From contig NZ_JAAAML010000005.1 of assembly GCF_024105735.1 (NCBI RefSeq), positions 62,001 through 126,000 of the forward strand: 64,000 bases of DNA, in the 5' to 3' direction. The notes below the pieces were generated by a model. That model had not been told where the DNA came from. It did not search any database and saw nothing but the letters and a program-made list of their open reading frames with translations. The stretch is from Parahoeflea alexandrii (GTDB lineage Bacteria > Pseudomonadota > Alphaproteobacteria > Rhizobiales > Rhizobiaceae). Within the stretch, counting starts at the first letter, position 1. Each line of letters starts with the position of its first letter. The position numbers and the translations under genes are program-made. Positions 1-64,000 of this stretch are shown piece by piece.

Positions 1-430
1 TGATCGGCTCGAACCCGGACGTTGGCGATCGCCTGGAGACAGCCGCCACCGACATTTCCGACGCTATCCCGCCCGGCGCTCGTCCCTCCCCCCGGCAGTG
101 CGTCGAGCTGTGGCTGTGCCGAGGCATCAACGGGAGGGAGAAGATACATCCGCGTGATCGACAATTGAAGCCACGGGTAAGCGACGTACGAAAAAGCTCG
201 GAGCTAAATCGCTCACCAAACGATAAATGCCGGGCTATTCATACCAGCGCCACCTGCAATTGAGGCAACACCGACGCCGGTCCCGGCGCACCCATTAAGG
301 GAGCCATACGTTTGGGCATCATTTGAAAACCGCGCGGTCATCGAGAGCCAGGTTCACACGCCCGTCAAGGCGATATGGAAAGGTGGTTCCAACCGAAACG
401 GCAAGAGCGATCACTGCCTGCTTACATGGA
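1..430. other. no gene identified
   Basis: No recognisable gene is seen. The plus-strand frame entering at base 3 stays open to a TGA at 261-263 (86 codons). It could be the 3' tail of a gene starting outside the window, but its product shows no motif I recognise and the GC-rich composition makes chance openness likely. Confidence 0.4.
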
Positions 431-459
431 AAGGGCCTCGCCTTTGAGGCGAGGCCCTT
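431..459 (-). terminator. strong hairpin after the DUF736 gene
   Basis: A perfect 13-bp inverted repeat (arms 431-443 and 447-459) closes a 3-base loop. It lies 14 bases beyond the stop of the minus-strand DUF736 gene. The U-tract on the minus strand is weak, so this is a probable rather than a textbook intrinsic terminator. Confidence 0.6.
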
Positions 460-473
460 GTCCTTGTGGGAGA

Positions 474-791
474 TCAGTCGCGGTTGGTGTTCGGACGCGA
501 CCAGATCAGCTGCATGCCCTCGTCGCCTTCTACCTCGACCAGGGTGGCGTAGATCGGTGCCGGGAAGCTCGGGTCGTCGAGCTTGACCGAGAGGTAGTCG
601 CGTTCAGTTCCCTTGGCCTGCTTCTGCCAGGCGGCGCCCAGTTCAACGGCACCGGAGAAGATACGGAACTGCGGGCCATTGTCGGAGGGGTTTTCGACGC
701 GCTCGAAGCGGGCCTTGACGTTGAGAGCGAGGGTCTTGATCTGGCCGGTGAAGCCGTTCTTGGTGGTGGTGAAAGTGCCGATGTTTGCCAT
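474..791 (-). CDS. DUF736 family protein
   Basis: This encodes a 105-residue soluble protein of the DUF736 family, which is very common on rhizobial plasmids and has no established function. The family hallmarks are an opening MANIG, a GAAW motif in the middle and an acidic LVEVEGD stretch near the end. Length matches the family norm of about 100 residues. The ATG is preceded by an AGGA-type ribosome site. A long reading frame continues upstream of it but has no family similarity. It is the last gene of the minus-strand block and ends at a strong hairpin. Family assignment is firm and role unknown. Confidence 0.9.
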
Positions 792-1563
792 TGTCCTATT
801 CCTTTTCGATGTTTCGGGCCGCGCCCATCGCGACCTCGATGGCTGTCGAAGAGAACGGGAACGATCGGTGCGCATCCCCCCGGGGCCCTCGTTGCGATTG
901 CGCAATGGGGTGGGCTCGCAGGGACCGCAATGAAATGGAGGGCGGCGGAACGGGGGCTTTCTTGTTTCGCGAGGAATGGCGGCGCAGCCGGCAGGGGAAG
1001 AAAGTTCCGTACCGCCGTTGCGACAAGCCGAGCGAGGCGAAGCCAATTGCCGGTCAGACATGCCAAATCGAGACCGCGTTGGGCGAGCTCCGTGAGATAC
1101 GACGACAAAAGGAATGGGCCAGGACGCGGCGAACATGCTGACTGCCACCAGTAACGGTCGAACAATCGGCAGATCGATCCGGGCACAGTTCAAGGCAGAA
1201 TGATTGCTGCATCGGGCATCCATGTGATCTGGGCCAGCCTCACCGCGTCTCCGGTGACCGGACGCGCGCCCGGAAAGGAGAGAACAGGCGTCTGTCCGAA
1301 TGTGACGTTCCGCTCCCAAGCTTGCGCGGCTGTTGCCGGGGCTCTGCTCTGGTACCTCGTGATGTGGGCAGACAGGTGGCGCAGGTGCTCCGTCGTCGTG
1401 GGCTATCGTCGCGATCAATGGTGACGGTCATGGGCCCGACCGTGCCATTGACCGCCATCAAGGCGAGTGTCGTCGACTGGACGCCGGGCGCCGAGCGTTC
1501 GCGCACGCAGGCGCATGGCAGAGGGCGGTCCGCCCTCCGCACCAGCATTGGAGAGGGAAAGCA
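792..1563. other. long spacer without a supported gene
   Basis: About 770 bases separate the DUF736 and ArdC genes. Open frames are present on both strands, but they look like the chance openness of GC-rich DNA and carry no motif I recognise. The part near 940-990 has a CGGGGGCT...GGCGGCG composition reminiscent of the structured spacers found elsewhere in this block. Confidence 0.45.
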
Positions 1564-2493
1564 TCAGGCCGCCTCCCGCTCTTTGATTGCTCGAGCCGGC
1601 TGAAGGCCGTGCAGATAGGTCACGGCGCGTTGTGCATGTGCCGCCGCCTGAAAGATCGCCCGCCTATCGTCCTTGAGGACCTTCAGCCAGGAGTGGAGGT
1701 AGCTCGCGTGATCCGGCCGGGGCTCGAGCTCCGGCACGATGCCGAGATCCGCGCACAGGAAGCAGCTCCCGAGCTCGGCAATGAGTTCTTCGCGGGCCCG
1801 TTCAGTGCGATCCGTGTGATAGCGCGAAAGATCGCGTCCGACGCGGTGTGCCGGCGCCGTCCAATGGGTTGCCTCATGGCTGAGAACGGCCACGTATGAT
1901 TCCGCATCCCGGAAGCTTTCGAAGGGCGGCATCTGGATGTGGTCGCTTGAGCTGGCGTAAAAGGCCTTCGACCCGCCATGCCTGATGGATGCTCCGGTGT
2001 TCCCAAAAAAACGATCGGCATGGTCGATCCGTGACACCGGGTCGATGATCCGGTCCGGCCGGTGATAATAGTGATCCGGCAGTCCTTCGATCTGATCGCA
2101 ATTGAAGACCGTGTAGGTCTTGAGAAACGGGATATCCCGCTCGACTTCGTCGCCGCGAGAGTCGGTTTCGGTCTTCGTGAAGCGGCTGGCATAGACCACG
2201 GTCGCACCGGTTTCCCCCTTGCGAACCTGTGCCCCGATCTGCACAGCCTGCCGGTAGGTCATCCAGAGCGGCGCTTCGAACCCTCGGGCGAGGCTTTCCG
2301 ACCAGAGGAGGAGCACGTTAATGCCCGTGTAGGGCTCGCCGGTATGCCGGAGCGGTCGCGTAATCCGGCCTTCGAGCCCGCTTGCGCTCCATGGTTTCAT
2401 CCAGGGCCGGACACCCTTTTCGAGATCGGCCACAATCGTCTCGGTGATCCGCGCATAGATATCGATGCGCGGGCTTTTCTCTTTCCTTTTCAT
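1564..2493 (-). CDS. ArdC-type anti-restriction / zincin-like protein
   Basis: This is a 309-residue protein of the ArdC (DUF1738) family, which joins an N-terminal ssDNA-binding domain to a zincin-like metallopeptidase domain. The N-terminal half has the family sequences GKGVRPW-like, YTGINVLLLW and the KGETGATVVY strand. The second half has a zinc-site HEATHW with H206, E207 and H210, followed by RAREELIAELG, which supplies the third acidic ligand. Family members protect incoming plasmid DNA from restriction during conjugation. A clear AGGAGG site precedes the ATG. It is transcribed with the rest of the backbone block. Family is firm and an anti-restriction role is inferred. Confidence 0.9.
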   Translation of the reverse strand: MKRKEKSPRIDIYARITETIVADLEKGVRPWMKPWSASGLEGRITRPLRHTGEPYTGINVLLLWSESLARGFEAPLWMTYRQAVQIGAQVRKGETGATVVYASRFTKTETDSRGDEVERDIPFLKTYTVFNCDQIEGLPDHYYHRPDRIIDPVSRIDHADRFFGNTGASIRHGGSKAFYASSSDHIQMPPFESFRDAESYVAVLSHEATHWTAPAHRVGRDLSRYHTDRTERAREELIAELGSCFLCADLGIVPELEPRPDHASYLHSWLKVLKDDRRAIFQAAAHAQRAVTYLHGLQPARAIKEREAA

Positions 2494-2551
2494 TTTCAGA
2501 CCTCCTGGTTTCAGGACCGCGCCGATCGCGGTCCGTCACGAGGTCCAACAA

Positions 2552-2627
2552 AGGCGGGGCTCAAGGCCGGAGCGGCACCCGAGCCGAGGCCCCGGTGCGC
2601 GCAGCGCGGCGGGGTGGCGAAGGGCCG
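2552..2627. repeat. weak copy of the structured GC-rich spacer element
   Basis: This lies in the 276-base leader of the ArdC gene. It shares with the elements at 4764-4834 and 9015-9088 a GGGGCT segment followed some 40 bases later by CGGGGTGGCGAAGG. The match is short and in very GC-rich sequence, so homology is uncertain. The rest of the spacer shows no gene. Confidence 0.3.
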
Positions 2628-2769
2628 CAACGAAGAGAAGGACGGCAAAGCCGTTGACGCTGCTGCCGGCTCCGCCTGGACCTTGCTCGGGACGGACCAC
2701 GGTCGCGACATCCGCGACGCGGAAAGGGCGGCGCTGCGCGCCGCCGTTGAGGAAGAGAAGTTTGATCGG

Positions 2770-2967
2770 TCAGTGGACCGAGTGACCACCGGTGTAGGGG
2801 TCGTATTCGAAGAGGACAACGATCTCGGCGTCTTCGACTTCGTCGGCGGGAAGGACACCGTATTCGCCGTCGGACTTGAACAGGACGATCGGGGTCATGA
2901 GGGTCCGGGCGAGGTTCCAGGCGTGTTTCTGGGCGAGGAAAAGATCGTGCTGCATGTTCGGCTCCAT
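2770..2967 (-). CDS. conserved small hypothetical protein
   Basis: This encodes a 65-residue acidic soluble protein of unknown function. It begins with a short helical segment (QHDLFLAQKHAWNLARTLM). A beta-rich core follows with TPIVLFKSDGEYGV, a DEVED acidic patch and a VVLFEYDPYTGG end. Similar short proteins ending in FEYDPY occur on rhizobial plasmids next to ArdC and DUF736 genes. The pattern of conserved hydrophobic strands suggests a real gene. No nucleic-acid or metal motif is visible. Confidence 0.7.
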   Translation of the reverse strand: MEPNMQHDLFLAQKHAWNLARTLMTPIVLFKSDGEYGVLPADEVEDAEIVVLFEYDPYTGGHSVH

Positions 2968-3290
2968 CGTTGGAGCGGGCCAATCCCGCTCTTGATGGCT
3001 CCGTCAGTGTGCGGCTTAGCGGACGCGATCACCGCGCAGGCTAAAGCCAAGCGGCCGCAGCTTGCTAGCGGACCCTTTACGGGTTGATCGTGGAAGTTCG
3101 CGCCGCACAAGGAATGCCATCTCTCAAAAGAGCGGGATTGGGCTGCGTCCGAGATAGAGTTTCGGCCATGTGCGGTCGGTTTGGCCGGGCCGAGGCTGGA
3201 TGGCCAGGTACGCTCTCCGGTCGCATGATGACAGGCCTAACACAGTGCGGGATACGAAGACTTCTTGTCGGGGAGAGTTCGGAGCGGATA
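2968..3290. other. spacer without a gene
   Basis: About 320 bases lie between the small conserved gene and the toxin gene. I see no coding sequence with family features and no strong hairpin. A promoter for the downstream minus-strand genes may lie here, but no clear -35/-10 pair stands out. Confidence 0.5.
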
Positions 3291-3686
3291 TCAGGTCCGC
3301 TTCACCGCCTTAATAGCGGACGCGCGGGCCGCTTGCTTGATTGTCATGGCTATCTCGCGGAGGAACGCCGCGCTGACAGAACCGATCGGCTCGGTGGACA
3401 CGAAATCATAGTCCTTATCCATCTCGACGCGATTGAACTCGTCGAGAATGATCCAGCACGGCGCGGCGAGGCCGATGCGCCGGCACTCGATTTCAGGGAC
3501 ATGCAGCGCAAGCTGGCCGTCGAGCGGCTGCTTTGAGGTAAACGGAAAGAGAAACACAACGTCCGGATTGCCGGGCGTCTTGATGACGATGCAGACAGGG
3601 CGGGGCTTCCGGCCGGATTCCTCACCCTTTTCCGCTTCGCGATGCCAGAGATAGTGGAACTCGGCGACGTCGCCCTGCTCAAGCAT
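3291..3686 (-). CDS. PemK/MazF-like toxin of a type II TA pair
   Basis: This is a 131-residue protein read as the toxin of a toxin-antitoxin pair. The early segment GDVAEFHYLW, then KPRPVCIVI and VVFLFPFTS, follows the strand order of the PemK/MazF fold, whose members cut mRNA. The central APCWIILDEFN resembles the conserved strand before the family's helix. The first codons overlap the 3' end of the antitoxin gene by 8 bases, as is usual for co-translated TA pairs. Length is a little above the MazF norm of about 110 residues. The gene pair arrangement is strong evidence, while the exact toxin class is inferred. Confidence 0.7.
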   Translation of the reverse strand: MLEQGDVAEFHYLWHREAEKGEESGRKPRPVCIVIKTPGNPDVVFLFPFTSKQPLDGQLALHVPEIECRRIGLAAPCWIILDEFNRVEMDKDYDFVSTEPIGSVSAAFLREIAMTIKQAARASAIKAVKRT

Positions 3687-3933
3687 CTTCTTTGGCAGGT
3701 TCGAGGATGGCGTCGATGCCGGACATCAACTCCGCATGGACATCGTCCGGGACATCATGCAGAGAATAGGACTTGGTCGGGCTCGGGTCGCCGCGCATGC
3801 GGTGATAATCGCGGGCGGACAGAACAAAAAGCTTCTCCTTACCGTGCTTGGTGAGGACGACCGGTTCGATCATTGCCGCCTCGAGGATTTCGCCCGAGGA
3901 GCGGTTCATGTCAGAAAAAGTGTACTGTTTCAT
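3679..3933 (-). CDS. Phd/YefM-type antitoxin
   Basis: This encodes an 84-residue antitoxin-like protein. Its N-terminus (YTFSDMNRSSGEILEAA, then PVVLTKHGKEKLFVLSARDY) matches the Phd/YefM fold, in which the N-terminal domain dimerises and binds operator DNA and the C-terminal tail wraps the toxin. It is the first gene of a two-gene operon and overlaps the toxin gene by 8 bases. A GGAG site precedes the ATG. A TTTTACGTAAAA palindrome about 16 bases upstream is the likely autoregulatory operator. Assignment is good. Confidence 0.85.
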   Translation of the reverse strand: MKQYTFSDMNRSSGEILEAAMIEPVVLTKHGKEKLFVLSARDYHRMRGDPSPTKSYSLHDVPDDVHAELMSGIDAILEPAKEDA

Positions 3934-3948
3934 CGCAAGGCTCCATCA

Positions 3949-3975
3949 TTTTACGTAAAATAGGTATTTTACGTT
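3949..3975 (-). promoter_or_regulatory. probable TA operator
   Basis: A perfect 12-bp palindrome TTTTACGTAAAA at 3949-3960 is followed by a second, imperfect ATTTTACGTT half at 3966-3975. It lies just upstream of the antitoxin start. Phd/YefM antitoxins bind such paired short palindromes to repress their own operon. The local AT-richness stands out from the GC-rich surroundings. Confidence 0.65.
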
Positions 3976-4012
3976 GAATTGTCAATTCTGACCTCCGTAG
4001 CGTCATAGAAAA

Positions 4013-4034
4013 GGGCGGAGCCGAAGCTCCGCCC
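4013..4034 (-). terminator. intrinsic terminator with UUCG loop
   Basis: A 9-bp perfect stem (4013-4021 with 4026-4034) closes a loop that reads TTCG on the minus strand and is followed there by TTTTCT. This is a textbook Rho-independent terminator just after the stop of the 195-residue gene. It also insulates the TA operon from read-through. Confidence 0.85.
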
Positions 4035-4041
4035 GAGCGGC

Positions 4042-4629
4042 TCAGCCAAGTGCCGCCATCTGCAGTTCGGCGGCCTTGCGGTCGACGGTCTGACCTGGGT
4101 TCTCGACCTGCCTTTGGAAGGGTTTCCACGCTTCGCCGACGACTTCTTCGTATGCGGTCACGACGCCCTCGGCTGCGCAGCGGAGCGCATGGGCCTGAAT
4201 GCCCATATCGGCCGCGAATTCGCGCTTGCGTTGAGCATTGCTGTCGAAACCGACAGGTCCGTCGAGATCCTCGTCACGCGTATCGTTGGAAGACTTCGCA
4301 GTCGCGTCCCGAGCTTCTGAGACCGCGCGGGAGTAGAACTGGCCGGCACCATGAGCGGAGCCGACATAGGAGCCGACGATGCGCTGCAGGTGGATCTGCA
4401 TGGCCCGGTCACCGAGGCCTTCGTTCAGGGATTCGGCCGTGTCGACGATGATCTTGTGGTGGAGATCGCGGATGCCGTCGCTGTCGATGACGGGAAGGCC
4501 GAAACTTTCGGAGATGAGGGAGGCCTGGGCACTGTCGGGGCAGGCGAGCCGGACCATTTCGAGAGAAGCGCCCTTGCGGAGTTGGACGATCTTGCCGGAT
4601 TGACGGGAGGAACGAGCGTTGCTGGTCAT
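4042..4629 (-). CDS. conserved hypothetical plasmid protein
   Basis: This encodes a 195-residue soluble protein that I do not recognise by name. It has a basic N-terminus (SNARSSRQSGK). A hydrophobic-helical middle includes SESFGLPVIDSDGIRDLHHKII, and the second half is mostly helical (SYVGSAHGAGQFYSRAVSEAR, then GIQAHALRCAAEGVVTAYEEVVG). No enzyme motif or membrane segment is visible. Its own terminator follows, and a 357-base structured spacer precedes it, so it is probably transcribed alone. Consistent codon structure and a clean stop-terminator arrangement support a real gene. Confidence 0.7.
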   Translation of the reverse strand: MTSNARSSRQSGKIVQLRKGASLEMVRLACPDSAQASLISESFGLPVIDSDGIRDLHHKIIVDTAESLNEGLGDRAMQIHLQRIVGSYVGSAHGAGQFYSRAVSEARDATAKSSNDTRDEDLDGPVGFDSNAQRKREFAADMGIQAHALRCAAEGVVTAYEEVVGEAWKPFQRQVENPGQTVDRKAAELQMAALG

Positions 4630-4763
4630 GTGAGATCCTTTCCTTCACTGTTTGACCGAAGGCTCGAGCCGGCCCCTGCCGGCCCTCCCTTCGGGCGCGG
4701 GCAAAAGAACCCGGCGGAAAGACGGGGGCTTCAGGGTCCGCGCGGACCAAGACGAGCGAACCT

Positions 4764-4834
4764 GTCCTGCGGGCCAGCAGGGCTTATCAAGCCCTCGCGC
4801 AGTCCCGCGGGGCCGGTTTGGCGAGGATGGGGCG
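4764..4834. repeat. structured GC-rich spacer element, copy 1
   Basis: This lies in the 357-base spacer upstream of the 195-residue gene. It includes a perfect AGGGCTT-ATC-AAGCCCT hairpin (4779-4795), followed by CGGGGCCGG and TGGCGAGGATGGGGCG. The same order of blocks appears at 9015-9088. No coding sequence is seen in the spacer. It may be a leader RNA, an ssDNA structure or a dispersed repeat. Confidence 0.5.
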
Positions 4835-4986
4835 TGCGGCCGCACCGCGGCGCGTCAGCGGCCTTGAAGGCTCCGGCCGCCGGTTTACGACCGCGACCAG
4901 AACCGAAGGGAGGCCGGCAGGGGTGGCATACTACCGGCACTCAATGTGAAGGAAATGACCGTGACCCGCCGCACATGCTCCTGCCG

Positions 4987-5334
4987 TTACAATGCGGTTT
5001 GCACATCCGCTTTGGCAGTCGGTCCGTTGCTGATGGTCTTTGCCCTGACGGCTGTGATCGCCCGCTCCTGCCGTGAGAGCTTTCGGCTGAGCGCATCAAT
5101 TTCACCGCGCCGCTCGAAGCTGAGCTCATCGACATAGGCTCGGAATGTGGCCACATCGCCCCGGGTCCATCGGGATCCCCCGCGCGTCCGCGACCGGGCC
5201 TTCGTCCTGGCTGTCGTGGTCATGCGTTCCGCCCTGGCCGAAATCTGCCGTTCGATCCGATCAAGGTGCGCCCTCGTCTGCCGGTGCGCCGATTCCATCC
5301 GACGCAGCAGTTTCGCTCGCTTGGCGGCCATCAT
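4987..5334 (-). CDS. small basic helical hypothetical protein
   Basis: This encodes a 115-residue, very Arg-rich protein of unknown function. The sequence is almost entirely helix-forming and charged (KRAKLLRRMESAHRQTRAHLDRIERQ), then a TRGGSRWTRGDVATFRAYVDEL stretch and a further basic helix, which suggests a coiled coil or nucleic-acid contact. I place the start at the ATG that forms an ATGA overlap with the preceding gene. A longer start 33 bases upstream exists but lacks a ribosome site. It is the last gene of the overlapping run from 7127. No family is recognised. Confidence 0.6.
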   Translation of the reverse strand: MMAAKRAKLLRRMESAHRQTRAHLDRIERQISARAERMTTTARTKARSRTRGGSRWTRGDVATFRAYVDELSFERRGEIDALSRKLSRQERAITAVRAKTISNGPTAKADVQTAL

Positions 5335-5594
5335 GATGCGGCCCGTTTCGGCACGACTCGGGGCCATCGTGGGAATTGCGTGGTCCCGGGTCTGTAGTCG
5401 GACGGAATGGTAACCGGAGCCATGGACGCAGCCAGGTCTTCGCCGGCGACGGCCCAGTCGAGGATGCCGCCTGTAGCCGGCACAGGTGCCGCGGGCTGGT
5501 CGAGTTGTGCCTCGAGAGCGGCAATGATTTCTGCACGCGGATTTGGACCGTTCGTATCGACGATAAGGTGGATGGCAACGAGAAAGGTGCTCAT
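5331..5594 (-). CDS. small hypothetical protein
   Basis: This encodes an 87-residue protein of unknown function. It opens with a strand-like STFLVAIHLIVDTN segment, then a helix (RAEIIAALEAQLD), and ends in a Pro/Arg-rich tail. The start ATG lies 8 bases after the previous gene's stop. The stop is shared with the next start in an ATGA overlap, so translation is probably coupled. Upstream in-frame codons are low-complexity Arg/Ser and were not counted as protein. Confidence 0.6.
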   Translation of the reverse strand: MSTFLVAIHLIVDTNGPNPRAEIIAALEAQLDQPAAPVPATGGILDWAVAGEDLAASMAPVTIPSDYRPGTTQFPRWPRVVPKRAAS

Positions 5595-5602
5595 GAAGAG
5601 GG

Positions 5603-5791
5603 TCACACTTTTGGATGGACGAATTCGGGGGCGCGGATCGAGATGAGAACGGCGCGTTTCCACGCGTCGGCGCCGACTAGCCGACCGCTGTGGCGCCTGT
5701 GATGGATGACGAGCCGGGGATGGGCGTCCTCGAGCCTGAAGCCGGCGCGCCAGCCAAAGGCTGAGGCGATGAGTTTCCAGTGGACCGGCAT
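5603..5791 (-). CDS. very small hypothetical protein
   Basis: This encodes a 62-residue protein of unknown function. It includes PVHWKLIASAFGWRAGFRLEDAHPRLVIHHRR and then KRAVLISIRAPEF, a plausible small mixed alpha/beta fold. The start ATG overlaps the previous stop in the form TGATG, and the next gene begins 8 bases after its stop. This tight packing within the run from 7127 to 4987 is the main argument that it is real. Confidence 0.55.
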   Translation of the reverse strand: MPVHWKLIASAFGWRAGFRLEDAHPRLVIHHRRHSGRLVGADAWKRAVLISIRAPEFVHPKV

Positions 5792-6657
5792 CACCGTCCC
5801 CATCCGACAAAGCTCGACGGACCTTCGTAGACTTCGTGCCGGTCGGGATCGACGACGAAACCGAAACGGCCGATCTCGTATTCGTCGGAAGGAACGAGGA
5901 ACCGGCGTTGCTCGGTCTCTCGGTCCCGGTGGCCGCCAAGGGTCGCGATGACCTCCACATGACGGCCGTGGTGCTCGGACCTGATGGCGGAGATCACAAT
6001 CCAGTCGCCCGCGTGCCGCGCATGAAAGGCACGCCGGTCCTTTTCATGAGACTGGCCGGGCGCGAGCACGGTTGCGAAGATCGCTTCCCAGGCATCGGGC
6101 CAGCTGTCTTTCACGGTCTGCTCGGCGCAACGCCGTTCGAAGCTCGTGAAGAGATGCGGAAAGCTTAGCGCGACGATCGCCCATTCAGCGTCTTCCTCAT
6201 ACCAGCCGCCGGGCCGGCGAAGTCGCCGGTCGACCTTCGCATTGCGGTCGGTCGCAAGATGGAAGCCGCCATGGCCAGCAGTCGAATGGCAGACGACACC
6301 TTCGGCAAACACCGTCGCGCCCTGCGATGGTCCCCACGGCGTGTTTGCGTGGGAGCGGATTTCGTGCCGTCCGAGCGCCTGCCTCTCACGGATGTGCTCG
6401 GCCTGTTCGAGCACCTTGGCGCGGAACGCCTCTTGATCGGCGAGCACACCGCCATGCCCGTAGAAGTCCTTGCGGAGCAGCTCATCGAGCGGGCGGCGTA
6501 TTCGCCAGGCATGCCCAAGAAAGTACGTTTCGGCGTGACCGGGCAGCATGGCGAAAGCGGTATCGTCGAACTGTGCAACCGGAAACCCTTCGACACTGAT
6601 GGCGAAACGAACCTTCGGCCCCGGCGTCAAATCTGGCCCTTTTTGATCGGAGGTCAT
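5791..6657 (-). CDS. conserved hypothetical protein (possibly DUF7007)
   Basis: This encodes a 288-residue soluble protein seen in rhizobial plasmid backbones, possibly of the DUF7007 group. Features include a HANTPWGPSQGATVFAEGV stretch, then HSTAGHGGFHLATDRN, where the GHGGFHL motif is the most family-like element. An acidic GGWYEEDAEWAIVALSFP follows, and the C-terminal third is beta-rich. The start is the ATG of an ATGA overlap with the preceding gene. An in-frame extension upstream is rejected as Arg-rich read-through. No catalytic motif is certain. Translation is coupled to both neighbours. Confidence 0.65.
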   Translation of the reverse strand: MTSDQKGPDLTPGPKVRFAISVEGFPVAQFDDTAFAMLPGHAETYFLGHAWRIRRPLDELLRKDFYGHGGVLADQEAFRAKVLEQAEHIRERQALGRHEIRSHANTPWGPSQGATVFAEGVVCHSTAGHGGFHLATDRNAKVDRRLRRPGGWYEEDAEWAIVALSFPHLFTSFERRCAEQTVKDSWPDAWEAIFATVLAPGQSHEKDRRAFHARHAGDWIVISAIRSEHHGRHVEVIATLGGHRDRETEQRRFLVPSDEYEIGRFGFVVDPDRHEVYEGPSSFVGWGR

Positions 6658-7127
6658 GCCGCCCTCCCCTCGCCGCCATCGGTAGCGGCTTCGTCGGCTG
6701 TCACTTCCCGCAGCACGGCATTGGGATAGCCGTGACGCGACAGCCACTCGTCGGCCGCCTGCAGGTTCTGGGCGACATGGACCAGCTCGCCGGCGTCACC
6801 GGGACGATCGAGCACGAGGATCGCGCCGGCCGTCGGCCGCTCGACGACCGAGAACTCGAGCCCGCTATCGACCGAGAAGGTCCTGAAGACCCGAAGTACG
6901 ATGACCGCCTTGCTGCCGAAGTCCCCCTCGTGAAGCGTGAAGCTGGCCGGGATGGTGGTCTGGCCAACGACGGTGGCGGCCTGTTTCTTGACGAGCCGGC
7001 CCGTATTGTTGTGGCGCTCCCAGGCTTGGAGCTTGCGGCGGTGCCGCTCGGGTGGGCGCGGCGTGCCGTCGGAATAGCGGATGATCGCACCGAGCGGAGC
7101 GGTGTCGGAGATCAGTTGCGCGGACAT
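6654..7127 (-). CDS. conserved hypothetical protein
   Basis: This encodes a 157-residue protein of unknown function heading the overlapping five-gene run. It starts MSAQLISDTAPLGAIIRYSDGT, has a helical basic segment (PERHRRKLQAWERHN), then beta-strands (GSKAVIVLRVFRTFSVDSGLEFSVV), and finishes with a helix containing DEWLSRHGYPNAVLREV. This resembles a small alpha/beta domain without an identifiable active site. A strong hairpin upstream separates it from the ParB-like gene, so it probably has its own promoter in the 90-base gap. Confidence 0.65.
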   Translation of the reverse strand: MSAQLISDTAPLGAIIRYSDGTPRPPERHRRKLQAWERHNNTGRLVKKQAATVVGQTTIPASFTLHEGDFGSKAVIVLRVFRTFSVDSGLEFSVVERPTAGAILVLDRPGDAGELVHVAQNLQAADEWLSRHGYPNAVLREVTADEAATDGGEGRAA

Positions 7128-7164
7128 GGGTGATGTCCTCCTGTTTTCGGGATTGGAAACGAAA

Positions 7165-7190
7165 GCGCCGCCGGACGATGCCGGCGGCGC
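7165..7190 (-). terminator. terminator after the ParB-like gene
   Basis: A perfect 10-bp GC stem (7165-7174 with 7181-7190) with a 6-base loop lies 28 bases past the stop of the ParB-like gene. On the minus strand it is followed by TTTCGTTTCC. It is a good intrinsic terminator candidate that separates two minus-strand transcription units. Confidence 0.7.
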
Positions 7191-7217
7191 GATGTGCGTT
7201 CGGAAGGGAGGACGCCG

Positions 7218-8897
7218 CTATTCGGCGGCTTCGCGGAAACCTTCTGAGACGGCATCCGGGTCGATGTCGCTCTCATCCGGCTCTTCGACGGAGCCATCGA
7301 CGTCGGTGGCGTCTTCATCCTCGACGATCTCGTTGTGGGCCTTCCAGTCGGCGAGTTCGTTGGTATCTGGCGCGAACAGCGCCGACGCATGCACGAAGCG
7401 TTCTTGGCTGAAATGCTCGACAAGCGCCGCGCGGGTGTCGCGGACCTTGTTGCGCGGCAGCACCGAAGTGTCCGCGCATGCGCCTTCGAGGGCCTGCCGG
7501 GAGAGGCACAGAAGGAAGTCTTCGGTCCCCATGTTGGGCAGGAAGCTGTCGGCCCCGACGACGGCGCCGGCGATCCGCGAGACAATGCCGCTGTTCGACA
7601 TGTTGCGGCGGCACGACAGCACCTCGATCAGCACCGAGCGGACCGCGACGCGGAGCGTGTCCTTGTCGAAAGTGAGATTGCCGGCTTCGTCCACGAGCAT
7701 CGCGGCATGGGGTGCGATCTGGCTGCGGAACGAACCGCTATTGCCCGAGCCGGAATCGACGCGAACGTTCTGACCGGCGAAGGCGATGACGAGCAGCGCC
7801 ATCAGCGTGTCGTCCTCGATCGGCGCGCGTTGAAGCGCTTCATGCAGCGCATCGGTGCGGAAGTCCCCGATCATGTCCTGCCCCTTCTGGGTGACATCGG
7901 GGCGCTGCGCCGGCGCGAGGGCGCGGCCCTCGCCACCCTTGCCTTTCGCCGACATTCCGTTCGCTGTTTGGGGCTCGGGCATCCGGTAGACGACCGACTG
8001 CACCTTGCCCTCGCGGTCGAGATACATCGCCGTGCAATCGGACTTCTTCGGCTTGCCGTAGACCCGCTCGGCCTTCTTCGGCAACTCCGGCTGACCCCAA
8101 TTGTTGGACTCGGTGATCATGCCGTTCTTGGGCAGGTTGTTGGTCATCCACTCCTGCTGGGCGCCGAGGAAAGCCTCAACATCGGTCGTGTAGCGGCTGT
8201 CCTCGTCCGCGGGCGCGAAGAGGTCCTCGACCCAGGCGATCCCGTAGGCTTGCGCCAGCTCGTCGTCGAAGCTGGCGTCACGCGCATACATGCGGGTCTT
8301 GGAGAGGCCATTGGCGACCGACCACCACGACGTGGTTTCGTTCTTCTTGGACTTGTGGGCCTTCCAGACCTCCTTCTGTTCGGCAATCGAGGCGGCGGCA
8401 ATGGTCCGGAGCTGCCGCTCATCCGGCATGTCGCCCTTCGCCATCTGGTCGAGCATGGCCGGAAGCACATTGGCCAGCAGCCGGAGCTTCTTGATCTGGC
8501 GCACCGAAAGCGACAGCGCCGCCGCGATCCCCTCTTCCGTCCAGCCGAGCGCGACCAGCCGCTCGATCGCGCGCCACTGGTCGACTGGATTGAGCGGTTC
8601 GCGGGCGATGTTCTCGACCATGGAACGCATGGCGCCGCCGTCGGCGGCGGGATCGGTGACGATGACTTCGATCTCCTCGAGCTCTGCCGCGATCGCGCCC
8701 CTGGTGCGGCGATGGCCGGCTTGGATGATGAAGCCGTTGCCGCCATCGGCTTCGGGAGAAACCACGGGCGGCTGGATGATACCGACGGCCTTGATGGTCG
8801 CGGCCAACAGCGCATCGCCCTGCGGCGTGGATTTGGACTTGCGGGCGTCGTCGGGATTGTCCTTGAGCGCGCGCGGGTCGATCTTGATGATATGCAT
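7218..8897 (-). CDS. ParB/RepB/Spo0J-like nuclease-domain protein
   Basis: This encodes a 559-residue protein with an N-terminal ParB-like domain (about residues 1-110). The hallmark GIIQPPVVSP, AGHRRTRGAIAAEL and ENIAREPLNPVDQ boxes are visible. A helix-turn-helix follows (EEGIAAALSLSVRQIKKLRLL, about 125-150). The C-terminal 400 residues are a family-specific extension ending in a highly acidic tail. Canonical ParB proteins are about 300 residues, so this is the long plasmid-borne type, not the partition ParB of a repABC operon. No ParA neighbour is present. The ATG has a GGAG site and upstream in-frame sequence was discarded. Confidence 0.85.
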   Translation of the reverse strand: MHIIKIDPRALKDNPDDARKSKSTPQGDALLAATIKAVGIIQPPVVSPEADGGNGFIIQAGHRRTRGAIAAELEEIEVIVTDPAADGGAMRSMVENIAREPLNPVDQWRAIERLVALGWTEEGIAAALSLSVRQIKKLRLLANVLPAMLDQMAKGDMPDERQLRTIAAASIAEQKEVWKAHKSKKNETTSWWSVANGLSKTRMYARDASFDDELAQAYGIAWVEDLFAPADEDSRYTTDVEAFLGAQQEWMTNNLPKNGMITESNNWGQPELPKKAERVYGKPKKSDCTAMYLDREGKVQSVVYRMPEPQTANGMSAKGKGGEGRALAPAQRPDVTQKGQDMIGDFRTDALHEALQRAPIEDDTLMALLVIAFAGQNVRVDSGSGNSGSFRSQIAPHAAMLVDEAGNLTFDKDTLRVAVRSVLIEVLSCRRNMSNSGIVSRIAGAVVGADSFLPNMGTEDFLLCLSRQALEGACADTSVLPRNKVRDTRAALVEHFSQERFVHASALFAPDTNELADWKAHNEIVEDEDATDVDGSVEEPDESDIDPDAVSEGFREAAE

Positions 8898-9014
8898 GGG
8901 AAGCTCCTGGTTAGGGTTGAGGACCCGGCATGCCGCCGGCTCCCTTTCTCGTCTTCTTCTCGAAGACATCCCCGGGACCGCGGAGCGGGCGGACCGGTGC
9001 AACTGCGGCCGAGC

Positions 9015-9088
9015 GTCCCTGCCCGGCCGGACGAGCGGGGCTCACAAGCCCTGCGAAGGACGACGGGCCGGGATGGCGCAGGCGGCGG
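9015..9088. repeat. structured GC-rich spacer element, copy 2
   Basis: This lies in the 255-base spacer upstream of the ParB-like gene. GGGCT-CACA-AGCCC forms a short hairpin at 9038-9051, followed by ACGGGCCGGGATGGCGCAGGCGGCG. The order and spacing of blocks match copy 1 at 4764-4834. No gene is seen in the spacer. Confidence 0.5.
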
Positions 9089-9152
9089 TTGAGCATGAGC
9101 GTCACCGGACCCGACCGGTCTGCGACCGGTCCCCTCCCGCTCTTTTCATTTC

Positions 9153-12100
9153 TCAGGCCGCCTCCATGGCTTCCTTCCCCTCCTTCAGGACTTCGTCCGC
9201 CAGATCGGCCTCGATGCCATCGAGCTGCCGGCGTTTGTCGGCCAGCTCGTCTTCAAAGCCGAATTCGCCACCCTGGCGGGACTGGTAGGAGGCCAGCCGG
9301 CGCTTGGCGTCGTCGAGCCGGAAGCGATACTGCGACCGCTCGTCTTCGAAACCGGCCAGCACATGCTCGATACGCGAGACCGCGCCGAGCGGCGTGACGG
9401 TCAGGGCGAGATCGATTTCGGTCTCCGCGCCGGTCCGTGCGAGCGCGACGTCATACTGGAATTCGTCGTTGCCGAAGCGCTGGCCGGAGAAGACGAGATC
9501 GAAACCACCGATTGTCGCGAGTGTCGTCTCGTCCTCCTGCCGCAGATGCACGAGGGTCATGACTTCCTTCATCAGCGCGCGGCCGGCGGGCTTGCGATCA
9601 GTGAAGGATTGTCCGGCAACGGTCATTGCGAAGGCATTGCCGGTAGTCGGAACCCGTCGTTTGATGTCTTCACCGATCTCCGCAATCCGGCGGGTGTCGT
9701 GCTCGATATCGCGTTCGGCGTTGCGGATCTGCCGACGAACGGCGAAGAGATCGTCGCGATGCGCCGCGCGTAAGCGTTCGAGCCGGGCAATGTCGGCTTC
9801 AAGTCCCGCCTTCTGCATCAGGCGCTGATCGCCGGAAGCGATCGCTTTGGCCATGGCGAACTGGTTGGCCTGGCCTTCGCCGAGATCCTCCAGCCGGCGA
9901 ACGGACGTGTCGCCGGACAGCGCCGCGGTAATGAACCGGGCCTTGCGCTCGTTGTTCTGCCACATCTGCGCGTCCATCGAGCCTTCGGTGGCGTAGGCGA
10001 AGATGTCGATCTCGTCATGCTGATTGCCCTGCCGCTCGATGCGGCCCTCGCGCTGTTCGATCTGCGAGGGGAGCCAGGGAACGTCGAGGTGATGCAGCGC
10101 CTTGAGGCGAAGCTGCGCGTTGACACCAGTGCCCATGGTCTCGGACGACCCGATTAGGAAGCGGACCCTGCCGGCATTGACGTCAGCGAAGAGCCGATGT
10201 TTCGCCTCCGCCTTCTTGTAGTCCTGCATGAAGGCGATTTCCGAAGGCGGAACGCCGAGGCGGACGAGCTCGTCGCGAATCCAGCGATAGGCGGAAAAGC
10301 CGCGTGATTTCTCGACGCTGATCGTGCCGAGATCGGAGAAGATCATCTGTGCCGCGCCCGGCAGGTCGAAGGGTTTTCCTTCGCGGGTCAGGTAGGTATT
10401 GGCAGCCGTCTCGCGCCAGATGCGGAAGCTGTTCTCGATCAGCTTGTTGAGCTTGTTGTCCGATTCATTGTCATTGTCCGGATCGACCAGTCGCAGATCG
10501 ATTGCCGCATGACGGCCATCGGTGATGACGGACAGGAGGATGTCGTCGCCGGGCTGGGCCGGCCCCTCGCGTTTCTCGATCGCCTTGATGCGGGCCTCGA
10601 GCACCTGCTGGTAGAGCTTGAAGTCATCCGTTGGTTTGGCGGTGACGATCTGGCGCCTGCCGGTCGCGAGGGCGGGGATGTTCACATATTGCTTCAGATC
10701 GCCCGGCAGCACGACATCGGCGAAGGAGCGGAACATGGCGATCAGCTCGGGCACATTGACGAAGGTCGCAGAGCGCGAGACGGGCTTGTATTTGCCGGAG
10801 GGCTGCAATTCGAGTTCGGTCGCCACGTCGCCGAAGGTCGAGGCCCAGGCATCGAACTCGTGCAGGCCCCGTTCTTTCAGCGCCTCCAGTCCGAGGAAGC
10901 GCTGGACAGAGAACATCTCGCCGAGCGTGTTGGTGATCGGCGTGCCGGAGGCGAGCACGAGCGCCCGACCGGGGTTTTTCGTCTCGATGAAGCGGGATTT
11001 GACATAGAGGTCCCAGGCGCGCTGCGAGCCGTTCGGATCGACGCCCTTGAGCGTCGACATGTTGGTGGCAAAGGAGAGTTTTCTGAACTCCTGCGCCTCG
11101 TCGGCGATGATCTGATCGACGCCTATCTCGGAGATGGTCAGGAGGTTGTCCTTGACCGAGCCGAGCGCCTCCAATCGGTCCCGCAATCCTTCCTTCAGCC
11201 GCTCCAGCCGCTTGCGCGACACCCGGTCGTCGCTTTCGACCCGGGTGAGCAGCTCCTCATAGAGCGTGAGCTCCTCCTCGATCATCTGCTTTTCGAATTC
11301 GGCGGGGACGGCGATAAACTTGAAGGCCGAATGGGTGATGATGATCGCGTCCCAGGCAGCAGTCGCCGCACGCGACAGGAAGCGGTGGCGCTTGTCTTTC
11401 GTGAAGTTGGTCTCGTCGGCAACAAGGATCCGTGCTGTCGGATAGAGCGCCAGGAACTCGCGCGCCGCCTGTGCGAGGCAATGGCCGGGCACGACGAGCA
11501 TGGCTTTGGAGATCAGACCGAGCCGGCGTTGCTCCATGATGCTTGCTGCCATCGTCATCGTCTTGCCGGCGCCGACGGCGTGGGCAAGATAGGTCGAGCC
11601 TGATGAAATGATCCGCCAGATGCCACGCTTCTGGTGCCCATAAAGAACAAAGGCGCTGCAAGCGCCCGGTAGCTGAAGATGGTCCCCGTTGAAGGATCGG
11701 GGCGCGATATTGTTGAAGCGGTCGTTGTAGACCCGCGCCAGCCGGTCGGTCCGGTCCGGATCGGACCAGATCCAACTCTGGAAGGCGGTCTTGATCTTTG
11801 TGAGCTTTTCCTTGGCCGCCTCGGTGTCGACGATATTGAGAACCCGGCGCTCACTGTCGCCGTCCTTCACCGTATCGAAGATCTGCGGTATACGGCTGTT
11901 GAGGGCATCGGCGAGCAGTTCGCCGGCGTGTCGCCGCTTGGTGCCCCATTCCGACGTGCCCTCGGCGCGGTAGGCGAGCATGCGGGCATCGAACGTCCAA
12001 GAGGCGAGTTCCGGCATGTGACGAATGCGGATGTCGGTCCCCATCGTCTCCTTGACGAAGTCGACGACATCGGAAGCGGGGATCCAGGGGGCGCCAAGAC

Positions 12101-14258
12101 GCGCGGTGATCTCGGACGGGCTGAGATCGGCCGGTTGGACCGCCTCCAGAGCCTCGACATTGCGCTTGTACGCAGGATCGATTTCGGCGGCAGCCTCGGC
12201 AATCGCCAGCTTGTCGCGCACGGGGCCTGAGAGATAGGCGTCGGATGTCTGCCATGACCCATCCGCCGGATCGCGGTAGATCGCGCTGCCCAACTCCTCG
12301 ATGACAGTCTCTCGGTTCTCATGCAGCAGCTCCGCGATATGATCGATGTCGACATGGCCGCGCTCGTTCAGGACGACGGCAAGCGCGTCGGTGGCACTGG
12401 TGATCACGGGTGGCGACGGCGGGGCAATAACCCGCTCGGAAAAGATCGGGCCGGGCTTCGCCGTATCCGTGTCGAGATCGTAGGTCTCGATGGAGGCGAC
12501 CAGCCAGCAGTCCGGATCGTCGAGGAAGGGCTGCAGGTTCGGGCGGCGATGCGTCTCGCGCGTCTCCCCCGTTGCCTCGTTCTCGGTGATCGACACCTTG
12601 GTGTGATTGATCGGCCCGAAATCCCGCACGAAGCTCGACCAAGCAATGCGCAGTTTGACTTGAAGGTCGCGCCATGGCTGATCGGTCTCCTGGGCCTTGA
12701 GGACCGCGCGCACCGCGTCGCGGACCGGGATCAGCTTCCTGACGATGTTGATCTGTTTCTCCGAAAACCCCTCGCCGGACCGGCCCTTGCGGACGGGAAG
12801 CGGAGCAGGCTTGCCGTCGAGCACCTGCATGAGGCCCTTTGATGCGTCGAAGACAAAACTGCCCTCGCGCACATGGGATTCCTTGGGGCTGGCGACGTTC
12901 GACAGGGTCGTCCCAAGCTCGAGATCGAAATCGATCTCGGCAGGCTCGCCGTCATAGAGGGCGGTCGGAAGCGATCGGATGGCGGCATCCAGGGCGGCCT
13001 CGAGATCGCCGTCACCGGCGAGGCAGGTGTAGGCTTCGCCGAATGGACCGGATGTGATGGCGTGGCGGCCGAGCACATGATCGGGGTGGCTGACGAACCA
13101 GCGATTGACCTGGACGGCCTCGCTGTCCTCACTGGCGGCAATGATCTCGGCCAGGTCTAGCCAGCTCGGGTCGCCTTGCGGCTCGCCGGGCTTCCGCTTG
13201 CGGAAGAACAGGATGTCGACAACGACGTCCGTGCCAGCATCGGCGCGAAAACTGCCTTCGGGCAGGCGGATCGCGGCGATAAGATCGGCCGACTTGGCGA
13301 TGTGTTCGCGCGCCGTGGCGTTAGCCTTGTCCATGGTGCCAGACGAGGTGACGAAGGCGGCCAGCGCGCCGGGTTTCAGAAGATCGATCGACCGCGCGAT
13401 GAAGTAATCATGCAGAAGCAGACCCATCGACCGATAGGCGCGATCGGACCTTACGGTCCTGTCGGAAAACGGCGGGTTGCCGATGGCGAGATCGAAATGC
13501 GCCGAAAGTTCGGTGTGCGCGAAATCACCATCGAGGATCCTGGCGACCGGCTGCAGGAGCCGGGCAATCCGCGCGGTCACGGGATCGAGCTCGATGCCAG
13601 TGACCAAGGACGCATCGCGGAGTGCCTCCGGCATGAGGACCGGAAAGAGACCCGTCCCGATCCCCGGTTCGACAACACGGCCGCCGCGCCAGCCGAGGCG
13701 CTCGAGCCCTTTCCAGATCGCCCGGATGATGAACTCGGGCGTAAAATGGGCATATTGCGTGCAGCGGGCGAGCGAGGCGTAATCGGCCTCGCTCACGGAC
13801 GCCTGCAGCTCCTCACCCAGCTCATCCCATCCCTTGCGGAACCCCTCCTCTCCGGGCCGGGCGAAGACGGCATTCGCCAATTCGGAGGCGCCGAAGCCGG
13901 TGAACCGGATGAGCCGCTTCTGTTCTGCCGCTGTCGCCGGCCGATCCTCGGCCGCGATCGCCGCGGCCAGGGCGATGGCTTCGAGATTGTCGCGGGCGCG
14001 GGCCTTCCAGCCCTTGGCCAACGAACGGCTTCCGGAAAGATGGAAATTGCTGCCGCGATCGGGCGCTTCGGCCAGTTGTCGTTTCGCGGGCTGTCGGCTC
14101 TTGGACCGCTTGGCCGGTGCTGCCGGCAGCGGAACGTCCTTGTCGGGTTCGATCGCCGGACTTTCGGAAAAGGCTGTGACGCCGAAGCCAAGTCCGGAAC
14201 TGAGCCCGCTGTGCGAACTGCCGAACATGTCGAGGGTGAATGGATCGTGGTCTGACAT
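9153..14258 (-). CDS. giant DNA methyltransferase-helicase (DarB-like)
   Basis: This encodes a 1701-residue fusion of an N6-adenine methyltransferase and a superfamily 2 helicase. The methylase part has an AdoMet-binding VVEPGIGTGLFP loop and the catalytic NPPF with N261. The helicase part has Walker A AVGAGKT near residue 895, a DEAQ Walker B near 1050, LASGTPITN and a motif VI QREGRIERQGNQ near 1400. A coiled-coil C-terminus follows. The same architecture occurs in phage P1 DarB, which shields incoming DNA from type I restriction, and in rhizobial plasmids. It sits between the ParB-like and DUF3085 genes. Enzymatic class is firm and biological role inferred. Confidence 0.85.
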   Translation of the reverse strand: MSDHDPFTLDMFGSSHSGLSSGLGFGVTAFSESPAIEPDKDVPLPAAPAKRSKSRQPAKRQLAEAPDRGSNFHLSGSRSLAKGWKARARDNLEAIALAAAIAAEDRPATAAEQKRLIRFTGFGASELANAVFARPGEEGFRKGWDELGEELQASVSEADYASLARCTQYAHFTPEFIIRAIWKGLERLGWRGGRVVEPGIGTGLFPVLMPEALRDASLVTGIELDPVTARIARLLQPVARILDGDFAHTELSAHFDLAIGNPPFSDRTVRSDRAYRSMGLLLHDYFIARSIDLLKPGALAAFVTSSGTMDKANATAREHIAKSADLIAAIRLPEGSFRADAGTDVVVDILFFRKRKPGEPQGDPSWLDLAEIIAASEDSEAVQVNRWFVSHPDHVLGRHAITSGPFGEAYTCLAGDGDLEAALDAAIRSLPTALYDGEPAEIDFDLELGTTLSNVASPKESHVREGSFVFDASKGLMQVLDGKPAPLPVRKGRSGEGFSEKQINIVRKLIPVRDAVRAVLKAQETDQPWRDLQVKLRIAWSSFVRDFGPINHTKVSITENEATGETRETHRRPNLQPFLDDPDCWLVASIETYDLDTDTAKPGPIFSERVIAPPSPPVITSATDALAVVLNERGHVDIDHIAELLHENRETVIEELGSAIYRDPADGSWQTSDAYLSGPVRDKLAIAEAAAEIDPAYKRNVEALEAVQPADLSPSEITARLGAPWIPASDVVDFVKETMGTDIRIRHMPELASWTFDARMLAYRAEGTSEWGTKRRHAGELLADALNSRIPQIFDTVKDGDSERRVLNIVDTEAAKEKLTKIKTAFQSWIWSDPDRTDRLARVYNDRFNNIAPRSFNGDHLQLPGACSAFVLYGHQKRGIWRIISSGSTYLAHAVGAGKTMTMAASIMEQRRLGLISKAMLVVPGHCLAQAAREFLALYPTARILVADETNFTKDKRHRFLSRAATAAWDAIIITHSAFKFIAVPAEFEKQMIEEELTLYEELLTRVESDDRVSRKRLERLKEGLRDRLEALGSVKDNLLTISEIGVDQIIADEAQEFRKLSFATNMSTLKGVDPNGSQRAWDLYVKSRFIETKNPGRALVLASGTPITNTLGEMFSVQRFLGLEALKERGLHEFDAWASTFGDVATELELQPSGKYKPVSRSATFVNVPELIAMFRSFADVVLPGDLKQYVNIPALATGRRQIVTAKPTDDFKLYQQVLEARIKAIEKREGPAQPGDDILLSVITDGRHAAIDLRLVDPDNDNESDNKLNKLIENSFRIWRETAANTYLTREGKPFDLPGAAQMIFSDLGTISVEKSRGFSAYRWIRDELVRLGVPPSEIAFMQDYKKAEAKHRLFADVNAGRVRFLIGSSETMGTGVNAQLRLKALHHLDVPWLPSQIEQREGRIERQGNQHDEIDIFAYATEGSMDAQMWQNNERKARFITAALSGDTSVRRLEDLGEGQANQFAMAKAIASGDQRLMQKAGLEADIARLERLRAAHRDDLFAVRRQIRNAERDIEHDTRRIAEIGEDIKRRVPTTGNAFAMTVAGQSFTDRKPAGRALMKEVMTLVHLRQEDETTLATIGGFDLVFSGQRFGNDEFQYDVALARTGAETEIDLALTVTPLGAVSRIEHVLAGFEDERSQYRFRLDDAKRRLASYQSRQGGEFGFEDELADKRRQLDGIEADLADEVLKEGKEAMEAA

Positions 14259-14344
14259 AGTGATGTCTCCTGTGAGGCGGGCGCACGAAGCCGCGCCGCC
14301 GGGCGAGTCGGCAGCGTCGGAGACGTGCAGAATTGGAAGTGCGA

Positions 14345-14743
14345 TTAGCGGGTGATCAGCGAGAACGAGATGTCGTTTTCGGTGAGCTGGATGCCGAGAT
14401 GGGTGATCCCGAAGCTGCGGTTGAAGCTCGGAACCAGCAGATCGGCATCGATGAACTCGATGCCGTCATCGCCGCCGAAATGCCGGCGCTTGTAGTCCCA
14501 CCAGTCGGTATCGCCCTTCGGGTGGCATTCGGTCGAATAAACGACGAGCGGTTTCTGGCCCTCGGCAAGCTTGCCATTGGAGATGATGTAGACGCCCTCG
14601 TCGCCGACGAGCCAAAAGCCGGGCTTTTCGCCCTCTCCCGGACGGGTGCCGTAATAGGGATTGCGGAAGCCGCCATTGGCGGCGGCATCCTCTTCGCCGC
14701 GCGCGATGACCTTGCGCACTGAAAGAATCGGAAATGTGAACAT
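14345..14743 (-). CDS. DUF3085-like protein
   Basis: This encodes a 132-residue soluble protein. The central FWLVGDEGVYIISNGKL segment matches the pattern of DUF3085 proteins, which accompany the methylase-helicase on rhizobial plasmids and have no known function. Conserved-looking TECHPKGDTDWWDYKRRHFGGDDGIEFI follows. I chose the ATG with an AGGTG site just upstream. A GTG four codons earlier would overlap the preceding stop (GTGA) and is equally possible. An 86-base gap separates it from the methylase-helicase gene. Confidence 0.6.
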   Translation of the reverse strand: MFTFPILSVRKVIARGEEDAAANGGFRNPYYGTRPGEGEKPGFWLVGDEGVYIISNGKLAEGQKPLVVYSTECHPKGDTDWWDYKRRHFGGDDGIEFIDADLLVPSFNRSFGITHLGIQLTENDISFSLITR

Positions 14744-14751
14744 GGCCCACC

Positions 14752-15348
14752 TCACGCTGCTTCAGGCAGCGGCAGGTGGCGCAGATGCACCGGCAGCTTC
14801 TCGGAGATCTGCTGATCGCTCAGGCTCTCGAGCAGTTCGAACCGTGTACCCGGCTTGGCGTAGACGATGACAGTGCGCTTGCCGCGATGCTCGGGCCGGA
14901 AGTCCGCGTCGGCATAGCCGCGATACTTGTCGTGGGTGGCGCTCCAGATGTGCTCGATGCGCTCGTCGCGGGTCATCGCCTTGACCGGCTGCCGTTCGCG
15001 CTCGACGATCGCATCGCGCACCTCATAGGGCGAACGCGGATCGGACAGATCGCAATAGGCGTGGAAATACCGCGTCACGCCATTGATGCTGAGCGTATAG
15101 AAGACACTGGTGATGCTGCCGGTCCGGAATTCGCGCATGGCGAACATTTCGCCGCGCATCCAGAGCGGCGGCAGGATTTCGAGCATATAGTCATGCTCGG
15201 TACGGGCGATTTCGAACCATTCCCCGGCGTAGAGGGCACTGTCGTCGGTCTGCCAGCGATCGGGTCGCTGCGCATGGCGGTCGAATAATCTGAACATCTG
15301 ATGGCGGCCGGTGATTCCGAAATGGATCTTGCGGATGGGAGAGGTCAT
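14752..15348 (-). CDS. DUF1419 domain protein
   Basis: This encodes a 198-residue protein of the DUF1419 family, known almost only from rhizobial plasmids and without an assigned function. Typical elements are RQMFRLFDRHAQRP-like at the start, SALYAGEWFEI, MLEILPPLWMRG and DLSDPRSPYEVRDAI. A KAMTRDERIEHIWSATHD helix follows. No membrane segment or catalytic signature is evident. It is co-directional with the DUF3085 gene, whose start lies at its stop, so the two are probably translated together. Confidence 0.8.
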   Translation of the reverse strand: MTSPIRKIHFGITGRHQMFRLFDRHAQRPDRWQTDDSALYAGEWFEIARTEHDYMLEILPPLWMRGEMFAMREFRTGSITSVFYTLSINGVTRYFHAYCDLSDPRSPYEVRDAIVERERQPVKAMTRDERIEHIWSATHDKYRGYADADFRPEHRGKRTVIVYAKPGTRFELLESLSDQQISEKLPVHLRHLPLPEAA

Positions 15349-15475
15349 GGCGGGCTCCTTTGGGGCCTGTCACGGGCTGGAGCGCGGCGCACCCTGTCGG
15401 CATCACCATCTTCTTCAGCCCTTCCGGACCCCTTCCCGCGGCCGCCTCTCCGTCCGGCCGGGTCAAGGGCCGGCG

Positions 15476-16450
15476 TCAGCCGGGCGGAGCTTCACCCTTG
15501 AGGCGGCCGGCGGGCATGCGGCAGCCGTCCCTCTCTTCCTCCCTTCCATCCATATTGCTTCTTTTTGCCTTCAGATCCTCGTTCCAGTCCTCCAGCTCCG
15601 GCCGCAGCCGCAGGAACCCGCAACCGGCATCGGCGGCGAGCGCCTCGAGCCTCTCGGCAAAACTCTCCCCTTGCGCATTATTGTCGGTGGCCGCGACCAG
15701 GAGGGCGTCTGCCCGAACGGCGAGGTCGAGCAGGGCCTCGGAACTCGCCGGCGACCAACCGCCTCCGGTGCTCAAATAGCGCGTGTCGGGACGCTGGTCC
15801 TCGAGTGCGGCAAGGCTCATGGCGTCGATTGCCGCCTCGGCGACGCAAAGCCGCGGCCCTCCGGCAGGCCCGAACCGGAAAAGCACTTTCGCGCCACCGG
15901 TCGCAAAACCACGCCAATCCGGCCCGCGCTCTTCCCAGCCGGTCACGGCTCCCGCGCGATCGCGGTGCGCCGCCCACATGCTGCCCCGGGGGCCTTCGCG
16001 CAGGATATCCCGGGTGATGGCCGATCTCAGAATCGCTTCGGGAATGTCACGCTCGTCGCGCAGATAGCACCATGTGGCCGATCCGCGCCAAGGCTTGCGC
16101 CGCATGTCCCAGCGTTCGGGGATGGTAAGGTCGGGTACGCGCTCGCGCGATTGCCGCTTCCATTCCGGTTCTGACGGAACGAAGCCGACCAGATCGGCGA
16201 CAACATAAAGCGCCGCCGCAAATGGCAGGCCATCAAGATGCTCTACGAGACGAAAGACGTCGCCCTTGGCGTCGGACAAGGGATCGAACCACCCCTGGCC
16301 GTCATGGATGACGACAATGATCTCGTCGCCCCGGCGGTATTTGACCGCGCGGCGGGTGCTTTCCTTGGGGTCGACGGCAAAGCCGGCAGTCTCGAGCACT
16401 GCACCGCAGGCGACCTTTCCCCTCAGCTCTTCCAGATCTGCTTTTTCCAT
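15476..16450 (-). CDS. Toprim-domain (DUF3991-like) protein
   Basis: This encodes a 324-residue protein with a primase-related layout. An N-terminal CHC2-like zinc-less region is followed by a Toprim fold. The start of the Toprim core is visible as RLCVAEAAIDAMSLAAL, with the conserved acidic E, and YLSTGGGWSP. The second acidic segment is ALLVAATDNNAQGESFAERL, where D-x-D is replaced by TDNN. Such proteins are annotated as DUF3991/Toprim or plasmid primase-like and could prime incoming single strands. The in-frame N-terminal extension is read-through of a GC-rich leader, so I start at MEKADLEEL, which has a weak AAGAGA site. Confidence 0.75.
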   Translation of the reverse strand: MEKADLEELRGKVACGAVLETAGFAVDPKESTRRAVKYRRGDEIIVVIHDGQGWFDPLSDAKGDVFRLVEHLDGLPFAAALYVVADLVGFVPSEPEWKRQSRERVPDLTIPERWDMRRKPWRGSATWCYLRDERDIPEAILRSAITRDILREGPRGSMWAAHRDRAGAVTGWEERGPDWRGFATGGAKVLFRFGPAGGPRLCVAEAAIDAMSLAALEDQRPDTRYLSTGGGWSPASSEALLDLAVRADALLVAATDNNAQGESFAERLEALAADAGCGFLRLRPELEDWNEDLKAKRSNMDGREEERDGCRMPAGRLKGEAPPG

Positions 16451-16911
16451 TCTCTTTTTCCGCGTCCGACGCGGTCCTCTCTCCGGTTTCCGCTCCCTAT
16501 TCTTTTCGGGGCGGCAACCCGAAGGCCGCGAAGAGCAAGGCAGGACAAGGGCGCTTCTGGCAAGCCGGCATTTGTGCCGGGTCGCGGTTTTCGGGGCCAG
16601 GAGCGGCGAAGCCTCCCTTGCCGGCCGCTGCGCGCAAGCGGCACCCAGCAACTTTCCGGTTCTCCTTGACCCTCCCGGTTGCCCCCGCGTCAGGGATGGC
16701 GGCACGGATGGGGGAAGGCCGCTTGCGGGCTTCAGCTCTGCCAAGAGCTCGGCCCGAAGGGCGATGCCAGACATTCGGCAAAAAGCGCTCAGCTTTGCTG
16801 GCGCACCAGGCGGCATCGTTCCGATCGCCCTCAATCAATCTCTCCCGTCAGTTCCTTCCGTCGGCCGATATTGACATCGATGTGTACGACATCCGGGCCG
16901 CAAGCATCAGC
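16451..16911. other. GC-rich leader and island boundary
   Basis: No supported gene is seen. The part at 16538-16612 contains ACAAGGGCGCTT and TCGGGGCCAGGAGCGGCGAAG blocks resembling the structured spacer elements at 4764 and 9015. The first transposase remnant begins at the right edge, so the backbone block ends about here. Confidence 0.4.
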
Positions 16912-17165
16912 GGCCGGGAAGACGATCAAGGACATCCGGCGCGCTACACGCAAGCATCATTCAGCCGAGGACAAAATCCGTATTGTGCCGGAGGGCCTGC
17001 GTGGCGAGGACAGCATTGCCGCGATTTGCCGCCGTGAAGGGATCGCCGAGAGCCTGCATTATAACTGATCGAAGTAATTCCTCGAAGCGGGCAAGAAGGC
17101 TTGCAGGCGATACTGCCCGCTTCGGCGACCAGCGACGAAGTGAAGGCTCTGCGCCGTGAAAGCTT
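16912..17165 (+). pseudogene. IS3-family transposase OrfA remnant
   Basis: The plus-strand translation reads KTIKDIRRATRKHHSAEDKIR, then EGLRGEDSIAAICRREGIAES, the helix-turn-helix of an IS3-family OrfA. Two in-frame stops replace the Trp and Glu codons of the usual YRWSKEFLEAGKK box. The frame then shifts, and similarity fades after a DEVKALRRE-like stretch. No OrfB or terminal repeats follow. It marks the junction between backbone and copper island. Confidence 0.85.
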
Positions 17166-17526
17166 CCAAATCTGCTGAAGCGCAGTTTGCGTTCATTTGC
17201 AGTCAGCCTGATGAGCAGAACGGCGGTGAAGCCGATAGCAATCATAACGAAAAGAATTAAGGCGCAGGCGACACCCAATCACCTCCGGTTAAAGCCACGG
17301 CATGGTAGGTGTGGTGGCGAATTCACGCGGTGCGCTCAAACAGCCGCACCATGCGTTGCATTACGAAAGAGTATGATTGGAGTGAACCCCTTGGGCTGGA
17401 CCACAAGACACAAAAAACTGATACATTCTGCGGGCCGCAATCGGAAAAGGTTAGATAATTCCCCGCAAAGCAGTGGCTTGCGAATTCAATGCCCAATCAG
17501 CTATCAAAGATGCACCGGCCCAGCAC
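17166..17526. other. spacer, possible truncated membrane gene
   Basis: No intact gene is seen. On the minus strand from about 17278 a short frame opens with a hydrophobic CALILFVMIAIGFTAVLLIRLT segment after a GGAGG-like site and runs into the transposase remnant. It may be a membrane-protein gene cut by the old insertion. The remainder shows no signal. Confidence 0.3.
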
Positions 17527-17557
17527 TTGACCTTTTCCCCACTGGAACCTTTAGGCT
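17527..17557 (+). promoter_or_regulatory. MerR-family (CueR-type) promoter
   Basis: TTGACC at 17527-17532 and TAGGCT at 17552-17557 are separated by 19 bp, the long spacer characteristic of promoters activated by MerR-family regulators. The spacer carries a CCTTTTCCCCACTGGAACC imperfect dyad like the CueR boxes found elsewhere in this window. It lies 43 bases before the ATG of the membrane protein gene at 17600. Confidence 0.6.
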
Positions 17558-17599
17558 GATCCAGCAATCAAACTCCCCTTCAAATGTTAAGGACACCAG

Positions 17600-18064
17600 A
17601 TGGGCCACGTGACCAGACTTCCCGAATTCTCTGTTATCGTATTTTCCTTCCTGCTCCACTTCGTCTGGGAGTTCTGGCAGGCGCCCACCTATGCGGGCAT
17701 GATCGAGATGAACCATTGGGACGGCATCAAGCTCTGTTCTTCGGCAACATTCGGGGATGTCGGGTTCGCCTTGACTGCGTTCTGGATTACCAGTGCTGCC
17801 GCACGATCCCGCTTTTGGTTTGAAGCGCCCAAAGCCTGGCAGACGCTGTTGTTCATCGGAGTAGGCATCGCTCTGACTGTTGGTTTTGAATTTTATTACA
17901 CCAACATATCGGAGCGCTGGACCTACTCCGATCTCATGCCACTGGTGCCGCCGTTCGGAACAGGACTGAGCCCGCTGCTGCAGTGGATTTTCATTCCGCT
18001 TGCCGTGGTCTGGCTTACACAGCGGCAGGCTGTGGGGGCCAAAGCTATGGAGGCAGGAAAATGA
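17600..18064 (+). CDS. copper-island integral membrane protein
   Basis: This encodes a 154-residue membrane protein with about four helices (near residues 10-28, 50-68, 80-97 and 125-145). Notable residues are HFVWEFWQAPTYAGM in the first helix and a CSSATFGDVGFAL stretch. The family is not one I can name. Its control by a CueR-like promoter and its place beside the multicopper oxidases suggest a role in copper tolerance. The stop overlaps the start of the next small gene (ATGA), so the two are translationally coupled. Confidence 0.75.
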   Translation: MGHVTRLPEFSVIVFSFLLHFVWEFWQAPTYAGMIEMNHWDGIKLCSSATFGDVGFALTAFWITSAAARSRFWFEAPKAWQTLLFIGVGIALTVGFEFYYTNISERWTYSDLMPLVPPFGTGLSPLLQWIFIPLAVVWLTQRQAVGAKAMEAGK

Positions 18065-18177
18065 TGACCGAGACAATGGGCGGCGGGTTTATGGGGCTTG
18101 GTGGTGTCTGGATGCTGCTGATTGCCATTCTGGTAATCCTGGCCATTGCCGCTCTGGCCAAATACCTCATGAAGTGA
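18061..18177 (+). CDS. 38-residue single-pass membrane microprotein
   Basis: This encodes a very short protein with a Met/Gly-rich start (MMTETMGGGFMGLGG) and one membrane helix (VWMLLIAILVILAIAALAKYL). Short Met-rich one-helix proteins are typical passengers of bacterial copper and silver clusters, where they may sit with efflux or oxidase proteins. An AGGCAGGA site lies 3-10 bases ahead of the ATG, and the start overlaps the preceding stop. A second protein of the same design is encoded at 37671-37814. Function is unknown. Confidence 0.7.
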   Translation: MMTETMGGGFMGLGGVWMLLIAILVILAIAALAKYLMK

Positions 18178-18354
18178 GGTTGCAATCCGCTCGGTCGATG
18201 ACTTGACAGGGCGAGCATTCGGTCAACGGGTTACGTTCGCTTCTGCCGTCAGGCTGCGCATAGCGTTGAGGCAAGTCACGGACAGCGCAGCATTCCGGGT
18301 GATGCGCGCTTTGACGACGGTAATTCCATCAAATGCGACCAACCGCGCGCGTGG

Positions 18355-19869
18355 CTAACTCACTGTGAATTGTCCCATCATGCCAGCATCCTCGTGTTCG
18401 AGGATATGGCAGTGATACATGAACGGGGTTTCCTCGGATGCCGGCTGTGTGAACTGAACAAGCAGCTCCGTTTGGCTGTCGACAACGACCGTGTCCTTCC
18501 ACCCCAGGCTCTCCGGCCGCGGTTCTCTTCCGTTCTCACTGATCACCTGAAAGGAGACACCATGAACATGAAATGGATGCGCGAGCATGCTGGTGCTGAT
18601 CACCCATTTCTCGGTGTCGCCGAGGCGCACGCGCTCGTTGATGGTTCTCATGTCGAATGGTTGCCCGTTGATGGCCATTCCGCCCATCATGCCGCGACCC
18701 ATTCTGCCTGATCCCATCATTCCGCCTCCCATGCCCATATCGAGAGAGAAGTTGCGCAGCTTTGACACCTTGGCGGCTGTGAGGTCAGGTTGACCTCCGC
18801 CGAGTACATCGGGGATGCGTGTGACTTTGGCGGCAAGCCGCTCGTCGACCACTAGCGGAAGCACTTCGAACCGCCTGGCCCCGGTTATATCATCGAGCAG
18901 GCTGCGGGTCCTTCCCATCATGCCGCCCATACCCGCATTGGGGTCACCCTCACTCATCAGCGACATGCCATGACCATCCGAGAAGTCGACCAGAATCTCT
19001 GCACGTTCTCCCGGTCCGAGCCGGAGCGTCTCAAGCTGTACCGGGGCTGGCAGATATCCACCGTCCGTTGCGATCAAGTGAATGGGTCGGTCGTCGCTGG
19101 AAAACAGTGAATAGATCCGCGCATTCGAACCGTTGATCAATCGTAGCCGCACGACTGCCTTCGGCACAGCGGCAACTGAACCTACCTGACCATTGACCAG
19201 TATCGTGTCGCCGGTCATGCCATGCATGATGTCCATCATTGAGTTGGCGTAGACAAGCTGGCCGTCGCTGGAGAACCGGCGATCCTGAAGCAGCAGCGTC
19301 AGGTCATCGACACCGTAGGTGTCCGGTAGGCCTCGTTCGCGGTCTAACCCGTCTGCAACGTGCAACACGCCAGCCAGACCGGCGTATACATCGCGCGCGG
19401 TTCGACCATGGATGTGGGTATGAAAAAAGGCGGTACAGGGACGCTGTCCAATTTCCATGTCCGGCGACCATACCTCTCCCGGTTTGACGGGAAGGTGTGG
19501 TCCTCCGTCGTGATTGCCTGGCACCACCAGACCATGCCAGTGCGCGCTGACCGGCCAGGACAGTCCGTTTTCCACACGCGGCCGCAGTGCTCCATTCCTT
19601 ATCCGAACCACGGGTCCGAGATAGGCTTGATTGAAGCCAATCGTCTCCGCTTGATGGCCCGGAAAGAAAGATGTTGTGCCTGACTGGGCGGTGACCAGGA
19701 ATTTTCCTGTATCGACTGTGTCAATCAGCGGCGGAAACTGCAACACTGGGCGGTTTGCGGCATCGGTTGCTTGAGACGTGAAGCGGCCATCTGCCCAAGC
19801 GTACAGAGCGCCACTGACTGCAAGTGCCGCGCCACCGGCAAGCAGGTTCCGTCGTTTTATCATTGACAT
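18355..19869 (-). CDS. CueO-like multicopper oxidase, Met-rich
   Basis: This encodes a 504-residue periplasmic multicopper oxidase that probably oxidises Cu(I) to less toxic Cu(II). It has a signal with an N-terminal KRRNLL motif, likely Tat-exported. Copper sites are HWHG at 110-113, HTHIHG at 150-155, a C-terminal HPFHVHG and the YHCHILEHEDAGMM box that carries the type 1 Cys and axial Met. A Met/Gly-rich insert before the last domain (MGMGGGMMGSGRMGRGMM) recalls the Met-rich Cu(I)-binding region of CueO. It is last in the long minus-strand copper operon. The AAGGGA site favours the first ATG. Confidence 0.9.
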   Translation of the reverse strand: MSMIKRRNLLAGGAALAVSGALYAWADGRFTSQATDAANRPVLQFPPLIDTVDTGKFLVTAQSGTTSFFPGHQAETIGFNQAYLGPVVRIRNGALRPRVENGLSWPVSAHWHGLVVPGNHDGGPHLPVKPGEVWSPDMEIGQRPCTAFFHTHIHGRTARDVYAGLAGVLHVADGLDRERGLPDTYGVDDLTLLLQDRRFSSDGQLVYANSMMDIMHGMTGDTILVNGQVGSVAAVPKAVVRLRLINGSNARIYSLFSSDDRPIHLIATDGGYLPAPVQLETLRLGPGERAEILVDFSDGHGMSLMSEGDPNAGMGGMMGRTRSLLDDITGARRFEVLPLVVDERLAAKVTRIPDVLGGGQPDLTAAKVSKLRNFSLDMGMGGGMMGSGRMGRGMMGGMAINGQPFDMRTINERVRLGDTEKWVISTSMLAHPFHVHGVSFQVISENGREPRPESLGWKDTVVVDSQTELLVQFTQPASEETPFMYHCHILEHEDAGMMGQFTVS

Positions 19870-19915
19870 TTTCCCTTCGAGAGACTGGCTCTGAGGTCAT
19901 CAGATTACACCCGCA

Positions 19916-21316
19916 TCAGACCACCTTGAACCAGGTGTTCATGCCCGCTGCTGCGTGTTCAAGCATGTGACAATGGAACAACCATCTGCCAGGATTGTCG
20001 GCCACGAACGCGATCTCGGTTGTCTGATCTTGCCCGATCAAGAAAGTATCCCGCCATGGCTTTTCCTCATCAACTACAGATCCGGATCGGTTCAGGATTT
20101 GGAAATGATGACCATGGACATGCATGGCATGAACCCAGGCGGTCCGGTTTACGGTTTCAATCAGAATGGATTCGCCCTGCCGGGCCTCGAAAAACGGTTC
20201 CTCGGCGAGATTGGCCACTCCGTTGAAAGCCCAGGCCTGTCTCGTGGTACGGATATCATCCCCCTTGAGCTTCTTCCCCTTGTAGGTGATGTCAATCATA
20301 CCTCCCATCGCACCGCCGGTCATTTCCAGGCGGATGCGCCTGGCGTTGGCCAGGTCCGGTTCCGGCAGAACATTGGGTTGCAACTTGATCGCGGATCTCG
20401 GCGCTTTTGTAGTCTCGGCATCACTGACCGAGAATCCCGCCATAGGATAAGGCCTATCACCGGAGACTTCTTCAATGGTGAAATCGCTTTCGGCCACCAC
20501 CATCAAATCCACGCGCTGGGCTGGCCCCAGCATGAGCGGGGCATAGTCAAACTTCACGGGCCCCGCGAATGATTGGCCATCATAACCCAGGAGCGTCGCG
20601 CCGAAACGGTTTGGATCTATTTCAAAGATGCGTGCATTGGCCGCGTTGATGAGCCGGAGGCGATAGGTCTGGCCCCGGACGAGATCGGTCACCCGGCGGC
20701 TTTGACCATTGACCGTCAGCCAGTTGCCCAGCCGTCCGCCGTGGGCCCATTCCATCATCGATCCAAGGCTTGCGACATCAAGCACGCCTTCGCCTGCCAG
20801 CCGCCAGTCATCAAGAACAAGAGTAATGTCGTTTGAGCGCTCGAAAGCGGGCTCGGTCTCATCAATGATGAGAGGACCGTAAAGGCCGCGAGCAACCTGG
20901 TTCCAGCTCTTGTTGTGGGCGTGGTACCAGAAGGTGCCTGCATCGGGAGCGACAAAATCATAGACGAAAGAGCCGCCCGGCTCGACCGGTTTCTGGGTCA
21001 GCCCGGAAACGCCATCCATCGCGTTGTCGATACGAATGCCATGCCAATGAACCGATGTCGGCTCTTCCAGCTCATTAGTAAAGCGCACCTGGATGCGCTC
21101 ACCCTTTTTCACCCTGATTTCCGGCCCGGGTGCGGATCCGTTGTAGGTCCAAAGATCAGACGTCGGCGCATCAGGCAGGTAAAGCCGCTGCTTTGAAGGC
21201 GCGGCAATGAGATCAAAGAACCCATCCTGTGATTTTGCCAGCGACAGTGCAGGCAATTGGGAGGCCACGAGACCGGAAGAGAAACCGGCAAGCAAACGAC
21301 GACGGGAAAGTTTCAT
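19916..21316 (-). CDS. multicopper oxidase (three-domain)
   Basis: This encodes a 466-residue periplasmic multicopper oxidase. A twin-arginine-like SRRRLLAGF signal is followed by copper-binding HWHG at 90-93, WYHAH at 131-134, HAMHVHGHHF and the terminal HCHMLEHAAAGM. It lacks the Met-rich insert of its downstream neighbour and resembles the laccase-like enzymes paired with CueO types in rhizobial copper clusters. The gene is 46 bases upstream of the next oxidase and 100 bases downstream of the CusF-like gene. I start at MKLSRRR, since the upstream in-frame codons lack a signal. Confidence 0.88.
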   Translation of the reverse strand: MKLSRRRLLAGFSSGLVASQLPALSLAKSQDGFFDLIAAPSKQRLYLPDAPTSDLWTYNGSAPGPEIRVKKGERIQVRFTNELEEPTSVHWHGIRIDNAMDGVSGLTQKPVEPGGSFVYDFVAPDAGTFWYHAHNKSWNQVARGLYGPLIIDETEPAFERSNDITLVLDDWRLAGEGVLDVASLGSMMEWAHGGRLGNWLTVNGQSRRVTDLVRGQTYRLRLINAANARIFEIDPNRFGATLLGYDGQSFAGPVKFDYAPLMLGPAQRVDLMVVAESDFTIEEVSGDRPYPMAGFSVSDAETTKAPRSAIKLQPNVLPEPDLANARRIRLEMTGGAMGGMIDITYKGKKLKGDDIRTTRQAWAFNGVANLAEEPFFEARQGESILIETVNRTAWVHAMHVHGHHFQILNRSGSVVDEEKPWRDTFLIGQDQTTEIAFVADNPGRWLFHCHMLEHAAAGMNTWFKVV

Positions 21317-21372
21317 CAGAGGTCTTTCAGCCCGGCAATCCGGGAGCGATCTTGGCGACAAACAACAGATGC

Positions 21373-21408
21373 AGATGGCGGGAAACCTTGATTTTCCGCC
21401 ATCTGCTT
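21373..21408. terminator. intercistronic hairpin
   Basis: GCAGATGGCGG and its complement at the right flank form a 15-bp stem with one mismatch around a short loop, between the CusF-like gene and the oxidase gene. On the minus strand no U-tract follows, so within the operon it more likely modulates expression or stabilises mRNA than terminates. On the plus strand it is followed by TTTT. Confidence 0.4.
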
Positions 21409-21416
21409 TTCGGATG

Positions 21417-21701
21417 TTACTTCAGTTCGGTCACGGTCAGTTTGCCTTTCACCCGGTCGGCGATGAACTCGATGGCATCACCTGCCTTCATCTTCTCCAG
21501 CATGGCCGGATCAAGTGTGCGGAACACCATGGTCATGGCGGGCATGTCGAGATTGGCCAGCTCCTCATGAATGATGGTGACCTTGCCAGCCTTGATGTCG
21601 ACCTTCTTGACAGTACCTTTGGTGTACTCGGTTGCAAAAGCTGCCGAACTGCCGGCAACGGCGATCATGGCAGCGATCATGAGTGTCGTGAGTTTTCGCA
21701 T
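21417..21701 (-). CDS. CusF-like periplasmic copper-binding protein
   Basis: This encodes a 94-residue secreted protein with a signal peptide cleaved near residue 23, followed by a single OB-fold domain of the CusF type. Compared with E. coli CusF, the ligands H36, M47 and M49 are represented by H45, M56 and M58. The Trp that caps Cu(I) by cation-pi contact is replaced by M53 (LDMPAMTM). The protein probably ferries Cu(I) to periplasmic oxidases or efflux. It lies between the cupredoxin and oxidase genes of the same operon. Confidence 0.85.
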   Translation of the reverse strand: MRKLTTLMIAAMIAVAGSSAAFATEYTKGTVKKVDIKAGKVTIIHEELANLDMPAMTMVFRTLDPAMLEKMKAGDAIEFIADRVKGKLTVTELK

Positions 21702-21740
21702 TCGATTTACCTTTGTTTGTATCTGAAACGATAGATTTGA

Positions 21741-22226
21741 TCAGTGACCGGCGACGGTGATGTCACCCTTCATTCCCGATTCATAATGGCCGGGAATAAG
21801 ACAGGCGAACTCAAACGGACCTGCATTCGAGAATGTCCAAATCACTTCGCCATCCATGCCTGAGTCGAGGCGTACTGAATTCGGATCGTCATGCTCCATC
21901 TCGGGCATCTTCGACATCGCAGCTTTATGCGTCATCACGTTTTCATGATTGTCGAGCACAAACTCATGTTCGAGTTCACCCTTGTTCATCACTGTGAAGC
22001 GGATGGTCTCGCCTTTCTTGACGTTGATTTCCTTGGGCTCGAACAGCATTTCACCGTCATCGGTTTCCTTCATGATGACTTCGATTGTCCGGCTAACTTC
22101 GGATGCTTTGCCGGGTTGACCGACAGCCATCATATTATCGCCAGAACTGCCGGAATGGGTTCCATCGGCGGTCGCCAATGCTGTCATCGCCAGGAATGAT
22201 GCGGATGCAATCAGGAGAGTTTTCAT
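21741..22226 (-). CDS. cupredoxin (CopI/plastocyanin-like)
   Basis: This encodes a 161-residue periplasmic blue-copper protein. A signal peptide (about 1-20) is followed by a Met/Gly-rich linker and a cupredoxin domain. The four type 1 ligands can be read as H87 (LEHEF), C142 (FACLIPGH), H147 and M152. An insert rich in His, Met and Asp (about 94-118) could bind further copper. Such proteins are common in CueR/CopI-type resistance operons and may pass electrons or copper to the multicopper oxidases next door. I start at MKTLLIAS. The track upstream has no signal features. Confidence 0.85.
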   Translation of the reverse strand: MKTLLIASASFLAMTALATADGTHSGSSGDNMMAVGQPGKASEVSRTIEVIMKETDDGEMLFEPKEINVKKGETIRFTVMNKGELEHEFVLDNHENVMTHKAAMSKMPEMEHDDPNSVRLDSGMDGEVIWTFSNAGPFEFACLIPGHYESGMKGDITVAGH

Positions 22227-22265
22227 AGATGTTGTTCCTTTCGTGAACACTTCGGGTCGAAGGGG

Positions 22266-23633
22266 TTAGCCATTGCTGCCGGATTTCACCGGCGCTGGCG
22301 TGATTGTTGTTGCGGCATCGGTTGCCTTGGCAAATTCCGGCAACTCGCCGGTCCACTCATAAGCCTGGGTCCCGGGCGGGTTTTCGTACCAGCCGGGATC
22401 ACTGTAATCGCCGGCGGAGATGCCCTCGCGCACCTTGACGACGGAGAACATGCCGCCCATTTCCAGCGGCCCGTAAGGCCCCCAACCGGCCATCATCGGA
22501 ATGGTGTTGTTGGGCAGTTCCATCGACATTTCCGCCATGTCGGCCATGCCCGCGGTTCCCATCGGCATGTATTCGGGCTGCACGACCCGGATCTTTCTGG
22601 TGACCTTGGACTTGTCGACACCTATGAAGGTGGGCACGTCATGGCCCATGGCATTCATCGTGTGGTGGGATTTGTGGCAGTGGATGGCCCAGTCGCCTAG
22701 GTGCACTGCGTCAAATTCATAGGCCCGCATTGCCCCCACCGGGATATCGATCGACACTTCCGGCCATCGGGCTTCAGGCCGCACCCAGCCCCCATCAGTG
22801 CAAGTCACCTCGAAATCATAGCCATGCATGTGGATCGGGTGGTTGGTCATGGTCAGGTTGCCGACGCGCACCCGGACGCGATCGTTCTTCGACACCACCA
22901 GCGGATCGATGTCGGGGAAGATACGGCTGTTCCATGTCCATAAGTTGAAATCGGTCATGGTCATGATTTTCGGCACGTAGGAGCCGGGATCGATGTCAAA
23001 AGCGTTGAGCATGATCAGGAAATCCCGGTCAACCGGCATGAAGGCCGGATCCTTCGGGTGGACGATGAAGAAGCCCATCATCCCCATGGCCATCTGCACC
23101 ATCTCATCACCGTGCGGATGGTACATAAAGGTGCCCGACTTCACGAGATCAAACTCATAAATGTAGGTCTTGCCGGATGGAATCGCAGGGTGAGACAACC
23201 CAGCGACGCCATCCATGCCTGACGGCAGAATCAGCCCGTGCCAGTGCACGGTTGTATGTTCAGGCAGCTTGTTGGTGACGTAGATCCGCACCCGGTCGCC
23301 CTCGACCGCCTCTATGGTCGGACCGGTGGATTGGCCGTTGTAGCCCCACAGATAGGCGGTCATGCCGTCTGCCAGTTCACGCTCCACCGGTTCGGCGACA
23401 AGGTGGAACTCCTTGACCCCGTTGTTCATACGGAATGGCAGGGTCCAGCCGTTGAGTGTGACAACCGGGTTATAGTCCGGACCGGTGGATGGCATCAGCG
23501 GTGCCTGGGTCAGCGGGCTTTCCATCAGCGCCGCGTCAGGCAGTCCCATATTGGTTGTTTTCGACCAAGCGGTCGAGGAGACAAGGGCTGCTCCGGCAGC
23601 ACTTGCACCTAGCAATTGACGTCTGTTCATCAT
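22266..23633 (-). CDS. CopA/PcoA-like multicopper oxidase
   Basis: This encodes a 455-residue periplasmic copper oxidase with a short twin-arginine signal (NRRQLLGAS). Copper sites are HWHG at 130-133, YHPHGDE, a C-terminal HPIHMHGYDF and HCHKSHHTMNAMG. The tail is rich in Met (MGTAGMADMAEMSMELP), consistent with Cu(I) binding. This subtype lies beside TolC-like and cupredoxin genes in many alphaproteobacterial copper islands. It is the third oxidase of the operon, each from a different subfamily, so simple tandem duplication is unlikely. Confidence 0.9.
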   Translation of the reverse strand: MMNRRQLLGASAAGAALVSSTAWSKTTNMGLPDAALMESPLTQAPLMPSTGPDYNPVVTLNGWTLPFRMNNGVKEFHLVAEPVERELADGMTAYLWGYNGQSTGPTIEAVEGDRVRIYVTNKLPEHTTVHWHGLILPSGMDGVAGLSHPAIPSGKTYIYEFDLVKSGTFMYHPHGDEMVQMAMGMMGFFIVHPKDPAFMPVDRDFLIMLNAFDIDPGSYVPKIMTMTDFNLWTWNSRIFPDIDPLVVSKNDRVRVRVGNLTMTNHPIHMHGYDFEVTCTDGGWVRPEARWPEVSIDIPVGAMRAYEFDAVHLGDWAIHCHKSHHTMNAMGHDVPTFIGVDKSKVTRKIRVVQPEYMPMGTAGMADMAEMSMELPNNTIPMMAGWGPYGPLEMGGMFSVVKVREGISAGDYSDPGWYENPPGTQAYEWTGELPEFAKATDAATTITPAPVKSGSNG

Positions 23634-23654
23634 GGTCTTTTCCTTTCCGGAAAG

Positions 23655-25169
23655 TTAGTGGCCGCCGCCACCGGCATCGCCAACGGATGGGGCTGCAGCT
23701 GAGCTGCCTGCTCCGGTTCCGCCGCCATAGATCGCCGCTGACAGATTGACATCAGCCAGCCAGAATTCACGCTTGGCGTTGATCGCCAACATCAGGGTTC
23801 CGATCTTGGCGCGAGTGTCGGCGAGAAGTTCGAAAGTATTGGAAATCATGCCGTTGTAGGTCAGCAGCGATTCCGCCTCGATCGTGGTGCGCAACGGGAC
23901 CACGGCATTGAGGTAGTGCCGCGCGATTTCGTGCGTCGAACTGTACGCGGTATGGGCCGACCGCGCCTCGGAGCGGATGGTGACGGCTTTCTCCGCGAGC
24001 AGATTGGCCGCTTGCATGTAAGCAAGCTCAGCCTTGCGCAGCCGCGCCTTGCCGCTGTCGAAAATCGGGATCACGAACTCCAGTTCGAGCTGCGGCGTGA
24101 CAACCGTTTTCCGGGTCTTGGTCTCTTCCAGATTGCCGCCGGCAATCTCGTATTCCGTCTCGATCTCACGTTCGGCTTCAAAGCCGGAAATGATCTCCAG
24201 ATCCGTGACAAAACGTGTGGCTTCAGTGAGGCCATAGCTCTTGGCAACAGCTTCCAGTTCCAGTTTTGCGACGCGAAGATCGACCCGGTTCTCAAGCGCT
24301 TCCTGCTCGATCCGGTTTTTATTGATGAGTCCGCGAGGCAGCCGCGGAAGCTTGTCGGGGACGTAGTAGTCGACCTCGCTGCCCCACAGCCCCATGATCC
24401 TTGTGAGCTCTTCCTTGGCCAACCGCGACGCCAGTCGTGCTTCAGCCATCTGCCCGGCCAGTTCGGCATAAAAGGCATGTTCTCTTGCTTGGCCGCCCTT
24501 TGGAAGCGCACCGCTTTCGCCAAGTTTCTGAGCAAGCTCGGACGCCGCATCGGCTGCAACCTTGGCCTGATTGAGGTACGCGACTGTTTCGAACGCCGAA
24601 ACGGCATTGACCCAGGCCCGGCGTGTGTCATTTGCAACCTTGAGGGTTGCATCAACCGCCCGCATCTGGGCCTGCCGGAAGCGCGTATCTGCGATATCGA
24701 CGCGTGCCCGTCGCGTGGCGAGCGACAGGATGTTGGCTGCGATCATGCCTTCGATGGCACGATAGGCTCCGAGCTCCGGGGCGCCGATACCGAGCAGGCC
24801 GATCGAAACCCTCGGGTTTTCCGGCAGACTTTGCTGCCAGGCCTCTGCTGCGGTCATGCCGATACCGGCATAAGCTGCCTGCAGGCCCTTGTTGTTGAGA
24901 AGCGCAACCTGAACAGCGGTGTCGGCATTGATGGTGTTCTTGTGCACCAGGCCATGGACGCGTTCAGAAACCGCCTTAGCCTGATGCTTGTTTTGAAGCC
25001 AGACTGCTTCCTTGCCCTTGGTGCCGATGGAGACAGAAGCTGCGACAGGGCCAAAACCGGCTTCCCTGGCGGAATATCCGGCGAGTTCCTGGTCGCTGAC
25101 GCAGCCCGCGAGAAACAGGGTCGCGGAAGACACGACAGCGATGGAGGCAGACCTGCGGAACACGCTCAT
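23655..25169 (-). CDS. TolC-family outer-membrane lipoprotein
   Basis: This encodes a 504-residue outer-membrane efflux protein. A lipobox (FLAGC) near residue 22 predicts lipid anchoring. The mature part has the internally repeated alpha-helical layout of TolC, with helices such as AEAWQQSLPENPRVS and RKAELAYMQAANLLAEKAV in the two halves. The last 25 residues are Gly/Ala-rich with a final GGGGH. No membrane-fusion or RND pump gene is present nearby, so it may work with a pump encoded elsewhere or act as a copper-binding outer-membrane protein. It overlaps the preceding gene by ATGA. Confidence 0.85.
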   Translation of the reverse strand: MSVFRRSASIAVVSSATLFLAGCVSDQELAGYSAREAGFGPVAASVSIGTKGKEAVWLQNKHQAKAVSERVHGLVHKNTINADTAVQVALLNNKGLQAAYAGIGMTAAEAWQQSLPENPRVSIGLLGIGAPELGAYRAIEGMIAANILSLATRRARVDIADTRFRQAQMRAVDATLKVANDTRRAWVNAVSAFETVAYLNQAKVAADAASELAQKLGESGALPKGGQAREHAFYAELAGQMAEARLASRLAKEELTRIMGLWGSEVDYYVPDKLPRLPRGLINKNRIEQEALENRVDLRVAKLELEAVAKSYGLTEATRFVTDLEIISGFEAEREIETEYEIAGGNLEETKTRKTVVTPQLELEFVIPIFDSGKARLRKAELAYMQAANLLAEKAVTIRSEARSAHTAYSSTHEIARHYLNAVVPLRTTIEAESLLTYNGMISNTFELLADTRAKIGTLMLAINAKREFWLADVNLSAAIYGGGTGAGSSAAAPSVGDAGGGGH

Positions 25170-25399
25170 GAGCCGTCTCCCCCGCCGGGAGCCTGGCTGT
25201 CATTCTGCTGCCGCCAGGGTTTTGGCTCCACGGCCACACGGTGCGTGTAGCCCTCAAGAACCGTGTGATGGTGCGTGCTGCGAATGCCGATCGCCGGGTC
25301 GGCGGGCGAATTGTCCGGCATGATATCGGCAGGCCTGCCCGCAGCCGTGCAAGCGGCGAGCGCCAGCGGCATTGCAGCCGCAAAGAGAGTACGAAACAT
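25166..25399 (-). CDS. small lipoprotein
   Basis: This encodes a 77-residue precursor with a lipobox LAAC at residues 13-16, giving a mature lipoprotein of about 62 residues. A His cluster (STHHHTVLEGYTHR) may bind metal. It is the first gene of the oxidase operon, and its stop overlaps the start of the TolC-like gene in an ATGA. Similar short lipoproteins precede TolC-like genes in other copper clusters. Function is unknown. Confidence 0.7.
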   Translation of the reverse strand: MFRTLFAAAMPLALAACTAAGRPADIMPDNSPADPAIGIRSTHHHTVLEGYTHRVAVEPKPWRQQNDSQAPGGGDGS

Positions 25400-25476
25400 G
25401 ATTGTCCTACTGCGATAGAAGTGCGGTTGGCCGATTGAAACCGGCCACGGTGCCCGATAACAGGCGCAGCTACACT

Positions 25477-25878
25477 TCAGGCGCGCGGAGGACGTTCCGG
25501 CAACGCCATAAGCACGACCACGAATTCAGGTGCGGCTTCGTTTTCGAAACTCTGGGGAGCTAAGCGATCCACAGCCGCAACGTCATTGGCACAAAGGGCC
25601 ACGAAACAGGTCGCGGGGCAGCAACGGTCTAGGATCGAGTCTGGGCCTGCTGGAACAGATTCTGACGCGAACCCGGCTGACGCGTCTTGGGACTGATGGA
25701 CGGCAGCCATTCGCTGATCGCCGGACATGTTCCCCATCATCGTGTGATGCCCGCCGACGGCCTGAGCCTTAATCATAGCCGCCGCATTCAAGGAACTCGG
25801 CACGATGCTTGCAAAAACAAACATCAAAACCAGAAGCATGCGCCCGTGACAAAACCTATGACGAATCAGTTTGCTCAT
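25477..25878 (-). CDS. small secreted metal-ligand-rich protein (CopL-like)
   Basis: This encodes a 133-residue protein with a hydrophobic signal (MLLVLMFVFASIVPSSLNAAA) after a basic start. It then has GGHHTMMGNMSGDQRM and a Cys box DRCCPATCFVALC. The combination of a signal peptide, a His/Met stretch and a double-Cys motif recalls CopL-type periplasmic copper proteins, although overall similarity cannot be judged. The start at MSKLIRH has a GAAG site. It stands apart from the oxidase operon by a 77-base gap. Confidence 0.5.
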   Translation of the reverse strand: MSKLIRHRFCHGRMLLVLMFVFASIVPSSLNAAAMIKAQAVGGHHTMMGNMSGDQRMAAVHQSQDASAGFASESVPAGPDSILDRCCPATCFVALCANDVAAVDRLAPQSFENEAAPEFVVVLMALPERPPRA

Positions 25879-25978
25879 CTTCGAACTATTTATCCAAAAT
25901 TGGCGCAGAACAATGGCCCGTGTCATCACAAGCCTGTGAAAGTATACTTGCGTGTCGGATGGCCGCATTCGGACCACG

Positions 25979-26392
25979 TCAGTTTATCCCGTTGGCGCGT
26001 TGAAGTTCGCGGACATAGACGATGATTGTGTCGAGTTCGAGGTCGGTAATCTCGTCGACCGCCGGCATGTCACCAAACTGCCAATGATGAGCGCGGACGC
26101 CATTTTTCGCGGCCAGAAGAAACGAGACGTCGCCATGATGACCGGGTTCATAGATCTTGTGAACCAATGGGGGTGCAATACCGTCCTGACCTGCGGCGTT
26201 CTTGCCATGACAGGAAGCGCAGGACCGGTTGAACAGCGTCTCGCCTTCTTGCGCCTGCGCCGACAATTGCGGAATCACCACATTCGCCATCGCTGCGCCC
26301 GTCGCGTGACGCTCAGGCGGCTGAAAGCTGCGGTAGATCAGAAAGACGCCGACAAGCAGGATGATGCCTATCAAGAGAGCTCGCCGATTCAT
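25979..26392 (-). CDS. membrane-anchored c-type cytochrome
   Basis: This encodes a 137-residue protein with an N-terminal anchor (about 5-22) and a single haem c site CASCH at 58-62. The axial Met is probably in the FGDMPAV motif. It belongs to the class I cytochromes found in copper clusters, possibly the electron acceptor of the multicopper oxidases or a donor to the respiratory chain. Its start overlaps the stop of the CueR gene (ATGA), so it is co-transcribed with the regulator and copper-controlled. Confidence 0.85.
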   Translation of the reverse strand: MNRRALLIGIILLVGVFLIYRSFQPPERHATGAAMANVVIPQLSAQAQEGETLFNRSCASCHGKNAAGQDGIAPPLVHKIYEPGHHGDVSFLLAAKNGVRAHHWQFGDMPAVDEITDLELDTIIVYVRELQRANGIN

Positions 26393-26784
26393 CCGAACGC
26401 GCCCTTGGCGATCTCGTCAATAATCGGGCAGTCGGGCCGGTCATCGCCGTGACAGTGGTCCGCCAGGATCTCGAGCGTGTTGCGCAACGACTTCAGCTCC
26501 TTCAGCTTGCGATCAATCTCAGAGATTCTTTCCAGCGCCAGTTCCTTCACATCCGAGCTGGCGCGGTCTTTGTTCTCATAGAGCGAGAGCAGCGAACGGC
26601 ATTCCTCGATGGTAAAGCCAAGGCTTCTTGAGCGTTGAATAAGCGCCAGCCGGCGGACATCCTTGCCATCATAATCGCGGTACCCGTTGGTCGCACGCGC
26701 CGGCTTGATGAGGCTGATATCCTCATAATAGCGGATCGTCTTGGCTGGAAGGCCGGTCGCATCTGATGCCTGGCCGATATTCAT
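26389..26784 (-). CDS. cueR: CueR, copper-responsive MerR-family regulator
   Basis: This encodes a 131-residue regulator. The N-terminal winged helix (MNIGQASDATGLPAKTIRYYE) is typical of the family. A dimerisation helix follows, and the metal loop is HCHGDDRPDC with C111 and C119 spaced as in CueR for linear Cu(I) binding. CueR senses cytoplasmic Cu(I) and twists 19-bp-spacer promoters into an active form. It reads from its own CueR-type promoter, overlapping the end of the copA gene, and is followed by the cytochrome c gene. Confidence 0.93.
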   Translation of the reverse strand: MNIGQASDATGLPAKTIRYYEDISLIKPARATNGYRDYDGKDVRRLALIQRSRSLGFTIEECRSLLSLYENKDRASSDVKELALERISEIDRKLKELKSLRNTLEILADHCHGDDRPDCPIIDEIAKGAFG

Positions 26785-26862
26785 CGTTAATCTCCTTGCT
26801 TGGGACCCTCTCGCCTAAGCCTGCTTGCCAGATTCAGGGATCGGATCTGCGACTTGCCTGAA

Positions 26863-26893
26863 ATCATAAAGCTTCCACCCGCTGGAAGGTCAA
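26863..26893 (-). promoter_or_regulatory. CueR promoter of the cueR operon
   Basis: On the minus strand TTGACC (26893-26888) and TATGAT (26868-26863) have a 19-bp spacer containing TTCCAGCGGGTGGAAGCTT, a good CueR dyad. The TGA of the -35 element is also the stop codon of copA, so the two transcription units are fused base for base. Confidence 0.85.
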
Positions 26894-29292
26894 GCGTCAA
26901 GCTTGACCGATCTGAGACGCAGCGCGTTGGAGATGACAGACACCGAAGACAGGCTCATGGCCGCTGCCGCAATCATCGGCGACAGCAAGGTTCCGGTGAC
27001 CGGGTAGAGCAGCCCTGCGGCAATTGGCACGCCGACGCTGTTGTAAGCGAAGGCGAAGAACAGGTTCTGCTTGATGTTGCGCAATGTGGCTTCGGACAAC
27101 CTGCGCGCTCTCAGGATACCGCCCAGATCACCCTTTAGCAGGGTGACGCCGGCACTCTCGACAGCCACATCGGCCCCCGTGCCCATGGCAATACCAACTT
27201 CAGCCGCTGCCAGTGCAGGTGCATCATTGACGCCGTCACCGGCCATCGCAACCTTGTGGCCAGCCTTGTGCAACTCATCCACCAGTGCCTTCTTGTCTTC
27301 AGGCAGAACTCCGGCACGCACTTCGTCGATGCCCAGCTGATCGGCCACCGCGCGGGCTGTGGTCTCGTTGTCGCCCGTCGCCATGATAATCTTGAGACCA
27401 GCCTTATGCAGCGCCCTGATGGCATCCCGTGTGCTGGCCTTGATCGGATCGGCAACAGCGATGAGCCCCGCGAGCTTGCCATCGACAGCGACATACATCG
27501 CTGTCTTTCCATCCGAGCGAAGCGCATGGGCCTGTTCATCGGCAGAGGCGCAGTCGACACCGGCAAATTCCATCATTGCCGCATTTCCTAGCGCAAGTTT
27601 GCTGCCACCTGACCGTCCAGACACACCTTTTCCGGTGACGGCCTCGAAGTCTGATACCGGTTTAGCCTCGATCCCGCGGGCGGCAATGCCTTCGACAATA
27701 GCCTCCGCCAGCGGGTGTTCCGATCCTGATTCAAGACCCCGGACAAGCGCCAGCATGTCGGCTTCCGAAATTTCCCCGAAGGTTGCGACATCGGTCAGGG
27801 CCGGCTTGCCTTCGGTCAGGGTCCCGGTCTTGTCGACGATCAGCACATCAACCTTTGCCATGCGTTCGAGCGACTCAGCGTCCTTGATGAGAACCCCTGC
27901 CTGAGCGCCACGTCCGGTGGCCGTCATGATCGACATCGGCGTGGCCAATCCCAGCGCACAGGGGCAAGCGATGATCAGCACTGAAACAGCCGAGACAATG
28001 GCAAACACGAATGCCGGATCGGGACCGACCAGCAGCCAGATCACGAAGGCCAGGACAGCAACGATCACCACCGCGGGCACGAAATAGGAGGCAACACGGT
28101 CAGCGAGCCCCTGGATGGGAGCGCGGGACCTCTGTGCGGACGATACCATCGCAACGATCCGCGCCAGCATGGTTTCATCACCGACCTTCTCGGCTTGAAT
28201 GATCAGCGATCCGTTCTTGTTCAGAGTGCCGCCGGTGACAGGGTCGCCTTGAGTTTTCTCCACGGCAAGCGGCTCGCCGGTGAGCATGCTTTCATCAACG
28301 GAACTGCGGCCATCGATGACAACGGAATCCACCGGGATGGCTTCGCCGGGACGAACGCGCAGCCGGTCTCCGCCAACAATGTTTTCGAGCGGCGCGTCAT
28401 ACTCCTCGCCATCCGGCAGGATGCGGCGGGCCGTCTTGGGCGCGAGATCAAGCAGCGCGCGAATGGCGTCGCCTGTACGTTCGCGGGCTCTGAGTTCCAG
28501 CACTTGGCCGACAAAGACCAGCGCGACGATCACCACTGCCGCCTCGAAATAAACCGGCGTGTGGCCACCGGCCATTTGCAGCCCCTCCGGGAAAAGGTGC
28601 GGAAGAAATGTGGCGATGGTCGAATAGAGGTAGGCCGCGCCGACGCCGATCATGATCAGCGTCCACATGTTGAGGTTCCATGTCCTGATCGATGTCCAGC
28701 CGCGATGAAAGAATGGCCGCGCAGCCCAGACAATTACAGGCGTTGCCAATGCGAACTCTAGATAGAGCGTAAAGATTTCGCCAAGCCACTGACGAACGGG
28801 GAGCCCAAGCATCGGCGCCATTGTCAGAATCAATAGTGGAATTGCAGCACCGGCGCTGACCCAGAGCCGGCGGGTGAAATCCACCAGCTCATGGTTCGGG
28901 CCGTCGGACAGCCCATCCATAGGCTCCAGCGCCATGCCACAGATCGGGCAGGTTCCTGGGCCTTCCTGCACGATCTCGGGATCCATCGGGCAGGTGTACA
29001 GAGCGTTTTTCGCTGCCGGCTTCTTCTTCCGGGCCTTGTTGCCGGAGAGATAGAACCAGGGATCGCGCTCGAACTTGTCGTGGCAACCGGTCGAGCAAAA
29101 ATGAAACATGTCGCCCTTGTAGTCGAGCGTCGGCTTGCCCTTGTCAAGTGCGATATCCATGCCGCAGACGGGGTCCTTGACCTTGCCATCGCATGGTACG
29201 GTGGCCGCCTCAAACAGCGCTTCGGCGTCAACCGCCGGCTCCTCGCCGTGGTCTTCCGGATGCGAGTGCTTGCAGTTTTTATGATGGTCCAT
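26890..29292 (-). CDS. copA: CopA-type copper-exporting P1B-ATPase
   Basis: This encodes an 800-residue Cu(I)-transporting ATPase that exports copper to the periplasm. The N-terminus has a His-rich start, a YHS domain (DPVCGM at 40-45) and a CPMDPEI...[10 protein letters not shown] heavy-metal domain (about 101-124) instead of an HMA domain, as in SilP/CopF types. Cu-binding CPC is at 443-445, the phosphorylated D487 lies in DKTGTLT, and SEHPLAEAI and GDGVNDAPA are intact. Its CueR promoter lies 28 bases upstream. The start is the second of two in-frame ATGs. It is expected to be the main copper pump of the window. Confidence 0.93.
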
Positions 29293-29319
29293 GATGCCAA
29301 TCCTTCCTGACTTCAAATG

Positions 29320-29350
29320 AAGCTAGTTCTTCCAGTGACCGGAAGGTCAA
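29320..29350 (-). promoter_or_regulatory. CueR promoter of copA
   Basis: On the minus strand TTGACC (29350-29345) and TAGCTT (29325-29320) are separated by exactly 19 bp. The spacer TTCCGGTCACTGGAAG forms the ACCTTCC-N7-GGAAG dyad almost identical to the E. coli copA box. It is the best CueR site in the window. Confidence 0.9.
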
Positions 29351-29385
29351 GTGATAATTTCAAACTTTCTTTGGTGCCGGATGGA

Positions 29386-29405
29386 ACCTTCCAGCACGGG
29401 AAGGT
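29386..29405 (+). promoter_or_regulatory. second CueR-like dyad, facing the DUF305 gene
   Basis: ACCTTCC-N6-GGAAGGT at 29386-29392 and 29399-29405 is a perfect inverted repeat of the CueR half-site. TGGAAC at 29382 and GTTAAG at 29407 give a 19-bp spacer on the plus strand, 33 bases before the DUF305 start. The centre is one base shorter than in the copA box. Divergent copper control of copA and the DUF305 gene is inferred. Confidence 0.6.
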
Positions 29406-29439
29406 CGTTAAGCCCACACCACGTTATATGGAGGATCGA

Positions 29440-29916
29440 ATGGCATATTCACGATTTCTCACGATGATTGCGACATCCACGATCATCATGTTCGGACTGA
29501 TGTATCTCAACACCTGGGACATCAGCCACCTACGGTTCAGCCAGACCAGGATGTGGATGGCCCTGTATATGGGTGCGGCAATGACGGTGGTAATGCTGGC
29601 CTTCATGCTCGGAATGTATTCGAACCGAAAGGCCAACCTTGCGATCGTGGTTGGATCGGTCATCGCGTTCAACGCGGGCCTTTACCTTGTACGGAGCCAG
29701 GATACGGTCGACGACGTAGCCTGGATGAAGGCGATGATTCCGCATCATTCCATCGCGATCATGACAAGCACGCGCGCCGATATCAGCGACCCGCGGGTGC
29801 GCAATCTGGCGGATGAGATCATAGAGGCCCAAGAACGGGAGATTGCCGAAATGGAAGCCCTGATCGCGGACCTGAATGGCGGCCCCGCAGCCACACCCAT
29901 GATAGATGGTAGGTAG
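29440..29916 (+). CDS. DUF305 membrane protein
   Basis: This encodes a 158-residue protein with three membrane helices (about 5-22, 40-58 and 66-84), then a periplasmic DUF305 domain. The family hallmark is WMKAMIPHHSIAIMTS, with H102 and H103 likely to bind metal, followed by EAQEREIAEMEALI. DUF305 proteins are frequent companions of copper-efflux genes. The start chosen has GGAGG six bases upstream. Upstream in-frame Met codons overlap the regulatory dyad and were rejected. It diverges from copA and may be copper-induced. Confidence 0.85.
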   Translation: MAYSRFLTMIATSTIIMFGLMYLNTWDISHLRFSQTRMWMALYMGAAMTVVMLAFMLGMYSNRKANLAIVVGSVIAFNAGLYLVRSQDTVDDVAWMKAMIPHHSIAIMTSTRADISDPRVRNLADEIIEAQEREIAEMEALIADLNGGPAATPMIDGR

Positions 29917-30005
29917 TCGGAATATCCGAAGTCATCGAGGACCTCCAAGATCTCAAGGCAGGCTGAGATCAAAAGACCCGATGGGCTCGAGGAAAAGCCC
30001 CTGAT

Positions 30006-30542
30006 TCATTCGCGGCTCACCCCATCTACGTCGCCGTGATGGTGATCCGTCAGCTTCTCATTCAGGTGCAAGACCTTCGCGGACACGACGATCTGCACAC
30101 CATCTTCGAAGATCAATGTCATCTCTACAGTTTCCCCTGCAATCAACTGATGCTCAGGCGCTGACAACATTAGATGAATGCCACCTCGCTTCATCACGAG
30201 TTCTGAATTGGCGGGAATGGGAAGCATGCCTTCGACCGGACGCATACGCGCAACACCGTCTGTGAAAATGGTTTTGTAAACAGCGATGGATCCAAACGAA
30301 TTACTCTTAACGGCGCGTAGGTCTGCTTGACGTGTGGTTCCGTTCCAAATGACCAGATACCCAGCCATTGCCCATGTATCGCCTTGAGGGATGACCACTT
30401 CCGCATGCTCGATCAGAATGCCTGTGTTCCCTTGATCCTGCCTTCCCTGAGACTGTACCGGCTGCACGCCCAGCGCCAGCGAGAGGCCCGCAAGAAAAAT
30501 GCTGCTAAAATACAAATTCAACATTCCATTATCGAACGACAT
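30006..30542 (-). CDS. PCuAC-like copper chaperone, His-tailed
   Basis: This encodes a 178-residue secreted protein with a signal (about 7-28) and a PCuAC fold (GILIEHAEVVIPQ, YLVIWNGT, VVSAKVLH). In PCuAC the ligands are a first His, a Met about ten residues on and a later HxM. Here the first His appears replaced by Tyr, while RMRPVEG Met and GGIHLM remain. The C-terminus carries an additional DHHHGD motif. Upstream sequence has a degenerate CueR-like box with a shortened spacer. It may deliver Cu(I) to periplasmic targets. A sequence of the same design is encoded at 45198. Confidence 0.75.
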   Translation of the reverse strand: MSFDNGMLNLYFSSIFLAGLSLALGVQPVQSQGRQDQGNTGILIEHAEVVIPQGDTWAMAGYLVIWNGTTRQADLRAVKSNSFGSIAVYKTIFTDGVARMRPVEGMLPIPANSELVMKRGGIHLMLSAPEHQLIAGETVEMTLIFEDGVQIVVSAKVLHLNEKLTDHHHGDVDGVSRE

Positions 30543-30692
30543 GTTTAGATGATAAGACTTCCACCCGGTGGGTTCAAGTCGCTACCCGGAAATACTAACC
30601 TATATCTATGTTCAGCATGTACATGTGCTATGAGCGCAAATGAAACAGGCATAACCTCTGGAGTATAACTGTATGTCCGCCCAGCGACGAAC

Positions 30693-31727
30693 CTACTCAG
30701 GTCTGATGCGGGCCCATTCTGCTCGCACAAATAGGAAGCGCCCGTAACCGGTCCAGTTAATTGCCAAATAGAGCATAATCGGGGCTATCAAGGCTACCAA
30801 GAAAACCGCGAGGCTGAGCGGCCCGGTTTGGGCAATTAGGCCGGAACTCATCATTATCTCTCGAAAGATGGACATGGGAATCGTGAAAGCAAGATAGATG
30901 ACAAGCGAGTGTTCCCCTATCCAGCGCAACCAGCCAGTATATCTCCGGCCCATCAGAACCACACTAAAGGCGCAAAGGGCAATCGCCCCAGCAACACCGA
31001 GCATGATATGCAGCGGTGGAAACGCCGCATATCCCATGCGAGTTTCGGCCGGTAGTAACTCGAAACTCGGTAAAAACACCAAAAGTCCATTGACAACGAA
31101 CCAGATCCCCAGTGCAGCGATTGCTTTCTTCTGATTTTCGGCTACCCAGCCCGCCATCCGGAAAATCTGCGGAGCGAACGCATAGCCGATGTAGAAGAAC
31201 AAGAAATAGGCGGAAAACTGCGTCACAATGTAACTTGAAACGTTGATCGGAACGATCTGCAAACCGGTCGCGACAGCAATCACAAGCCAGTGCGGCACCC
31301 GAAATTGCCACAGCAGCTTCGCGGCAATGGCGAACACGCCGAGCATGTAGACAAACCACAATACCCCGTAGGGCTGGACAATGGCGCTGGCAAGATCCGC
31401 AGCCATGGCTACAGGATCGCGAGCGAAAACGCCCACCTTCAAAGCAATCATGATGAAAGCCCACAAAACGTAGAAATACATGTAGTGGACGAACCGGCGA
31501 TCTACGTATCTGCGCCAGGGACGCTCAATACCCGCAGAGAGAAATAGTCCGGAAATAAGAAAAAATTCTGGCATTCGGAAGGGCGTTGCAAACGCAATCA
31601 CATAGTGAAGAAACCCAACACTTCCGGTATGCCTGCCGACGTTGTATACCGCATACATCATCACGACCAAGATGATCGACACGCCCTTCGCAATATCAAC
31701 CCATTTCATTCGATCTGCATTATTCAT
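30693..31727 (-). CDS. acyltransferase family 3 membrane protein
   Basis: This encodes a 344-residue integral membrane protein with about ten helices, of the acyltransferase-3 superfamily. The start WVDIAKGVSIILVVMMYA carries the family's D-A-K/R box, and RMPEFFLISGLFLS is the second hallmark. These enzymes acylate sugars of exopolysaccharide, lipopolysaccharide or peptidoglycan. It has no visible metal function, is flanked by 150-base gaps and has its own stop and start signals, so it is probably expressed alone. Its presence fits the envelope theme of the neighbourhood. Confidence 0.8.
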   Translation of the reverse strand: MNNADRMKWVDIAKGVSIILVVMMYAVYNVGRHTGSVGFLHYVIAFATPFRMPEFFLISGLFLSAGIERPWRRYVDRRFVHYMYFYVLWAFIMIALKVGVFARDPVAMAADLASAIVQPYGVLWFVYMLGVFAIAAKLLWQFRVPHWLVIAVATGLQIVPINVSSYIVTQFSAYFLFFYIGYAFAPQIFRMAGWVAENQKKAIAALGIWFVVNGLLVFLPSFELLPAETRMGYAAFPPLHIMLGVAGAIALCAFSVVLMGRRYTGWLRWIGEHSLVIYLAFTIPMSIFREIMMSSGLIAQTGPLSLAVFLVALIAPIMLYLAINWTGYGRFLFVRAEWARIRPE

Positions 31728-31845
31728 TTACCCTCCGATCGATTACTCAAGATCATCACTGTTCAATCCTGTTTGAGCCCCGGTGTGCAACTTCCGGCAC
31801 CTAGAGTATCAAATCACGATTTTGTTTGGCTCTCGTCCCCCAGAC

Positions 31846-32586
31846 TCAACCAATCGAAGACAGCACTGGAAACGTCTCCAGGAGCCAGAAAGCGAAGGAA
31901 GAAAGATAGCCAGTCATCATTGCGACTCCCATCAAGATCATAACCGATCCGGCGAATGTCCGCAGGATACGGCCGAGATGTCCGAAGGACTTCAATCTGG
32001 CTGCCAGGGCGCCGGTGAAAACGGCGGCAAGCAGGAACGGCACACCGAGGCCCAGCGAGTAGATCGCTAATAGTGCGACACCGTCTGCGACTGATGCGGA
32101 TGCCGCGCCAACTGTCAGAATGGCACCGAGGATCGGACCGATGCAGGGGGTCCAGCCAAAAGCGAAAGCCAGGCCGAGCACATAGGCCGAGACGGCCTTG
32201 CCGCCGGGCAGATCCAGATGAAACCGCGCCTCGCGCATCATCAATCTGGGCCGGATCGTTCCGAGCATGAACAGCCCGAACAACGTGACAATCCCGCCCC
32301 CGACGATGTTCATCTCGAAGCGGTAGCGAAGCAGCAATTGCCCCAACGCTGTAGCACTGGCCCCAAGGATGACGAAGACGGTTGTGAAGCCGAGCACGAA
32401 GCAAAGGCTGAATCCGAGCGCTGCGCTTCGCGCGACAGAGACCTCACCTGAGGGTGATGTAATAGTCGACCGGCCGGCGACATAGGAAACATATCCCGGC
32501 ACCAGCGGCAGTACGCAAGGCGACAAAAACGAGACGATGCCAGCGAAGAAGGCGCTCAGGATACCAATATTCGAGAGTTCAGGCAT
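31846..32586 (-). CDS. ccdA: CcdA/DsbD-like transmembrane thiol reductase
   Basis: This encodes a 246-residue membrane protein with about six helices. CcdA-type proteins carry electrons from cytoplasmic thioredoxin to periplasmic thiol proteins. The two redox Cys are visible as LSPCVLPL (C24) and GWTPCIGP (C148), each in the Pro-rich family context. It is the last gene of the 13-gene periplasmic operon. Partners are likely the TlpA, CcmG and SCO-like proteins encoded upstream. Confidence 0.9.
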   Translation of the reverse strand: MPELSNIGILSAFFAGIVSFLSPCVLPLVPGYVSYVAGRSTITSPSGEVSVARSAALGFSLCFVLGFTTVFVILGASATALGQLLLRYRFEMNIVGGGIVTLFGLFMLGTIRPRLMMREARFHLDLPGGKAVSAYVLGLAFAFGWTPCIGPILGAILTVGAASASVADGVALLAIYSLGLGVPFLLAAVFTGALAARLKSFGHLGRILRTFAGSVMILMGVAMMTGYLSSFAFWLLETFPVLSSIG

Positions 32587-32616
32587 TCGGACGGCCTTTC
32601 AAGCCTTCTTCCGAGC

Positions 32617-33417
32617 TCACTGGTCACCGCTTTCGCGGGCACGCTCGATAAGCGTTTGCATGGTTTGCAGGTCGGTGGCACCGCGCAGGATTTCCTCGCC
32701 GATAACAAAGCCCGGCGTTCCGTTGATCCGCAGCGCCTGGGCGAGCGCAAGATTGCGCGCGATTTCAGCGTCGACCGCAGGTTCGGCCATATCGGTTCGC
32801 AGCCGCTCGACATCCAGGCCGATTTGCCCAGCAACCGCCATGACTCGTCCCTCATCGGCAGCTCCTGACACCTGCATCATTGCCTTATGAAACTCTGGGT
32901 AGAGGTTCTGCTTGCGGGCCGCAAGCGCTGCCCTGGCCGCGAACACGGAGTTCGGCCCGAGGATGGGAAACTCCTTGTAGACGATGCGAAGTTGCGGATC
33001 GCCTGCTTCCGCCGCCGTCATCGCTGGCGCAACCTGGCGGCAATAGGAACAATTGTAATCGAAGAATTCCACCAGGGTCACATCGCCTTGCGGGTTGCCA
33101 CCGACCGGACTTTCCGGGCTGTTGAGGAGTTCATCGCGATGGGTGGCAAGAGCCGCCTGCGCGTCTGTCTGTTCAGCTTCCCGCTGACGCTGATCGAGGT
33201 TCCGCATGGCCTCGACAATGACTTCCGGGTTGGCAACAAGATAATCGCGGACGCGCCGCTCAAAGGCATCTTGTGGCAGCGTACTTGGCGAGCCCCGAGG
33301 CGGCTGGTCCGCTTTGAACCCCGGATCAAGCAAATACCAGGCACCCGCAGCAACGATCAACAGCAGGGGCAGGAGAACAAAACCGAGGCCGCGCCTCATG
33401 AAATTCAACTGTTGCAT
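32617..33417 (-). CDS. DsbA-family thioredoxin-fold protein
   Basis: This encodes a 266-residue periplasmic protein with an N-terminal membrane anchor (about 10-30). A Gln/Arg-rich helical linker leads to a DsbA/ScsC-like domain with active-site C123-S-Y-C126 and the cis-Pro loop NGTPGF. This layout (ERRVRDYLVANPEVI before the domain) matches the trimeric ScsC/BcfH group linked with copper tolerance. It sits 30 bases upstream of CcdA, which could keep it reduced. Whether it acts as oxidase or isomerase cannot be read from sequence. Confidence 0.85.
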   Translation of the reverse strand: MQQLNFMRRGLGFVLLPLLLIVAAGAWYLLDPGFKADQPPRGSPSTLPQDAFERRVRDYLVANPEVIVEAMRNLDQRQREAEQTDAQAALATHRDELLNSPESPVGGNPQGDVTLVEFFDYNCSYCRQVAPAMTAAEAGDPQLRIVYKEFPILGPNSVFAARAALAARKQNLYPEFHKAMMQVSGAADEGRVMAVAGQIGLDVERLRTDMAEPAVDAEIARNLALAQALRINGTPGFVIGEEILRGATDLQTMQTLIERARESGDQ

Positions 33418-33435
33418 GACTTTTCTTTTCCTCCC

Positions 33436-34062
33436 TTAAAACCAGCCCGTGAGCCGTTCCCACCAACTCTTCTTGACCGGCGGTTTCGGCGCGTGAGCGT
33501 TGTTGGTGAGCGCGTTTACGTAAAGGGTCAGGTTCGTTTTCTGAAATTCGGCACCATGAAAAAGCGCGGCGTGGCGCCCATTACGGTCAATGACATGCAC
33601 CATTGGAGACGTTCCGGTGCGGCCACTCAGCGCGGCGAAACGGTCAGCTGCAGCGACGGCCGTCGCACCGGCAGATGGAACGGCCAACCTCCAGTTTGCA
33701 TCGTCCCAAGGGGCCTCAATTGGCGCATCGGCGTCCTGAACGGTAACGAAGGTCACCATCTCCTTCATTGGTGAAACATTCACTTGCGCCTGAACGGCAG
33801 CCAGGGCGGCTTGCTGTTCAACGCATGGATCTCCACAGCCTTCGGGAACAAAGCTGATGATCACAATCTGATGGTGGAGGTCACCAAGCCGTAGCGGATC
33901 GCCATTTTGAAGCTCGACATCAAGGGCTGGCATAGTCGGACGATCCGCGGCCTCGAATGCCGGCTCTTTTTCGGTCATCACTTCGTCAAGACGCTCTCCC
34001 GGGTGGTTCGCGAATGCCGGTTGCGCGGCCAACAGGAGGGACAGAAACAGGAATCGGATCAT
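33436..34062 (-). CDS. SCO1/SenC-like copper protein (first)
   Basis: This encodes a 208-residue secreted protein with a signal peptide (about 1-18) and thioredoxin fold. The copper motif CxxxC is EGCGDPC, with C76 and C80, and a later MVHVIDRNG provides the conserved His. SCO proteins deliver copper to the CuA site of cytochrome oxidase or act as thiol reductases. The C-terminal tail is basic and aromatic (KKSWWERLTGW). The motif differs from the usual CPxxC because Gly replaces Pro. The gene overlaps its upstream PCuAC neighbour by ATGA. Confidence 0.75.
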   Translation of the reverse strand: MIRFLFLSLLLAAQPAFANHPGERLDEVMTEKEPAFEAADRPTMPALDVELQNGDPLRLGDLHHQIVIISFVPEGCGDPCVEQQAALAAVQAQVNVSPMKEMVTFVTVQDADAPIEAPWDDANWRLAVPSAGATAVAAADRFAALSGRTGTSPMVHVIDRNGRHAALFHGAEFQKTNLTLYVNALTNNAHAPKPPVKKSWWERLTGWF

Positions 34063-34541
34063 TGCCCCGCTCCCTTCTCCGAATTCTCGGGTCCGTCGGC
34101 AGCTATGCCAAGTACGGAAACCTCAACGGTTACCTCCCCGGATTTCTCGAAGCTGAGCGTCATGGAAAACGTCGCCCCCTCATCGAGCTTGTCATGCAGC
34201 CCCATCAGCATCATGTGCATACCGCCGGGCGCGAGCGTCACCCGCTTGCCGGCCGGTATAGCGAGCGCACCGACAAGCTTCATTCGGCTGACGTCGCCAT
34301 CTTTCTCAACTGCATGGATCATGACTTGGTCGGCGGTTGGAGTCGTTACGCCCAGGAGCCGATCATCCGTGGCGCTCTCGATCGTAGCGTAGGCGGCCGC
34401 CGGTCGCGACGCGAGGATGCTCGCCCGTGCCCATGCATCGAGGACACGCACCGACTCCTCGGCTGCTACCGGAGTGGTCACGGGCGGCGATATCAACCAG
34501 ATCGCCATCAGGAGGATAATCGTTTTCTTCATTCTTTTCAC
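34059..34541 (-). CDS. PCuAC copper chaperone
   Basis: This encodes a 160-residue periplasmic Cu(I) chaperone with a signal peptide (about 1-27). The full ligand set is present: VMIHAVEKDGDVSRM supplies the first His and Met, and PGGMHMMLMG supplies the HxM pair. PCuAC works with SCO to build the CuA centre of cytochrome c oxidase, and here it is encoded directly between two SCO-type genes with ATGA overlaps on both sides. This copy is the only one of the three in the window with all canonical ligands. Confidence 0.9.
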   Translation of the reverse strand: MKRMKKTIILLMAIWLISPPVTTPVAAEESVRVLDAWARASILASRPAAAYATIESATDDRLLGVTTPTADQVMIHAVEKDGDVSRMKLVGALAIPAGKRVTLAPGGMHMMLMGLHDKLDEGATFSMTLSFEKSGEVTVEVSVLGIAADGPENSEKGAGQ

Positions 34542-35176
34542 CTGTTCATTCGTGTGATGATCTGGGAAGCCAACTCCTGTGCCGACTGCTCTCCCTCGCG
34601 GAATACAGCCTCATACCTGCCTTCGGGCGTCATCAGATACATGTGCCCGGAGTGGGCCATGAGATAGCCGTCCGGAGCGGAGGCCTCTTCCATTTTTTCG
34701 TAGTAGACGCGGAAAGCATATGCGGCCGCAGCAGTTTCAGCCTCTGTCCCTGTGAGACCGATCAGGTCTGGGTGAAACGCTTGAACGTATTCCTTCATGA
34801 CCGCAGGCGTATCGCGCGTCGGGTCGACGGTTATGAAGAACGGAGCGATACGTTGGGATTCGGTCCCCAGCCGATCCAGCACCTCGGCCATATAAGCAAG
34901 CGTGGTCGGACAGATGTCAGGGCAGTGAGTGAACCCGAAGAAGACGAGTTGCCAGCGCCGCTGGAAATCTGCTTCCGTCACGCGGGTGCCATTGTGATCG
35001 AGCAATGAAAACTCGGAGTGGACTGCCGCTTCTCCAACCGTTAGGGGGCTCGACGGATCGCGAAAGTCGATCGTCCGGACAAAATATGCGCCACCGAGTG
35101 CCAAAGCGGAAGCGGCCACCAGCAACCACAGGCCATAGCGAATACGTCTCAGTTGCGTTGTTCTGCTTGATGTCAT
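34538..35176 (-). CDS. SCO1/SenC family protein (second)
   Basis: This encodes a 212-residue protein with an N-terminal membrane anchor (about 12-32) and a canonical SCO domain. FTHCPDICP carries C85 and C89, and AHSGHMYLM supplies the conserved His. It is predicted to insert copper into CuA or reduce its Cys pair, together with the PCuAC protein encoded next. No oxidase gene is present in the window, so the target is probably on the chromosome. I start at MTSSRTTQL. The in-frame extension upstream overlaps a hairpin. Confidence 0.9.
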   Translation of the reverse strand: MTSSRTTQLRRIRYGLWLLVAASALALGGAYFVRTIDFRDPSSPLTVGEAAVHSEFSLLDHNGTRVTEADFQRRWQLVFFGFTHCPDICPTTLAYMAEVLDRLGTESQRIAPFFITVDPTRDTPAVMKEYVQAFHPDLIGLTGTEAETAAAAYAFRVYYEKMEEASAPDGYLMAHSGHMYLMTPEGRYEAVFREGEQSAQELASQIITRMNR

Positions 35177-35195
35177 GTCAGTTTCTCTCGTGAAT

Positions 35196-35224
35196 CCCCG
35201 CCTGGATATTCGGTCCAGGCGGGG
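35196..35224. terminator. intercistronic hairpin in the periplasmic operon
   Basis: An 11-bp perfect inverted repeat (35196-35206 with 35214-35224) sits between the Met-rich protein gene and the SCO gene. No U-tract follows on the minus strand, so it could adjust the ratio of upstream to downstream mRNA rather than end transcription. Confidence 0.45.
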
Positions 35225-35238
35225 TAGTTCTCGACGTC

Positions 35239-35538
35239 CTATTGGTCTTGCGATGTCTTCATGTCGTCTTTCATGCTGGCCATCAACTTGGTGCACTGCT
35301 CCATCATCGGCGCCATCTGGGCCATCATTTTCATCATGCCCATCATGCCATCCATTCCGCCCATACCGGACATTGCGTCCTGGTCCATCATACCTTTGTT
35401 GTTCCCCATGCTGCCCTCTTCCATCATGGAGCCTTGGGCGCTTGGAGTTTTGTGCTCCGCAGCTTGAAGGGTCGGAACTGCGGCGAAGCTGAACATCAGA
35501 ACGGCGGCCGCTGTGAGTGACTTGATCGGTTTAATCAT
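35239..35538 (-). CDS. Met-rich periplasmic protein
   Basis: This encodes a 99-residue secreted protein with a signal peptide (about 1-26) and a mature chain in which Met makes up roughly a quarter of residues (for example MGGMDGMMGMMKMMAQMAPMM). Met-rich stretches of this kind bind Cu(I) and Ag(I) in the oxidising periplasm, so it is probably a copper store or shuttle. There is a single Cys (EQCTKLM). It overlaps the preceding gene by 8 bases and is followed by a hairpin. Confidence 0.75.
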   Translation of the reverse strand: MIKPIKSLTAAAVLMFSFAAVPTLQAAEHKTPSAQGSMMEEGSMGNNKGMMDQDAMSGMGGMDGMMGMMKMMAQMAPMMEQCTKLMASMKDDMKTSQDQ

Positions 35539-35962
35539 CTGTCGTTTTCCTTGTCTGGTTGGTTTCGGATAGGGAATACCGGGACGAAACCGCAACACTG
35601 ACGGTTTGTGCGTCTGGCCCGGTTTGGTTCGGCAAGAGGCTATTCTCGGCTCCGCCAGGCAATGAAGATTCACCGTCTGCGGCAGCGATATTTCCGGCCT
35701 GGTTTGACTTGCAGGAACCGCCGGTAACCTTGTTCATACAGAGTCCGAGCGCGCACATGGCGACACACGGCAGTGCTGTGAGGAGCAGCGGTGCTATACC
35801 TGCGGCGGCCAGCCAACTCCAATTGAACGCAAGACCGCCGGCGATCGCGACTGCCGCAAGTATGAGGTATCCTCGGCGGCCGCCGAGGTAGTAGCGAAGG
35901 GCGTAGAGAACGTCGCGGCCAAGCGAACCGTCTTCTGTATTGGATTGTCGTGTCGTCGCCAT
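35531..35962 (-). CDS. small membrane protein with CxxxC-like motifs
   Basis: This encodes a 143-residue protein with two close membrane helices (about 32-48 and 50-68). Cys residues lie in the second helix (LPCVAMCALGLC) and in a following KVTGGSC. The C-terminal 60 residues are polar and disordered. Proteins of this shape occur beside metal-efflux genes. The Cys pattern could bind Cu(I). It is a member of the 13-gene operon. I do not recognise a named family. Confidence 0.65.
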   Translation of the reverse strand: MATTRQSNTEDGSLGRDVLYALRYYLGGRRGYLILAAVAIAGGLAFNWSWLAAAGIAPLLLTALPCVAMCALGLCMNKVTGGSCKSNQAGNIAAADGESSLPGGAENSLLPNQTGPDAQTVSVAVSSRYSLSETNQTRKTTDD

Positions 35963-35975
35963 GAGGGCTTCCTTT

Positions 35976-36593
35976 TCAGTTCGAGCTCAGATGGGTTTTG
36001 AGAAACGCGACCATCTCGGGCGCGTCCCACTCGGCTGGGCCGACGAGCCGCCCCAGTTCTTGTCCTTCGGGGTCGATGAGGAGCGTCGTTGGCAGGCCGA
36101 CGGCCGCAAGGTCGAACGAAGCCTGCATCGACGCATCGATGTAGAGACCGAGATTCCGGATACCAATCTCGGTATAGAACTTGCGGACCACTCCCGCCCC
36201 GGCCCGGTCGACAGAGAGAGGCACAACCTCGAAACCGGGGCCGCCGAGTTCTGCCTGAAGCGCGTCGAGCGTTGGCATTTCCTCGCGGCAGGGCACACAC
36301 CAGGTTGCCCAGATGTTGAGCAGAACGGTTGTGCCTTTGAAGGAGGCTAGCGTGAGAGTCTGACCGTCCCCGTCCTCGAACGTGATTTCGGGAAGCGGTC
36401 GGGGCGTTTCGTGCATGACGAAGGAGCGGGGCAACATCGTCGCGGCTCGTTTATCGCTGATCGGGTGGGCACCAGAAGGCTTATCGCCGTCGATGTAAAT
36501 CATCACGGCTGTGACCGCGAGCGCAGCCACCATGAGGACACATGCCGCAAGAGCGGCCAAGATTGTGCGCTTTGCGTGCAATAGGCCTGTCAT
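35976..36593 (-). CDS. TlpA-like thiol:disulfide reductase
   Basis: This encodes a 205-residue protein with an N-terminal membrane anchor (about 10-33) and a thioredoxin fold. The active site is WATWCVPC with C99 and C102, and VGLPTTLLID is the cis-Pro loop. TlpA reduces SCO proteins and the CuA site during oxidase assembly in rhizobia. Its partners SCO and CcdA are encoded in the same operon. Its start overlaps the previous stop (ATGA). Confidence 0.88.
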   Translation of the reverse strand: MTGLLHAKRTILAALAACVLMVAALAVTAVMIYIDGDKPSGAHPISDKRAATMLPRSFVMHETPRPLPEITFEDGDGQTLTLASFKGTTVLLNIWATWCVPCREEMPTLDALQAELGGPGFEVVPLSVDRAGAGVVRKFYTEIGIRNLGLYIDASMQASFDLAAVGLPTTLLIDPEGQELGRLVGPAEWDAPEMVAFLKTHLSSN

Positions 36594-37192
36594 GGACCAG
36601 CCTCCCGCATCTCCCGGTCCGCAGTCCGCTGGCGCAATGATTCCACCAGCGGCAGGATGGTTTCGGCGAGCACCTCTTCGTTCACCGGCCCGATATGTTT
36701 GTAGGCGATGAGCCCGTCCCCATCCACCACGAAGGTCTCAGGCACGCCATAAACGCCCCAATCGATCGCCACGTGCCCACTGATGTCGGCGCCGGTGCGC
36801 GTGTAGGGGTCCCCGAGGTTGTCCAGCCATTGCGCCGCATCGTCCGGCTGATCCTTATAGTTCAGGCCGTGCAGCGGCACGGTGCCTTGCGCCGCCAGCT
36901 TCATGAACAAGGGATGCTCTTCCCGGCAGGCGACGCACCAGGAAGCAAAGACATTGACCAGCGACACCTCTCCTTTAAGATCATCACTCGACAGCCCAAG
37001 TGATCGCCCCTGAACCGGCGGCAGATCAAAATCGGGCACCACCTTGCCGATGAGCGCTGACGGAAGACTGCCAGGGTCTTGGGTCAGGCCCCAGGCCAGA
37101 ACGATGGCAAGCGCCGCAGCGACAGTGAGCGGCAGGAAGGCCAGGACCCTTCGTCCCGTTTCGGCGGCGGACTGTTCCCTGTCCATGCTCAT
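36590..37192 (-). CDS. CcmG/DsbE-like thioredoxin
   Basis: This encodes a 200-residue anchored periplasmic protein (membrane segment about 17-36). The FASWCVACREEHP active site has C86 and C89, and GVYGVPETFVVD carries the CcmG-type cis-Pro loop and glutamate. CcmG keeps apocytochrome c thiols reduced for haem attachment. Two cytochrome c genes lie within 12 kb, one directly upstream with an overlapping start. It could be a plasmid-borne partner for their maturation or a general thiol reductase. Confidence 0.88.
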   Translation of the reverse strand: MSMDREQSAAETGRRVLAFLPLTVAAALAIVLAWGLTQDPGSLPSALIGKVVPDFDLPPVQGRSLGLSSDDLKGEVSLVNVFASWCVACREEHPLFMKLAAQGTVPLHGLNYKDQPDDAAQWLDNLGDPYTRTGADISGHVAIDWGVYGVPETFVVDGDGLIAYKHIGPVNEEVLAETILPLVESLRQRTADREMREAGP

Positions 37193-37674
37193 GGCCCGCC
37201 TCCGGCCTTGGCCGTCACTCGAGCCTGTGATTCCCGCTGGCGCTCGGGCCAGGTACTCTTGATGAACGCGAGTACTGCGGCGATTTCCTCGTCGCTCAGG
37301 ATGTCCTCGAAGGCGGGCATGTCGCTCTCATAGCCCGCAACAACACCGCCGACGCCGAGCTTGGTGATGTCGAACAGGTCCTGATCCGAGTGATGCCAGG
37401 TGTGGCCGCTCTCGTCATGAGGCGGCGCCGGCATGCGGCCGTTCTCCAGCCTGCGCCTCCAGTCCGGCTGACCCTCTAGATTGGCGCCATGGCAGGAGGC
37501 GCAGTTTTGCGCATAGACTTGGCTTCCAACAGTGATCTGCTCGTCCGTCACGGATTGACCCAGCACGGTCAGGCCTTCTGCTCGCGTATAGTTGCTTTGC
37601 GGTTGCCCATTTACGGCGATAGCTGTCAGACCCGAAAAGACGACAGCGGAAAGAAGGACAATCATCCGCCTCAT
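37189..37674 (-). CDS. c-type cytochrome, monohaem
   Basis: This encodes a 161-residue secreted cytochrome with a signal peptide (about 1-23). The haem site CASCH is at 58-62, and an axial Met is likely in YESDMPAFEDILS. A PDWRRRLENGRMPAPPHDESGHTWHHSD loop matches a cytochrome group that accompanies copper-resistance genes. It is probably an electron partner of the copper oxidases or thiol proteins. Start and stop overlap both neighbours, so it is tightly coupled in the operon. Confidence 0.88.
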   Translation of the reverse strand: MRRMIVLLSAVVFSGLTAIAVNGQPQSNYTRAEGLTVLGQSVTDEQITVGSQVYAQNCASCHGANLEGQPDWRRRLENGRMPAPPHDESGHTWHHSDQDLFDITKLGVGGVVAGYESDMPAFEDILSDEEIAAVLAFIKSTWPERQRESQARVTAKAGGGP

Positions 37675-37814
37675 TGCCGCTCCCGCAGAAATTTCACCAA
37701 CGCGAGAATACCGAGGACCAGAACAGCGAGGCTCAGAAGCCAGAAAAGACCACCTCCGGCCATCATCAACCCCATCATGGAGCCATCCATCATTCCGTTC
37801 ATGCCATCACTCAT
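37671..37814 (-). CDS. 47-residue Met-rich membrane microprotein
   Basis: This encodes a very short protein with a Met/Gly-rich N-terminus (MSDGMNGMMDGSMMGLMM), one membrane helix (FWLLSLAVLVLGILALVKF) and a charged end RERQ. Its start overlaps the DUF411 gene by 8 bases and its stop forms ATGA with the cytochrome gene, so it is clearly a coding unit of the operon despite its size. It shares its layout with the microprotein at 18061. A small copper-linked membrane subunit is inferred. Confidence 0.75.
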   Translation of the reverse strand: MSDGMNGMMDGSMMGLMMAGGGLFWLLSLAVLVLGILALVKFLRERQ

Positions 37815-38289
37815 CGGAATAAACCGCGACGCCGTTCTTGCCGAAGGCGTAGGTCTTCAGCGTGCCTGTTTTTGCTGGTGCCATGCCGGGAGCATTGCCC
37901 GGCATTCCAGGCAACGTGATGCCGGTGACATCCGGACGCTCGCTGATCAGCCGCTCGATGATCTCGACAGGCACGAGCCCGCTTACGACATAGCCGTCAA
38001 TCTCGGCCAGGTGGCACCCTATTCCCCGCTCGGGAACACCCATCTCAACAGAGCGCTTGTCGTAAGCGCGATCGTCGACGCGCGTCACGGAAAAGCCGTT
38101 CATCTCCAGATAGTCGGCATAGGTATCGCAACATCCACAGCCGGGGTCGCGCCAGATTGTAATCGCTTTCGCACCAGCTACGCTAGCACTTGCGTCTTTG
38201 GGAGCTTGAGCCGAGGTCATGGCGGTGAATGCCACACTACCAATGGCAGCCAAGGCCGCAACGGTTGCGGCGACAATGATCTTTTTCAT
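37807..38289 (-). CDS. DUF411 metal-binding protein
   Basis: This encodes a 160-residue periplasmic protein of the DUF411 family, regular companions of copper-resistance genes and predicted metal binders. A signal peptide (about 1-28) is followed by the hallmark RDPGCGCCDTYADYL, with C51, C53 and C54, and by GIGCHLAEIDGYVVSGLVPVE. The C-terminal MPGNAPGMAP segment is Met-rich. It is the second gene of the operon and overlaps the microprotein gene. I start at MKKIIV, which begins the signal. Confidence 0.9.
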   Translation of the reverse strand: MKKIIVAATVAALAAIGSVAFTAMTSAQAPKDASASVAGAKAITIWRDPGCGCCDTYADYLEMNGFSVTRVDDRAYDKRSVEMGVPERGIGCHLAEIDGYVVSGLVPVEIIERLISERPDVTGITLPGMPGNAPGMAPAKTGTLKTYAFGKNGVAVYSDE

Positions 38290-38300
38290 GATATTCTCCA

Positions 38301-39239
38301 TTATTGGCTTGCGAGCGGGATCCAAGACAGACCGCCATCGCGAGTTTGGGTGAGGCCCTCCTTGGTGAGGGCAACGACTTGATCGGCATTGTTGGGATGG
38401 ACGGCAATCGCATCAGTGCGGAAAGATGAGCGTTGCTCCCATACGACCCCGGCGTCCGAGGAAGCCCACACTCCGGAAGGTAGGGCGGCATAGAGCCTCA
38501 TCGGAACCGACGCTGCGCTCACCAAAGCGTGGATAGGTTCTCCGTCCGGCAACGGTGCCTCCGGCGCAGGCGCTGCTCCGGATACCAATGCGTCCATCGC
38601 ATCGCCGGGCTGCACGTCCTGCCAACGGCAGAAACAGTCGGGCACGCGGGTGAGACCCAATTCAGTTCCAGCGTATAGCCAGATGCCACCCATGCCCGAG
38701 GCCAGATCGACCGAGGTCAATGCGGTCAAGTCGCGTTCGGCATCTGCCAGCCAAGGCCGGTCCATCGCGAACACCCAAGACCGGCCAGCATCTTCGCTTT
38801 TCCATAGACCGTCGCCATGAACGGAGACATACAGGGTATCGGGGTTTGAAGCAGCCGCTGCGACAGCAGTTACTGGAGCCTCGGGTAAGCCCTGGCTTCT
38901 CGCCTCCCAGCTCTGCCCGCCGTCTTCGGATAGCGCGACGCCCCCATTGGACAACCCCGCCGCAATCCGACCGGCACGGTTGTTGTGCGTTGCAAGCGAA
39001 AGAATGTTGCCGCCCTTCGGACCGGGCAGCGGTGTCAACACTCCGCCATCGTCGCGGCGGGTAAGCCCAGCACCTCCGACGATGATCGCATCGCCATCGA
39101 AGGCTATTGCGGAGAGTGTTTCGCCGGGCGCGGCACGAGCTGTCCGGTTTAGCGAAACCGAGAGCACTGCACTGGCCCCGAAAGCCACAGCGGACGTGAT
39201 AAAGGCTCGACGCGTTGGCGTCGGTAGAAGAAATGTCAT
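38301..39239 (-). CDS. BNR/Asp-box beta-propeller protein, secreted
   Basis: This encodes a 312-residue protein with a twin-arginine-like signal (PTRRAFITSAVAFGASA). The mature part carries Asp-box repeats such as SEDGGQSWEA, SEDAGRSWVF, SSDAGVVWEQ and TRDGGLSWIP, typical of six- or seven-bladed sialidase-fold propellers. No catalytic Arg triad is evident, so it is probably not a sialidase and may be a scaffold or lyase-like binding protein. It is the first gene of the 13-gene periplasmic operon and the source of its promoter region. I prefer the ATG at 39237-39239 over an upstream TTG. Confidence 0.75.
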   Translation of the reverse strand: MTFLLPTPTRRAFITSAVAFGASAVLSVSLNRTARAAPGETLSAIAFDGDAIIVGGAGLTRRDDGGVLTPLPGPKGGNILSLATHNNRAGRIAAGLSNGGVALSEDGGQSWEARSQGLPEAPVTAVAAAASNPDTLYVSVHGDGLWKSEDAGRSWVFAMDRPWLADAERDLTALTSVDLASGMGGIWLYAGTELGLTRVPDCFCRWQDVQPGDAMDALVSGAAPAPEAPLPDGEPIHALVSAASVPMRLYAALPSGVWASSDAGVVWEQRSSFRTDAIAVHPNNADQVVALTKEGLTQTRDGGLSWIPLASQ

Positions 39240-39372
39240 GATATTCCAACTATTCTGAGGGGAACTCAAACCCGCAGCGCGCGAACCCCGCGATGCTGAG
39301 TAGGACTATGAACGATCAAATTGATCGCGCATGAAGTCAGCCGCAGCTAGCCGGAACGGAGTCCGGGCAGCT

Positions 39373-39708
39373 TCAGCTCAGGATTGTGGATCTTGGAGGG
39401 TAAGGGTTCGGCAGTCCGGTGCGTCCGGTCATGCTCCGATCAACCGATTTTTCGGTAATCGTCACAGCCGCAGGCAGACCGAGTTCGCCAGATGGCAGGA
39501 TGGCCGACAAGGGAGAAACGCAGATATAATCGCACGAAAGCATGTTGTCGCTGCCGTCAGGGCAATCCTGGCAGTCGCCCATATCGTTGTCGAAGGCGGT
39601 GAGTGCCATCGTCGTGTTCATGCTGGCGGAATTCGCGGTATGCACGACCGAGCCCGCCGCGAACACGGCGAGCATGAGGATCGTTAGAATGCGGACATAC
39701 CTTTTCAT
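39373..39708 (-). CDS. small secreted Cys-rich protein
   Basis: This encodes a 111-residue protein with a signal peptide (about 1-27) followed by NDMGDCQDCPDGSDNMLSCDYICVSPLSAILP. The paired CxxC and CxxxC groups with Met and Asp suggest metal binding. It resembles in design the proteins at 25477 and 46233. It is separated from the downstream operon by 133 bases and probably has its own promoter. I do not recognise a named family. Confidence 0.6.
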   Translation of the reverse strand: MKRYVRILTILMLAVFAAGSVVHTANSASMNTTMALTAFDNDMGDCQDCPDGSDNMLSCDYICVSPLSAILPSGELGLPAAVTITEKSVDRSMTGRTGLPNPYPPRSTILS

Positions 39709-40212
39709 GTCCTATTGATTACCCTGAAACCCCGTTCCCTGTCGATACACGTTTTGTCGCACCGTCAGTACGGGCTCAAAAACGTGTCAATTGCCAAAAA
39801 ATGACGGGGTCAATTGGAAGTATCACAAGAGTGTCTAGATCATTTCACGTGTTCTTGATGCGCACTGCAAATTGTCGAAGTGCTGTCCGGCCCTATCTGG
39901 ATTTCAAATACGATGGGCGCGTGTTTTCGCACTGAGCCGCTAAACAAAGCCATCACGATACACGGCACACCAGATATCATGACGGCGTCCAGGTCTCTCA
40001 GTTCACATCCATTGGATGAAAAGACCACCACAAACGGGACGGCACCCTCATCTCGACTGATCGAAGATTGAGGCTATCCAATAGTTTCCAATACGTGCGT
40101 CACCATTCCAGTATTTGAATCGCATTTGAGATAAATACAAGCCACTGATTTTTCACAGTTTTTATCTGTTTCTCGTAGTTTCTTTCCATCAACTTTTGGG
40201 GAAAGGTTCAAC
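39709..40212. other. spacer with no supported gene
   Basis: About 500 bases of lower GC separate two divergent genes, so promoters for both must lie here. A 63-codon minus-strand frame at 39840-40031 contains a RKHAPIVFEIQIG stretch but has no clear ribosome site or family. A promoter is not obvious for either side. Confidence 0.4.
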
Positions 40213-40803
40213 ATGGGAAAGTCAATTATTGCGGCAGTTGCGCTCGCTTTGTCCTGCAATGCCGCCAGCGCCAATGCACTCCATCTCAATCCAACGCAGC
40301 CCTCCAGCGTCGCGAATATGGTGACATTCGGTAAAACAACGATTCCAATAGGTTATTATGATTACTGTCAGCGCTATGCGGACCGCTGTGACCGCCCGGC
40401 AAATGGTCCGATCGTCAAGCTGACGCGCGAACTTTGGAATGACATTATTCAAACCAATTATGATGTGAATACATCCGTTGCGCCTCTAACCGACAACGAA
40501 ATTTTTGGGGTAGAAGAGCGTTGGGAGTATCCCAAGAATGTTGGCGATTGCGAAGATTACGCACTTGAAAAGCGCAAGCGCCTAAATCAACGGGGCATAC
40601 CGCTGGGTGCACTATCAATGACGGTTGGACGGGATGCAAATGGAGGCGGACATGCGGTCCTCACCGTTATCACCGATCGGGGGGATTTCGTTCTGGACAA
40701 TGTCGAACAGCGGGTTTTGCTTTGGAAAGACGCCGAGCTCTATTTTCTAAAGCGCCAATCACAACATGATCCCAACATATGGGTCAGTCTCGTTTCGGGT
40801 TGA
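40213..40803 (+). CDS. transglutaminase-like cysteine peptidase (BTLCP)
   Basis: This encodes a 196-residue secreted protein of the bacterial transglutaminase-like cysteine proteinase family (DUF920, related to LapG). A signal peptide (about 1-21) is followed by the catalytic triad: C113 in NVGDCEDYALEKR, H147 in GGGHAVLTV and D162 in VLDNVEQ. LapG-type enzymes cleave cell-surface adhesins in the periplasm. A strong GGGGAAAGG site precedes the ATG. It ends tail to tail with the next minus-strand gene (20-base overlap). A larger relative is encoded at 50370. Confidence 0.85.
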   Translation: MGKSIIAAVALALSCNAASANALHLNPTQPSSVANMVTFGKTTIPIGYYDYCQRYADRCDRPANGPIVKLTRELWNDIIQTNYDVNTSVAPLTDNEIFGVEERWEYPKNVGDCEDYALEKRKRLNQRGIPLGALSMTVGRDANGGGHAVLTVITDRGDFVLDNVEQRVLLWKDAELYFLKRQSQHDPNIWVSLVSG

Positions 40804-41050
40804 GTTGTTGGCCATTGGCCAACAACCACACGGCTCCTGTGACTAGCGCCAGAAAGTATGTGGCAAACTCTCCGTACAACGCTTCCATCATGTTGTGACC
40901 ACCGACAAGGCAATAAACGCCGAACACGATTGCAAGGGCCAAATAGGCCGCAGAGACGGCTACAACAAAAAGACCGATGCGTGGCAGCACGTGAGAATTC
41001 CCGATGGTTTCGATCGAGAAATTATGAATGTACCGCTGGAGTAACGCCAA
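40784..41050 (-). CDS. small membrane protein
   Basis: This encodes an 88-residue protein with two membrane helices (about 24-47 and 64-80) around a short polar loop GGHNMMEALYGE. The stop of the peptidase gene on the opposite strand lies inside its 3' end. It directly follows another membrane microprotein gene (1-base gap), so both are likely one operon. No family is recognised. Confidence 0.6.
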   Translation of the reverse strand: MALLQRYIHNFSIETIGNSHVLPRIGLFVVAVSAAYLALAIVFGVYCLVGGHNMMEALYGEFATYFLALVTGAVWLLANGQQLNPKRD

Positions 41051-41242
41051 TCACTTGTCGGTGACCGCCCGTGAAACGGGAGAACCTGTCTGGGTTTCTA
41101 ACTGCAGATGAGAATAGCTCACGAAAAACATCGTTGCAGTGAACCCAAATAGCACCAACATCAGAAGGATGTTCCCGCGCTTGCGCCGCTGAGCCAATAT
41201 ACGCGACTCCATGATCGAAAGTTGCGCATTCGCATCAGTCAT
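41051..41242 (-). CDS. 63-residue single-pass membrane protein
   Basis: This encodes a small protein with a polar N-terminus (MTDANAQLSIMESRILAQRRKR) and one membrane helix (GNILLMLVLFGFTATMFFVSY). A basic-then-hydrophobic layout of this size resembles small proteins linked to cytochrome oxidase assembly (CoxF-like), but this is only a resemblance. The start at 41242 has AAAGGA eight bases upstream. It is paired with the 88-residue membrane protein. Confidence 0.55.
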   Translation of the reverse strand: MTDANAQLSIMESRILAQRRKRGNILLMLVLFGFTATMFFVSYSHLQLETQTGSPVSRAVTDK

Positions 41243-41486
41243 AATTTTCATCCTTTGCCCCATCCTGCATTTCTGCATCGATCGATACACGATAGTTTGT
41301 GTTGGCGGAAGGCAATTCAACCACAAGGAACTGCTGTTAATTGCCTAAAAAAGTGTGTGACCTGGAACCAAGTTCCCACCCTCAATCAATGGCCGGCCCC
41401 TAATCTCAAAATGAGGGAATCTGAGCGCTACGTCAGGCCGTTTCCCCATCAGCCCGGAGAGCAATAGGCGGTACGTTCCGGACTGC

Positions 41487-42245
41487 TTATCGGGCGAATG
41501 GTAGTATTATCGCGAGAAGCACGGGTTGGTGGACCAAATAGATCACCAGGCTGTGGCGCCCCATCCAGACAAAGGGCAAAAATCTTCTGTTCTCATGTGT
41601 TTCCAATTGGATGATACGACCATAAAGGCCGGACGATAGGGCGGCCTTGGTTGCCCCAATTGCAACTATCGTAAGCCCGACCCAAGGAAAAATGGGCACA
41701 TAGTCGTTACTTGGAGGGGGAGTAGCCGCAAAACCTATCCATGCCAGCCACCTCGTATCGAACGCCGCCGCGTTGACCAGCCATGGCAGAAGGATAACAA
41801 CCAGGCCAACTGCAGTGGGTATGATCGGGTGAGATCGGAGAAACAGAACCCCGATCAACGTTGCAGCAGCGATTGCGTGGAGTATGCCGAAATAGACGAA
41901 ATTGCCTGGGAAGAAAGCATAGGTGAGCGCCGATATTAACGCCGCCGAAACGACGATGACCGAAAGCCTTCGCACGAACGAGCGCCACCGCATGTGCTGC
42001 GTGTGGGCGAGTACGAGGCTTATTCCAACGAGAAACATGAAAGTTCCTGCGAGCGTCCGGCCGAACAAGAGCCAAGCGGGATGGCCTGCAAGCCCAACGT
42101 AGATGCCTGCATAATCGAGGTCCCAGACGAAATGAAACACGACAACTCCGAGGATTGCAATTCCGCGCAGCACGTCAATTGACTGGAGGCGCATATGTGC
42201 CACCCGGTTCACGGTTAGACGCGATGTAGGTTGTGTCGTATCCAT
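41487..42245 (-). CDS. DUF1624/HGSNAT-like membrane acetyltransferase
   Basis: This encodes a 252-residue membrane protein with about seven helices. The start MRLQSIDVLRGIAILGVVVFH, then VWDLDYAGI and GTFMFLVGISLVLAH, matches DUF1624 proteins related to heparan-alpha-glucosaminide N-acetyltransferase. A later GMGRHSL-like WMGRHSLVIYLVHQP box is also conserved. These enzymes pass acetyl groups across the membrane to sugars. It is the second sugar-acylating protein in the window. The gene begins next to a GAGGTT-CTAA-AACCTC hairpin at 42249-42264. Confidence 0.8.
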   Translation of the reverse strand: MDTTQPTSRLTVNRVAHMRLQSIDVLRGIAILGVVVFHFVWDLDYAGIYVGLAGHPAWLLFGRTLAGTFMFLVGISLVLAHTQHMRWRSFVRRLSVIVVSAALISALTYAFFPGNFVYFGILHAIAAATLIGVLFLRSHPIIPTAVGLVVILLPWLVNAAAFDTRWLAWIGFAATPPPSNDYVPIFPWVGLTIVAIGATKAALSSGLYGRIIQLETHENRRFLPFVWMGRHSLVIYLVHQPVLLAIILPFAR

Positions 42246-42722
42246 CCCGAGGTTCTAAAACCTCATGCTGGTAGAGGTTCAAGCCCCAAAAAGACTTCCC
42301 TTTTCATACGCGAGCCTGAGGACAATTTTTTATTTGGTGCGCTGCTGTTTTACTCAAGCGTCTGCAGATGCAGTTTATCCCGTCGTCGATGCGGCAACAG
42401 TGTCGTTTGCGGCGCCAAGGTCTGTTCTCTGCGGCTCTGATCGGATCGCAAGTCTGAATTCGATCCCATCGTCAGAACGCAGGGATGGGCTAACGAAGCT
42501 ACCGGAACAGAGGAGTTTGCATGTCGGCAGGCCAACAATTGCCGACTCGCGCAATTGTCGCTGCTATCTAACATGTTTCCGTACCGCCTCCTCAACAATG
42601 GGCTCATCGCAAGAGCGCGTGAAACATTTTAGATTTCTGGCTTGTGCAAAGCAGCAAATATCTCTGCAGCTTACACGCGACTATTTCCGCAAGTCCCATC
42701 GACCCGCGCCGAGAAAGCCTGA
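42246..42722. other. spacer without a supported gene
   Basis: Nearly 480 bases of degraded-looking sequence. The only notable feature is a 6-bp stem hairpin at 42249-42264 in the 5' flank of the DUF1624 gene. Open frames exist on both strands but show no family similarity. Confidence 0.4.
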
Positions 42723-42880
42723 AAACAGGAATGGCCGAAGCGGACACCGCCTACCGAGATAATCGCCAAGCAAACGGAACTGGCCAAATACAGCGCAGAG
42801 AACAGAGGCATGCCACCTGCCATCGACAATCCGCTCGGCACGCGCCCTACGTCTTCAAGGATGGGATGTTCAACACAAAA
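42723..42880 (+). pseudogene. L,D-transpeptidase remnant
   Basis: The translation KQEWPKRTPPTEIIAKQTE, then LAKYSAENRGMPPAIDNPLG, aligns with the stretch EWPSWTP...NNPLGSRALYLYKDG of the intact L,D-transpeptidases encoded at 46634 and 47320. It goes off the rails before the catalytic HG...SNGC motif, ending in FKDGMFNTKNC. A stop lies just upstream in frame. This is a dead fourth copy, or its middle fragment. Confidence 0.8.
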
Positions 42881-42942
42881 AACTGCTTGAACCTCTACCT
42901 GCCATAGCTTTTACGATGATTTCGCATCTATCAGGAGCTAAC

Positions 42943-43569
42943 ATGAAAAGACGTTTCTTCCTCACCGGCGTTAGTGCGCTAGTAGCTATTCCCGTGTCTG
43001 CTTCGGTCGTGCGCGCGGCCACAATGGAGGACATGCTCAAGCCCGGACCTCTTCCTGAGCAAGTTTTCGGATCGCCGGAGGCGCCCGTAACTGTGATTGA
43101 ATACGCCTCATTGACATGCCCACACTGCAGGACTTTCCACGTAAACACATGGCCCGCTGTGAAACAGATATATGTCGATACCGGCAAGGTGCGGTTCATT
43201 ATGCGCGAATTTCCCTTCGACCCGCGCGCACAAGCTGGATTTATGCTCGCCCGCTGCGCAGGAGAGGGTAATTGGTATGCAACCGTCGATCTTCTCTACC
43301 GTAGCCAGGACAGATGGGCGCGGGTGGCGGACCCCGCCTCTGCTTTCAAATCTATTATGGGCCTGACTGGCATGAGCGGGGAAAAAGTGGAGGCTTGTCT
43401 GACAGACCAGTCCATTTTGGATAAAGTTTCTGAAGTGATGGAAACTGGCAAATCTTATGGCGTGGATTCAACTCCAACCTTCTTCATCAACGGCGAGGAG
43501 CACAAGGTCGCACTCACGATTGATCAGTTCAGCGAGATCATCGACCCAATGATCCCGGCAGCACAGTAA
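42943..43569 (+). CDS. DsbA-family thiol protein
   Basis: This encodes a 208-residue secreted protein with a signal (about 1-26). It has a DsbA domain: SLTCPHC with C59 and C62, FREFPFDP-like REFPFDPRAQ and the cis-Pro VDSTPTFFINGE. The CPHC site is that of strong dithiol oxidases. It follows a good AGGAG site and lies 3 bases ahead of a parvulin gene, so the pair likely works in folding of periplasmic proteins. This sequence differs from the CSYC and CEAC members elsewhere in the window. Confidence 0.88.
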   Translation: MKRRFFLTGVSALVAIPVSASVVRAATMEDMLKPGPLPEQVFGSPEAPVTVIEYASLTCPHCRTFHVNTWPAVKQIYVDTGKVRFIMREFPFDPRAQAGFMLARCAGEGNWYATVDLLYRSQDRWARVADPASAFKSIMGLTGMSGEKVEACLTDQSILDKVSEVMETGKSYGVDSTPTFFINGEEHKVALTIDQFSEIIDPMIPAAQ

Positions 43570-43572
43570 GGG

Positions 43573-44478
43573 ATGGCTATGACAATAGAATCATACACTC
43601 AATCCGCCACGCTGCGACACTGGAGCAAATTTCCATCCGCCGCCTTGCTTATGCTTACCCTTACGATGGCTGCGGGGGCTCCAGCGCTCGCGCAGAACAA
43701 GAATGTCGTTGCGCGTGTAAACGGCACGGAGATCACCACGGCCGATGTCGCATTTGCCTCCGAAATGTATGCCAACCAGATGGGCAGCATGCCTGACGAT
43801 GCTCGCCTCTCTGTCATTGTTGACGAGTTGATTCGGCTTCAGATTGTTTCTGACGCCGCCAGAGCCGCCAGGGTTCCTGACGAGGACTCATACAAGCGGC
43901 AAATTGCGTTCTTTGAAGCACAGACCCTGCGATCTGTCTTTTTGGACGGGGAGGTGGCCAAGCGTGTTGACGATGCAGCGGTTCGCAAGGCGTATAATCT
44001 CCAGGTCACGAAAAATCCGCCTACAGAAGAATTCCGCTTGCGCCATATCCTTCTGGAAACGGAAGCTGAAGCTCGGGATGCGATAATCGCACTTGAGGAA
44101 GGAGAGGATTTCGCAGTGGTCGCCTCTGAACGATCCAAGGACGAGGCTTCGAAGGTAAATGGCGGAGACTTGGGCTACCTTGTTTCCGGTCAGACCTTGG
44201 TGGAGATCGATACGGCAGCTGCCGAACTCGAGCCCGGCCAGTTCACACGTGAGCCCGTGGTCAGCGCGTTCGGATTTCACCTTTTGAAGCTTGAGGAACG
44301 GCGTACCCGTCCAGCACCGCCATATGAAGCTTTAGCGACGCAGATAAGAGCTGCACTCGAATCAGCCGCAACGCGGTCGATTATGACGGAACTCAGAGTG
44401 GCCGCATCTGTCGAGAAACTGGTTCCTGATGTGTCACCCCCGGCTACTGATGACGGCCACGGCCACGCGGACAATTAG
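43573..44478 (+). CDS. parvulin-type peptidyl-prolyl isomerase
   Basis: This encodes a 301-residue periplasmic folding factor. A signal peptide (about 20-40) is followed by a SurA-N-like helical region (VVARVNGTEITTADVAF) and a parvulin domain (about 150-245) with LRHILLETEAEARDAI, GGDLGYLVSGQ and FGFHLLKLEE. The tail ends in DDGHGHAD, a His-rich end that could bind metal. It is coupled to the preceding DsbA-family gene. Family is firm. A role in folding envelope proteins under copper stress is inferred. Confidence 0.9.
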   Translation: MAMTIESYTQSATLRHWSKFPSAALLMLTLTMAAGAPALAQNKNVVARVNGTEITTADVAFASEMYANQMGSMPDDARLSVIVDELIRLQIVSDAARAARVPDEDSYKRQIAFFEAQTLRSVFLDGEVAKRVDDAAVRKAYNLQVTKNPPTEEFRLRHILLETEAEARDAIIALEEGEDFAVVASERSKDEASKVNGGDLGYLVSGQTLVEIDTAAAELEPGQFTREPVVSAFGFHLLKLEERRTRPAPPYEALATQIRAALESAATRSIMTELRVAASVEKLVPDVSPPATDDGHGHADN

Positions 44479-44488
44479 GAGACAACAG

Positions 44489-44599
44489 GTGGTCACCCGA
44501 CGTTTCATACTGTTCGGCCTGATTGGCGCTGGTGCAGCACCCGGGTTTTCCTCCGCCGTTGACAAACCACTTTTGTTGATCCGCTCTCGCGGTCCCTAA
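44489..44599 (+). pseudogene. N-terminal fragment of a secreted protein
   Basis: A GTG start with an AGGAG site begins a 36-codon frame VTRRFILFGLIGAGAAPGFSSAVDKP that looks exactly like a twin-arginine signal and then stops at a TAA. The downstream part has been lost, with a transposase scrap starting 60 bases later. It follows the parvulin gene at 10 bases, so it was probably the next gene of that operon. Confidence 0.6.
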
Positions 44600-44664
44600 T
44601 ATATGCATGCGTCTACCTGGACGTCTGGGAAACTGCTTCACAAGCAGGTGCAGCAATAAGAATG

Positions 44665-44742
44665 TGCGTCATGTTCTACAATCTACAGCACGCCCATTCA
44701 GCACTTGGCAGGAAACCGCCAACCGTGGTCTACTGGTCGTAA
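44665..44742 (+). pseudogene. IS3-family transposase OrfB C-terminal scrap
   Basis: The 25 codons reading CVMFYNLQHAHSALGRKPPT, then VVYWS and a stop, match the C-terminal FYN..RPHSALG..PP signature of IS3-family OrfB integrases. The rest of the element is absent. It witnesses an old insertion between the parvulin operon and the TrbI remnant. Confidence 0.8.
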
Positions 44743-44782
44743 ATGAAGGCAACCTGATCGAAGCAGTAGGCGCAATTACTAA

Positions 44783-45046
44783 CAAAATCTGCCGGGGACA
44801 AACGACCATGACTGGAAGCTAGTCAAGGATATTGCGCTCTCTACCCTTCTCGGGATTGCTACGGAACCGTCGCTCAGCAACAATGAAACCGATCTGGTCA
44901 CGACGTTCCGCGGTAGAAAGCAAGAGAACACCAACAGCTCCGATCATCGGCTGGTCGATCTTGCGTTGGCGATCAAGGCACACTACGGCTGGCCACTGCA
45001 TGTCATGATGTGGCGGAATATTGTCCTCTCGCCATTCACGAGTTAG
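44783..45046 (+). pseudogene. TrbI/VirB10 C-terminal remnant
   Basis: The frame reads LPGTNDHDWKLVKDIALSTL, then LGIATE, and ends with RLVDLALAIKAHYGWPLHVM and a stop. This follows the C-terminal part of TrbI (VirB10 family) of conjugative type IV secretion systems, where LPG, the ALSTLLG helix and a final RPGWP-V--V-KDLVL strand are conserved. About 85 codons survive with no start. It shows that conjugation genes once lay here. A minus-strand frame over the same bases is a shadow. Confidence 0.75.
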
Positions 45047-45197
45047 AAATGCTTTACGCGCTGCTTCAGCTGCACAAATCGCCATATTTCTCCCAGAATA
45101 TCCGATATGGCGAAAGCCATATCCTATCATCCGACGGCGCTATACCGGGGTCCCCGCTGCACGAGAAATCAAATCTTATCCTAAGGGCTAGCCAATT

Positions 45198-45776
45198 TTG
45201 ATGGAAAACGAAAGATATCCGACACAGATACTCTTACCCGCCTTCTTGAGTCGCCAAAATGGAAGATGCACTTCCATCAACAAATCCACCTATCTTGGTC
45301 GCTGGATCAGCGGTGTCTCATGTATATTTATGTATACAGAGGGTTATGCAGAAGAAGGGAATTTGTATGAAGACCAGATTGTGGTCGAACATGCGGAGAT
45401 AGTGATCCCGACACTCAGTGGAGATAAATTGTCTGGCTACTTTTCGATCTGGAACGGTACCGACGAGTATTTATGGATCGAAGGTTTTGAGAGCATTCAG
45501 TTTGCTACCATCACCCTTGACGAGCCGACGGGTGTGAACGGTAACTACCTTTCGAAATCAGAACCTATTCCAAAAGCCCTTCCTCCAAAAACCGAACTGG
45601 TTATGTCAAAAGGAGGCGTGCAACTATCCATGAATTACGTGGAGAATCTGATCGCTGGCGACACAATTCCTGTCACTGTTTACTTCACAAACACTGATGC
45701 AATTCAGGTGCTTGCCAAAGTTCTGCCAGCTGCCGCAATTCCGACAGAACATCATCACGGAGAGCGCGACGGATAA
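45198..45776 (+). CDS. PCuAC-like protein lacking copper ligands
   Basis: This encodes a 192-residue protein whose DQIVVEHAEIVIPTLSG, SGYFSIWNGTDEY, KGGVQLSM and VLAKVL segments align with the PCuAC-like protein encoded at 30006. Canonical ligands are largely gone: the first His is absent, the first Met is replaced, and HxM reads QLSM. The C-terminal EHHHGERDG tail is kept. The N-terminus has no clear signal until a hydrophobic WISGVSCIFMYTEGYA. It may use the His tail for metal or be decaying. Confidence 0.65.
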   Translation: MMENERYPTQILLPAFLSRQNGRCTSINKSTYLGRWISGVSCIFMYTEGYAEEGNLYEDQIVVEHAEIVIPTLSGDKLSGYFSIWNGTDEYLWIEGFESIQFATITLDEPTGVNGNYLSKSEPIPKALPPKTELVMSKGGVQLSMNYVENLIAGDTIPVTVYFTNTDAIQVLAKVLPAAAIPTEHHHGERDG

Positions 45777-45985
45777 CTTCGTGAGATCGCGTCACAGGTC
45801 GTCAAGGTAACCGAGAATATTTCTTTCTGAACTCCGATCAAGCTTGTTGAGCCGAACCTCAGAGCTTCCTCCAGAATTTGGTAGCGTTCGTCAGCCGGGA
45901 CCTTTGCACGATTCAACATGACCTGGCTCGCAATGCCAATGGCCACTACAGATCCGACACAGCCGACCATCAGAGCTGAGTTCAT
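45755..45985 (-). CDS. doubtful small membrane-anchored protein
   Basis: A 76-codon frame starts with a hydrophobic LMVGCVGSVVAIGIASQVML segment, then RAKVPADERYQILEEALRFG. It starts within the stop of an IS5-type transposase scrap and overlaps the 3' end of the PCuAC-like gene on the other strand. It has coding-like helices but no family or clear ribosome site. It could be an intergenic artefact. Confidence 0.3.
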   Translation of the reverse strand: MNSALMVGCVGSVVAIGIASQVMLNRAKVPADERYQILEEALRFGSTSLIGVQKEIFSVTLTTCDAISRSYPSRSP

Positions 45986-46100
45986 CGTGCGTGGTTGAAG
46001 AACAGCGCGTTGCGCGAAGCTTTCTCGAATTCCTTGGCCAGTCTGCAGCACCACTCAAGCCAATCGATAATCCGCTCGACCACCCAACGTCTCAGCGGAA
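45982..46100 (-). pseudogene. IS5-family transposase C-terminal scrap
   Basis: On the minus strand the frame reads LRRWVVERIIDWLEWCCRLA, then KEFEKASRNALFF and a TGA. The RRWVVER..WL..CRRL.K.FE box is the end of IS5/IS427-type transposases. No other part of the element remains. Confidence 0.75.
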
Positions 46101-46232
46101 CTTTAAATAAGTCTTGGCTATGTCGGTTCGCTTGACGGCTTAGTCAACAGAACGACCCGCTGGCTTTCTCTTCACGAAAAGTTAATCGCAAACCTATAGA
46201 CAATCGGGGTCTTAGTAGCCAAAAAGAATGCC

Positions 46233-46577
46233 ATGAACCGAATTGTGCCCTTCACTTTAGCTTTGTTCCTCGCGCTTTCAGCGTTGACGCACTCCTTTGG
46301 CGGGGGCTACATTTTTAGCGAACTCCAAAGCACAATCGACTTGGTCGAATGCAATTCCAATGTCGCAGCTGCTATGCGTGGCTCTGATACGGTTCCGCTG
46401 AGCGAAGATACAGAAAGCAAGAAATCCGTGCATTGTCAGATGCACTATGCCATTTTCGCTGAACTGGTTGCCCCCCTGATCACCTCTGAGACCCGGGAAC
46501 ATGCCGCATTTTGGAAAACAGCGTTCCTCTCTAATGTGGGATACGTAGTCCCAAGGCCGCCAAACGCTCACGGTTGA
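46233..46577 (+). CDS. small secreted protein of unknown function
   Basis: This encodes a 114-residue protein with a signal peptide (about 1-22). The mature part includes DLVECNSNVAAAMRGS and VHCQMHYAIFAE, giving two Cys with Met and His nearby. It lies directly upstream of the L,D-transpeptidase genes in the same direction, 57 bases away, so they may share a transcript. I do not recognise a family. Metal binding is speculative. Confidence 0.55.
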   Translation: MNRIVPFTLALFLALSALTHSFGGGYIFSELQSTIDLVECNSNVAAAMRGSDTVPLSEDTESKKSVHCQMHYAIFAELVAPLITSETREHAAFWKTAFLSNVGYVVPRPPNAHG

Positions 46578-46633
46578 ATGTCCATTGCGCAACTTGCGCC
46601 CATCGGCAACGTTCAACAACGTGAGTATAAAGC

Positions 46634-47194
46634 ATGATTTCGAAAAGAAGACTTATGCTCGGCATCGGCGCCGGCATTGCATTATCTTTTGGGTTACCCT
46701 CATATGCCCATACTGATAAATTCAAACTAGACGAGAAATTCGAACCGCAGACCGTTCGCTATAGCGGTTACAAGCCCGGTACCATCATAATTGATCCAGA
46801 AAATCATTTCTTGTACTTGCAGCTTCCATCAGGCAAAGCTCGCCGCTACGGGATTGGAGTGGGGCGAGCCGGCCTGGCTTTCAAGGGGCAGGCTAAAGTC
46901 GGTCGGAAAGCAGAGTGGCCATCATGGACCCCCACGGCCAACATGATAAAACGAAATCCCGGCAAATACGCACGATTCGCCAAGGGAGTGCCGGGTGGGC
47001 CCAACAATCCATTGGGATCCAGGGCACTGTACTTGTACAAGGACGGACGCGACACACTTTACCGCATTCACGGCACGACGGAACCGTCTTCAATCGGTCG
47101 CTCAGTGTCCAACGGCTGCATCCGCATGATCAATGAGCACGTCGAAGACCTTTTTGAACGGGTACCAGTCGGTGCGCAGGTAGTCGTTCAATAA
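46634..47194 (+). CDS. L,D-transpeptidase (YkuD), first
   Basis: This encodes a 186-residue secreted L,D-transpeptidase, which makes 3-3 peptidoglycan cross-links or anchors proteins to the wall. A twin-arginine-like SKRRLMLGIG signal is followed by a YkuD domain. Strand GTIIIDPENHFLYLQL, then NNPLGSRALYLY and the catalytic H146...S157-V-S-N-G-C162-I-R motif, is complete. Copper ions are known to inhibit such Cys enzymes. It heads a run of three. Confidence 0.9.
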   Translation: MISKRRLMLGIGAGIALSFGLPSYAHTDKFKLDEKFEPQTVRYSGYKPGTIIIDPENHFLYLQLPSGKARRYGIGVGRAGLAFKGQAKVGRKAEWPSWTPTANMIKRNPGKYARFAKGVPGGPNNPLGSRALYLYKDGRDTLYRIHGTTEPSSIGRSVSNGCIRMINEHVEDLFERVPVGAQVVVQ

Positions 47195-47319
47195 TCTCAC
47201 CCCATTTTCAGCATACAAGCGATTGCTGGCCGAAAATCGTTTCCGGAATATAAGGCTCGTTCTCCATCACAAAATTTCTTAACGGGTCCAATAAGAAAGT
47301 TCACGAAAGTTGAAATGAT

Positions 47320-47988
47320 ATGAACCGTCGTCAATTCATTCATGGGGCAGCCAGCACTTCAGTGCTGGCCTTGTCCGGGTGCTCTACTGCCACCAAAGTC
47401 GGCCAATCGGTTGAAGAACTACCGACCACTCAGAATTCGTCCAACATTATGACAATGTACGGATCCATGCCTGAGGAGAGGTTCCCTCTTCCAGCAATAG
47501 AAATAAGCAAGGTGCCATCAAAATTCAGAAGGCGTCAGGTGAATTTCACCAGTCCATATCCAGTTGGAACCGTTATCGTCGACACAAAGACATACTACCT
47601 GCATCTGGTCCAAGAAAACGGAAAAGCGATGCGATACGGCGTCGGCCTCGGTAGACAGGGCTTTGAATGGTCAGGTGAAGGTGTCATCCAGTGGAAACAG
47701 GCTTGGCCCAAATGGACACCGCCTGAGGAAATGATCGCACGGCAACCAGAGCTGGAGAAATGGAGCGCCGACAATGGTGGAATGCCGCCAGGGCTCAGCA
47801 ATCCACTTGGCGCGCGGGCACTCTACATCTTTCAAAATGGCAAGGATACGCTGTATCGCATCCATGGATCACCGGAATACTGGACAATCGGCAAATCTGT
47901 CTCAAGCGGGTGTGTTCGCATGATCAACCAGGATGTTGTCGATCTTTATGGTCGCGTTACCAGCGGAGCCAGACTGATCGTAATCTGA
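47320..47988 (+). CDS. L,D-transpeptidase lipoprotein, second
   Basis: This encodes a 222-residue precursor with lipobox LSGC (C21), so this YkuD enzyme is a lipoprotein. GTVIVDTKTYYLHLV, LSNPLGARALYIF and the catalytic H182...GKSVSSGC198VR motif are intact. It has an about 45-residue linker after the lipid anchor. It is 125 bases downstream of the first enzyme and similar in its catalytic half but not in its N-terminal third, so the two are old paralogues. Confidence 0.9.
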   Translation: MNRRQFIHGAASTSVLALSGCSTATKVGQSVEELPTTQNSSNIMTMYGSMPEERFPLPAIEISKVPSKFRRRQVNFTSPYPVGTVIVDTKTYYLHLVQENGKAMRYGVGLGRQGFEWSGEGVIQWKQAWPKWTPPEEMIARQPELEKWSADNGGMPPGLSNPLGARALYIFQNGKDTLYRIHGSPEYWTIGKSVSSGCVRMINQDVVDLYGRVTSGARLIVI

Positions 47989-48043
47989 CGCTATGCGCAG
48001 GAAACGGAAGATGATGCTGCCGATGATTGAAAAGGAGCGCCCC

Positions 48044-49045
48044 ATGGGCCAAGGATTCCGAACCAACGTGATCGGCATCCTCATGGCGGGCCTTGTCTTG
48101 TCGGGATGTGTGACGAGTACGCTGGATCTTGACGGCCGAGGCGACATTCCTATTCCGCAAAAGACACTTGCCAAAATGCGGGATATGGGGATGAGGTCCA
48201 CAGACCCCGTACTGGTTCGCATCTTCAAGCAGGAGAGCGAACTGGAAGTCTGGAAGCGTGATTCGACCGGCAAATACGCACTGATGAAGACTTACCCGAT
48301 GTGCCGATGGTCCGGTCAATTGGGTCCGAAAAAATTTGAGGGTGACCGCCAGGCTCCAGAGGGATTTTACACAGTCAATTTTGGCAGGTTGAACCCAAAT
48401 TCTCAGTATTATCTTTCCTTCGATCTCGGTTATCCGAACAGGCTGGAGCGTGCCAAGGGCTATACAGGTTCTGCCCTGATGGTTCATGGGGCATGTTCAT
48501 CGTCGGGTTGCTTTGCGATTTCCGACAATTATGTCGCAGAGGTCTATGCCGTTGTCAGAGACGCATTGCAGGGCGGCCAACAGGCCTTTCAGGTCCAATC
48601 CTATCCCTTTCGGATGACGCCGGAGAACCTTGCCGCGCACAACGATAATCCAAATTTCGACTTCTGGATAGATCTCAAGGCGGGCTATGATCAGTTTGAA
48701 GTACTGCGCCAACCGCCTCGGTTTCAGTTTTGCGAGGGCCGCTACAGGTTTGGAGAACCGGTCAACGGCGTGACATCTGTTGATCCGCTCGGAGACTGCC
48801 CAGCCTTCAAGCCGGAAGATCAGCAAGTAGTCGATAAATCGACTGGAGACATCAAGAAAATGAGAAGCCTGCTCAACGATGTCCAGGGACCTGGCCTTGC
48901 CTATTCGGATGGCGGTATGAACCCGGTTTTCCGAAAGCTTCTGGCAAAAAAAGGTCCGCAATATTTATCGGAAATAACATCATCGACATTGGTCCCGGTC
49001 AGCCGACCGAAAGCAGCCCTCGCGGATCCCTTCGTTGCCGACTAG
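48044..49045 (+). CDS. YafK-like L,D-transpeptidase/hydrolase lipoprotein
   Basis: This encodes a 333-residue lipoprotein (lipobox VLSGC, C22) of the YafK group of YkuD-type proteins. The E. coli YafK (DpaA) removes Lpp from peptidoglycan. KQESELEVWKRDSTGKYALM, a CRWSGQLGPKKFEGDRQAPEG stretch and the catalytic MVHGACSSSGCFAIS motif (H148, C156) are family signatures. A long C-terminal extension follows. The AGGAG site fixes the start. With the two YkuD enzymes it forms a wall-remodelling trio. Confidence 0.88.
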   Translation: MGQGFRTNVIGILMAGLVLSGCVTSTLDLDGRGDIPIPQKTLAKMRDMGMRSTDPVLVRIFKQESELEVWKRDSTGKYALMKTYPMCRWSGQLGPKKFEGDRQAPEGFYTVNFGRLNPNSQYYLSFDLGYPNRLERAKGYTGSALMVHGACSSSGCFAISDNYVAEVYAVVRDALQGGQQAFQVQSYPFRMTPENLAAHNDNPNFDFWIDLKAGYDQFEVLRQPPRFQFCEGRYRFGEPVNGVTSVDPLGDCPAFKPEDQQVVDKSTGDIKKMRSLLNDVQGPGLAYSDGGMNPVFRKLLAKKGPQYLSEITSSTLVPVSRPKAALADPFVAD

Positions 49046-49260
49046 TTGCGGGCCAAAGTTGGTGCAACATGGGAACTATGATTGCCTGCCTCAAGAGCTG
49101 ACTAGACAGACAAACTATGAACTATCGACGGCTAATCCAGCCTATCCAGGGCAGAAAAGAGCTGCTGACACCCGCACCGGTTAGCCCGAACATGAACGTG
49201 TCCCAGGACGTGGTGTAGCTTCGGCGTTCGCCGTGCCCTCCGGACAGAGCCGGGAATGGG
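49046..49260. other. spacer at the edge of the IS256-type element
   Basis: No gene is seen. TGTCCCAGGACGTGGTGTAG near 49200 is a candidate for the right end of the transposon, but the matching left repeat has been lost with the 5' part, so I cannot confirm it. Confidence 0.3.
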
Positions 49261-50305
49261 TCAGCTTGCCGCTGGCAGGCTGATGAGCGGATCATCGCTC
49301 ATCGTGGCGATGGTCTCAAGTGTCATGTAACGGGATCGCTGGACGGCCCATTCGTCGTTCTGTTCGAGCAGGAGTGCACCGACCAGTCTGATGATGGCAT
49401 CGTCGTTTGGAAAGATGCCCACGACCTCTGTTCGTCGCTTGATCTCGCCGTTCAGTCGCTCGATGGGGTTGGTGCTGTGAAGCTTGGTCCAGTGCGCCCT
49501 GGGAAAGGTCATGTAGGCGAGCACGTCCTGCTCGGCGCTGTCCATGAGACTGGCGAGCTTGGGCACTTTCGGCCTGATCTGGTCAGCGACATTGCGCCAT
49601 TGTGTGCTTGCAGCCTCGGGCGAGTCCTGGGCGAATGCGGTGGCGATGAAGGCTGAGACGACGCGCCGACCACTCTTTCCGGCATGGGCAAGCGCATTGC
49701 GCATGAAGTGGACCCGGCAACGCTGCCAGGTCGCGGAAAGAACCTTGGAGACCGCAGCCTTGATGCCTTCATGGGCATCGGAAACGACGAGCTTGACGCC
49801 GCACAGGCCCCTTCTTGTCAGCTTGCGCAGGAACTCGGTCCAGATCGGCTCGGCCTCGGATGTGCCGATCTCCATTCCGAGCACCTCGCGTCGACCGTCG
49901 GTGTTGACGCCGACGGCGATGATGACCGCGACAGATACAATGCGCCCGCCGCGCCGGACCTTCAGGTAGGTGGCATCGATCCACAGATAGGGCCATTCCC
50001 CTTCGATGGGCCTGTCGAGGAAGGCCTTCACCTTGTCGTCGATCTCTTGGCAGAGCCGGGACACCTGGCTCTTGGAAATGCCGCTCATACCCATGGCCTT
50101 GACCAGATCATCGACCGAGCGGGTCGAAACGCCTTGGATGTAGGCTTCCTGGATCACCGCCGTCAGAGCCTTCTCCGCCATGCGGCGCGGTTCAAGGAAG
50201 CTCGGGAAATAGCTGCCGGTGCGGAGCTTCAGAATGCGCAGCTCGACTGTTCCGGCCCGTGTTTCCCAGTCCCGGTCGCGATAACCGTTGCGCTGGGCAA
50301 GCCCA
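49261..50305 (-). pseudogene. IS256-family transposase, 5' truncated (ISRm3-like)
   Basis: The minus-strand frame encodes about 348 residues of an IS256-type Mutator-family transposase. The region [12 protein letters not shown], then [11 protein letters not shown] and [14 protein letters not shown] is followed by the catalytic WIDATY Asp, [10 protein letters not shown] Asp and NPIERLNGE Glu. A full-length member is about 400 residues, and the N-terminal fifty or so are missing where the sequence passes into unrelated DNA with a TGA near 50332. It is a 5'-truncated, immobile copy next to the second peptidase gene. Confidence 0.85.
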
Positions 50306-50369
50306 GGGAAACCATGGGACCGAATTCATTGCTGGATTACCTTCTGGAAACAGAGAGCATTCCCATGTC

Positions 50370-51413
50370 TCAGAACCCAGCGCCCGGCGCTATTGCTGCG
50401 AGGCCCTTGAAGGATGCCATGTGGTTGGACCCTCCGCCCTTGTAACCGAAGACATAATTTGCGGTACCGGATATCGAAAACAGCGGCGCGTAGCTAGGCT
50501 TTTCTGTGTCTGCTTCAATGGCATCGGTCACGTTGTCGAGGATCAGATTGCGGTCTTCAAGGCTGACGGACAGAACGGCGTGGAACAAGCGACGGCTGGT
50601 GTCCTTGAGCACGACGATTTCCATGACGTCCATCGGGACGCCGAGGCGCGCCAGCACAGCCATTTTCAAGATAGCGTAATCTTCGCAATCGCCGCTGCTA
50701 CGACCCAGAATTTCATTTGGCGTTGACCAGTAATCAGTTCGGTCATGGTTCTGATCATCGGTCTTGTAGGCGACCATGCTATTGACGGAAACCGAGACGT
50801 GGCGGAGTTGTTCGCTGATACTTGATCCGTTCAGCGCCAGGCGATCGGCGAGGTCTGCACACTGATTGATGCAGATGGCTGACGGGCCAGAAGCTGCTGC
50901 TTTCCGCATCAATACGGATATGCGGGCACCGCTCTTGATCTTGCCGAAGCGGATCCTGTAGGCACCGAACAGTGGTAAATCTTCGCGAATTGCCTCGCTG
51001 AGCGACGCGCCAGCCGATGCTGTTGGCACTGAAATGGAGGCGGTGGTGATCTGGTCCTGACTGGCAGTCAGATCGCTGGGTGCCTGGTTATCTGCCGGGC
51101 GCGCGGCGGCAAGGGCCGCGAACGCCTGCGGAGCTGCAATGTCAAAGGCAGGATCAGGATCAAAGCCAAGGGGAGCGAAGCCGCCTTGGCTCACGTTAAG
51201 AGTCGTCGTGAATTGTGCCATGGTCAGCCACGCCAGATTCCGGGCGACACTCTGGTTTTGTACGAGCGCGGATATTGTATTGGCCGCGACTATAATCTCG
51301 GGTTTTGTGTCCCAAACATCGTAGTCATTGGCCTGCGCGGCGGATGCGCATAGAAGTGAGACTAGGAAAGAAGTGTTTCTCAGATATTGCTTATTTGTTA
51401 CTTCATTATACAT
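50370..51413 (-). CDS. large transglutaminase-like cysteine peptidase (BTLCP)
   Basis: This encodes a 347-residue secreted peptidase of the same family as the protein at 40213, with an N-terminal extension of about 150 residues. The signal is near residues 14-28. Catalytic residues are C243 (SSGDCEDYAILK), H278 (LFHAVLSV) and D293 (ILDNVTD). The middle has a Cys pair CINQC. The C-terminal tail (GYKGGGSNHMASFKGL) may be exported substrate-binding or disordered. The truncated IS256 element ends 65 bases beyond its stop and did not disrupt the gene. Confidence 0.82.
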   Translation of the reverse strand: MYNEVTNKQYLRNTSFLVSLLCASAAQANDYDVWDTKPEIIVAANTISALVQNQSVARNLAWLTMAQFTTTLNVSQGGFAPLGFDPDPAFDIAAPQAFAALAAARPADNQAPSDLTASQDQITTASISVPTASAGASLSEAIREDLPLFGAYRIRFGKIKSGARISVLMRKAAASGPSAICINQCADLADRLALNGSSISEQLRHVSVSVNSMVAYKTDDQNHDRTDYWSTPNEILGRSSGDCEDYAILKMAVLARLGVPMDVMEIVVLKDTSRRLFHAVLSVSLEDRNLILDNVTDAIEADTEKPSYAPLFSISGTANYVFGYKGGGSNHMASFKGLAAIAPGAGF

Positions 51414-51945
51414 TTACTTCGCCTTCCCTTTGTACTAAGAGAAGAATACAATCTCAAATATAAGATTTTAAAAACAAACATACCTAAAGAATATATATTA
51501 TTTTTGATAAAATTTGAATGATTTTTATTGGGTTGATTTTATCGACGGCAATCTTCGCTTTCGGGCTTTCGCGGATGCAGCCGGCTCACCCATCACTGCG
51601 AAATCGGCGAAACCGGAAACGAAAGTTGGCGCTTCAAGAACCGAGCGCTAACATTAAACCGCTGCCACACTGGCCCATCACCGCTACGTGATTTTGCGAC
51701 TAGGCGGCCCCTACCCGGCTAACCAAAAATGAGTCAAGACTGAACACCTATAAGGAGTCACAGTTGAATGTCGGTTGGTCGCCTATCGCATTGCTCCGGG
51801 CAGCCAACGCCCATGAATCTGTCAACAGATCGGCGGAGACATGCAACCTGACGAAACATTTCCACTAAAACTGGAAGCCTCGAAATACTTCCCGCTTTTC
51901 AGCGGATCGTGATTCAATCCCGCTGGTGTGATTTGCAGGGAGCGG
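51414..51945. other. AT-rich spacer and IS left flank
   Basis: No gene is seen. 51440-51540 is strikingly AT-rich compared with the rest and could be a promoter or protein-binding region for the peptidase gene. GGAAG at 51873-51877 is a candidate left end of the following IS5-type element. Confidence 0.4.
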
Positions 51946-53040
51946 ATGATGCGAGGGCAGCCTGGGTTCTGGGATTTGGACGAACGTTACGAGCGGTTGA
52001 GCGCGGTCGGCGATCCGCTTGAGAAGCTCAATGCGATCATTCCCTGGCCTGTGTTCGAGAAGCCGTTGGCGAAGGCACTGAAGCGATCGGATGGATCGAA
52101 GGGCGGGCGTCCTGCATTTCCTGCGGTGCTGATGTTCAAGATCCTGGTGCTGCAGGCGCTTTACAATCTCTCCGACGACCAGGCGGAATTTGTTATCCAA
52201 GACCGACTGTCATTTATGCGGTTTCTGGGTCTTTCGCTGTCGCAGAAGGTGCCTGATGCCAAGACGATCTGGCTTTTCCGCGAGAGCCTTGTTCGAGCCG
52301 GCGCCATCGACAACCTGTTTGCCCGTTTCGACAAGCATCTGTCGAAGTCTGGCTACTTGGCCAAGGGTGGTCAGATTGTTGACGCAACAATCATCCAGGC
52401 GCCAAGGCAGCACAACAGCCAGGACGAGAAGGCGGCGATCAAGGCTGGCGAGATCCCGGAAGGCTGGAAGGACAAGCCCGCAAAGCTTGCGCAGAAGGAT
52501 CGCGATGCGCGGTGGACGGTCAAGTACTCCAAGGCGAAGCAGCCGACGGAAACGCCGACATCAGCCGCGACCAGGCAGCACGACATCGCAATTCCAATGT
52601 TCGGCTACAAGAACCACGCGGGCATCGATCGAACCCACGGCTTCATCCGGGGATGGACGGTGACGAGTGCGGCCGCCCATGATGGAGCCCAACTCAGGAA
52701 TGTCGTCGCTAAGGACAATACCGCATCCACCGTCTGGGCCGACAGTGCCTATCGCTCGAAGACGAACGAGGAATGGCTGGAAAAGAACGGTTTGACGTCT
52801 GACATTCATCAACGCAAGCCGAAGGGCAAGCCCATGCCCGAGGCGATGTCGCGCGCCAATGGTCGCCGCTCAAAGGTTCGCTCCGCCGTCGAACACGTCT
52901 TCGCCCGACAGAAGGACAAGATGAAGCTCTTCATCCGCACCATTGGCATCAGCAGGGCAAAGGTGAAGATCGGCATGGCCAATATCGCCTACAACATGCT
53001 CCGCTATGCATGGCTGACAGGAAGACCGCAGGCAGCGTAA
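51946..53040 (+). CDS. IS5-family transposase
   Basis: This encodes a 364-residue transposase of the IS5 family. The start MMRGQPGFWDLDERYERLS and FPAVLMFKILVLQALYNLSDDQAE region is typical of IS5-group enzymes. DDE residues can be placed at VDATIIQAPR, WADSAYRSK and VEHVFARQK. A GGGAG site lies ahead of the start. The gene is intact. Candidate ends GGAAG at 51873 and CTTC at 53147 would give about 1.28 kb, but no perfect terminal repeats or target duplication are evident. Confidence 0.88.
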   Translation: MMRGQPGFWDLDERYERLSAVGDPLEKLNAIIPWPVFEKPLAKALKRSDGSKGGRPAFPAVLMFKILVLQALYNLSDDQAEFVIQDRLSFMRFLGLSLSQKVPDAKTIWLFRESLVRAGAIDNLFARFDKHLSKSGYLAKGGQIVDATIIQAPRQHNSQDEKAAIKAGEIPEGWKDKPAKLAQKDRDARWTVKYSKAKQPTETPTSAATRQHDIAIPMFGYKNHAGIDRTHGFIRGWTVTSAAAHDGAQLRNVVAKDNTASTVWADSAYRSKTNEEWLEKNGLTSDIHQRKPKGKPMPEAMSRANGRRSKVRSAVEHVFARQKDKMKLFIRTIGISRAKVKIGMANIAYNMLRYAWLTGRPQAA

Positions 53041-53368
53041 CGCCGACGTGGCCGAAAGGCCGGAATGCACGCCGCCAAGGCGGCAATCATCAACAACAAT
53101 AACGGATATCTGTCCCAGGCTCACCCAAAAGGCGGCTTTGTTCACCCTTCAATGAAATAGCGGTCGGTAAATCGAGCTGTCCAACTTGCTACCGTTGTCC
53201 CGTGTAGGACACCGAAATATAAAGGCGCGCCGGGAAGTGCTAGCAGCGCCCCACCAGAAATGTATCAGGTGAATAGGAGATCCCAGATGATGGGCAAAGG
53301 AACTATGCCAATGATAGCAGCTCCTCCTGCAGCATAGATCCAACTTGCCGCCAACCGGCAAGATTTTC
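53041..53368. other. IS right flank and spacer
   Basis: About 330 bases. CCTTC at 53146-53150 is a possible right end of the IS5-type element. A 35-codon minus-strand frame with a hydrophobic SWIYAAGGAAIIGIVPLPIIW stretch follows the YnfA gene, but has no ribosome site. I cannot support it as a gene. Confidence 0.35.
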
Positions 53369-53710
53369 TCAACTCACTAACGTTCGTGGCGCGAACAGAA
53401 TGACCCCCGCTCCGAGAATAGAGATCACGGCGCCAGTCAGGTCCCAGATGTCGGGCCGCTGCCCTTCCACGGTCAAGAGCCAGAGCAGCGACGCTCCAAT
53501 GTAGACGCCGCCATAAGCCGCATAAGCGCGGCCGGCCAAATCGGACGGGGCAAGCGTTAACAGCCAGGCAAAGACCGTGAGGCTAGCAAGACCGGGGACA
53601 AGCCACAGGGCGCTCGCCCCTTGCCGCATCCAAGCCCAGAAAGCGAAGCAGCCAGCTATTTCGGCCAACGCAGCACCCATATAGATGGACAGCGTTCCAA
53701 ACGATGTCAT
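53369..53710 (-). CDS. YnfA/UPF0060 small membrane protein
   Basis: This encodes a 113-residue membrane protein of the YnfA family with four helices. The [18 protein letters not shown] opening, [30 protein letters not shown] and [18 protein letters not shown] blocks are family hallmarks. Its function is unknown; fusion or pairing with metal-efflux genes is common. It follows the MerR-type regulator with an ATGA overlap, so it shares that regulator's transcript. Confidence 0.9.
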
Positions 53711-54147
53711 TGGCTATCTCCGCCTTGCGGGTGATCGTGGTCTGTCGCACAAAGCGAGTGATCACCCAGAACTTCAATCACCCGGCAATCAGCTATCCTG
53801 CCACCAGCGCATTGCGCCACCATTCGCTTTAGTTCGACCTTTAGCGAGGCAAGGCGTGTGAGCCGTTTTTCAATTTCCGACAATTGAGCCTTGGCAATAG
53901 CGTCCGCTGCCGCGCACGGCTGGTCCGGAGTATCCGAGAGGCTGAGCAGATCGCGGATTGCCTCGAGGGTGAAACCAAGTCCCCGCGCATGTCGGATGAA
54001 AGTCAGTCGATCAAGCGCCTTGCGGCTATAGAGCCGCTGGTTGCCCGCGCTGCGTTCGGCCTCCGGCAACAAACCGATCTGTTCATAGTAACGGATGGTC
54101 GGAATCTTTACCCCCGCCGCCCGTCCAAGTTTTCCAATGGTCAACAT
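53707..54147 (-). CDS. MerR-family Zn/Cd/Pb-responsive regulator
   Basis: This encodes a 146-residue regulator of the ZntR/CadR/PbrR type. It has a winged-helix [22 protein letters not shown]. Metal Cys are C78 in the dimerisation helix junction, C113 and C121 of the [11 protein letters not shown] loop, plus an added H130/C133 and His-rich tail (ATDHDHP). The C78 and C113-type pattern fits Zn, Cd or Pb rather than copper. It diverges from the P-type ATPase. I start at MLTIGKL. An upstream extension has no signal. Confidence 0.85.
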
Positions 54148-54157
54148 AAAATTTCTC

Positions 54158-54188
54158 TTGAAGCTACAGTAGCTAGAGACATTAGAGT
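54158..54188 (+). promoter_or_regulatory. MerR-type promoter of the Zn/Cd/Pb operon
   Basis: TTGAAG at 54158-54163 and TAGAGT at 54183-54188 are spaced by 19 bp. The spacer CTACAGTAGCTAGAGACAT contains an imperfect dyad like CadR/PbrR boxes. It lies between the divergent regulator and the ATPase gene, 59 bases before the ATPase start. Confidence 0.85.
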
Positions 54189-54246
54189 GGGCATCTGATG
54201 AAGACAAGGGCCCGGCGCTTACTCGCCATAGGGCGAAGGAAAGACG

Positions 54247-56490
54247 ATGACGAAAATGGATTCAGATAACGAAATCACTTGCGACTGGACAGTGTCTGGC
54301 ATGGACTGCGGATCCTGTGCGACGAAGATCAAGGATGCAGTGGCGCGGCTGCCAGGGGTGACCGGGGTTGAGGTCGGCATCATGTCCGAACGCCTGCGCC
54401 TGACGTTGGACGAAGGCAAGACAGGCCGCGACAAGATCGAGAAGACCGTTCGTGCGCTTGGATACGGCATTGCGTCGCGCGTAGCAGAGCAGGAACCGGC
54501 CGAAGCGCATGACCAAGATCAAAACGGCACCGGTCGCTCACAGGCAGTCAGCAAAGCAACGGACAATTCCGGCCACGGTAGCCCCGGCCACGTTCATGAC
54601 GATCCTGCGGATCGGGGCAAACGCTGGTATCAGACTGCCAAGGGTAAACTGGTGATCTTTACCGCCCTGCTTCTGGTTGTCGCCTGGGGTGTGGAATTGA
54701 TCGTACCAGAGGTCGGCAATTGGGCATTTGTCGCTGCCTGCCTGATCGGAGTTGCCCCCGTCGCACGTAGAGCGTTTGCAGCTTTGCGGATGGGACAGCC
54801 CTTCACCATTGAAAGCCTGATGACGATAGCTGCCATCGGCGCATTGTTCATTGATGCGGCAGAAGAAGCAGCTCTGGTTGTATTTCTCTTCGCTGTGGGT
54901 GAAGTTCTGGAAGGTGTTGCCGCGGGCAAGGCGCGCGACGGTATTCGCGCTCTTGCCAATCTCGTTCCGAAGACAGCGCTTCTGGAGATGAACGGCGCCA
55001 CGCGCGAAGTGCCGGCGACAAGTCTTGCCGTAGGGCAAACCGTGCTCGTCCGTCCCGGTGATCGCATTCCGGCGGATGGTGAGATTAGGGAAGGCACCTC
55101 GGGTGTTGATGACAGCCCGGTGACGGGCGAGAGTGTTCCGGTGAACAAGGGGCCTGGTGATTCTGTCTTTGCGGGCTCCATCAACACCGAAGCCGCGCTG
55201 CGGATCACGGTGACTAAAACCGCCGAAGACAACACCATTTCGCGCATTATTCGCCTCGTTGAAGAGGCTGAAGAGGCACGCGCGCCGACCGAACGATTCA
55301 TAGATCGCTTTAGTCGCTGGTATATGCCCGCTATCGTCACTGTTGCGGTTCTGGTCGTGCTGGTGCCGCCCCTGGCCTTTGGCCAGCCTTGGGACACATG
55401 GGTTTACCGCGGGCTGGCGCTGCTGCTGATCGGCTGCCCCTGTGCACTGGTGATCTCGGTTCCCGCCTCAATCGCTTCGGCGCTGTCGACGGGCGCACGG
55501 CGCGGCATTCTGATGAAAGGCGGTGCTGTGATCGAGGCGGCGGCGAAGGTATCTCGCGTTGCCTTTGACAAAACCGGGACACTTACTCATGGGCGACCTG
55601 TGGTAACGGATATCGTAACTTTTGGCACAACCACCGAGGCCGAACTTCTGGCTGTCGCAGCGGGCGTCGAAAGCGGCTCAAGCCATCCGTTGGCTGTCGC
55701 TATTCTGAACAAGGCCGAGGAGGAAGGCCTAACAATCCTGCCCTCACGCGATGCAAAGGCACTGATGGGTAAGGGTGTGATTGCCACGGTGGGTGATGCC
55801 TCTGCCTGGGTGACTTCACCCGGATATGCCAAGGACAATGCCGGGATTGACGATGCGGGCCTGGCCCAGACGACGGTGTTCGAGGAACAGGGCAAGACCG
55901 CCGTTGTGGTGTTCCGCGAAAAAACCTCGCTTGGCATCATCGCCATGCGTGACGAACCACGCGCGGATGCGCCCGAAGCGGTGCGCCAGTTGAAAGCAAT
56001 GGGCATTACGCCGCTCATCCTGACCGGGGACAACCCGCGCACGGCCGCGGCGATCGCGGCAAGCCTGGGCATGGAGTACCAGGCCAACATGATGCCCGAG
56101 GACAAGCTAAGGGCAATTCGCGAGATGAGCGATCATGGCGGCGTGATGATGATCGGCGACGGCATCAACGACGCACCGGCGCTCAAGCAGGCAAGCGTTG
56201 GCGTTGCCATGGGTTCGGGAACCGATGTCGCGCTCGAAACGGCCGACACTGCCATCCTGCGCGACCGGGTGACCGACATTCCGGCCACCATCCGCCTCAC
56301 CCGTGCGGCGATGGCCAATATCCGACAGAACGTCACCATTGCCCTCGGTTTGAAAGCGGTCTTCCTCGTAACTTCTGTTTTGGGGCTGACCGGCCTCTGG
56401 ATCGCGATCATGGCCGACACGGGAGCGACGGTGCTCGTCACGTTGAACGCACTGCGACTGCTGCGCTTCAATCCAGAACGAGAGGGCTAA
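54247..56490 (+). CDS. ZntA/PbrA-type heavy-metal P1B-ATPase
   Basis: This encodes a 747-residue efflux ATPase for divalent soft metals. An N-terminal HMA domain carries GMDCGSC (18-24). A His-rich linker (HGSPGHVHDD) follows, with eight membrane helices. Metal-site CPC is at 397-399, phosphorylated D441 lies in DKTGTLTHG, and SSHPLAVAI, GDGINDAPA and the IMADTGATVLVTLNALRLL end are present. The DTGAT in the last helix is characteristic of the Zn/Cd/Pb subgroup. It is the first gene of a six-gene operon under the 19-bp-spacer promoter. Confidence 0.93.
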   Translation: MTKMDSDNEITCDWTVSGMDCGSCATKIKDAVARLPGVTGVEVGIMSERLRLTLDEGKTGRDKIEKTVRALGYGIASRVAEQEPAEAHDQDQNGTGRSQAVSKATDNSGHGSPGHVHDDPADRGKRWYQTAKGKLVIFTALLLVVAWGVELIVPEVGNWAFVAACLIGVAPVARRAFAALRMGQPFTIESLMTIAAIGALFIDAAEEAALVVFLFAVGEVLEGVAAGKARDGIRALANLVPKTALLEMNGATREVPATSLAVGQTVLVRPGDRIPADGEIREGTSGVDDSPVTGESVPVNKGPGDSVFAGSINTEAALRITVTKTAEDNTISRIIRLVEEAEEARAPTERFIDRFSRWYMPAIVTVAVLVVLVPPLAFGQPWDTWVYRGLALLLIGCPCALVISVPASIASALSTGARRGILMKGGAVIEAAAKVSRVAFDKTGTLTHGRPVVTDIVTFGTTTEAELLAVAAGVESGSSHPLAVAILNKAEEEGLTILPSRDAKALMGKGVIATVGDASAWVTSPGYAKDNAGIDDAGLAQTTVFEEQGKTAVVVFREKTSLGIIAMRDEPRADAPEAVRQLKAMGITPLILTGDNPRTAAAIAASLGMEYQANMMPEDKLRAIREMSDHGGVMMIGDGINDAPALKQASVGVAMGSGTDVALETADTAILRDRVTDIPATIRLTRAAMANIRQNVTIALGLKAVFLVTSVLGLTGLWIAIMADTGATVLVTLNALRLLRFNPEREG

Positions 56491-56493
56491 CCC

Positions 56494-57087
56494 ATGTTGC
56501 GATTGCCGCTTTACATGGACTGGGTCCCCGTGTTGGCGGGGGCCTATTTGCTCGCACGATCATGCCGCGCCCTCCTTGATCGGTCCAATTGCTACTGGCC
56601 GCCCGAAAGTCGCGATGGCGCGACCTATGCTGCTTTCATCTGGCCCTTTCGGGTACTGGTGGGAGGCCTGATTGTTGTGTCGCTTCTGGCCATCCCCGAG
56701 GTGGCTCCAGGGATAGCCTCCTCACGCTTCTGGGTCGGAGGTATCTTGTTGATCCTCGGCTTCGGAATCGCATTATTGGCAACGCTTCAATTGGGCTGGA
56801 GCGTGGCCTTTGGTGAGGACGGGCCCCTCAAGGAACGCGGCTGGTTCCGGTTCAGCCGCAATCCGATCTACCTCTCAACTTGGGCAGGTCTTGCGGGGTG
56901 GGCAATCCTGACCCCGAAACCCGAAATCTTGACAGCGCTGGCCCTCTGGGCAGCTGTATATCTGTGCGCGATCTTCCTGGAGGAAAGGGCATTGGCGCGT
57001 TCGTTTGGCACCAAATTTGCTGCATACAAGGTCCGAACCGCTCGCTTCCTGGGCTGGACTCGCGCGGAAGAAACACATGGAGCATGA
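56494..57087 (+). CDS. isoprenylcysteine methyltransferase-like membrane protein
   Basis: This encodes a 197-residue membrane protein with five or so helices. The C-terminal GWFRFSRNPIYLSTWAGLAG and EERALARSFGTKFAAYKVRTARFL blocks are the cofactor site of ICMT/phospholipid-methyltransferase family proteins. In bacteria the substrates are mostly unknown. It begins 3 bases after the ATPase stop. Proteins of this family appear beside zinc, cadmium and lead resistance genes. Confidence 0.82.
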   Translation: MLRLPLYMDWVPVLAGAYLLARSCRALLDRSNCYWPPESRDGATYAAFIWPFRVLVGGLIVVSLLAIPEVAPGIASSRFWVGGILLILGFGIALLATLQLGWSVAFGEDGPLKERGWFRFSRNPIYLSTWAGLAGWAILTPKPEILTALALWAAVYLCAIFLEERALARSFGTKFAAYKVRTARFLGWTRAEETHGA

Positions 57088-57088
57088 C

Positions 57089-57712
57089 ATGATCAACTGG
57101 TATGGCTGGGCGGCACTGGCCTTTCTACTGGCCTATCTCGCGCTATTCTACTGGGGCACCTTCCGCGCCGCCAATGCCGCCGGTCGGACGGTCTGGCTGA
57201 TCGGACAGGAAGGTGGCCATGATCGCCTGGCCGCTCTGGGTTACCGTGCCGCTTTCTCCATGGCTCTCTTCGGGCCGCTCATCTGGATGAACCTCCCCCT
57301 GGTGCAAAGGCTAGACCCGCTATGGACGGAAGGTAGTTTTCCTCTGCTCGGCACTCTGGGGCTCATTTCCGCGGGCACCGGCGCCCTGATTGCAATGGTG
57401 GCACAGCTGACAATGGGTGCCTCTTGGCGTGTGGGTGTCAAAGAAGGTGCAACCGGAGACCTCGTGTCGGGTGGTATCTTCAAGTTCAGCCGCAACCCGA
57501 CCTTTGTCGGACAATTCCTGCTGCTAGTCGGTGTTGCCTTGGCTATCCCATCACTGCCAACGGCTGTGGCACCGCTGCTTTTTATCCGGTTGGCATCTTC
57601 ACAGGTTCGATCCGAAGAAACCGCACTACGCGCGGCGATCGGGACCGAATACGAGGTCTATATGGCGTCCGTGCCGCGATGGATCGGACTATCCCGAAAA
57701 AAAGCTTCATGA
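57089..57712 (+). CDS. second ICMT-like membrane protein
   Basis: This encodes a 207-residue membrane protein with the same family core (GGIFKFSRNPTFVGQFLLLVG and TEYEVYMASVPRWIG). The N-terminal half is different from that of its neighbour, so the tandem is not a recent duplication. The start chosen is the ATG with GGAG six bases upstream, directly after the preceding stop. It overlaps the next gene by ATGA. Confidence 0.8.
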   Translation: MINWYGWAALAFLLAYLALFYWGTFRAANAAGRTVWLIGQEGGHDRLAALGYRAAFSMALFGPLIWMNLPLVQRLDPLWTEGSFPLLGTLGLISAGTGALIAMVAQLTMGASWRVGVKEGATGDLVSGGIFKFSRNPTFVGQFLLLVGVALAIPSLPTAVAPLLFIRLASSQVRSEETALRAAIGTEYEVYMASVPRWIGLSRKKAS

Positions 57713-58194
57713 AAGTTCCCCTGATGCTGTTTGTGATCGTTTCCGCTTTGGTTGTCGACCAACTGACCAAGGCCTTTGCGCTGTCTTTACTTTTGGCAGG
57801 CATGCCACTCTCTGTTCTGCCCGGCTTCAATCTCACGCTTGGCTTTAACGAAGGGGCAAGCTTCGGGATGTGGTCGGGCGTCATGGCTGGAAAGCCCTTG
57901 GTCATGGTCGGGATAACTGGCCTGTTGACGCTGGGTTTGGCCGTCATCGCGTTTCGCTCGCAGGCCCCACTGGAGCGCGCGGGGTGTGCACTGATCGTGG
58001 GCGGCGCGCTCGGCAATATTTTTGACAGGGTGCGGCAAGGCGCTGTGACCGACTTTCTCGATTTCTATTGGCGAGACTGGCATTGGCCGACGTTCAATTT
58101 TGCAGACATCTCAATTTTTCTAGGCGCCCTATTCATTCTAGTGGCGGCACTGTCGTCACCACGTCGAAAGAATTCTGACATTGACCAGAACTGA
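57709..58194 (+). CDS. lspA: lipoprotein signal peptidase LspA
   Basis: This encodes a 161-residue signal peptidase II with four helices. The catalytic aspartates are D106 (GNIFDRV) and D133 (FNFADISI), and FNEGASFGMW is the third conserved block. Plasmid lspA copies in lead and cadmium operons (as in pbr loci) are thought to mature lipoproteins needed for resistance. The start overlaps the previous stop (ATGA), and its 3' end overlaps the DsbB-like gene by 14 bases. Confidence 0.93.
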   Translation: MKVPLMLFVIVSALVVDQLTKAFALSLLLAGMPLSVLPGFNLTLGFNEGASFGMWSGVMAGKPLVMVGITGLLTLGLAVIAFRSQAPLERAGCALIVGGALGNIFDRVRQGAVTDFLDFYWRDWHWPTFNFADISIFLGALFILVAALSSPRRKNSDIDQN

Positions 58195-58618
58195 CCAACA
58201 AAACCTGTCCCGCGATGACCTTCTGGTGTTGGTCGCATTTCTGATCGCTCTGGCGGCAACTCTTGGCGCTCTCTTTATTGGCGAAATCCTCGGGCAAATG
58301 CCGTGCACTCTATGCTGGTATCAACGCATTGCAATGTTTCCCTTGGTGCCCATTCTCGGCCTGTCGACTTGGCGCGGCGACGGCATGGCCCGCCTTTATG
58401 GCTCACCGCTAGCGCTGGCAGGCCTGGCACTGGCAGGCTGGCATTCTGGGCTCTACGCTGGTTGGATTCCGCAGGTGATTGCTCCATGCACCAAGGATGG
58501 TCCATCCTGCTCCGGTCCATCCCAGAGCATCCTTGGTCTTCCCATTCCCTACCTATCGCTGATCGCCTTTGTCGCGATCCTGGCATGTCTTGTTCTATTG
58601 AAAGGAAAACGCAAATGA
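58181..58618 (+). CDS. DsbB-like disulfide bond protein
   Basis: This encodes a 145-residue membrane protein with four helices that reoxidises DsbA. The first periplasmic loop has PCTLCWYQR (C42 and C45), and the second has PCTKDGPSC (C103 and C110). It resembles BdbC/DsbB types. No ATG is available; a TTG at 58181 is the only reasonable start, since all four Cys lie downstream. It is directly coupled to the DsbA-like gene (ATGA). Confidence 0.85.
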   Translation: MTRTDQQNLSRDDLLVLVAFLIALAATLGALFIGEILGQMPCTLCWYQRIAMFPLVPILGLSTWRGDGMARLYGSPLALAGLALAGWHSGLYAGWIPQVIAPCTKDGPSCSGPSQSILGLPIPYLSLIAFVAILACLVLLKGKRK

Positions 58619-59265
58619 ACCGACGTACTCTCATGATTGGAGCGTCCACTTTCGGCCTCGCAGTTTTTGGCGGCGGCGTCTTTTTCTTGACTGGCCGTAG
58701 CCAACAGGTGGACCCTGACGCGGTTGTGGCGGTCGATCCGTTGCTGCTGGTTCGCAGCTATTCACCGAGTTTCGGCCCTGAACAGGCTCCGGTAACGCTT
58801 GTCGAATTCTTCGATCCGTCCTGCGAAGCCTGCAGGGCTTTTCATCCGGTGGTTCAAAAAATACGCACCGAGTTTCCTACGCAAGTGCGGATCGTCATAC
58901 GCTATACCGTGTTCCATGAAGGCTCGGACGAGGCGGTACGTATCCTTGAGACAGCAAGGATGCAGGACAAGTTTGAGCCCGTGCTCGATGCGATTCTTGA
59001 ACAGCAGCCTCGTTGGGCGTTGCACGATGGGCCGCGGCTGGACATAGCCTGGCAGATCTCAGAGACCGCCGGGCTCGACCTTGAAAAGGCCAAAAGCGAC
59101 AGGCTGTTTCCAGGAATTACGGGTGTCCTCAATCAGGATATGGCGGATGTCAACGCTCTTGGAATCCGCCAAACTCCAACCTTTTTCCTGAACGGGCGTC
59201 AAATGTCAGAAATCAGCTTTGACGGTCTCATCGCTGATGTGCGCAGCGCCGTCGAGAACTCCTGA
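58615..59265 (+). CDS. DsbA-like thiol oxidase partner
   Basis: This encodes a 216-residue secreted protein with a membrane anchor (about 8-26) and DsbA domain. The active site is FDPSCEACRAF, with C70 and C73, and the cis-Pro loop is IRQTPTFFLNGR. With the adjacent DsbB it forms a self-contained disulfide-forming pair in the metal operon, perhaps replacing thiols damaged by soft metals. It ends the operon, 8 bases before the convergent mntR gene. Confidence 0.88.
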   Translation: MNRRTLMIGASTFGLAVFGGGVFFLTGRSQQVDPDAVVAVDPLLLVRSYSPSFGPEQAPVTLVEFFDPSCEACRAFHPVVQKIRTEFPTQVRIVIRYTVFHEGSDEAVRILETARMQDKFEPVLDAILEQQPRWALHDGPRLDIAWQISETAGLDLEKAKSDRLFPGITGVLNQDMADVNALGIRQTPTFFLNGRQMSEISFDGLIADVRSAVENS

Positions 59266-59273
59266 AAGACCTC

Positions 59274-59741
59274 TCAAGGTCGGTCGGCATAGGACTTGAA
59301 CAGGGCAAGTGTCCGCTCGCTGACATGGTGCTCGATTCCCTCAGCGTCGAGTTCCGCCGTCTCGGCGTCAAGCCCGAGACGAATCAGGAACCTCAGGACG
59401 ATCTCGTGCCGATTTCGGCATTCCTTGGCAAGCGCACGACCTTCGTCCGTCAGAAAAACCGAGCGATACTTCGCGCGAGTGATCAGTCCCTCCCGGGCAA
59501 GCCGGGCAAGCGCCTTCGTCACGGTCGGTGCCCGCACGCCCAACTGTGCAGCAATATCGACCGGCCGGGCCTCACCATGTTCGTGAATCAGATCCGCGAT
59601 CAACTCAACATAGTCTTCAGCCAGCTCGTTGCGCCGCGCCTCCCGTACTCCCTGGAAAGCCTCGGCTCTGGCATCTGCAGGGCGCTCATCTGTCACCGAG
59701 GGGAGTTCAGCGGAGAAATCACTTTTGATCATAGCGGCCAT
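59274..59741 (-). CDS. mntR: MntR, manganese-dependent repressor
   Basis: This encodes a 155-residue DtxR-family regulator of the proteobacterial MntR type. AFQGVREARRNELAEDYVELI is a family start, followed by the HTH (RPVDIAAQLGVRAPTVTKALARL) and dimerisation region RHEIVLRFLIRLG...EGIEHHVSERTL. MntR represses Mn import when Mn is plentiful and acts on a palindromic box. The ATG used is the first true ATG. A GTG four codons earlier is possible. It diverges from a multicopper oxidase gene with an MntR-type box between them. Confidence 0.9.
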   Translation of the reverse strand: MAAMIKSDFSAELPSVTDERPADARAEAFQGVREARRNELAEDYVELIADLIHEHGEARPVDIAAQLGVRAPTVTKALARLAREGLITRAKYRSVFLTDEGRALAKECRNRHEIVLRFLIRLGLDAETAELDAEGIEHHVSERTLALFKSYADRP

Positions 59742-59780
59742 GTTGCACAGCACGGCTTGACAAGTAAAGGCATTGCGTAG

Positions 59781-59802
59781 AAAGTTAGCCTCTACTAACT
59801 TT
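59781..59802. promoter_or_regulatory. MntR box between mntR and the oxidase gene
   Basis: AAAGTTAG-N6-CTAACTTT is a perfect 22-bp inverted repeat 39 bases upstream of mntR and 48 bases upstream of the oxidase gene, so it could control both. The same arms recur with small changes at 62375-62396 before mntH. That repetition within one window is the evidence that MntR binds it. Confidence 0.8.
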
Positions 59803-59850
59803 TTGTGTAGAGACTTTGCTCGCCAATCCCCCTGAGGAACACCTTATCCC

Positions 59851-61059
59851 ATGCCCACCAATCTACGCAGCCACAAGCGCGATGCGCGGTCAGCTTTGGA
59901 AGTCTCACGGCCTATCTCAGCGCCTGACGACACCGCATTGTCTGTTGACCCGCAGCGTCGAGCCTTGCTGGTCGGAGGTATTGCCGCTGCGAGCGGCGCC
60001 GCCATGATGGCGAGTGGCGCAAGGTCGCAGACAAAACCTGATCCGACGACGGATCACGACATGTCCACCGTGATGGACGATCCCTATGCCGCGCCAATGC
60101 CTGGAATGGCTCACGGTAACATGACAACGATTGGCTTGGTTGACCACGCCAGGAACGGCTTCGATCCAACAACCATGCTTACGGACTGGGAGACGGGGCG
60201 GACCGAACAGTTGCCGGATGGTCGGACACTGCGCATCTTCGAAGTCGATGCTATCGACAAGGAAATCGAAATTGCACCCGGCGTCTTCTTCCCCGCATGG
60301 ACCTTTAATGGCCGCGTTCCCGGTCCGGCTTTGAGGGCAAAGGAAGGAGAGCGGCTGCAGATCATTTTCCGCAACTTCGGTTCGCACCCCCATTCCATGC
60401 ACTTCCACGGCATCCATTCGGCACGAATGGACGGCGTTCCCGGGGCTGGATTGATTGGTCCCGGCGAGGAATTCATCTACGAATTCGACGCCAAACCCTT
60501 CGGTTGCCACCTCTATCATTGCCACGCGCTACCGCTGAAGCGGCATATGCACAAGGGCATGTATGGCCTGTTCGTCATTGATCCGGACCCCGCCCTGCAA
60601 CTCGAACATGCGGCAGCGGCTGCCTCCCGCGTGCTCGGCAGTCCGGAGAATGCTGAATGGCAGGAGATGGCGATGGTGATGAACGCTTTTGACACCAACT
60701 TCGATGGTGGGAACGAGGTCTATGCCTGTAACACTGTAGGTCAAGCATATATGAACGTGCCGATCCGCATCGACAAGTCGCGTCCGATCCGCATCTACCT
60801 GTTGAACGTGACCGAGTTTGACCCAATCAACTCCTTCCATCTACACGCCAACTTTTTTAACTATTATGATACCGGCACCACACTGACGCCAACACAGCGC
60901 ACTGTGGATCTGATTATGCAGTGCCAGGCGCAGCGCGGAATCCTTGAGTTCAGTTTTGCTGAACACGAGCCCGGAATGTACATGTTTCACGCACACCAGT
61001 CCGAGTTCACCGAGCTCGGCTGGATCGGCATGTTTGACGTGCAGGAGTCCACCGCATGA
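59851..61059 (+). CDS. two-domain multicopper oxidase
   Basis: This encodes a 402-residue periplasmic oxidase with an RRALLVGGI signal preceded by a 36-residue polar head. Copper residues are MHFHG (H184, H186), the type 1 LYHCH (C224) and later FHLHANFF and MFHAHQSEF. It has only two cupredoxin domains, with the type 1 site in the first, unlike the three-domain oxidases of the copper cluster. Under the MntR box and beside a ZIP transporter, its likely substrate is Mn(II) or Fe(II) rather than Cu(I), by inference. It overlaps the ZIP gene by ATGA. Confidence 0.85.
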   Translation: MPTNLRSHKRDARSALEVSRPISAPDDTALSVDPQRRALLVGGIAAASGAAMMASGARSQTKPDPTTDHDMSTVMDDPYAAPMPGMAHGNMTTIGLVDHARNGFDPTTMLTDWETGRTEQLPDGRTLRIFEVDAIDKEIEIAPGVFFPAWTFNGRVPGPALRAKEGERLQIIFRNFGSHPHSMHFHGIHSARMDGVPGAGLIGPGEEFIYEFDAKPFGCHLYHCHALPLKRHMHKGMYGLFVIDPDPALQLEHAAAAASRVLGSPENAEWQEMAMVMNAFDTNFDGGNEVYACNTVGQAYMNVPIRIDKSRPIRIYLLNVTEFDPINSFHLHANFFNYYDTGTTLTPTQRTVDLIMQCQAQRGILEFSFAEHEPGMYMFHAHQSEFTELGWIGMFDVQESTA

Positions 61060-62243
61060 GCGAGAACAGCCAACCCAAACTGGCCAATTCCGCCCTCACC
61101 CGGCTCGTGCTCGTGCTGTTGCCGCTGGCCACCATGCTTGTCGCCTTCGTCTGGATCGCCTCGCTCGACCCCTTGCGCAGTTTCAATAATGGCGCGCCGC
61201 CGGTTGAGGCCCTAACCGTGGAACGAACCATTCTCGACAAGACAGGGATCGGACTGCAAGTGCGCGCCGGAGGGTCGGACCCCATGGTCATCGCTCAAGT
61301 GGCGGTGGACGACGCATTCTGGTCCTTCACGCAGGACCCTGTCGGACCGATCACGCGAGGAGAGGCCGTCCGGGTGCAGATTCCCTATCCCTGGGTGCTT
61401 GGCGAGGCACATGTGGTCAAACTCCTATCCAACACCGGCACGGCGTTCGAACATGAAATCGCTGTCGCCGTGTCAACGCCAAAGGCAACGAAGTCCCAAT
61501 TGCAGGCGCAGGCACTGGTCGGGGCAATCGTCGGTTTGCTCCCGGTGGCGCTCGGTTTGATGTTCTATCCGGCCATGCGTGGCGTCGGTCGGGCCGGGAT
61601 GAACTTTTTGCTCGCGCTGACTGTGGGCCTGCTGGCGTTCCTCCTCATCGACATGACCGCCGAGGCACTGGAGTTGGCCTCCGAGGCAGCCGCATTGTTT
61701 CAAGGGTCCGCAATGGTCTGGCTGGCGGGCCTGGCGAGCTTTCTGCTGTTAATGGCGATCGGCCGCTGGCGTGGCCAACCCGAAGGTCTGGCGCTCGCAT
61801 ATTTCATCGCCCTTGGCATCGGGCTGCACAATTTCGGTGAGGGTCTGGCGATCGGCGGCGCCTTTGCAGCCGGATCGGCAGGGCTTGGTACCTTCCTCGT
61901 TCTAGGCTTTGCGCTGCATAATGTGACCGAGGGAATCGGCATCGCCGCACCCATGCTGCGGATCCGTCCTCCACTCTGGACATTTGTGGCGCTGACACTA
62001 CTGGCCGGCGGTCCTGCCGTACTGGGTATGTGGGCGGGCAGTCTCGCCTATGCGCCACAATGGTCGGCATTAGTTCTGGCTGTAGGCGCGGGCGCAATCA
62101 TGCAGGTCATGGTTGAGGTCGGCGCCTACCTGATGCGCCAGAATCCTGACCGCCAGGCCGTGTTGCTCTCGCCGGCTGTTCTGGGAGGTTTTCTTGGCGG
62201 GATCGCATTCATGTATGCCACTGCGGCGCTGATTAAGGTCTGA
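61056..62243 (+). CDS. ZIP metal transporter with periplasmic domain
   Basis: This encodes a 395-residue transporter. The ZIP metal sites are GLHNFGEGLAIG (H258, E262) and ALHNVTEGIGI (H288, E292), with eight helices from about residue 150. Unusually, residues 40-145 form an additional beta-rich periplasmic domain before the transporter. ZIP proteins import Zn, Fe or Mn. Co-transcription with the two-domain oxidase suggests that the pair oxidises and handles one metal together. Codon overlap with the oxidase stop supports this. Confidence 0.85.
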   Translation: MSENSQPKLANSALTRLVLVLLPLATMLVAFVWIASLDPLRSFNNGAPPVEALTVERTILDKTGIGLQVRAGGSDPMVIAQVAVDDAFWSFTQDPVGPITRGEAVRVQIPYPWVLGEAHVVKLLSNTGTAFEHEIAVAVSTPKATKSQLQAQALVGAIVGLLPVALGLMFYPAMRGVGRAGMNFLLALTVGLLAFLLIDMTAEALELASEAAALFQGSAMVWLAGLASFLLLMAIGRWRGQPEGLALAYFIALGIGLHNFGEGLAIGGAFAAGSAGLGTFLVLGFALHNVTEGIGIAAPMLRIRPPLWTFVALTLLAGGPAVLGMWAGSLAYAPQWSALVLAVGAGAIMQVMVEVGAYLMRQNPDRQAVLLSPAVLGGFLGGIAFMYATAALIKV

Positions 62244-62374
62244 CCCAACCGGCCCGGCCGAATCGTTCGGCAATAGTTTGCGCTACCGAATTGCCTCCGT
62301 GGGAACTTTCCCGCATGGCAGCAGTTCGGGCGCATGTTGGTCAGCGCGGCCTGTCAAGAAAGGCCGCACCATGA

Positions 62375-62396
62375 AAAGTTAGCGAAAGCTAATTAT
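62375..62396 (+). promoter_or_regulatory. MntR box before mntH
   Basis: AAAGTTAG-N6-CTAATTAT repeats the left arm and most of the right arm of the box at 59781, with the same 6-base centre. It lies 45 bases before the ATG of mntH. Similar position and spacing strongly suggest common MntR control. Confidence 0.75.
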
Positions 62397-62441
62397 ACAT
62401 CTGTAGCCTCTCATAAGGTTTTTGATAGAAATCCGAATACC

Positions 62442-63090
62442 ATGACCCGATCAGCCTGGCGCCAGGAGCGCGAAGCGCCCTCCATGTCGGAGCTGTTTAG
62501 AACCATCGCCGTGGGCAATGGAGGCACCAGCCGATTCCGCCGCTTTCTGGCCTTTGTCGGCCCCGGTTATCTAGTAGCTGTGGGCTACATGGACCCGGGT
62601 AACTGGGCAACATCGCTCGCGGGGGGCGCAGCGTTCGGCTACACGCTGCTGTTCGTGGCGCTTTTGTCCAACATCATGGCGATCCTGCTGCAGTCGCTGT
62701 GCGCGCGGCGGGCGGTCGCCTCGGGCTGATCCTGAATGGGGCGCGGTGATCGCCGGCTTTGCACCAAGCCGCGAGATTGTCAGCAATCCCACGATGCTCT
62801 ATCTCGCGTTGGGGATCATCGGGGCGACCGTGATGCCACATAATCTTTATCTGCATTCCGGCATCGTGCAGACCCGCGCCTACGGACTTGATTTCGCCGC
62901 CAAACGCGAAGCACTGCGACATGCGACTGGGATTCGACCATCGCGCTAATGTTCGCTCTAACAATCAACGCCTCGATCTTGATCCTTGCAGCAGCGGCTT
63001 TCTACACTGTGGGCAAAAATGACCTGGCTGAAATCGACAAGGCGTATCTGCTCTTAGAGCCATTATTGGGGTCGGCGCTGGCGCCGATCC
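62442..63090 (+). pseudogene. mntH: mntH, disrupted Mn2+/H+ symporter
   Basis: The N-terminus with [20 protein letters not shown] (TM1 DPGN motif) is in frame to a TGA at 62727-62729. About 85 codons are then missing. The frame resumes as [14 protein letters not shown] with [15 protein letters not shown] (TM6 MPH motif). A one-base loss near 62930 shifts into [18 protein letters not shown]. The rest is cut off by an IS3-type element at 63091. The Nramp gene is therefore triply broken. It is preceded by an intact MntR box. Confidence 0.9.
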
Positions 63091-63149
63091 TGAATAGCCC
63101 CTAGATTTCTGGACACCTTCTTCCCTAATTTTGAGGCAAGGAGGCCATG

Positions 63150-63416
63150 ATGGGCAAAGTCAATTTCAGTGATGATTTCAAGCGGGATGCGGTCGCTCAG
63201 ATAACCGAGCGGGGTTACGCTGTTGCGGAGGTCTCGAAGCGTCTGGGCGTGAGCCCGCATTCGCTCTACGCGTGGACGAAGAAGTTCTCACGGCCGGCTG
63301 GCGGTGACGACAAGGATGCCGAGATCAGACGGTTGAAGCGCGAACTGACCAGGGTCACCGAGGAGCGCGACATCTTAAAAAAAGCCACCGCGTATTTCGC
63401 CAAGGATGCAAAGTGA
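63150..63416 (+). CDS. IS3-family OrfA
   Basis: This encodes an 88-residue protein with a helix-turn-helix (FKRDAVAQITERGYAVAEVSK and LGVSPHSLYAWTKKF), followed by a leucine-zipper-like RRLKRELTRVTEERDIL helix. OrfA binds the transposon ends. A GGAGG site precedes the ATG. The end overlaps OrfB and contains a run of seven A at 63377-63383 for -1 frameshifting. Confidence 0.9.
   Translation: MGKVNFSDDFKRDAVAQITERGYAVAEVSKRLGVSPHSLYAWTKKFSRPAGGDDKDAEIRRLKRELTRVTEERDILKKATAYFAKDAK
63377..63383 (+). other. slippery A7 site for OrfA-OrfB frameshift
   Basis: Seven consecutive A followed by G (ATC TTA AAA AAA GCC in OrfA frame) is the usual slippery heptamer in IS3-group elements. The -1 frame from this site is open into OrfB (RVFRQGCKVRYAF), so a transframe OrfAB transposase can be made. 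Confidence 0.8.
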
Positions 63417-64000
63417 GATACGCGTTCGTGGCAGAACATCGCCCGCTATTTTCGGTGCGGGCGATGTGCCGCTGCCTCCGCATCCAACCGAGCGGCTTTT
63501 ATGCCTGGCTGAAGAACCCGTTGAGCAAACGGGCTCGCGAAGACGCGCGCCAGACCGAGCTCATACACAATGCATGGAAGGACAGCGGCAAGGTTTATGG
63601 CTATCGCAAGCTTCACGACGATCTGCTGGATCAGGGCGAGACGTGCTGTCCAAATCGCGTTGCACGTCTGGCCACACTGGCGGGCATCAAGGCCCAGATC
63701 GGCTACAAGCGTCGGCCAGGAAGCCATGGCGGCAGGCCGTCATTGGTCGTCGACAACACGCTGGATCGGCAGTTCGACGTGGAAGCGCCAGACACGGTGT
63801 GGGTGACGGACATAACCTACATCAGAACGCTGGAAGGCTTCGCCTATCTGGCGGTCGTGATCGACCTATACTCTCGTCGTGTCGTCGGTTGGTCGATACA
63901 GAGCCGTCAGACGACGGACGTGGTCCTGCAGGCTCTGCTCATGGCCGTGTGGCGTAGAAAGCCGAAGAACAGGGTGGTGATCCACTCGGATCAGGGTTCC
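63413..64000 (+). CDS. IS3-family OrfB, partial
   Basis: The -1 frame relative to OrfA encodes an rve-type integrase, with 196 residues present before the window edge. It has an HTH-like YGYRKLHDDLLDQGE box and two of the three acidic residues: VWVTDITYIRT and HSDQGS. The catalytic Glu is beyond the window. GTG at 63413 is a possible internal start, but production by frameshifting is more likely. Confidence 0.88.
   Translation, partial: MRYAFVAEHRPLFSVRAMCRCLRIQPSGFYAWLKNPLSKRAREDARQTELIHNAWKDSGKVYGYRKLHDDLLDQGETCCPNRVARLATLAGIKAQIGYKRRPGSHGGRPSLVVDNTLDRQFDVEAPDTVWVTDITYIRTLEGFAYLAVVIDLYSRRVVGWSIQSRQTTDVVLQALLMAVWRRKPKNRVVIHSDQGS

Follow-up and report, generated by a model that had tools for sequence, protein, structure and literature searches.

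A Putative MntR-regulated Operon Encoding a Two-domain Multicopper Oxidase and a ZIP Transporter in Parahoeflea alexandrii

Introduction

The closest regulatory parallel to the locus described here is the MntR regulon of Escherichia coli, in which AAACATAGCAAAGGCTATGTTT lies before mntH (checked in MG1655). The present locus, part of a 64,000-nucleotide stretch of Parahoeflea alexandrii DNA (the window), resembles that regulon in its regulator family, in the 22-bp layout of the site and in the TAGC-N4-RCTA core, which in the window stands before the targets; the E. coli mntH box and the first dyad of the window (dyad 1) are equal at 12 of 16 arm bases, and a decayed mntH with a similar box is also present. 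Unlike those in E. coli, the targets here are a two-domain multicopper oxidase and a ZIP transporter, and we know of no oxidase in the E. coli MntR regulon. The yeast Fet3-Ftr1 system likewise pairs a multicopper oxidase with a membrane importer, a permease of a family unrelated to ZIP, but coupling of this kind in the present locus is hypothetical.

A pairing of the oxidase MCO1 with a ZIP permease in ammonia-oxidizing archaea was reportedly noted by Kerou in 2016. There too, according to excerpts of two papers, a two-domain oxidase adjoins a ZIP permease (PMC7785015, PMC7819960), but the role proposed in those excerpts concerns copper, MntR is not mentioned in them, and the likeness drawn here is one of gene arrangement. 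In the ammonia-oxidizing archaeon N. viennensis, the excerpted text states, MCO1 and the neighboring ZIP rose under copper limitation (PMC7785015). The oxidase family itself is known from the structures 7rab (dodecameric, from M. hydrothermalis) and 3gdc. We take the source of the latter to be Arthrobacter FB24, in whose genome (L020) the oxidase adjoins a ZIP. No role for either protein was found in the literature searched, where excerpts show 3gdc used once, for comparison (PMC8556283). The transporter shares the ZIP fold of BbZIP (5tsa, 8czj) and ZupT but differs from them in an added transmembrane helix and β-sandwich. MntR control of a multicopper oxidase and a ZIP was not found in the excerpts of open-licence papers that were searched, and it may have been predicted earlier.

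Results

Organization of the locus

The features of the locus are as follows (positions in the window).

59274..59753, minus strand: mntR, a DtxR/MntR-family manganese regulator of 159 residues from a GTG start (NF008273, 201.7 bits, cut-off 153)
59757..59762, plus strand: TTGACA, from its sequence the probable -35 element of the oxidase-ZIP promoter, 18 nt 5' of dyad 1
59781..59802, no strand: dyad 1, a putative MntR operator, perfect AAAGTTAG-N6-CTAACTTT, in the mntR-oxidase gap and over the expected -10 element
59851..61059, plus strand: two-domain multicopper oxidase (PF07732 and PF07731; relatives 7rab and 3gdc)
61056..62243, plus strand: ZIP-family transporter (PF02535, 36.9 bits, cut-off 35.1)
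62375..62396, no strand: dyad 2, an imperfect copy 5' of the mntH remnant, differing at 2 of 16 arm positions
62443..63094, plus strand: mntH (Nramp) remnant with an internal gap and frame breaks, cut by an insertion sequence, with further pieces past the window end
63095 (approximate)..64000, plus strand: insertion sequence of the IS3 family, bearing terminal inverted repeats and extending beyond the window to about C10:126303

The gene for mntR is transcribed divergently from the oxidase, out of the same gap, and has alternative ATG starts at 59741 and 59732. It is the single place in the genome above the cut-off of the curated MntR model. In an alignment with the MntR structures 2h09 and 1on1, the D, E, H, E, E, and H positions, presumably the manganese ligands, are all conserved.

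The perfect dyad that the original prediction placed between mntR and the oxidase is present and reads AAAGTTAGCCTCTACTAACTTT, and the prediction is confirmed in substance: its observations hold in part, and its interpretation is partly supported. It had also described the same arms at the same spacing 45 bases before mntH. That second copy, AAAGTTAGCGAAAGCTAATTAT, does have the 8-N6-8 spacing and the left arm of dyad 1, but its right arm carries the two mismatches, and the gap to the mntH ATG (62443) is 46 bases. A search of the window with up to three mismatches gave two matches against 0.07 expected, and none of 100 shuffles of the window gave two. The same search across the genome (4,909,397 bases) returned dyad 1, dyad 2, and one site with three mismatches, a total that by itself is no excess (about 5 from the window rate, and 15 per strand with the backwards pattern). 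What is notable is that dyads with zero and two mismatches lie 2.6 kb apart and adjoin mntR and mntH.

The mntH pieces match model positions 3-93, 192-254, and 259-310, and an intact Nramp frame was rejected for this gene in pieces with its IS3 insertion. Because the gene is broken in this strain by the gap, the frame breaks, and the IS3-family element at about 63095, its co-regulation as a working gene, which had been part of the prediction, fails here. The element contains open reading frames at 63147-63416 and 63413-64000, with rve and HTH_21 domains. A Zn/Cd ATPase and other metal genes surround the module.

The oxidase and the transporter

The oxidase has a Tat-type signal (arginines at residues 36-37) and a Met/His-rich stretch in its N-terminal part. 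From its sequence it is a predicted type C two-domain enzyme, with the T1 copper site in domain 1 and no Cys in the HAH motif of domain 2. Among 42 aligned oxidase sequences, H181, C224, and H232 are invariant, as are the eight histidines H184, H186, H223, H225, H330, H332, H380, and H382; we take these residues to form the T1 and trinuclear copper sites, respectively. Identity is 68% with 7rab over 300 alignment columns and 48% with 3gdc over 307. The predicted model of the oxidase is poor (pLDDT 68.5) and served solely to name these relatives. The model for copper nitrite reductase failed (TIGR02376, 79.6 against 296.3 bits), as did that for the CopA/PcoA copper-resistance oxidases (TIGR01480, 86.3 against 478.95 bits). 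The proposal that the usual copper-oxidase assignment is wrong is weaker: the CopA label finds no backing, but the enzyme could still have cuprous oxidase activity. The oxidation of Mn(II) or Fe(II) that was proposed with it is hypothetical. Other oxidases of the window belong to a copper-type cluster that is separate from this locus.

The oxidase and ZIP genes overlap by ATGA at 61056-61059, as had been predicted. The motifs HNxGEG and HNxTEG are present in the transporter, and H258, N259, E262, H288, N289, and E292 are invariant in 56 sequences. Its model has BbZIP structures as the best fold matches (E 2.3e-6), and the N-terminal addition, a transmembrane helix and a β-sandwich domain, spans about 145 residues (model pLDDT 88). 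The sole NCBIfam match, ZupT, is far under the cut-off (36.7 against 252 bits). Fold and binuclear-site motifs identify the protein as a predicted ZIP transporter.

Oxidase-ZIP adjacency behind the box, proposed as a check, is near-constant: a ZIP directly follows the oxidase in 79 of 80 loci, the contig ending first in the last, and the four-base overlap recurs in 65 of 77 scored loci. The pair is also found in all 18 plasmid loci that were read, out of 157 matching plasmid records, a sample that reaches from alphaproteobacteria as far as haloarchaea. On 11 of these 18 plasmids a regulator of the DtxR/MntR family adjoins the pair or lies near it (three of the 11 were scanned), and such neighbors occur in Deinococcus, actinobacteria, and haloarchaea; on two plasmids, ArsR and a P-type ATPase take that place.

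Distribution of the operator

The box was scored in 73 of 80 loci, the nearest of 574, which are related to one another; L050, L061, L072, L082, L090, L097, and L098 lacked an anchor, and L083 duplicates the record of L017. The dyad expected at orthologous loci was found 5' of the oxidase in all 33 loci with a local mntR and in 12 of the 15 with MntR elsewhere in the genome, against 1 of 25 with no MntR found in the genome (Fisher p 9.5e-7 for the latter two classes). A reversed-core control gave 9/33, 2/15, and 6/25, respectively. MntR is present with no box in L056, L086, and L087, and a box with no MntR occurs in L070 (also in L082 under simple Tat-RR anchoring); L091 is positive solely through a weak site that resembles the Fur type. 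Where mntR lies downstream of the ZIP, in L092 and L100, the box is still 5' of the oxidase. By comparison, then, the predicted control of the oxidase-ZIP pair by MntR holds up, the box tracking MntR presence even with mntR far away. A tree test on five independent pairs on well-supported branches typically gave four for, none against, and one tie (p 0.125), with box calls from the simple Tat-RR anchor, which misplaced L070, whereas the 73-locus counts are re-anchored; this tree-corrected result is consistent with the putative box-MntR link but short of significance.

A Fur-type box lies 5' of the oxidase in 21 of 25 loci without MntR versus 2 of 15 with MntR elsewhere (p 2.8e-5) and, at a stricter cut, in 14 of 25 versus 2 of 15 (p 0.0095); in local-MntR loci, partial matching of the MntR box itself raises the count to an inflated 18/33. 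Such a box could respond to iron. Five mntH genes in four MntR-less genomes have a Fur-type box at 0-1 mismatches, and the mntH class calls rest on this level because the loose cut (three mismatches) also matches 5' of 8 of 9 Mesorhizobium-type mntH genes. These nine are without a clean TAGC-N4-GCTA core (four at one mismatch, five worse), and all carry an ATAGC-N6-YATAATG variant.

TTGACA or TTGACT precedes the box in all 19 Rhodobacterales-type loci, at 18 nt in 18 and 19 nt in one, and a TTGACA -35 element is not conserved in most box-bearing loci outside this set, L099 excepted. Among 151 host-family genomes searched for the Rhodobacterales-type box with up to two mismatches, 22 had a match against about 37 for the backwards control, which is the chance level; the sole perfect match, in G182, is adjoined by mntR, an oxidase, and a ZIP.

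Discussion

Membership of the oxidase-ZIP operon in the MntR regulon is a well supported prediction. The locus is probably a horizontally moved, self-contained, MntR-repressed module for manganese starvation, comprising a Tat-exported oxidase and a ZIP importer. With ample Mn(II), MntR would sit on the 22-bp dyad over the -10 element and keep the oxidase-ZIP promoter off; when manganese is low, it would be released, repression and the manganese signal both being presumed. The oxidase would be folded, exported by the Tat route, and loaded with copper, and the ZIP translated from the same message would carry a divalent metal, presumably inward. For the oxidase itself we propose tentatively the job of an "oxidative filter" on Fe(II) or Cu(I), both far easier to oxidize than Mn(II): these rivals would be converted outside the membrane, and the ZIP would therefore meet mainly Mn(II).

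One of the two main rivals, coupled import resembling that of Fet3-Ftr1, with the oxidase making trivalent iron or manganese and the ZIP taking the ion from its partner, is unlikely. The metal-site motifs are of the divalent-metal ZIP type; the axial T1 position is occupied by Met in 30 of the 42 aligned oxidases and by Leu in the other 12, and Met favors a potential that is moderate and ill-suited to Mn(II); the multicopper oxidases known to us to oxidize manganese belong to other types. Such coupling would nevertheless suit the near-constant, overlapping gene pair and the extra β-sandwich of the ZIP, and P. putida GB-1 wild type, in the excerpt available, held 59 times the intracellular manganese of a double mutant in Mn-oxidizing multicopper oxidases (PMC3798386). 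The other main rival, copper acquisition or sequestration, in which the oxidase converts Cu(I) to Cu(II) for import by the ZIP and the MntR link is a local rewiring, also seems quite unlikely, although excerpted reports give increases of log2 0.81 and 1.33 for MCO1 and the adjacent ZIP of N. viennensis under copper limitation (PMC7785015) and a stated role in copper sequestration for a ZIP adjoining MCO1 in one Nitrosocaldaceae genome (PMC7819960). Neighbors of the SCO family (18 of 89 loci) and the PCuAC family (10 of 89), CopC/D in L016, and the Met/His-rich stretch also point to copper; against it stand the tracking of boxes with MntR, the Fur-type box common to oxidase and mntH in MntR-less genomes, the DtxR/MntR-family neighbors in distant groups, and the housing of other oxidases in a copper-type cluster of their own.

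That box class, which the oxidase shares with an importer, speaks equally against detoxification of manganese or heavy metals, whereby MntR would activate the operon at high manganese and the oxidase and ZIP would remove metal, and the position of the box over the expected -10 element in Rhodobacterales-type loci fits a repressor. We regard detoxification as improbable, though the module lies among metal genes such as the Zn/Cd ATPase and, as partial texts describe, MntR activates manganese exporters in other systems (PMC3136493; PMC11275975). It is very improbable that the dyad serves mntR alone and the oxidase is a bystander in a metal-resistance island: autoregulation of the divergent mntR could suffice for dyad 1 here, but the box stays 5' of the oxidase in 12 of 15 genomes with a distant mntR and in both loci with mntR 3' of the ZIP.

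The manganese-starvation module is read from the dyad, the cross-genome tie to MntR, the gene overlap, the intact copper-site residues, and the ZIP metal motifs, all seen in the sequence, and suggests that the oxidase-importer pair gathers manganese rather than resists copper. A wider and more doubtful possibility is a pan-prokaryotic manganese machine, in which the oxidase and the β-sandwich ZIP would form one complex, induced by manganese starvation through an MntR, Fur-type, or DtxR-type sensor, with plasmids as the vehicle of its spread among bacteria and haloarchaea. The labels given to such two-domain oxidases are copper oxidase or laccase, and if that possibility were true, the whole family so labeled would move to manganese nutrition. 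Manganese starvation is a candidate physiological setting for the oxidase-transporter pair, and the correlation of box and MntR offers a concrete, cheap test that could shift a widespread family to manganese nutrition.

Organization of the locus

The features of the locus are as follows.

59274-59753, minus strand: mntR, back to back with the oxidase gene
59781-59802: dyad 1, perfect, 22 bp, in the gap between mntR and the oxidase gene
59851-61059, plus strand: two-domain multicopper oxidase gene (mco), divergent from mntR
61056-62243: ZIP-family gene (zip), overlapping the oxidase gene by ATGA
62375-62396: dyad 2, imperfect, upstream of the mntH remnant
62443-63094 and C10:126306-126630 (the latter past the end of the window): mntH remnant

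The perfect dyad between mntR and mco and the ATGA overlap are thus present as in the original prediction, but the copy before mntH, said to have the same arms, is imperfect. The mntH remnant lacks model positions of about 94-191, its frames are broken, and an IS3-family element, bounded by inverted terminal repeats, interrupts it at about 63095. All mntH-model matches in the whole genome are pieces of this gene, and its decay leaves mco-zip as the intact operon behind this kind of dyad. At C9:402281 there is an ABC system with an ATPase that scores 427.9 bits against the manganese/iron model, over its cut-off of 393, and a binding protein that matches Mn and Zn models, both under cut-off; two boxes of Fur type occur around the binding-protein gene's start.

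Allowing three mismatches or fewer, the window contains two dyad matches as compared with 0.07 expected. The genome-wide total of three is no excess (about five expected at the window rate; backwards control, 15 per strand), and the weight of the dyad evidence lies in exact match, position, and conservation. In both arms and core the dyad is like the E. coli mntH box, whose sequence was confirmed upstream of mntH in MG1655. A TTGGTTAGCC-N4-GTAACTTT site outside the window (G000:C1:1037192-1037213) is nearly unchanged in the same-genus genomes G093 and G186, which may simply reflect coding sequence.

All metal-ligand positions of MntR are kept. In the oxidase, a Tat-type RR, T1 ligands located in domain 1, and a complete set of trinuclear His residues are all present. 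Of 42 oxidases, 30 have Met and 12 have Leu as the axial T1 residue. The oxidase of the window scores far under the cut-offs of both the CopA and the nitrite-reductase models. The predicted ZIP model (pLDDT 88) comprises one TM helix, a β-sandwich (residues 53-138) with weak and mixed PDB matches, and a BbZIP-like core.

Elsewhere in the window, a separate copper-type cluster (18355-29316) encodes two more multicopper oxidase proteins together with a P-type ATPase that bears YHS and heavy-metal-binding domains. A Zn/Cd/Pb-type P-type ATPase gene is followed, within 54247-59265, by genes for membrane methyltransferase-like, signal-peptidase-II-like, and DsbB/DsbA-like proteins (identified partly by eye); near the oxidase-ZIP pair, DsbA occurs at 21, DsbB at 14, and LspA at 14 of 89 loci. 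An open frame of 1701 residues (9153-14258, minus strand) matches nothing in Pfam at E 1e-8 and could be either a large protein of unknown kind or a frame that arose by chance.

Conservation of the oxidase-ZIP pair

Genome contigs were scanned with an oxidase alignment, and the best 80 of at least 574 relatives were used. ZIP follows the oxidase in 79 of these 80 loci, the remaining contig ending there (in locus L045, ZIP is split over two frames), and among 77 pairs scored, 65 have the identical 4-base overlap. The pair is also found in all 18 plasmid loci picked for spread from 157 matching records. The adjacency looked for in other genomes is nearly constant across these sets. A DtxR/MntR-family regulator adjoins or lies near the pair in 11 of the 18 (four from alphaproteobacteria, four from actinobacteria, two from haloarchaea, and one, a gene away, in Deinococcus). 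Among the others, a Fur gene is present in one, and ArsR and a P-type ATPase adjoin the pair in two and lie farther downstream in another; in three, no such regulator is found in the stretch shown. The three plasmid regulators scanned match best a Thermus-type MntR model, under cut-off. In Rhodococcus pseudokoreensis (L124 2315) and Halomarina (L125 2297), the DtxR-type regulator and oxidase genes share a single base, so that a regulator-oxidase-ZIP operon occurs in both Bacteria and Archaea. A Rieske (2Fe-2S) gene lies directly 3' of ZIP in plasmids of a Gloeocapsa (L121 4756-5181) and a Rhodococcus (L023 6309-6728).

The box tracks MntR presence

The core TAGC-N4-GCTA was scored with at most one mismatch in the 300 bp upstream of the Tat-RR codons. 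Among 73 of the best 80 loci, the box precedes the oxidase in 33/33 with local mntR and in 12/15 with MntR elsewhere in the genome, as against 1/25 where none was found; the reversed core gives 9/33, 2/15, and 6/25. Exact matches number 34/73 for the true core and 0/73 for the reversed core. A simpler anchor (78 loci) yields 33/33, 12/14, and 1/22, plus 0/9 in loci of unassigned MntR status. MntR was found elsewhere for 17 of 47 genomes without local mntR. Among the 12 positives with MntR elsewhere, L091 (a Bradyrhizobium) scores weakly, and its oxidase and mntH boxes alike look Fur-type. Mesorhizobium-type loci with MntR (L048, L051, L053, L058, L071, L073, L074, and L075) have the MntR-type box, whereas those lacking it (L055, L062, L065, and L068) have a Fur-type box. 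A Fur-family gene occurs close to the pair at several MntR-less loci (L017, L043, L052, L062, L079, L080, and L081), with 52-60% identity to the L017 copy. The search across related loci supports the link between box and regulator. In a phylogeny of the window and 77 loci, with box calls from the simpler anchor, 11 state changes are counted for MntR presence and nine for the box; independent, well-supported pairs are typically four for, none against, and one tied (p 0.125), consistent in direction but not significant.

Among 29 genomes searched, mntH is over cut-off in 15 (16 genes). The exact core is upstream of one, in L105; ATAGC-N6-YATAATG is common to nine Mesorhizobium-type upstream regions, and a Fur-type box with 0-1 mismatches precedes six genes (L110 and L116-L120). 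Oxidase and mntH boxes are of the same class in 14 of 15 genomes, with classes read by eye and those of L098 and L072, both outside the 73-locus set, taken from other scorings (for L072, that with the simpler anchor); the exception, the Agrobacterium of L076, is ambiguous.

Origin and proposed role

In the tree of 77 loci plus the window, the oxidase falls among sequences that are mostly from Rhodobacterales, L024 being the nearest (88%). The Rhodobacterales-type box pattern is matched perfectly in one of 150 other host-family genomes, G182, where mntR, oxidase, and ZIP adjoin it, and plasmid records of Martelella align with parts of the window at 82-86% identity. Because of this grouping, rarity, and plasmid likeness, we infer from sequence comparison that the module was probably imported with its own regulator.

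MntR would occupy the -10 and prevent transcription, because TTGACA/TTGACT lies 18-19 nt upstream of the box in 19/19 Rhodobacterales-type loci and the window, a gap whose conservation carries less weight since related loci share it in general. The mco-zip genes would then be derepressed under Mn starvation, which argues for a role in acquisition. Mn(II) oxidation is not obviously of benefit to a Mn-starved cell; it could still occur, since Mn-oxidizing strains of P. putida contain more Mn (PMC3798386). Oxidase-coupled import through ZIP and copper uptake by the pair are less likely alternatives. Because Fe(II) and Cu(I) are oxidized far more readily than Mn(II), and because oxidizing Mn(II) is not clearly helpful, the favored reading is that the oxidase would remove competing Fe(II) or Cu(I) beside the importer.
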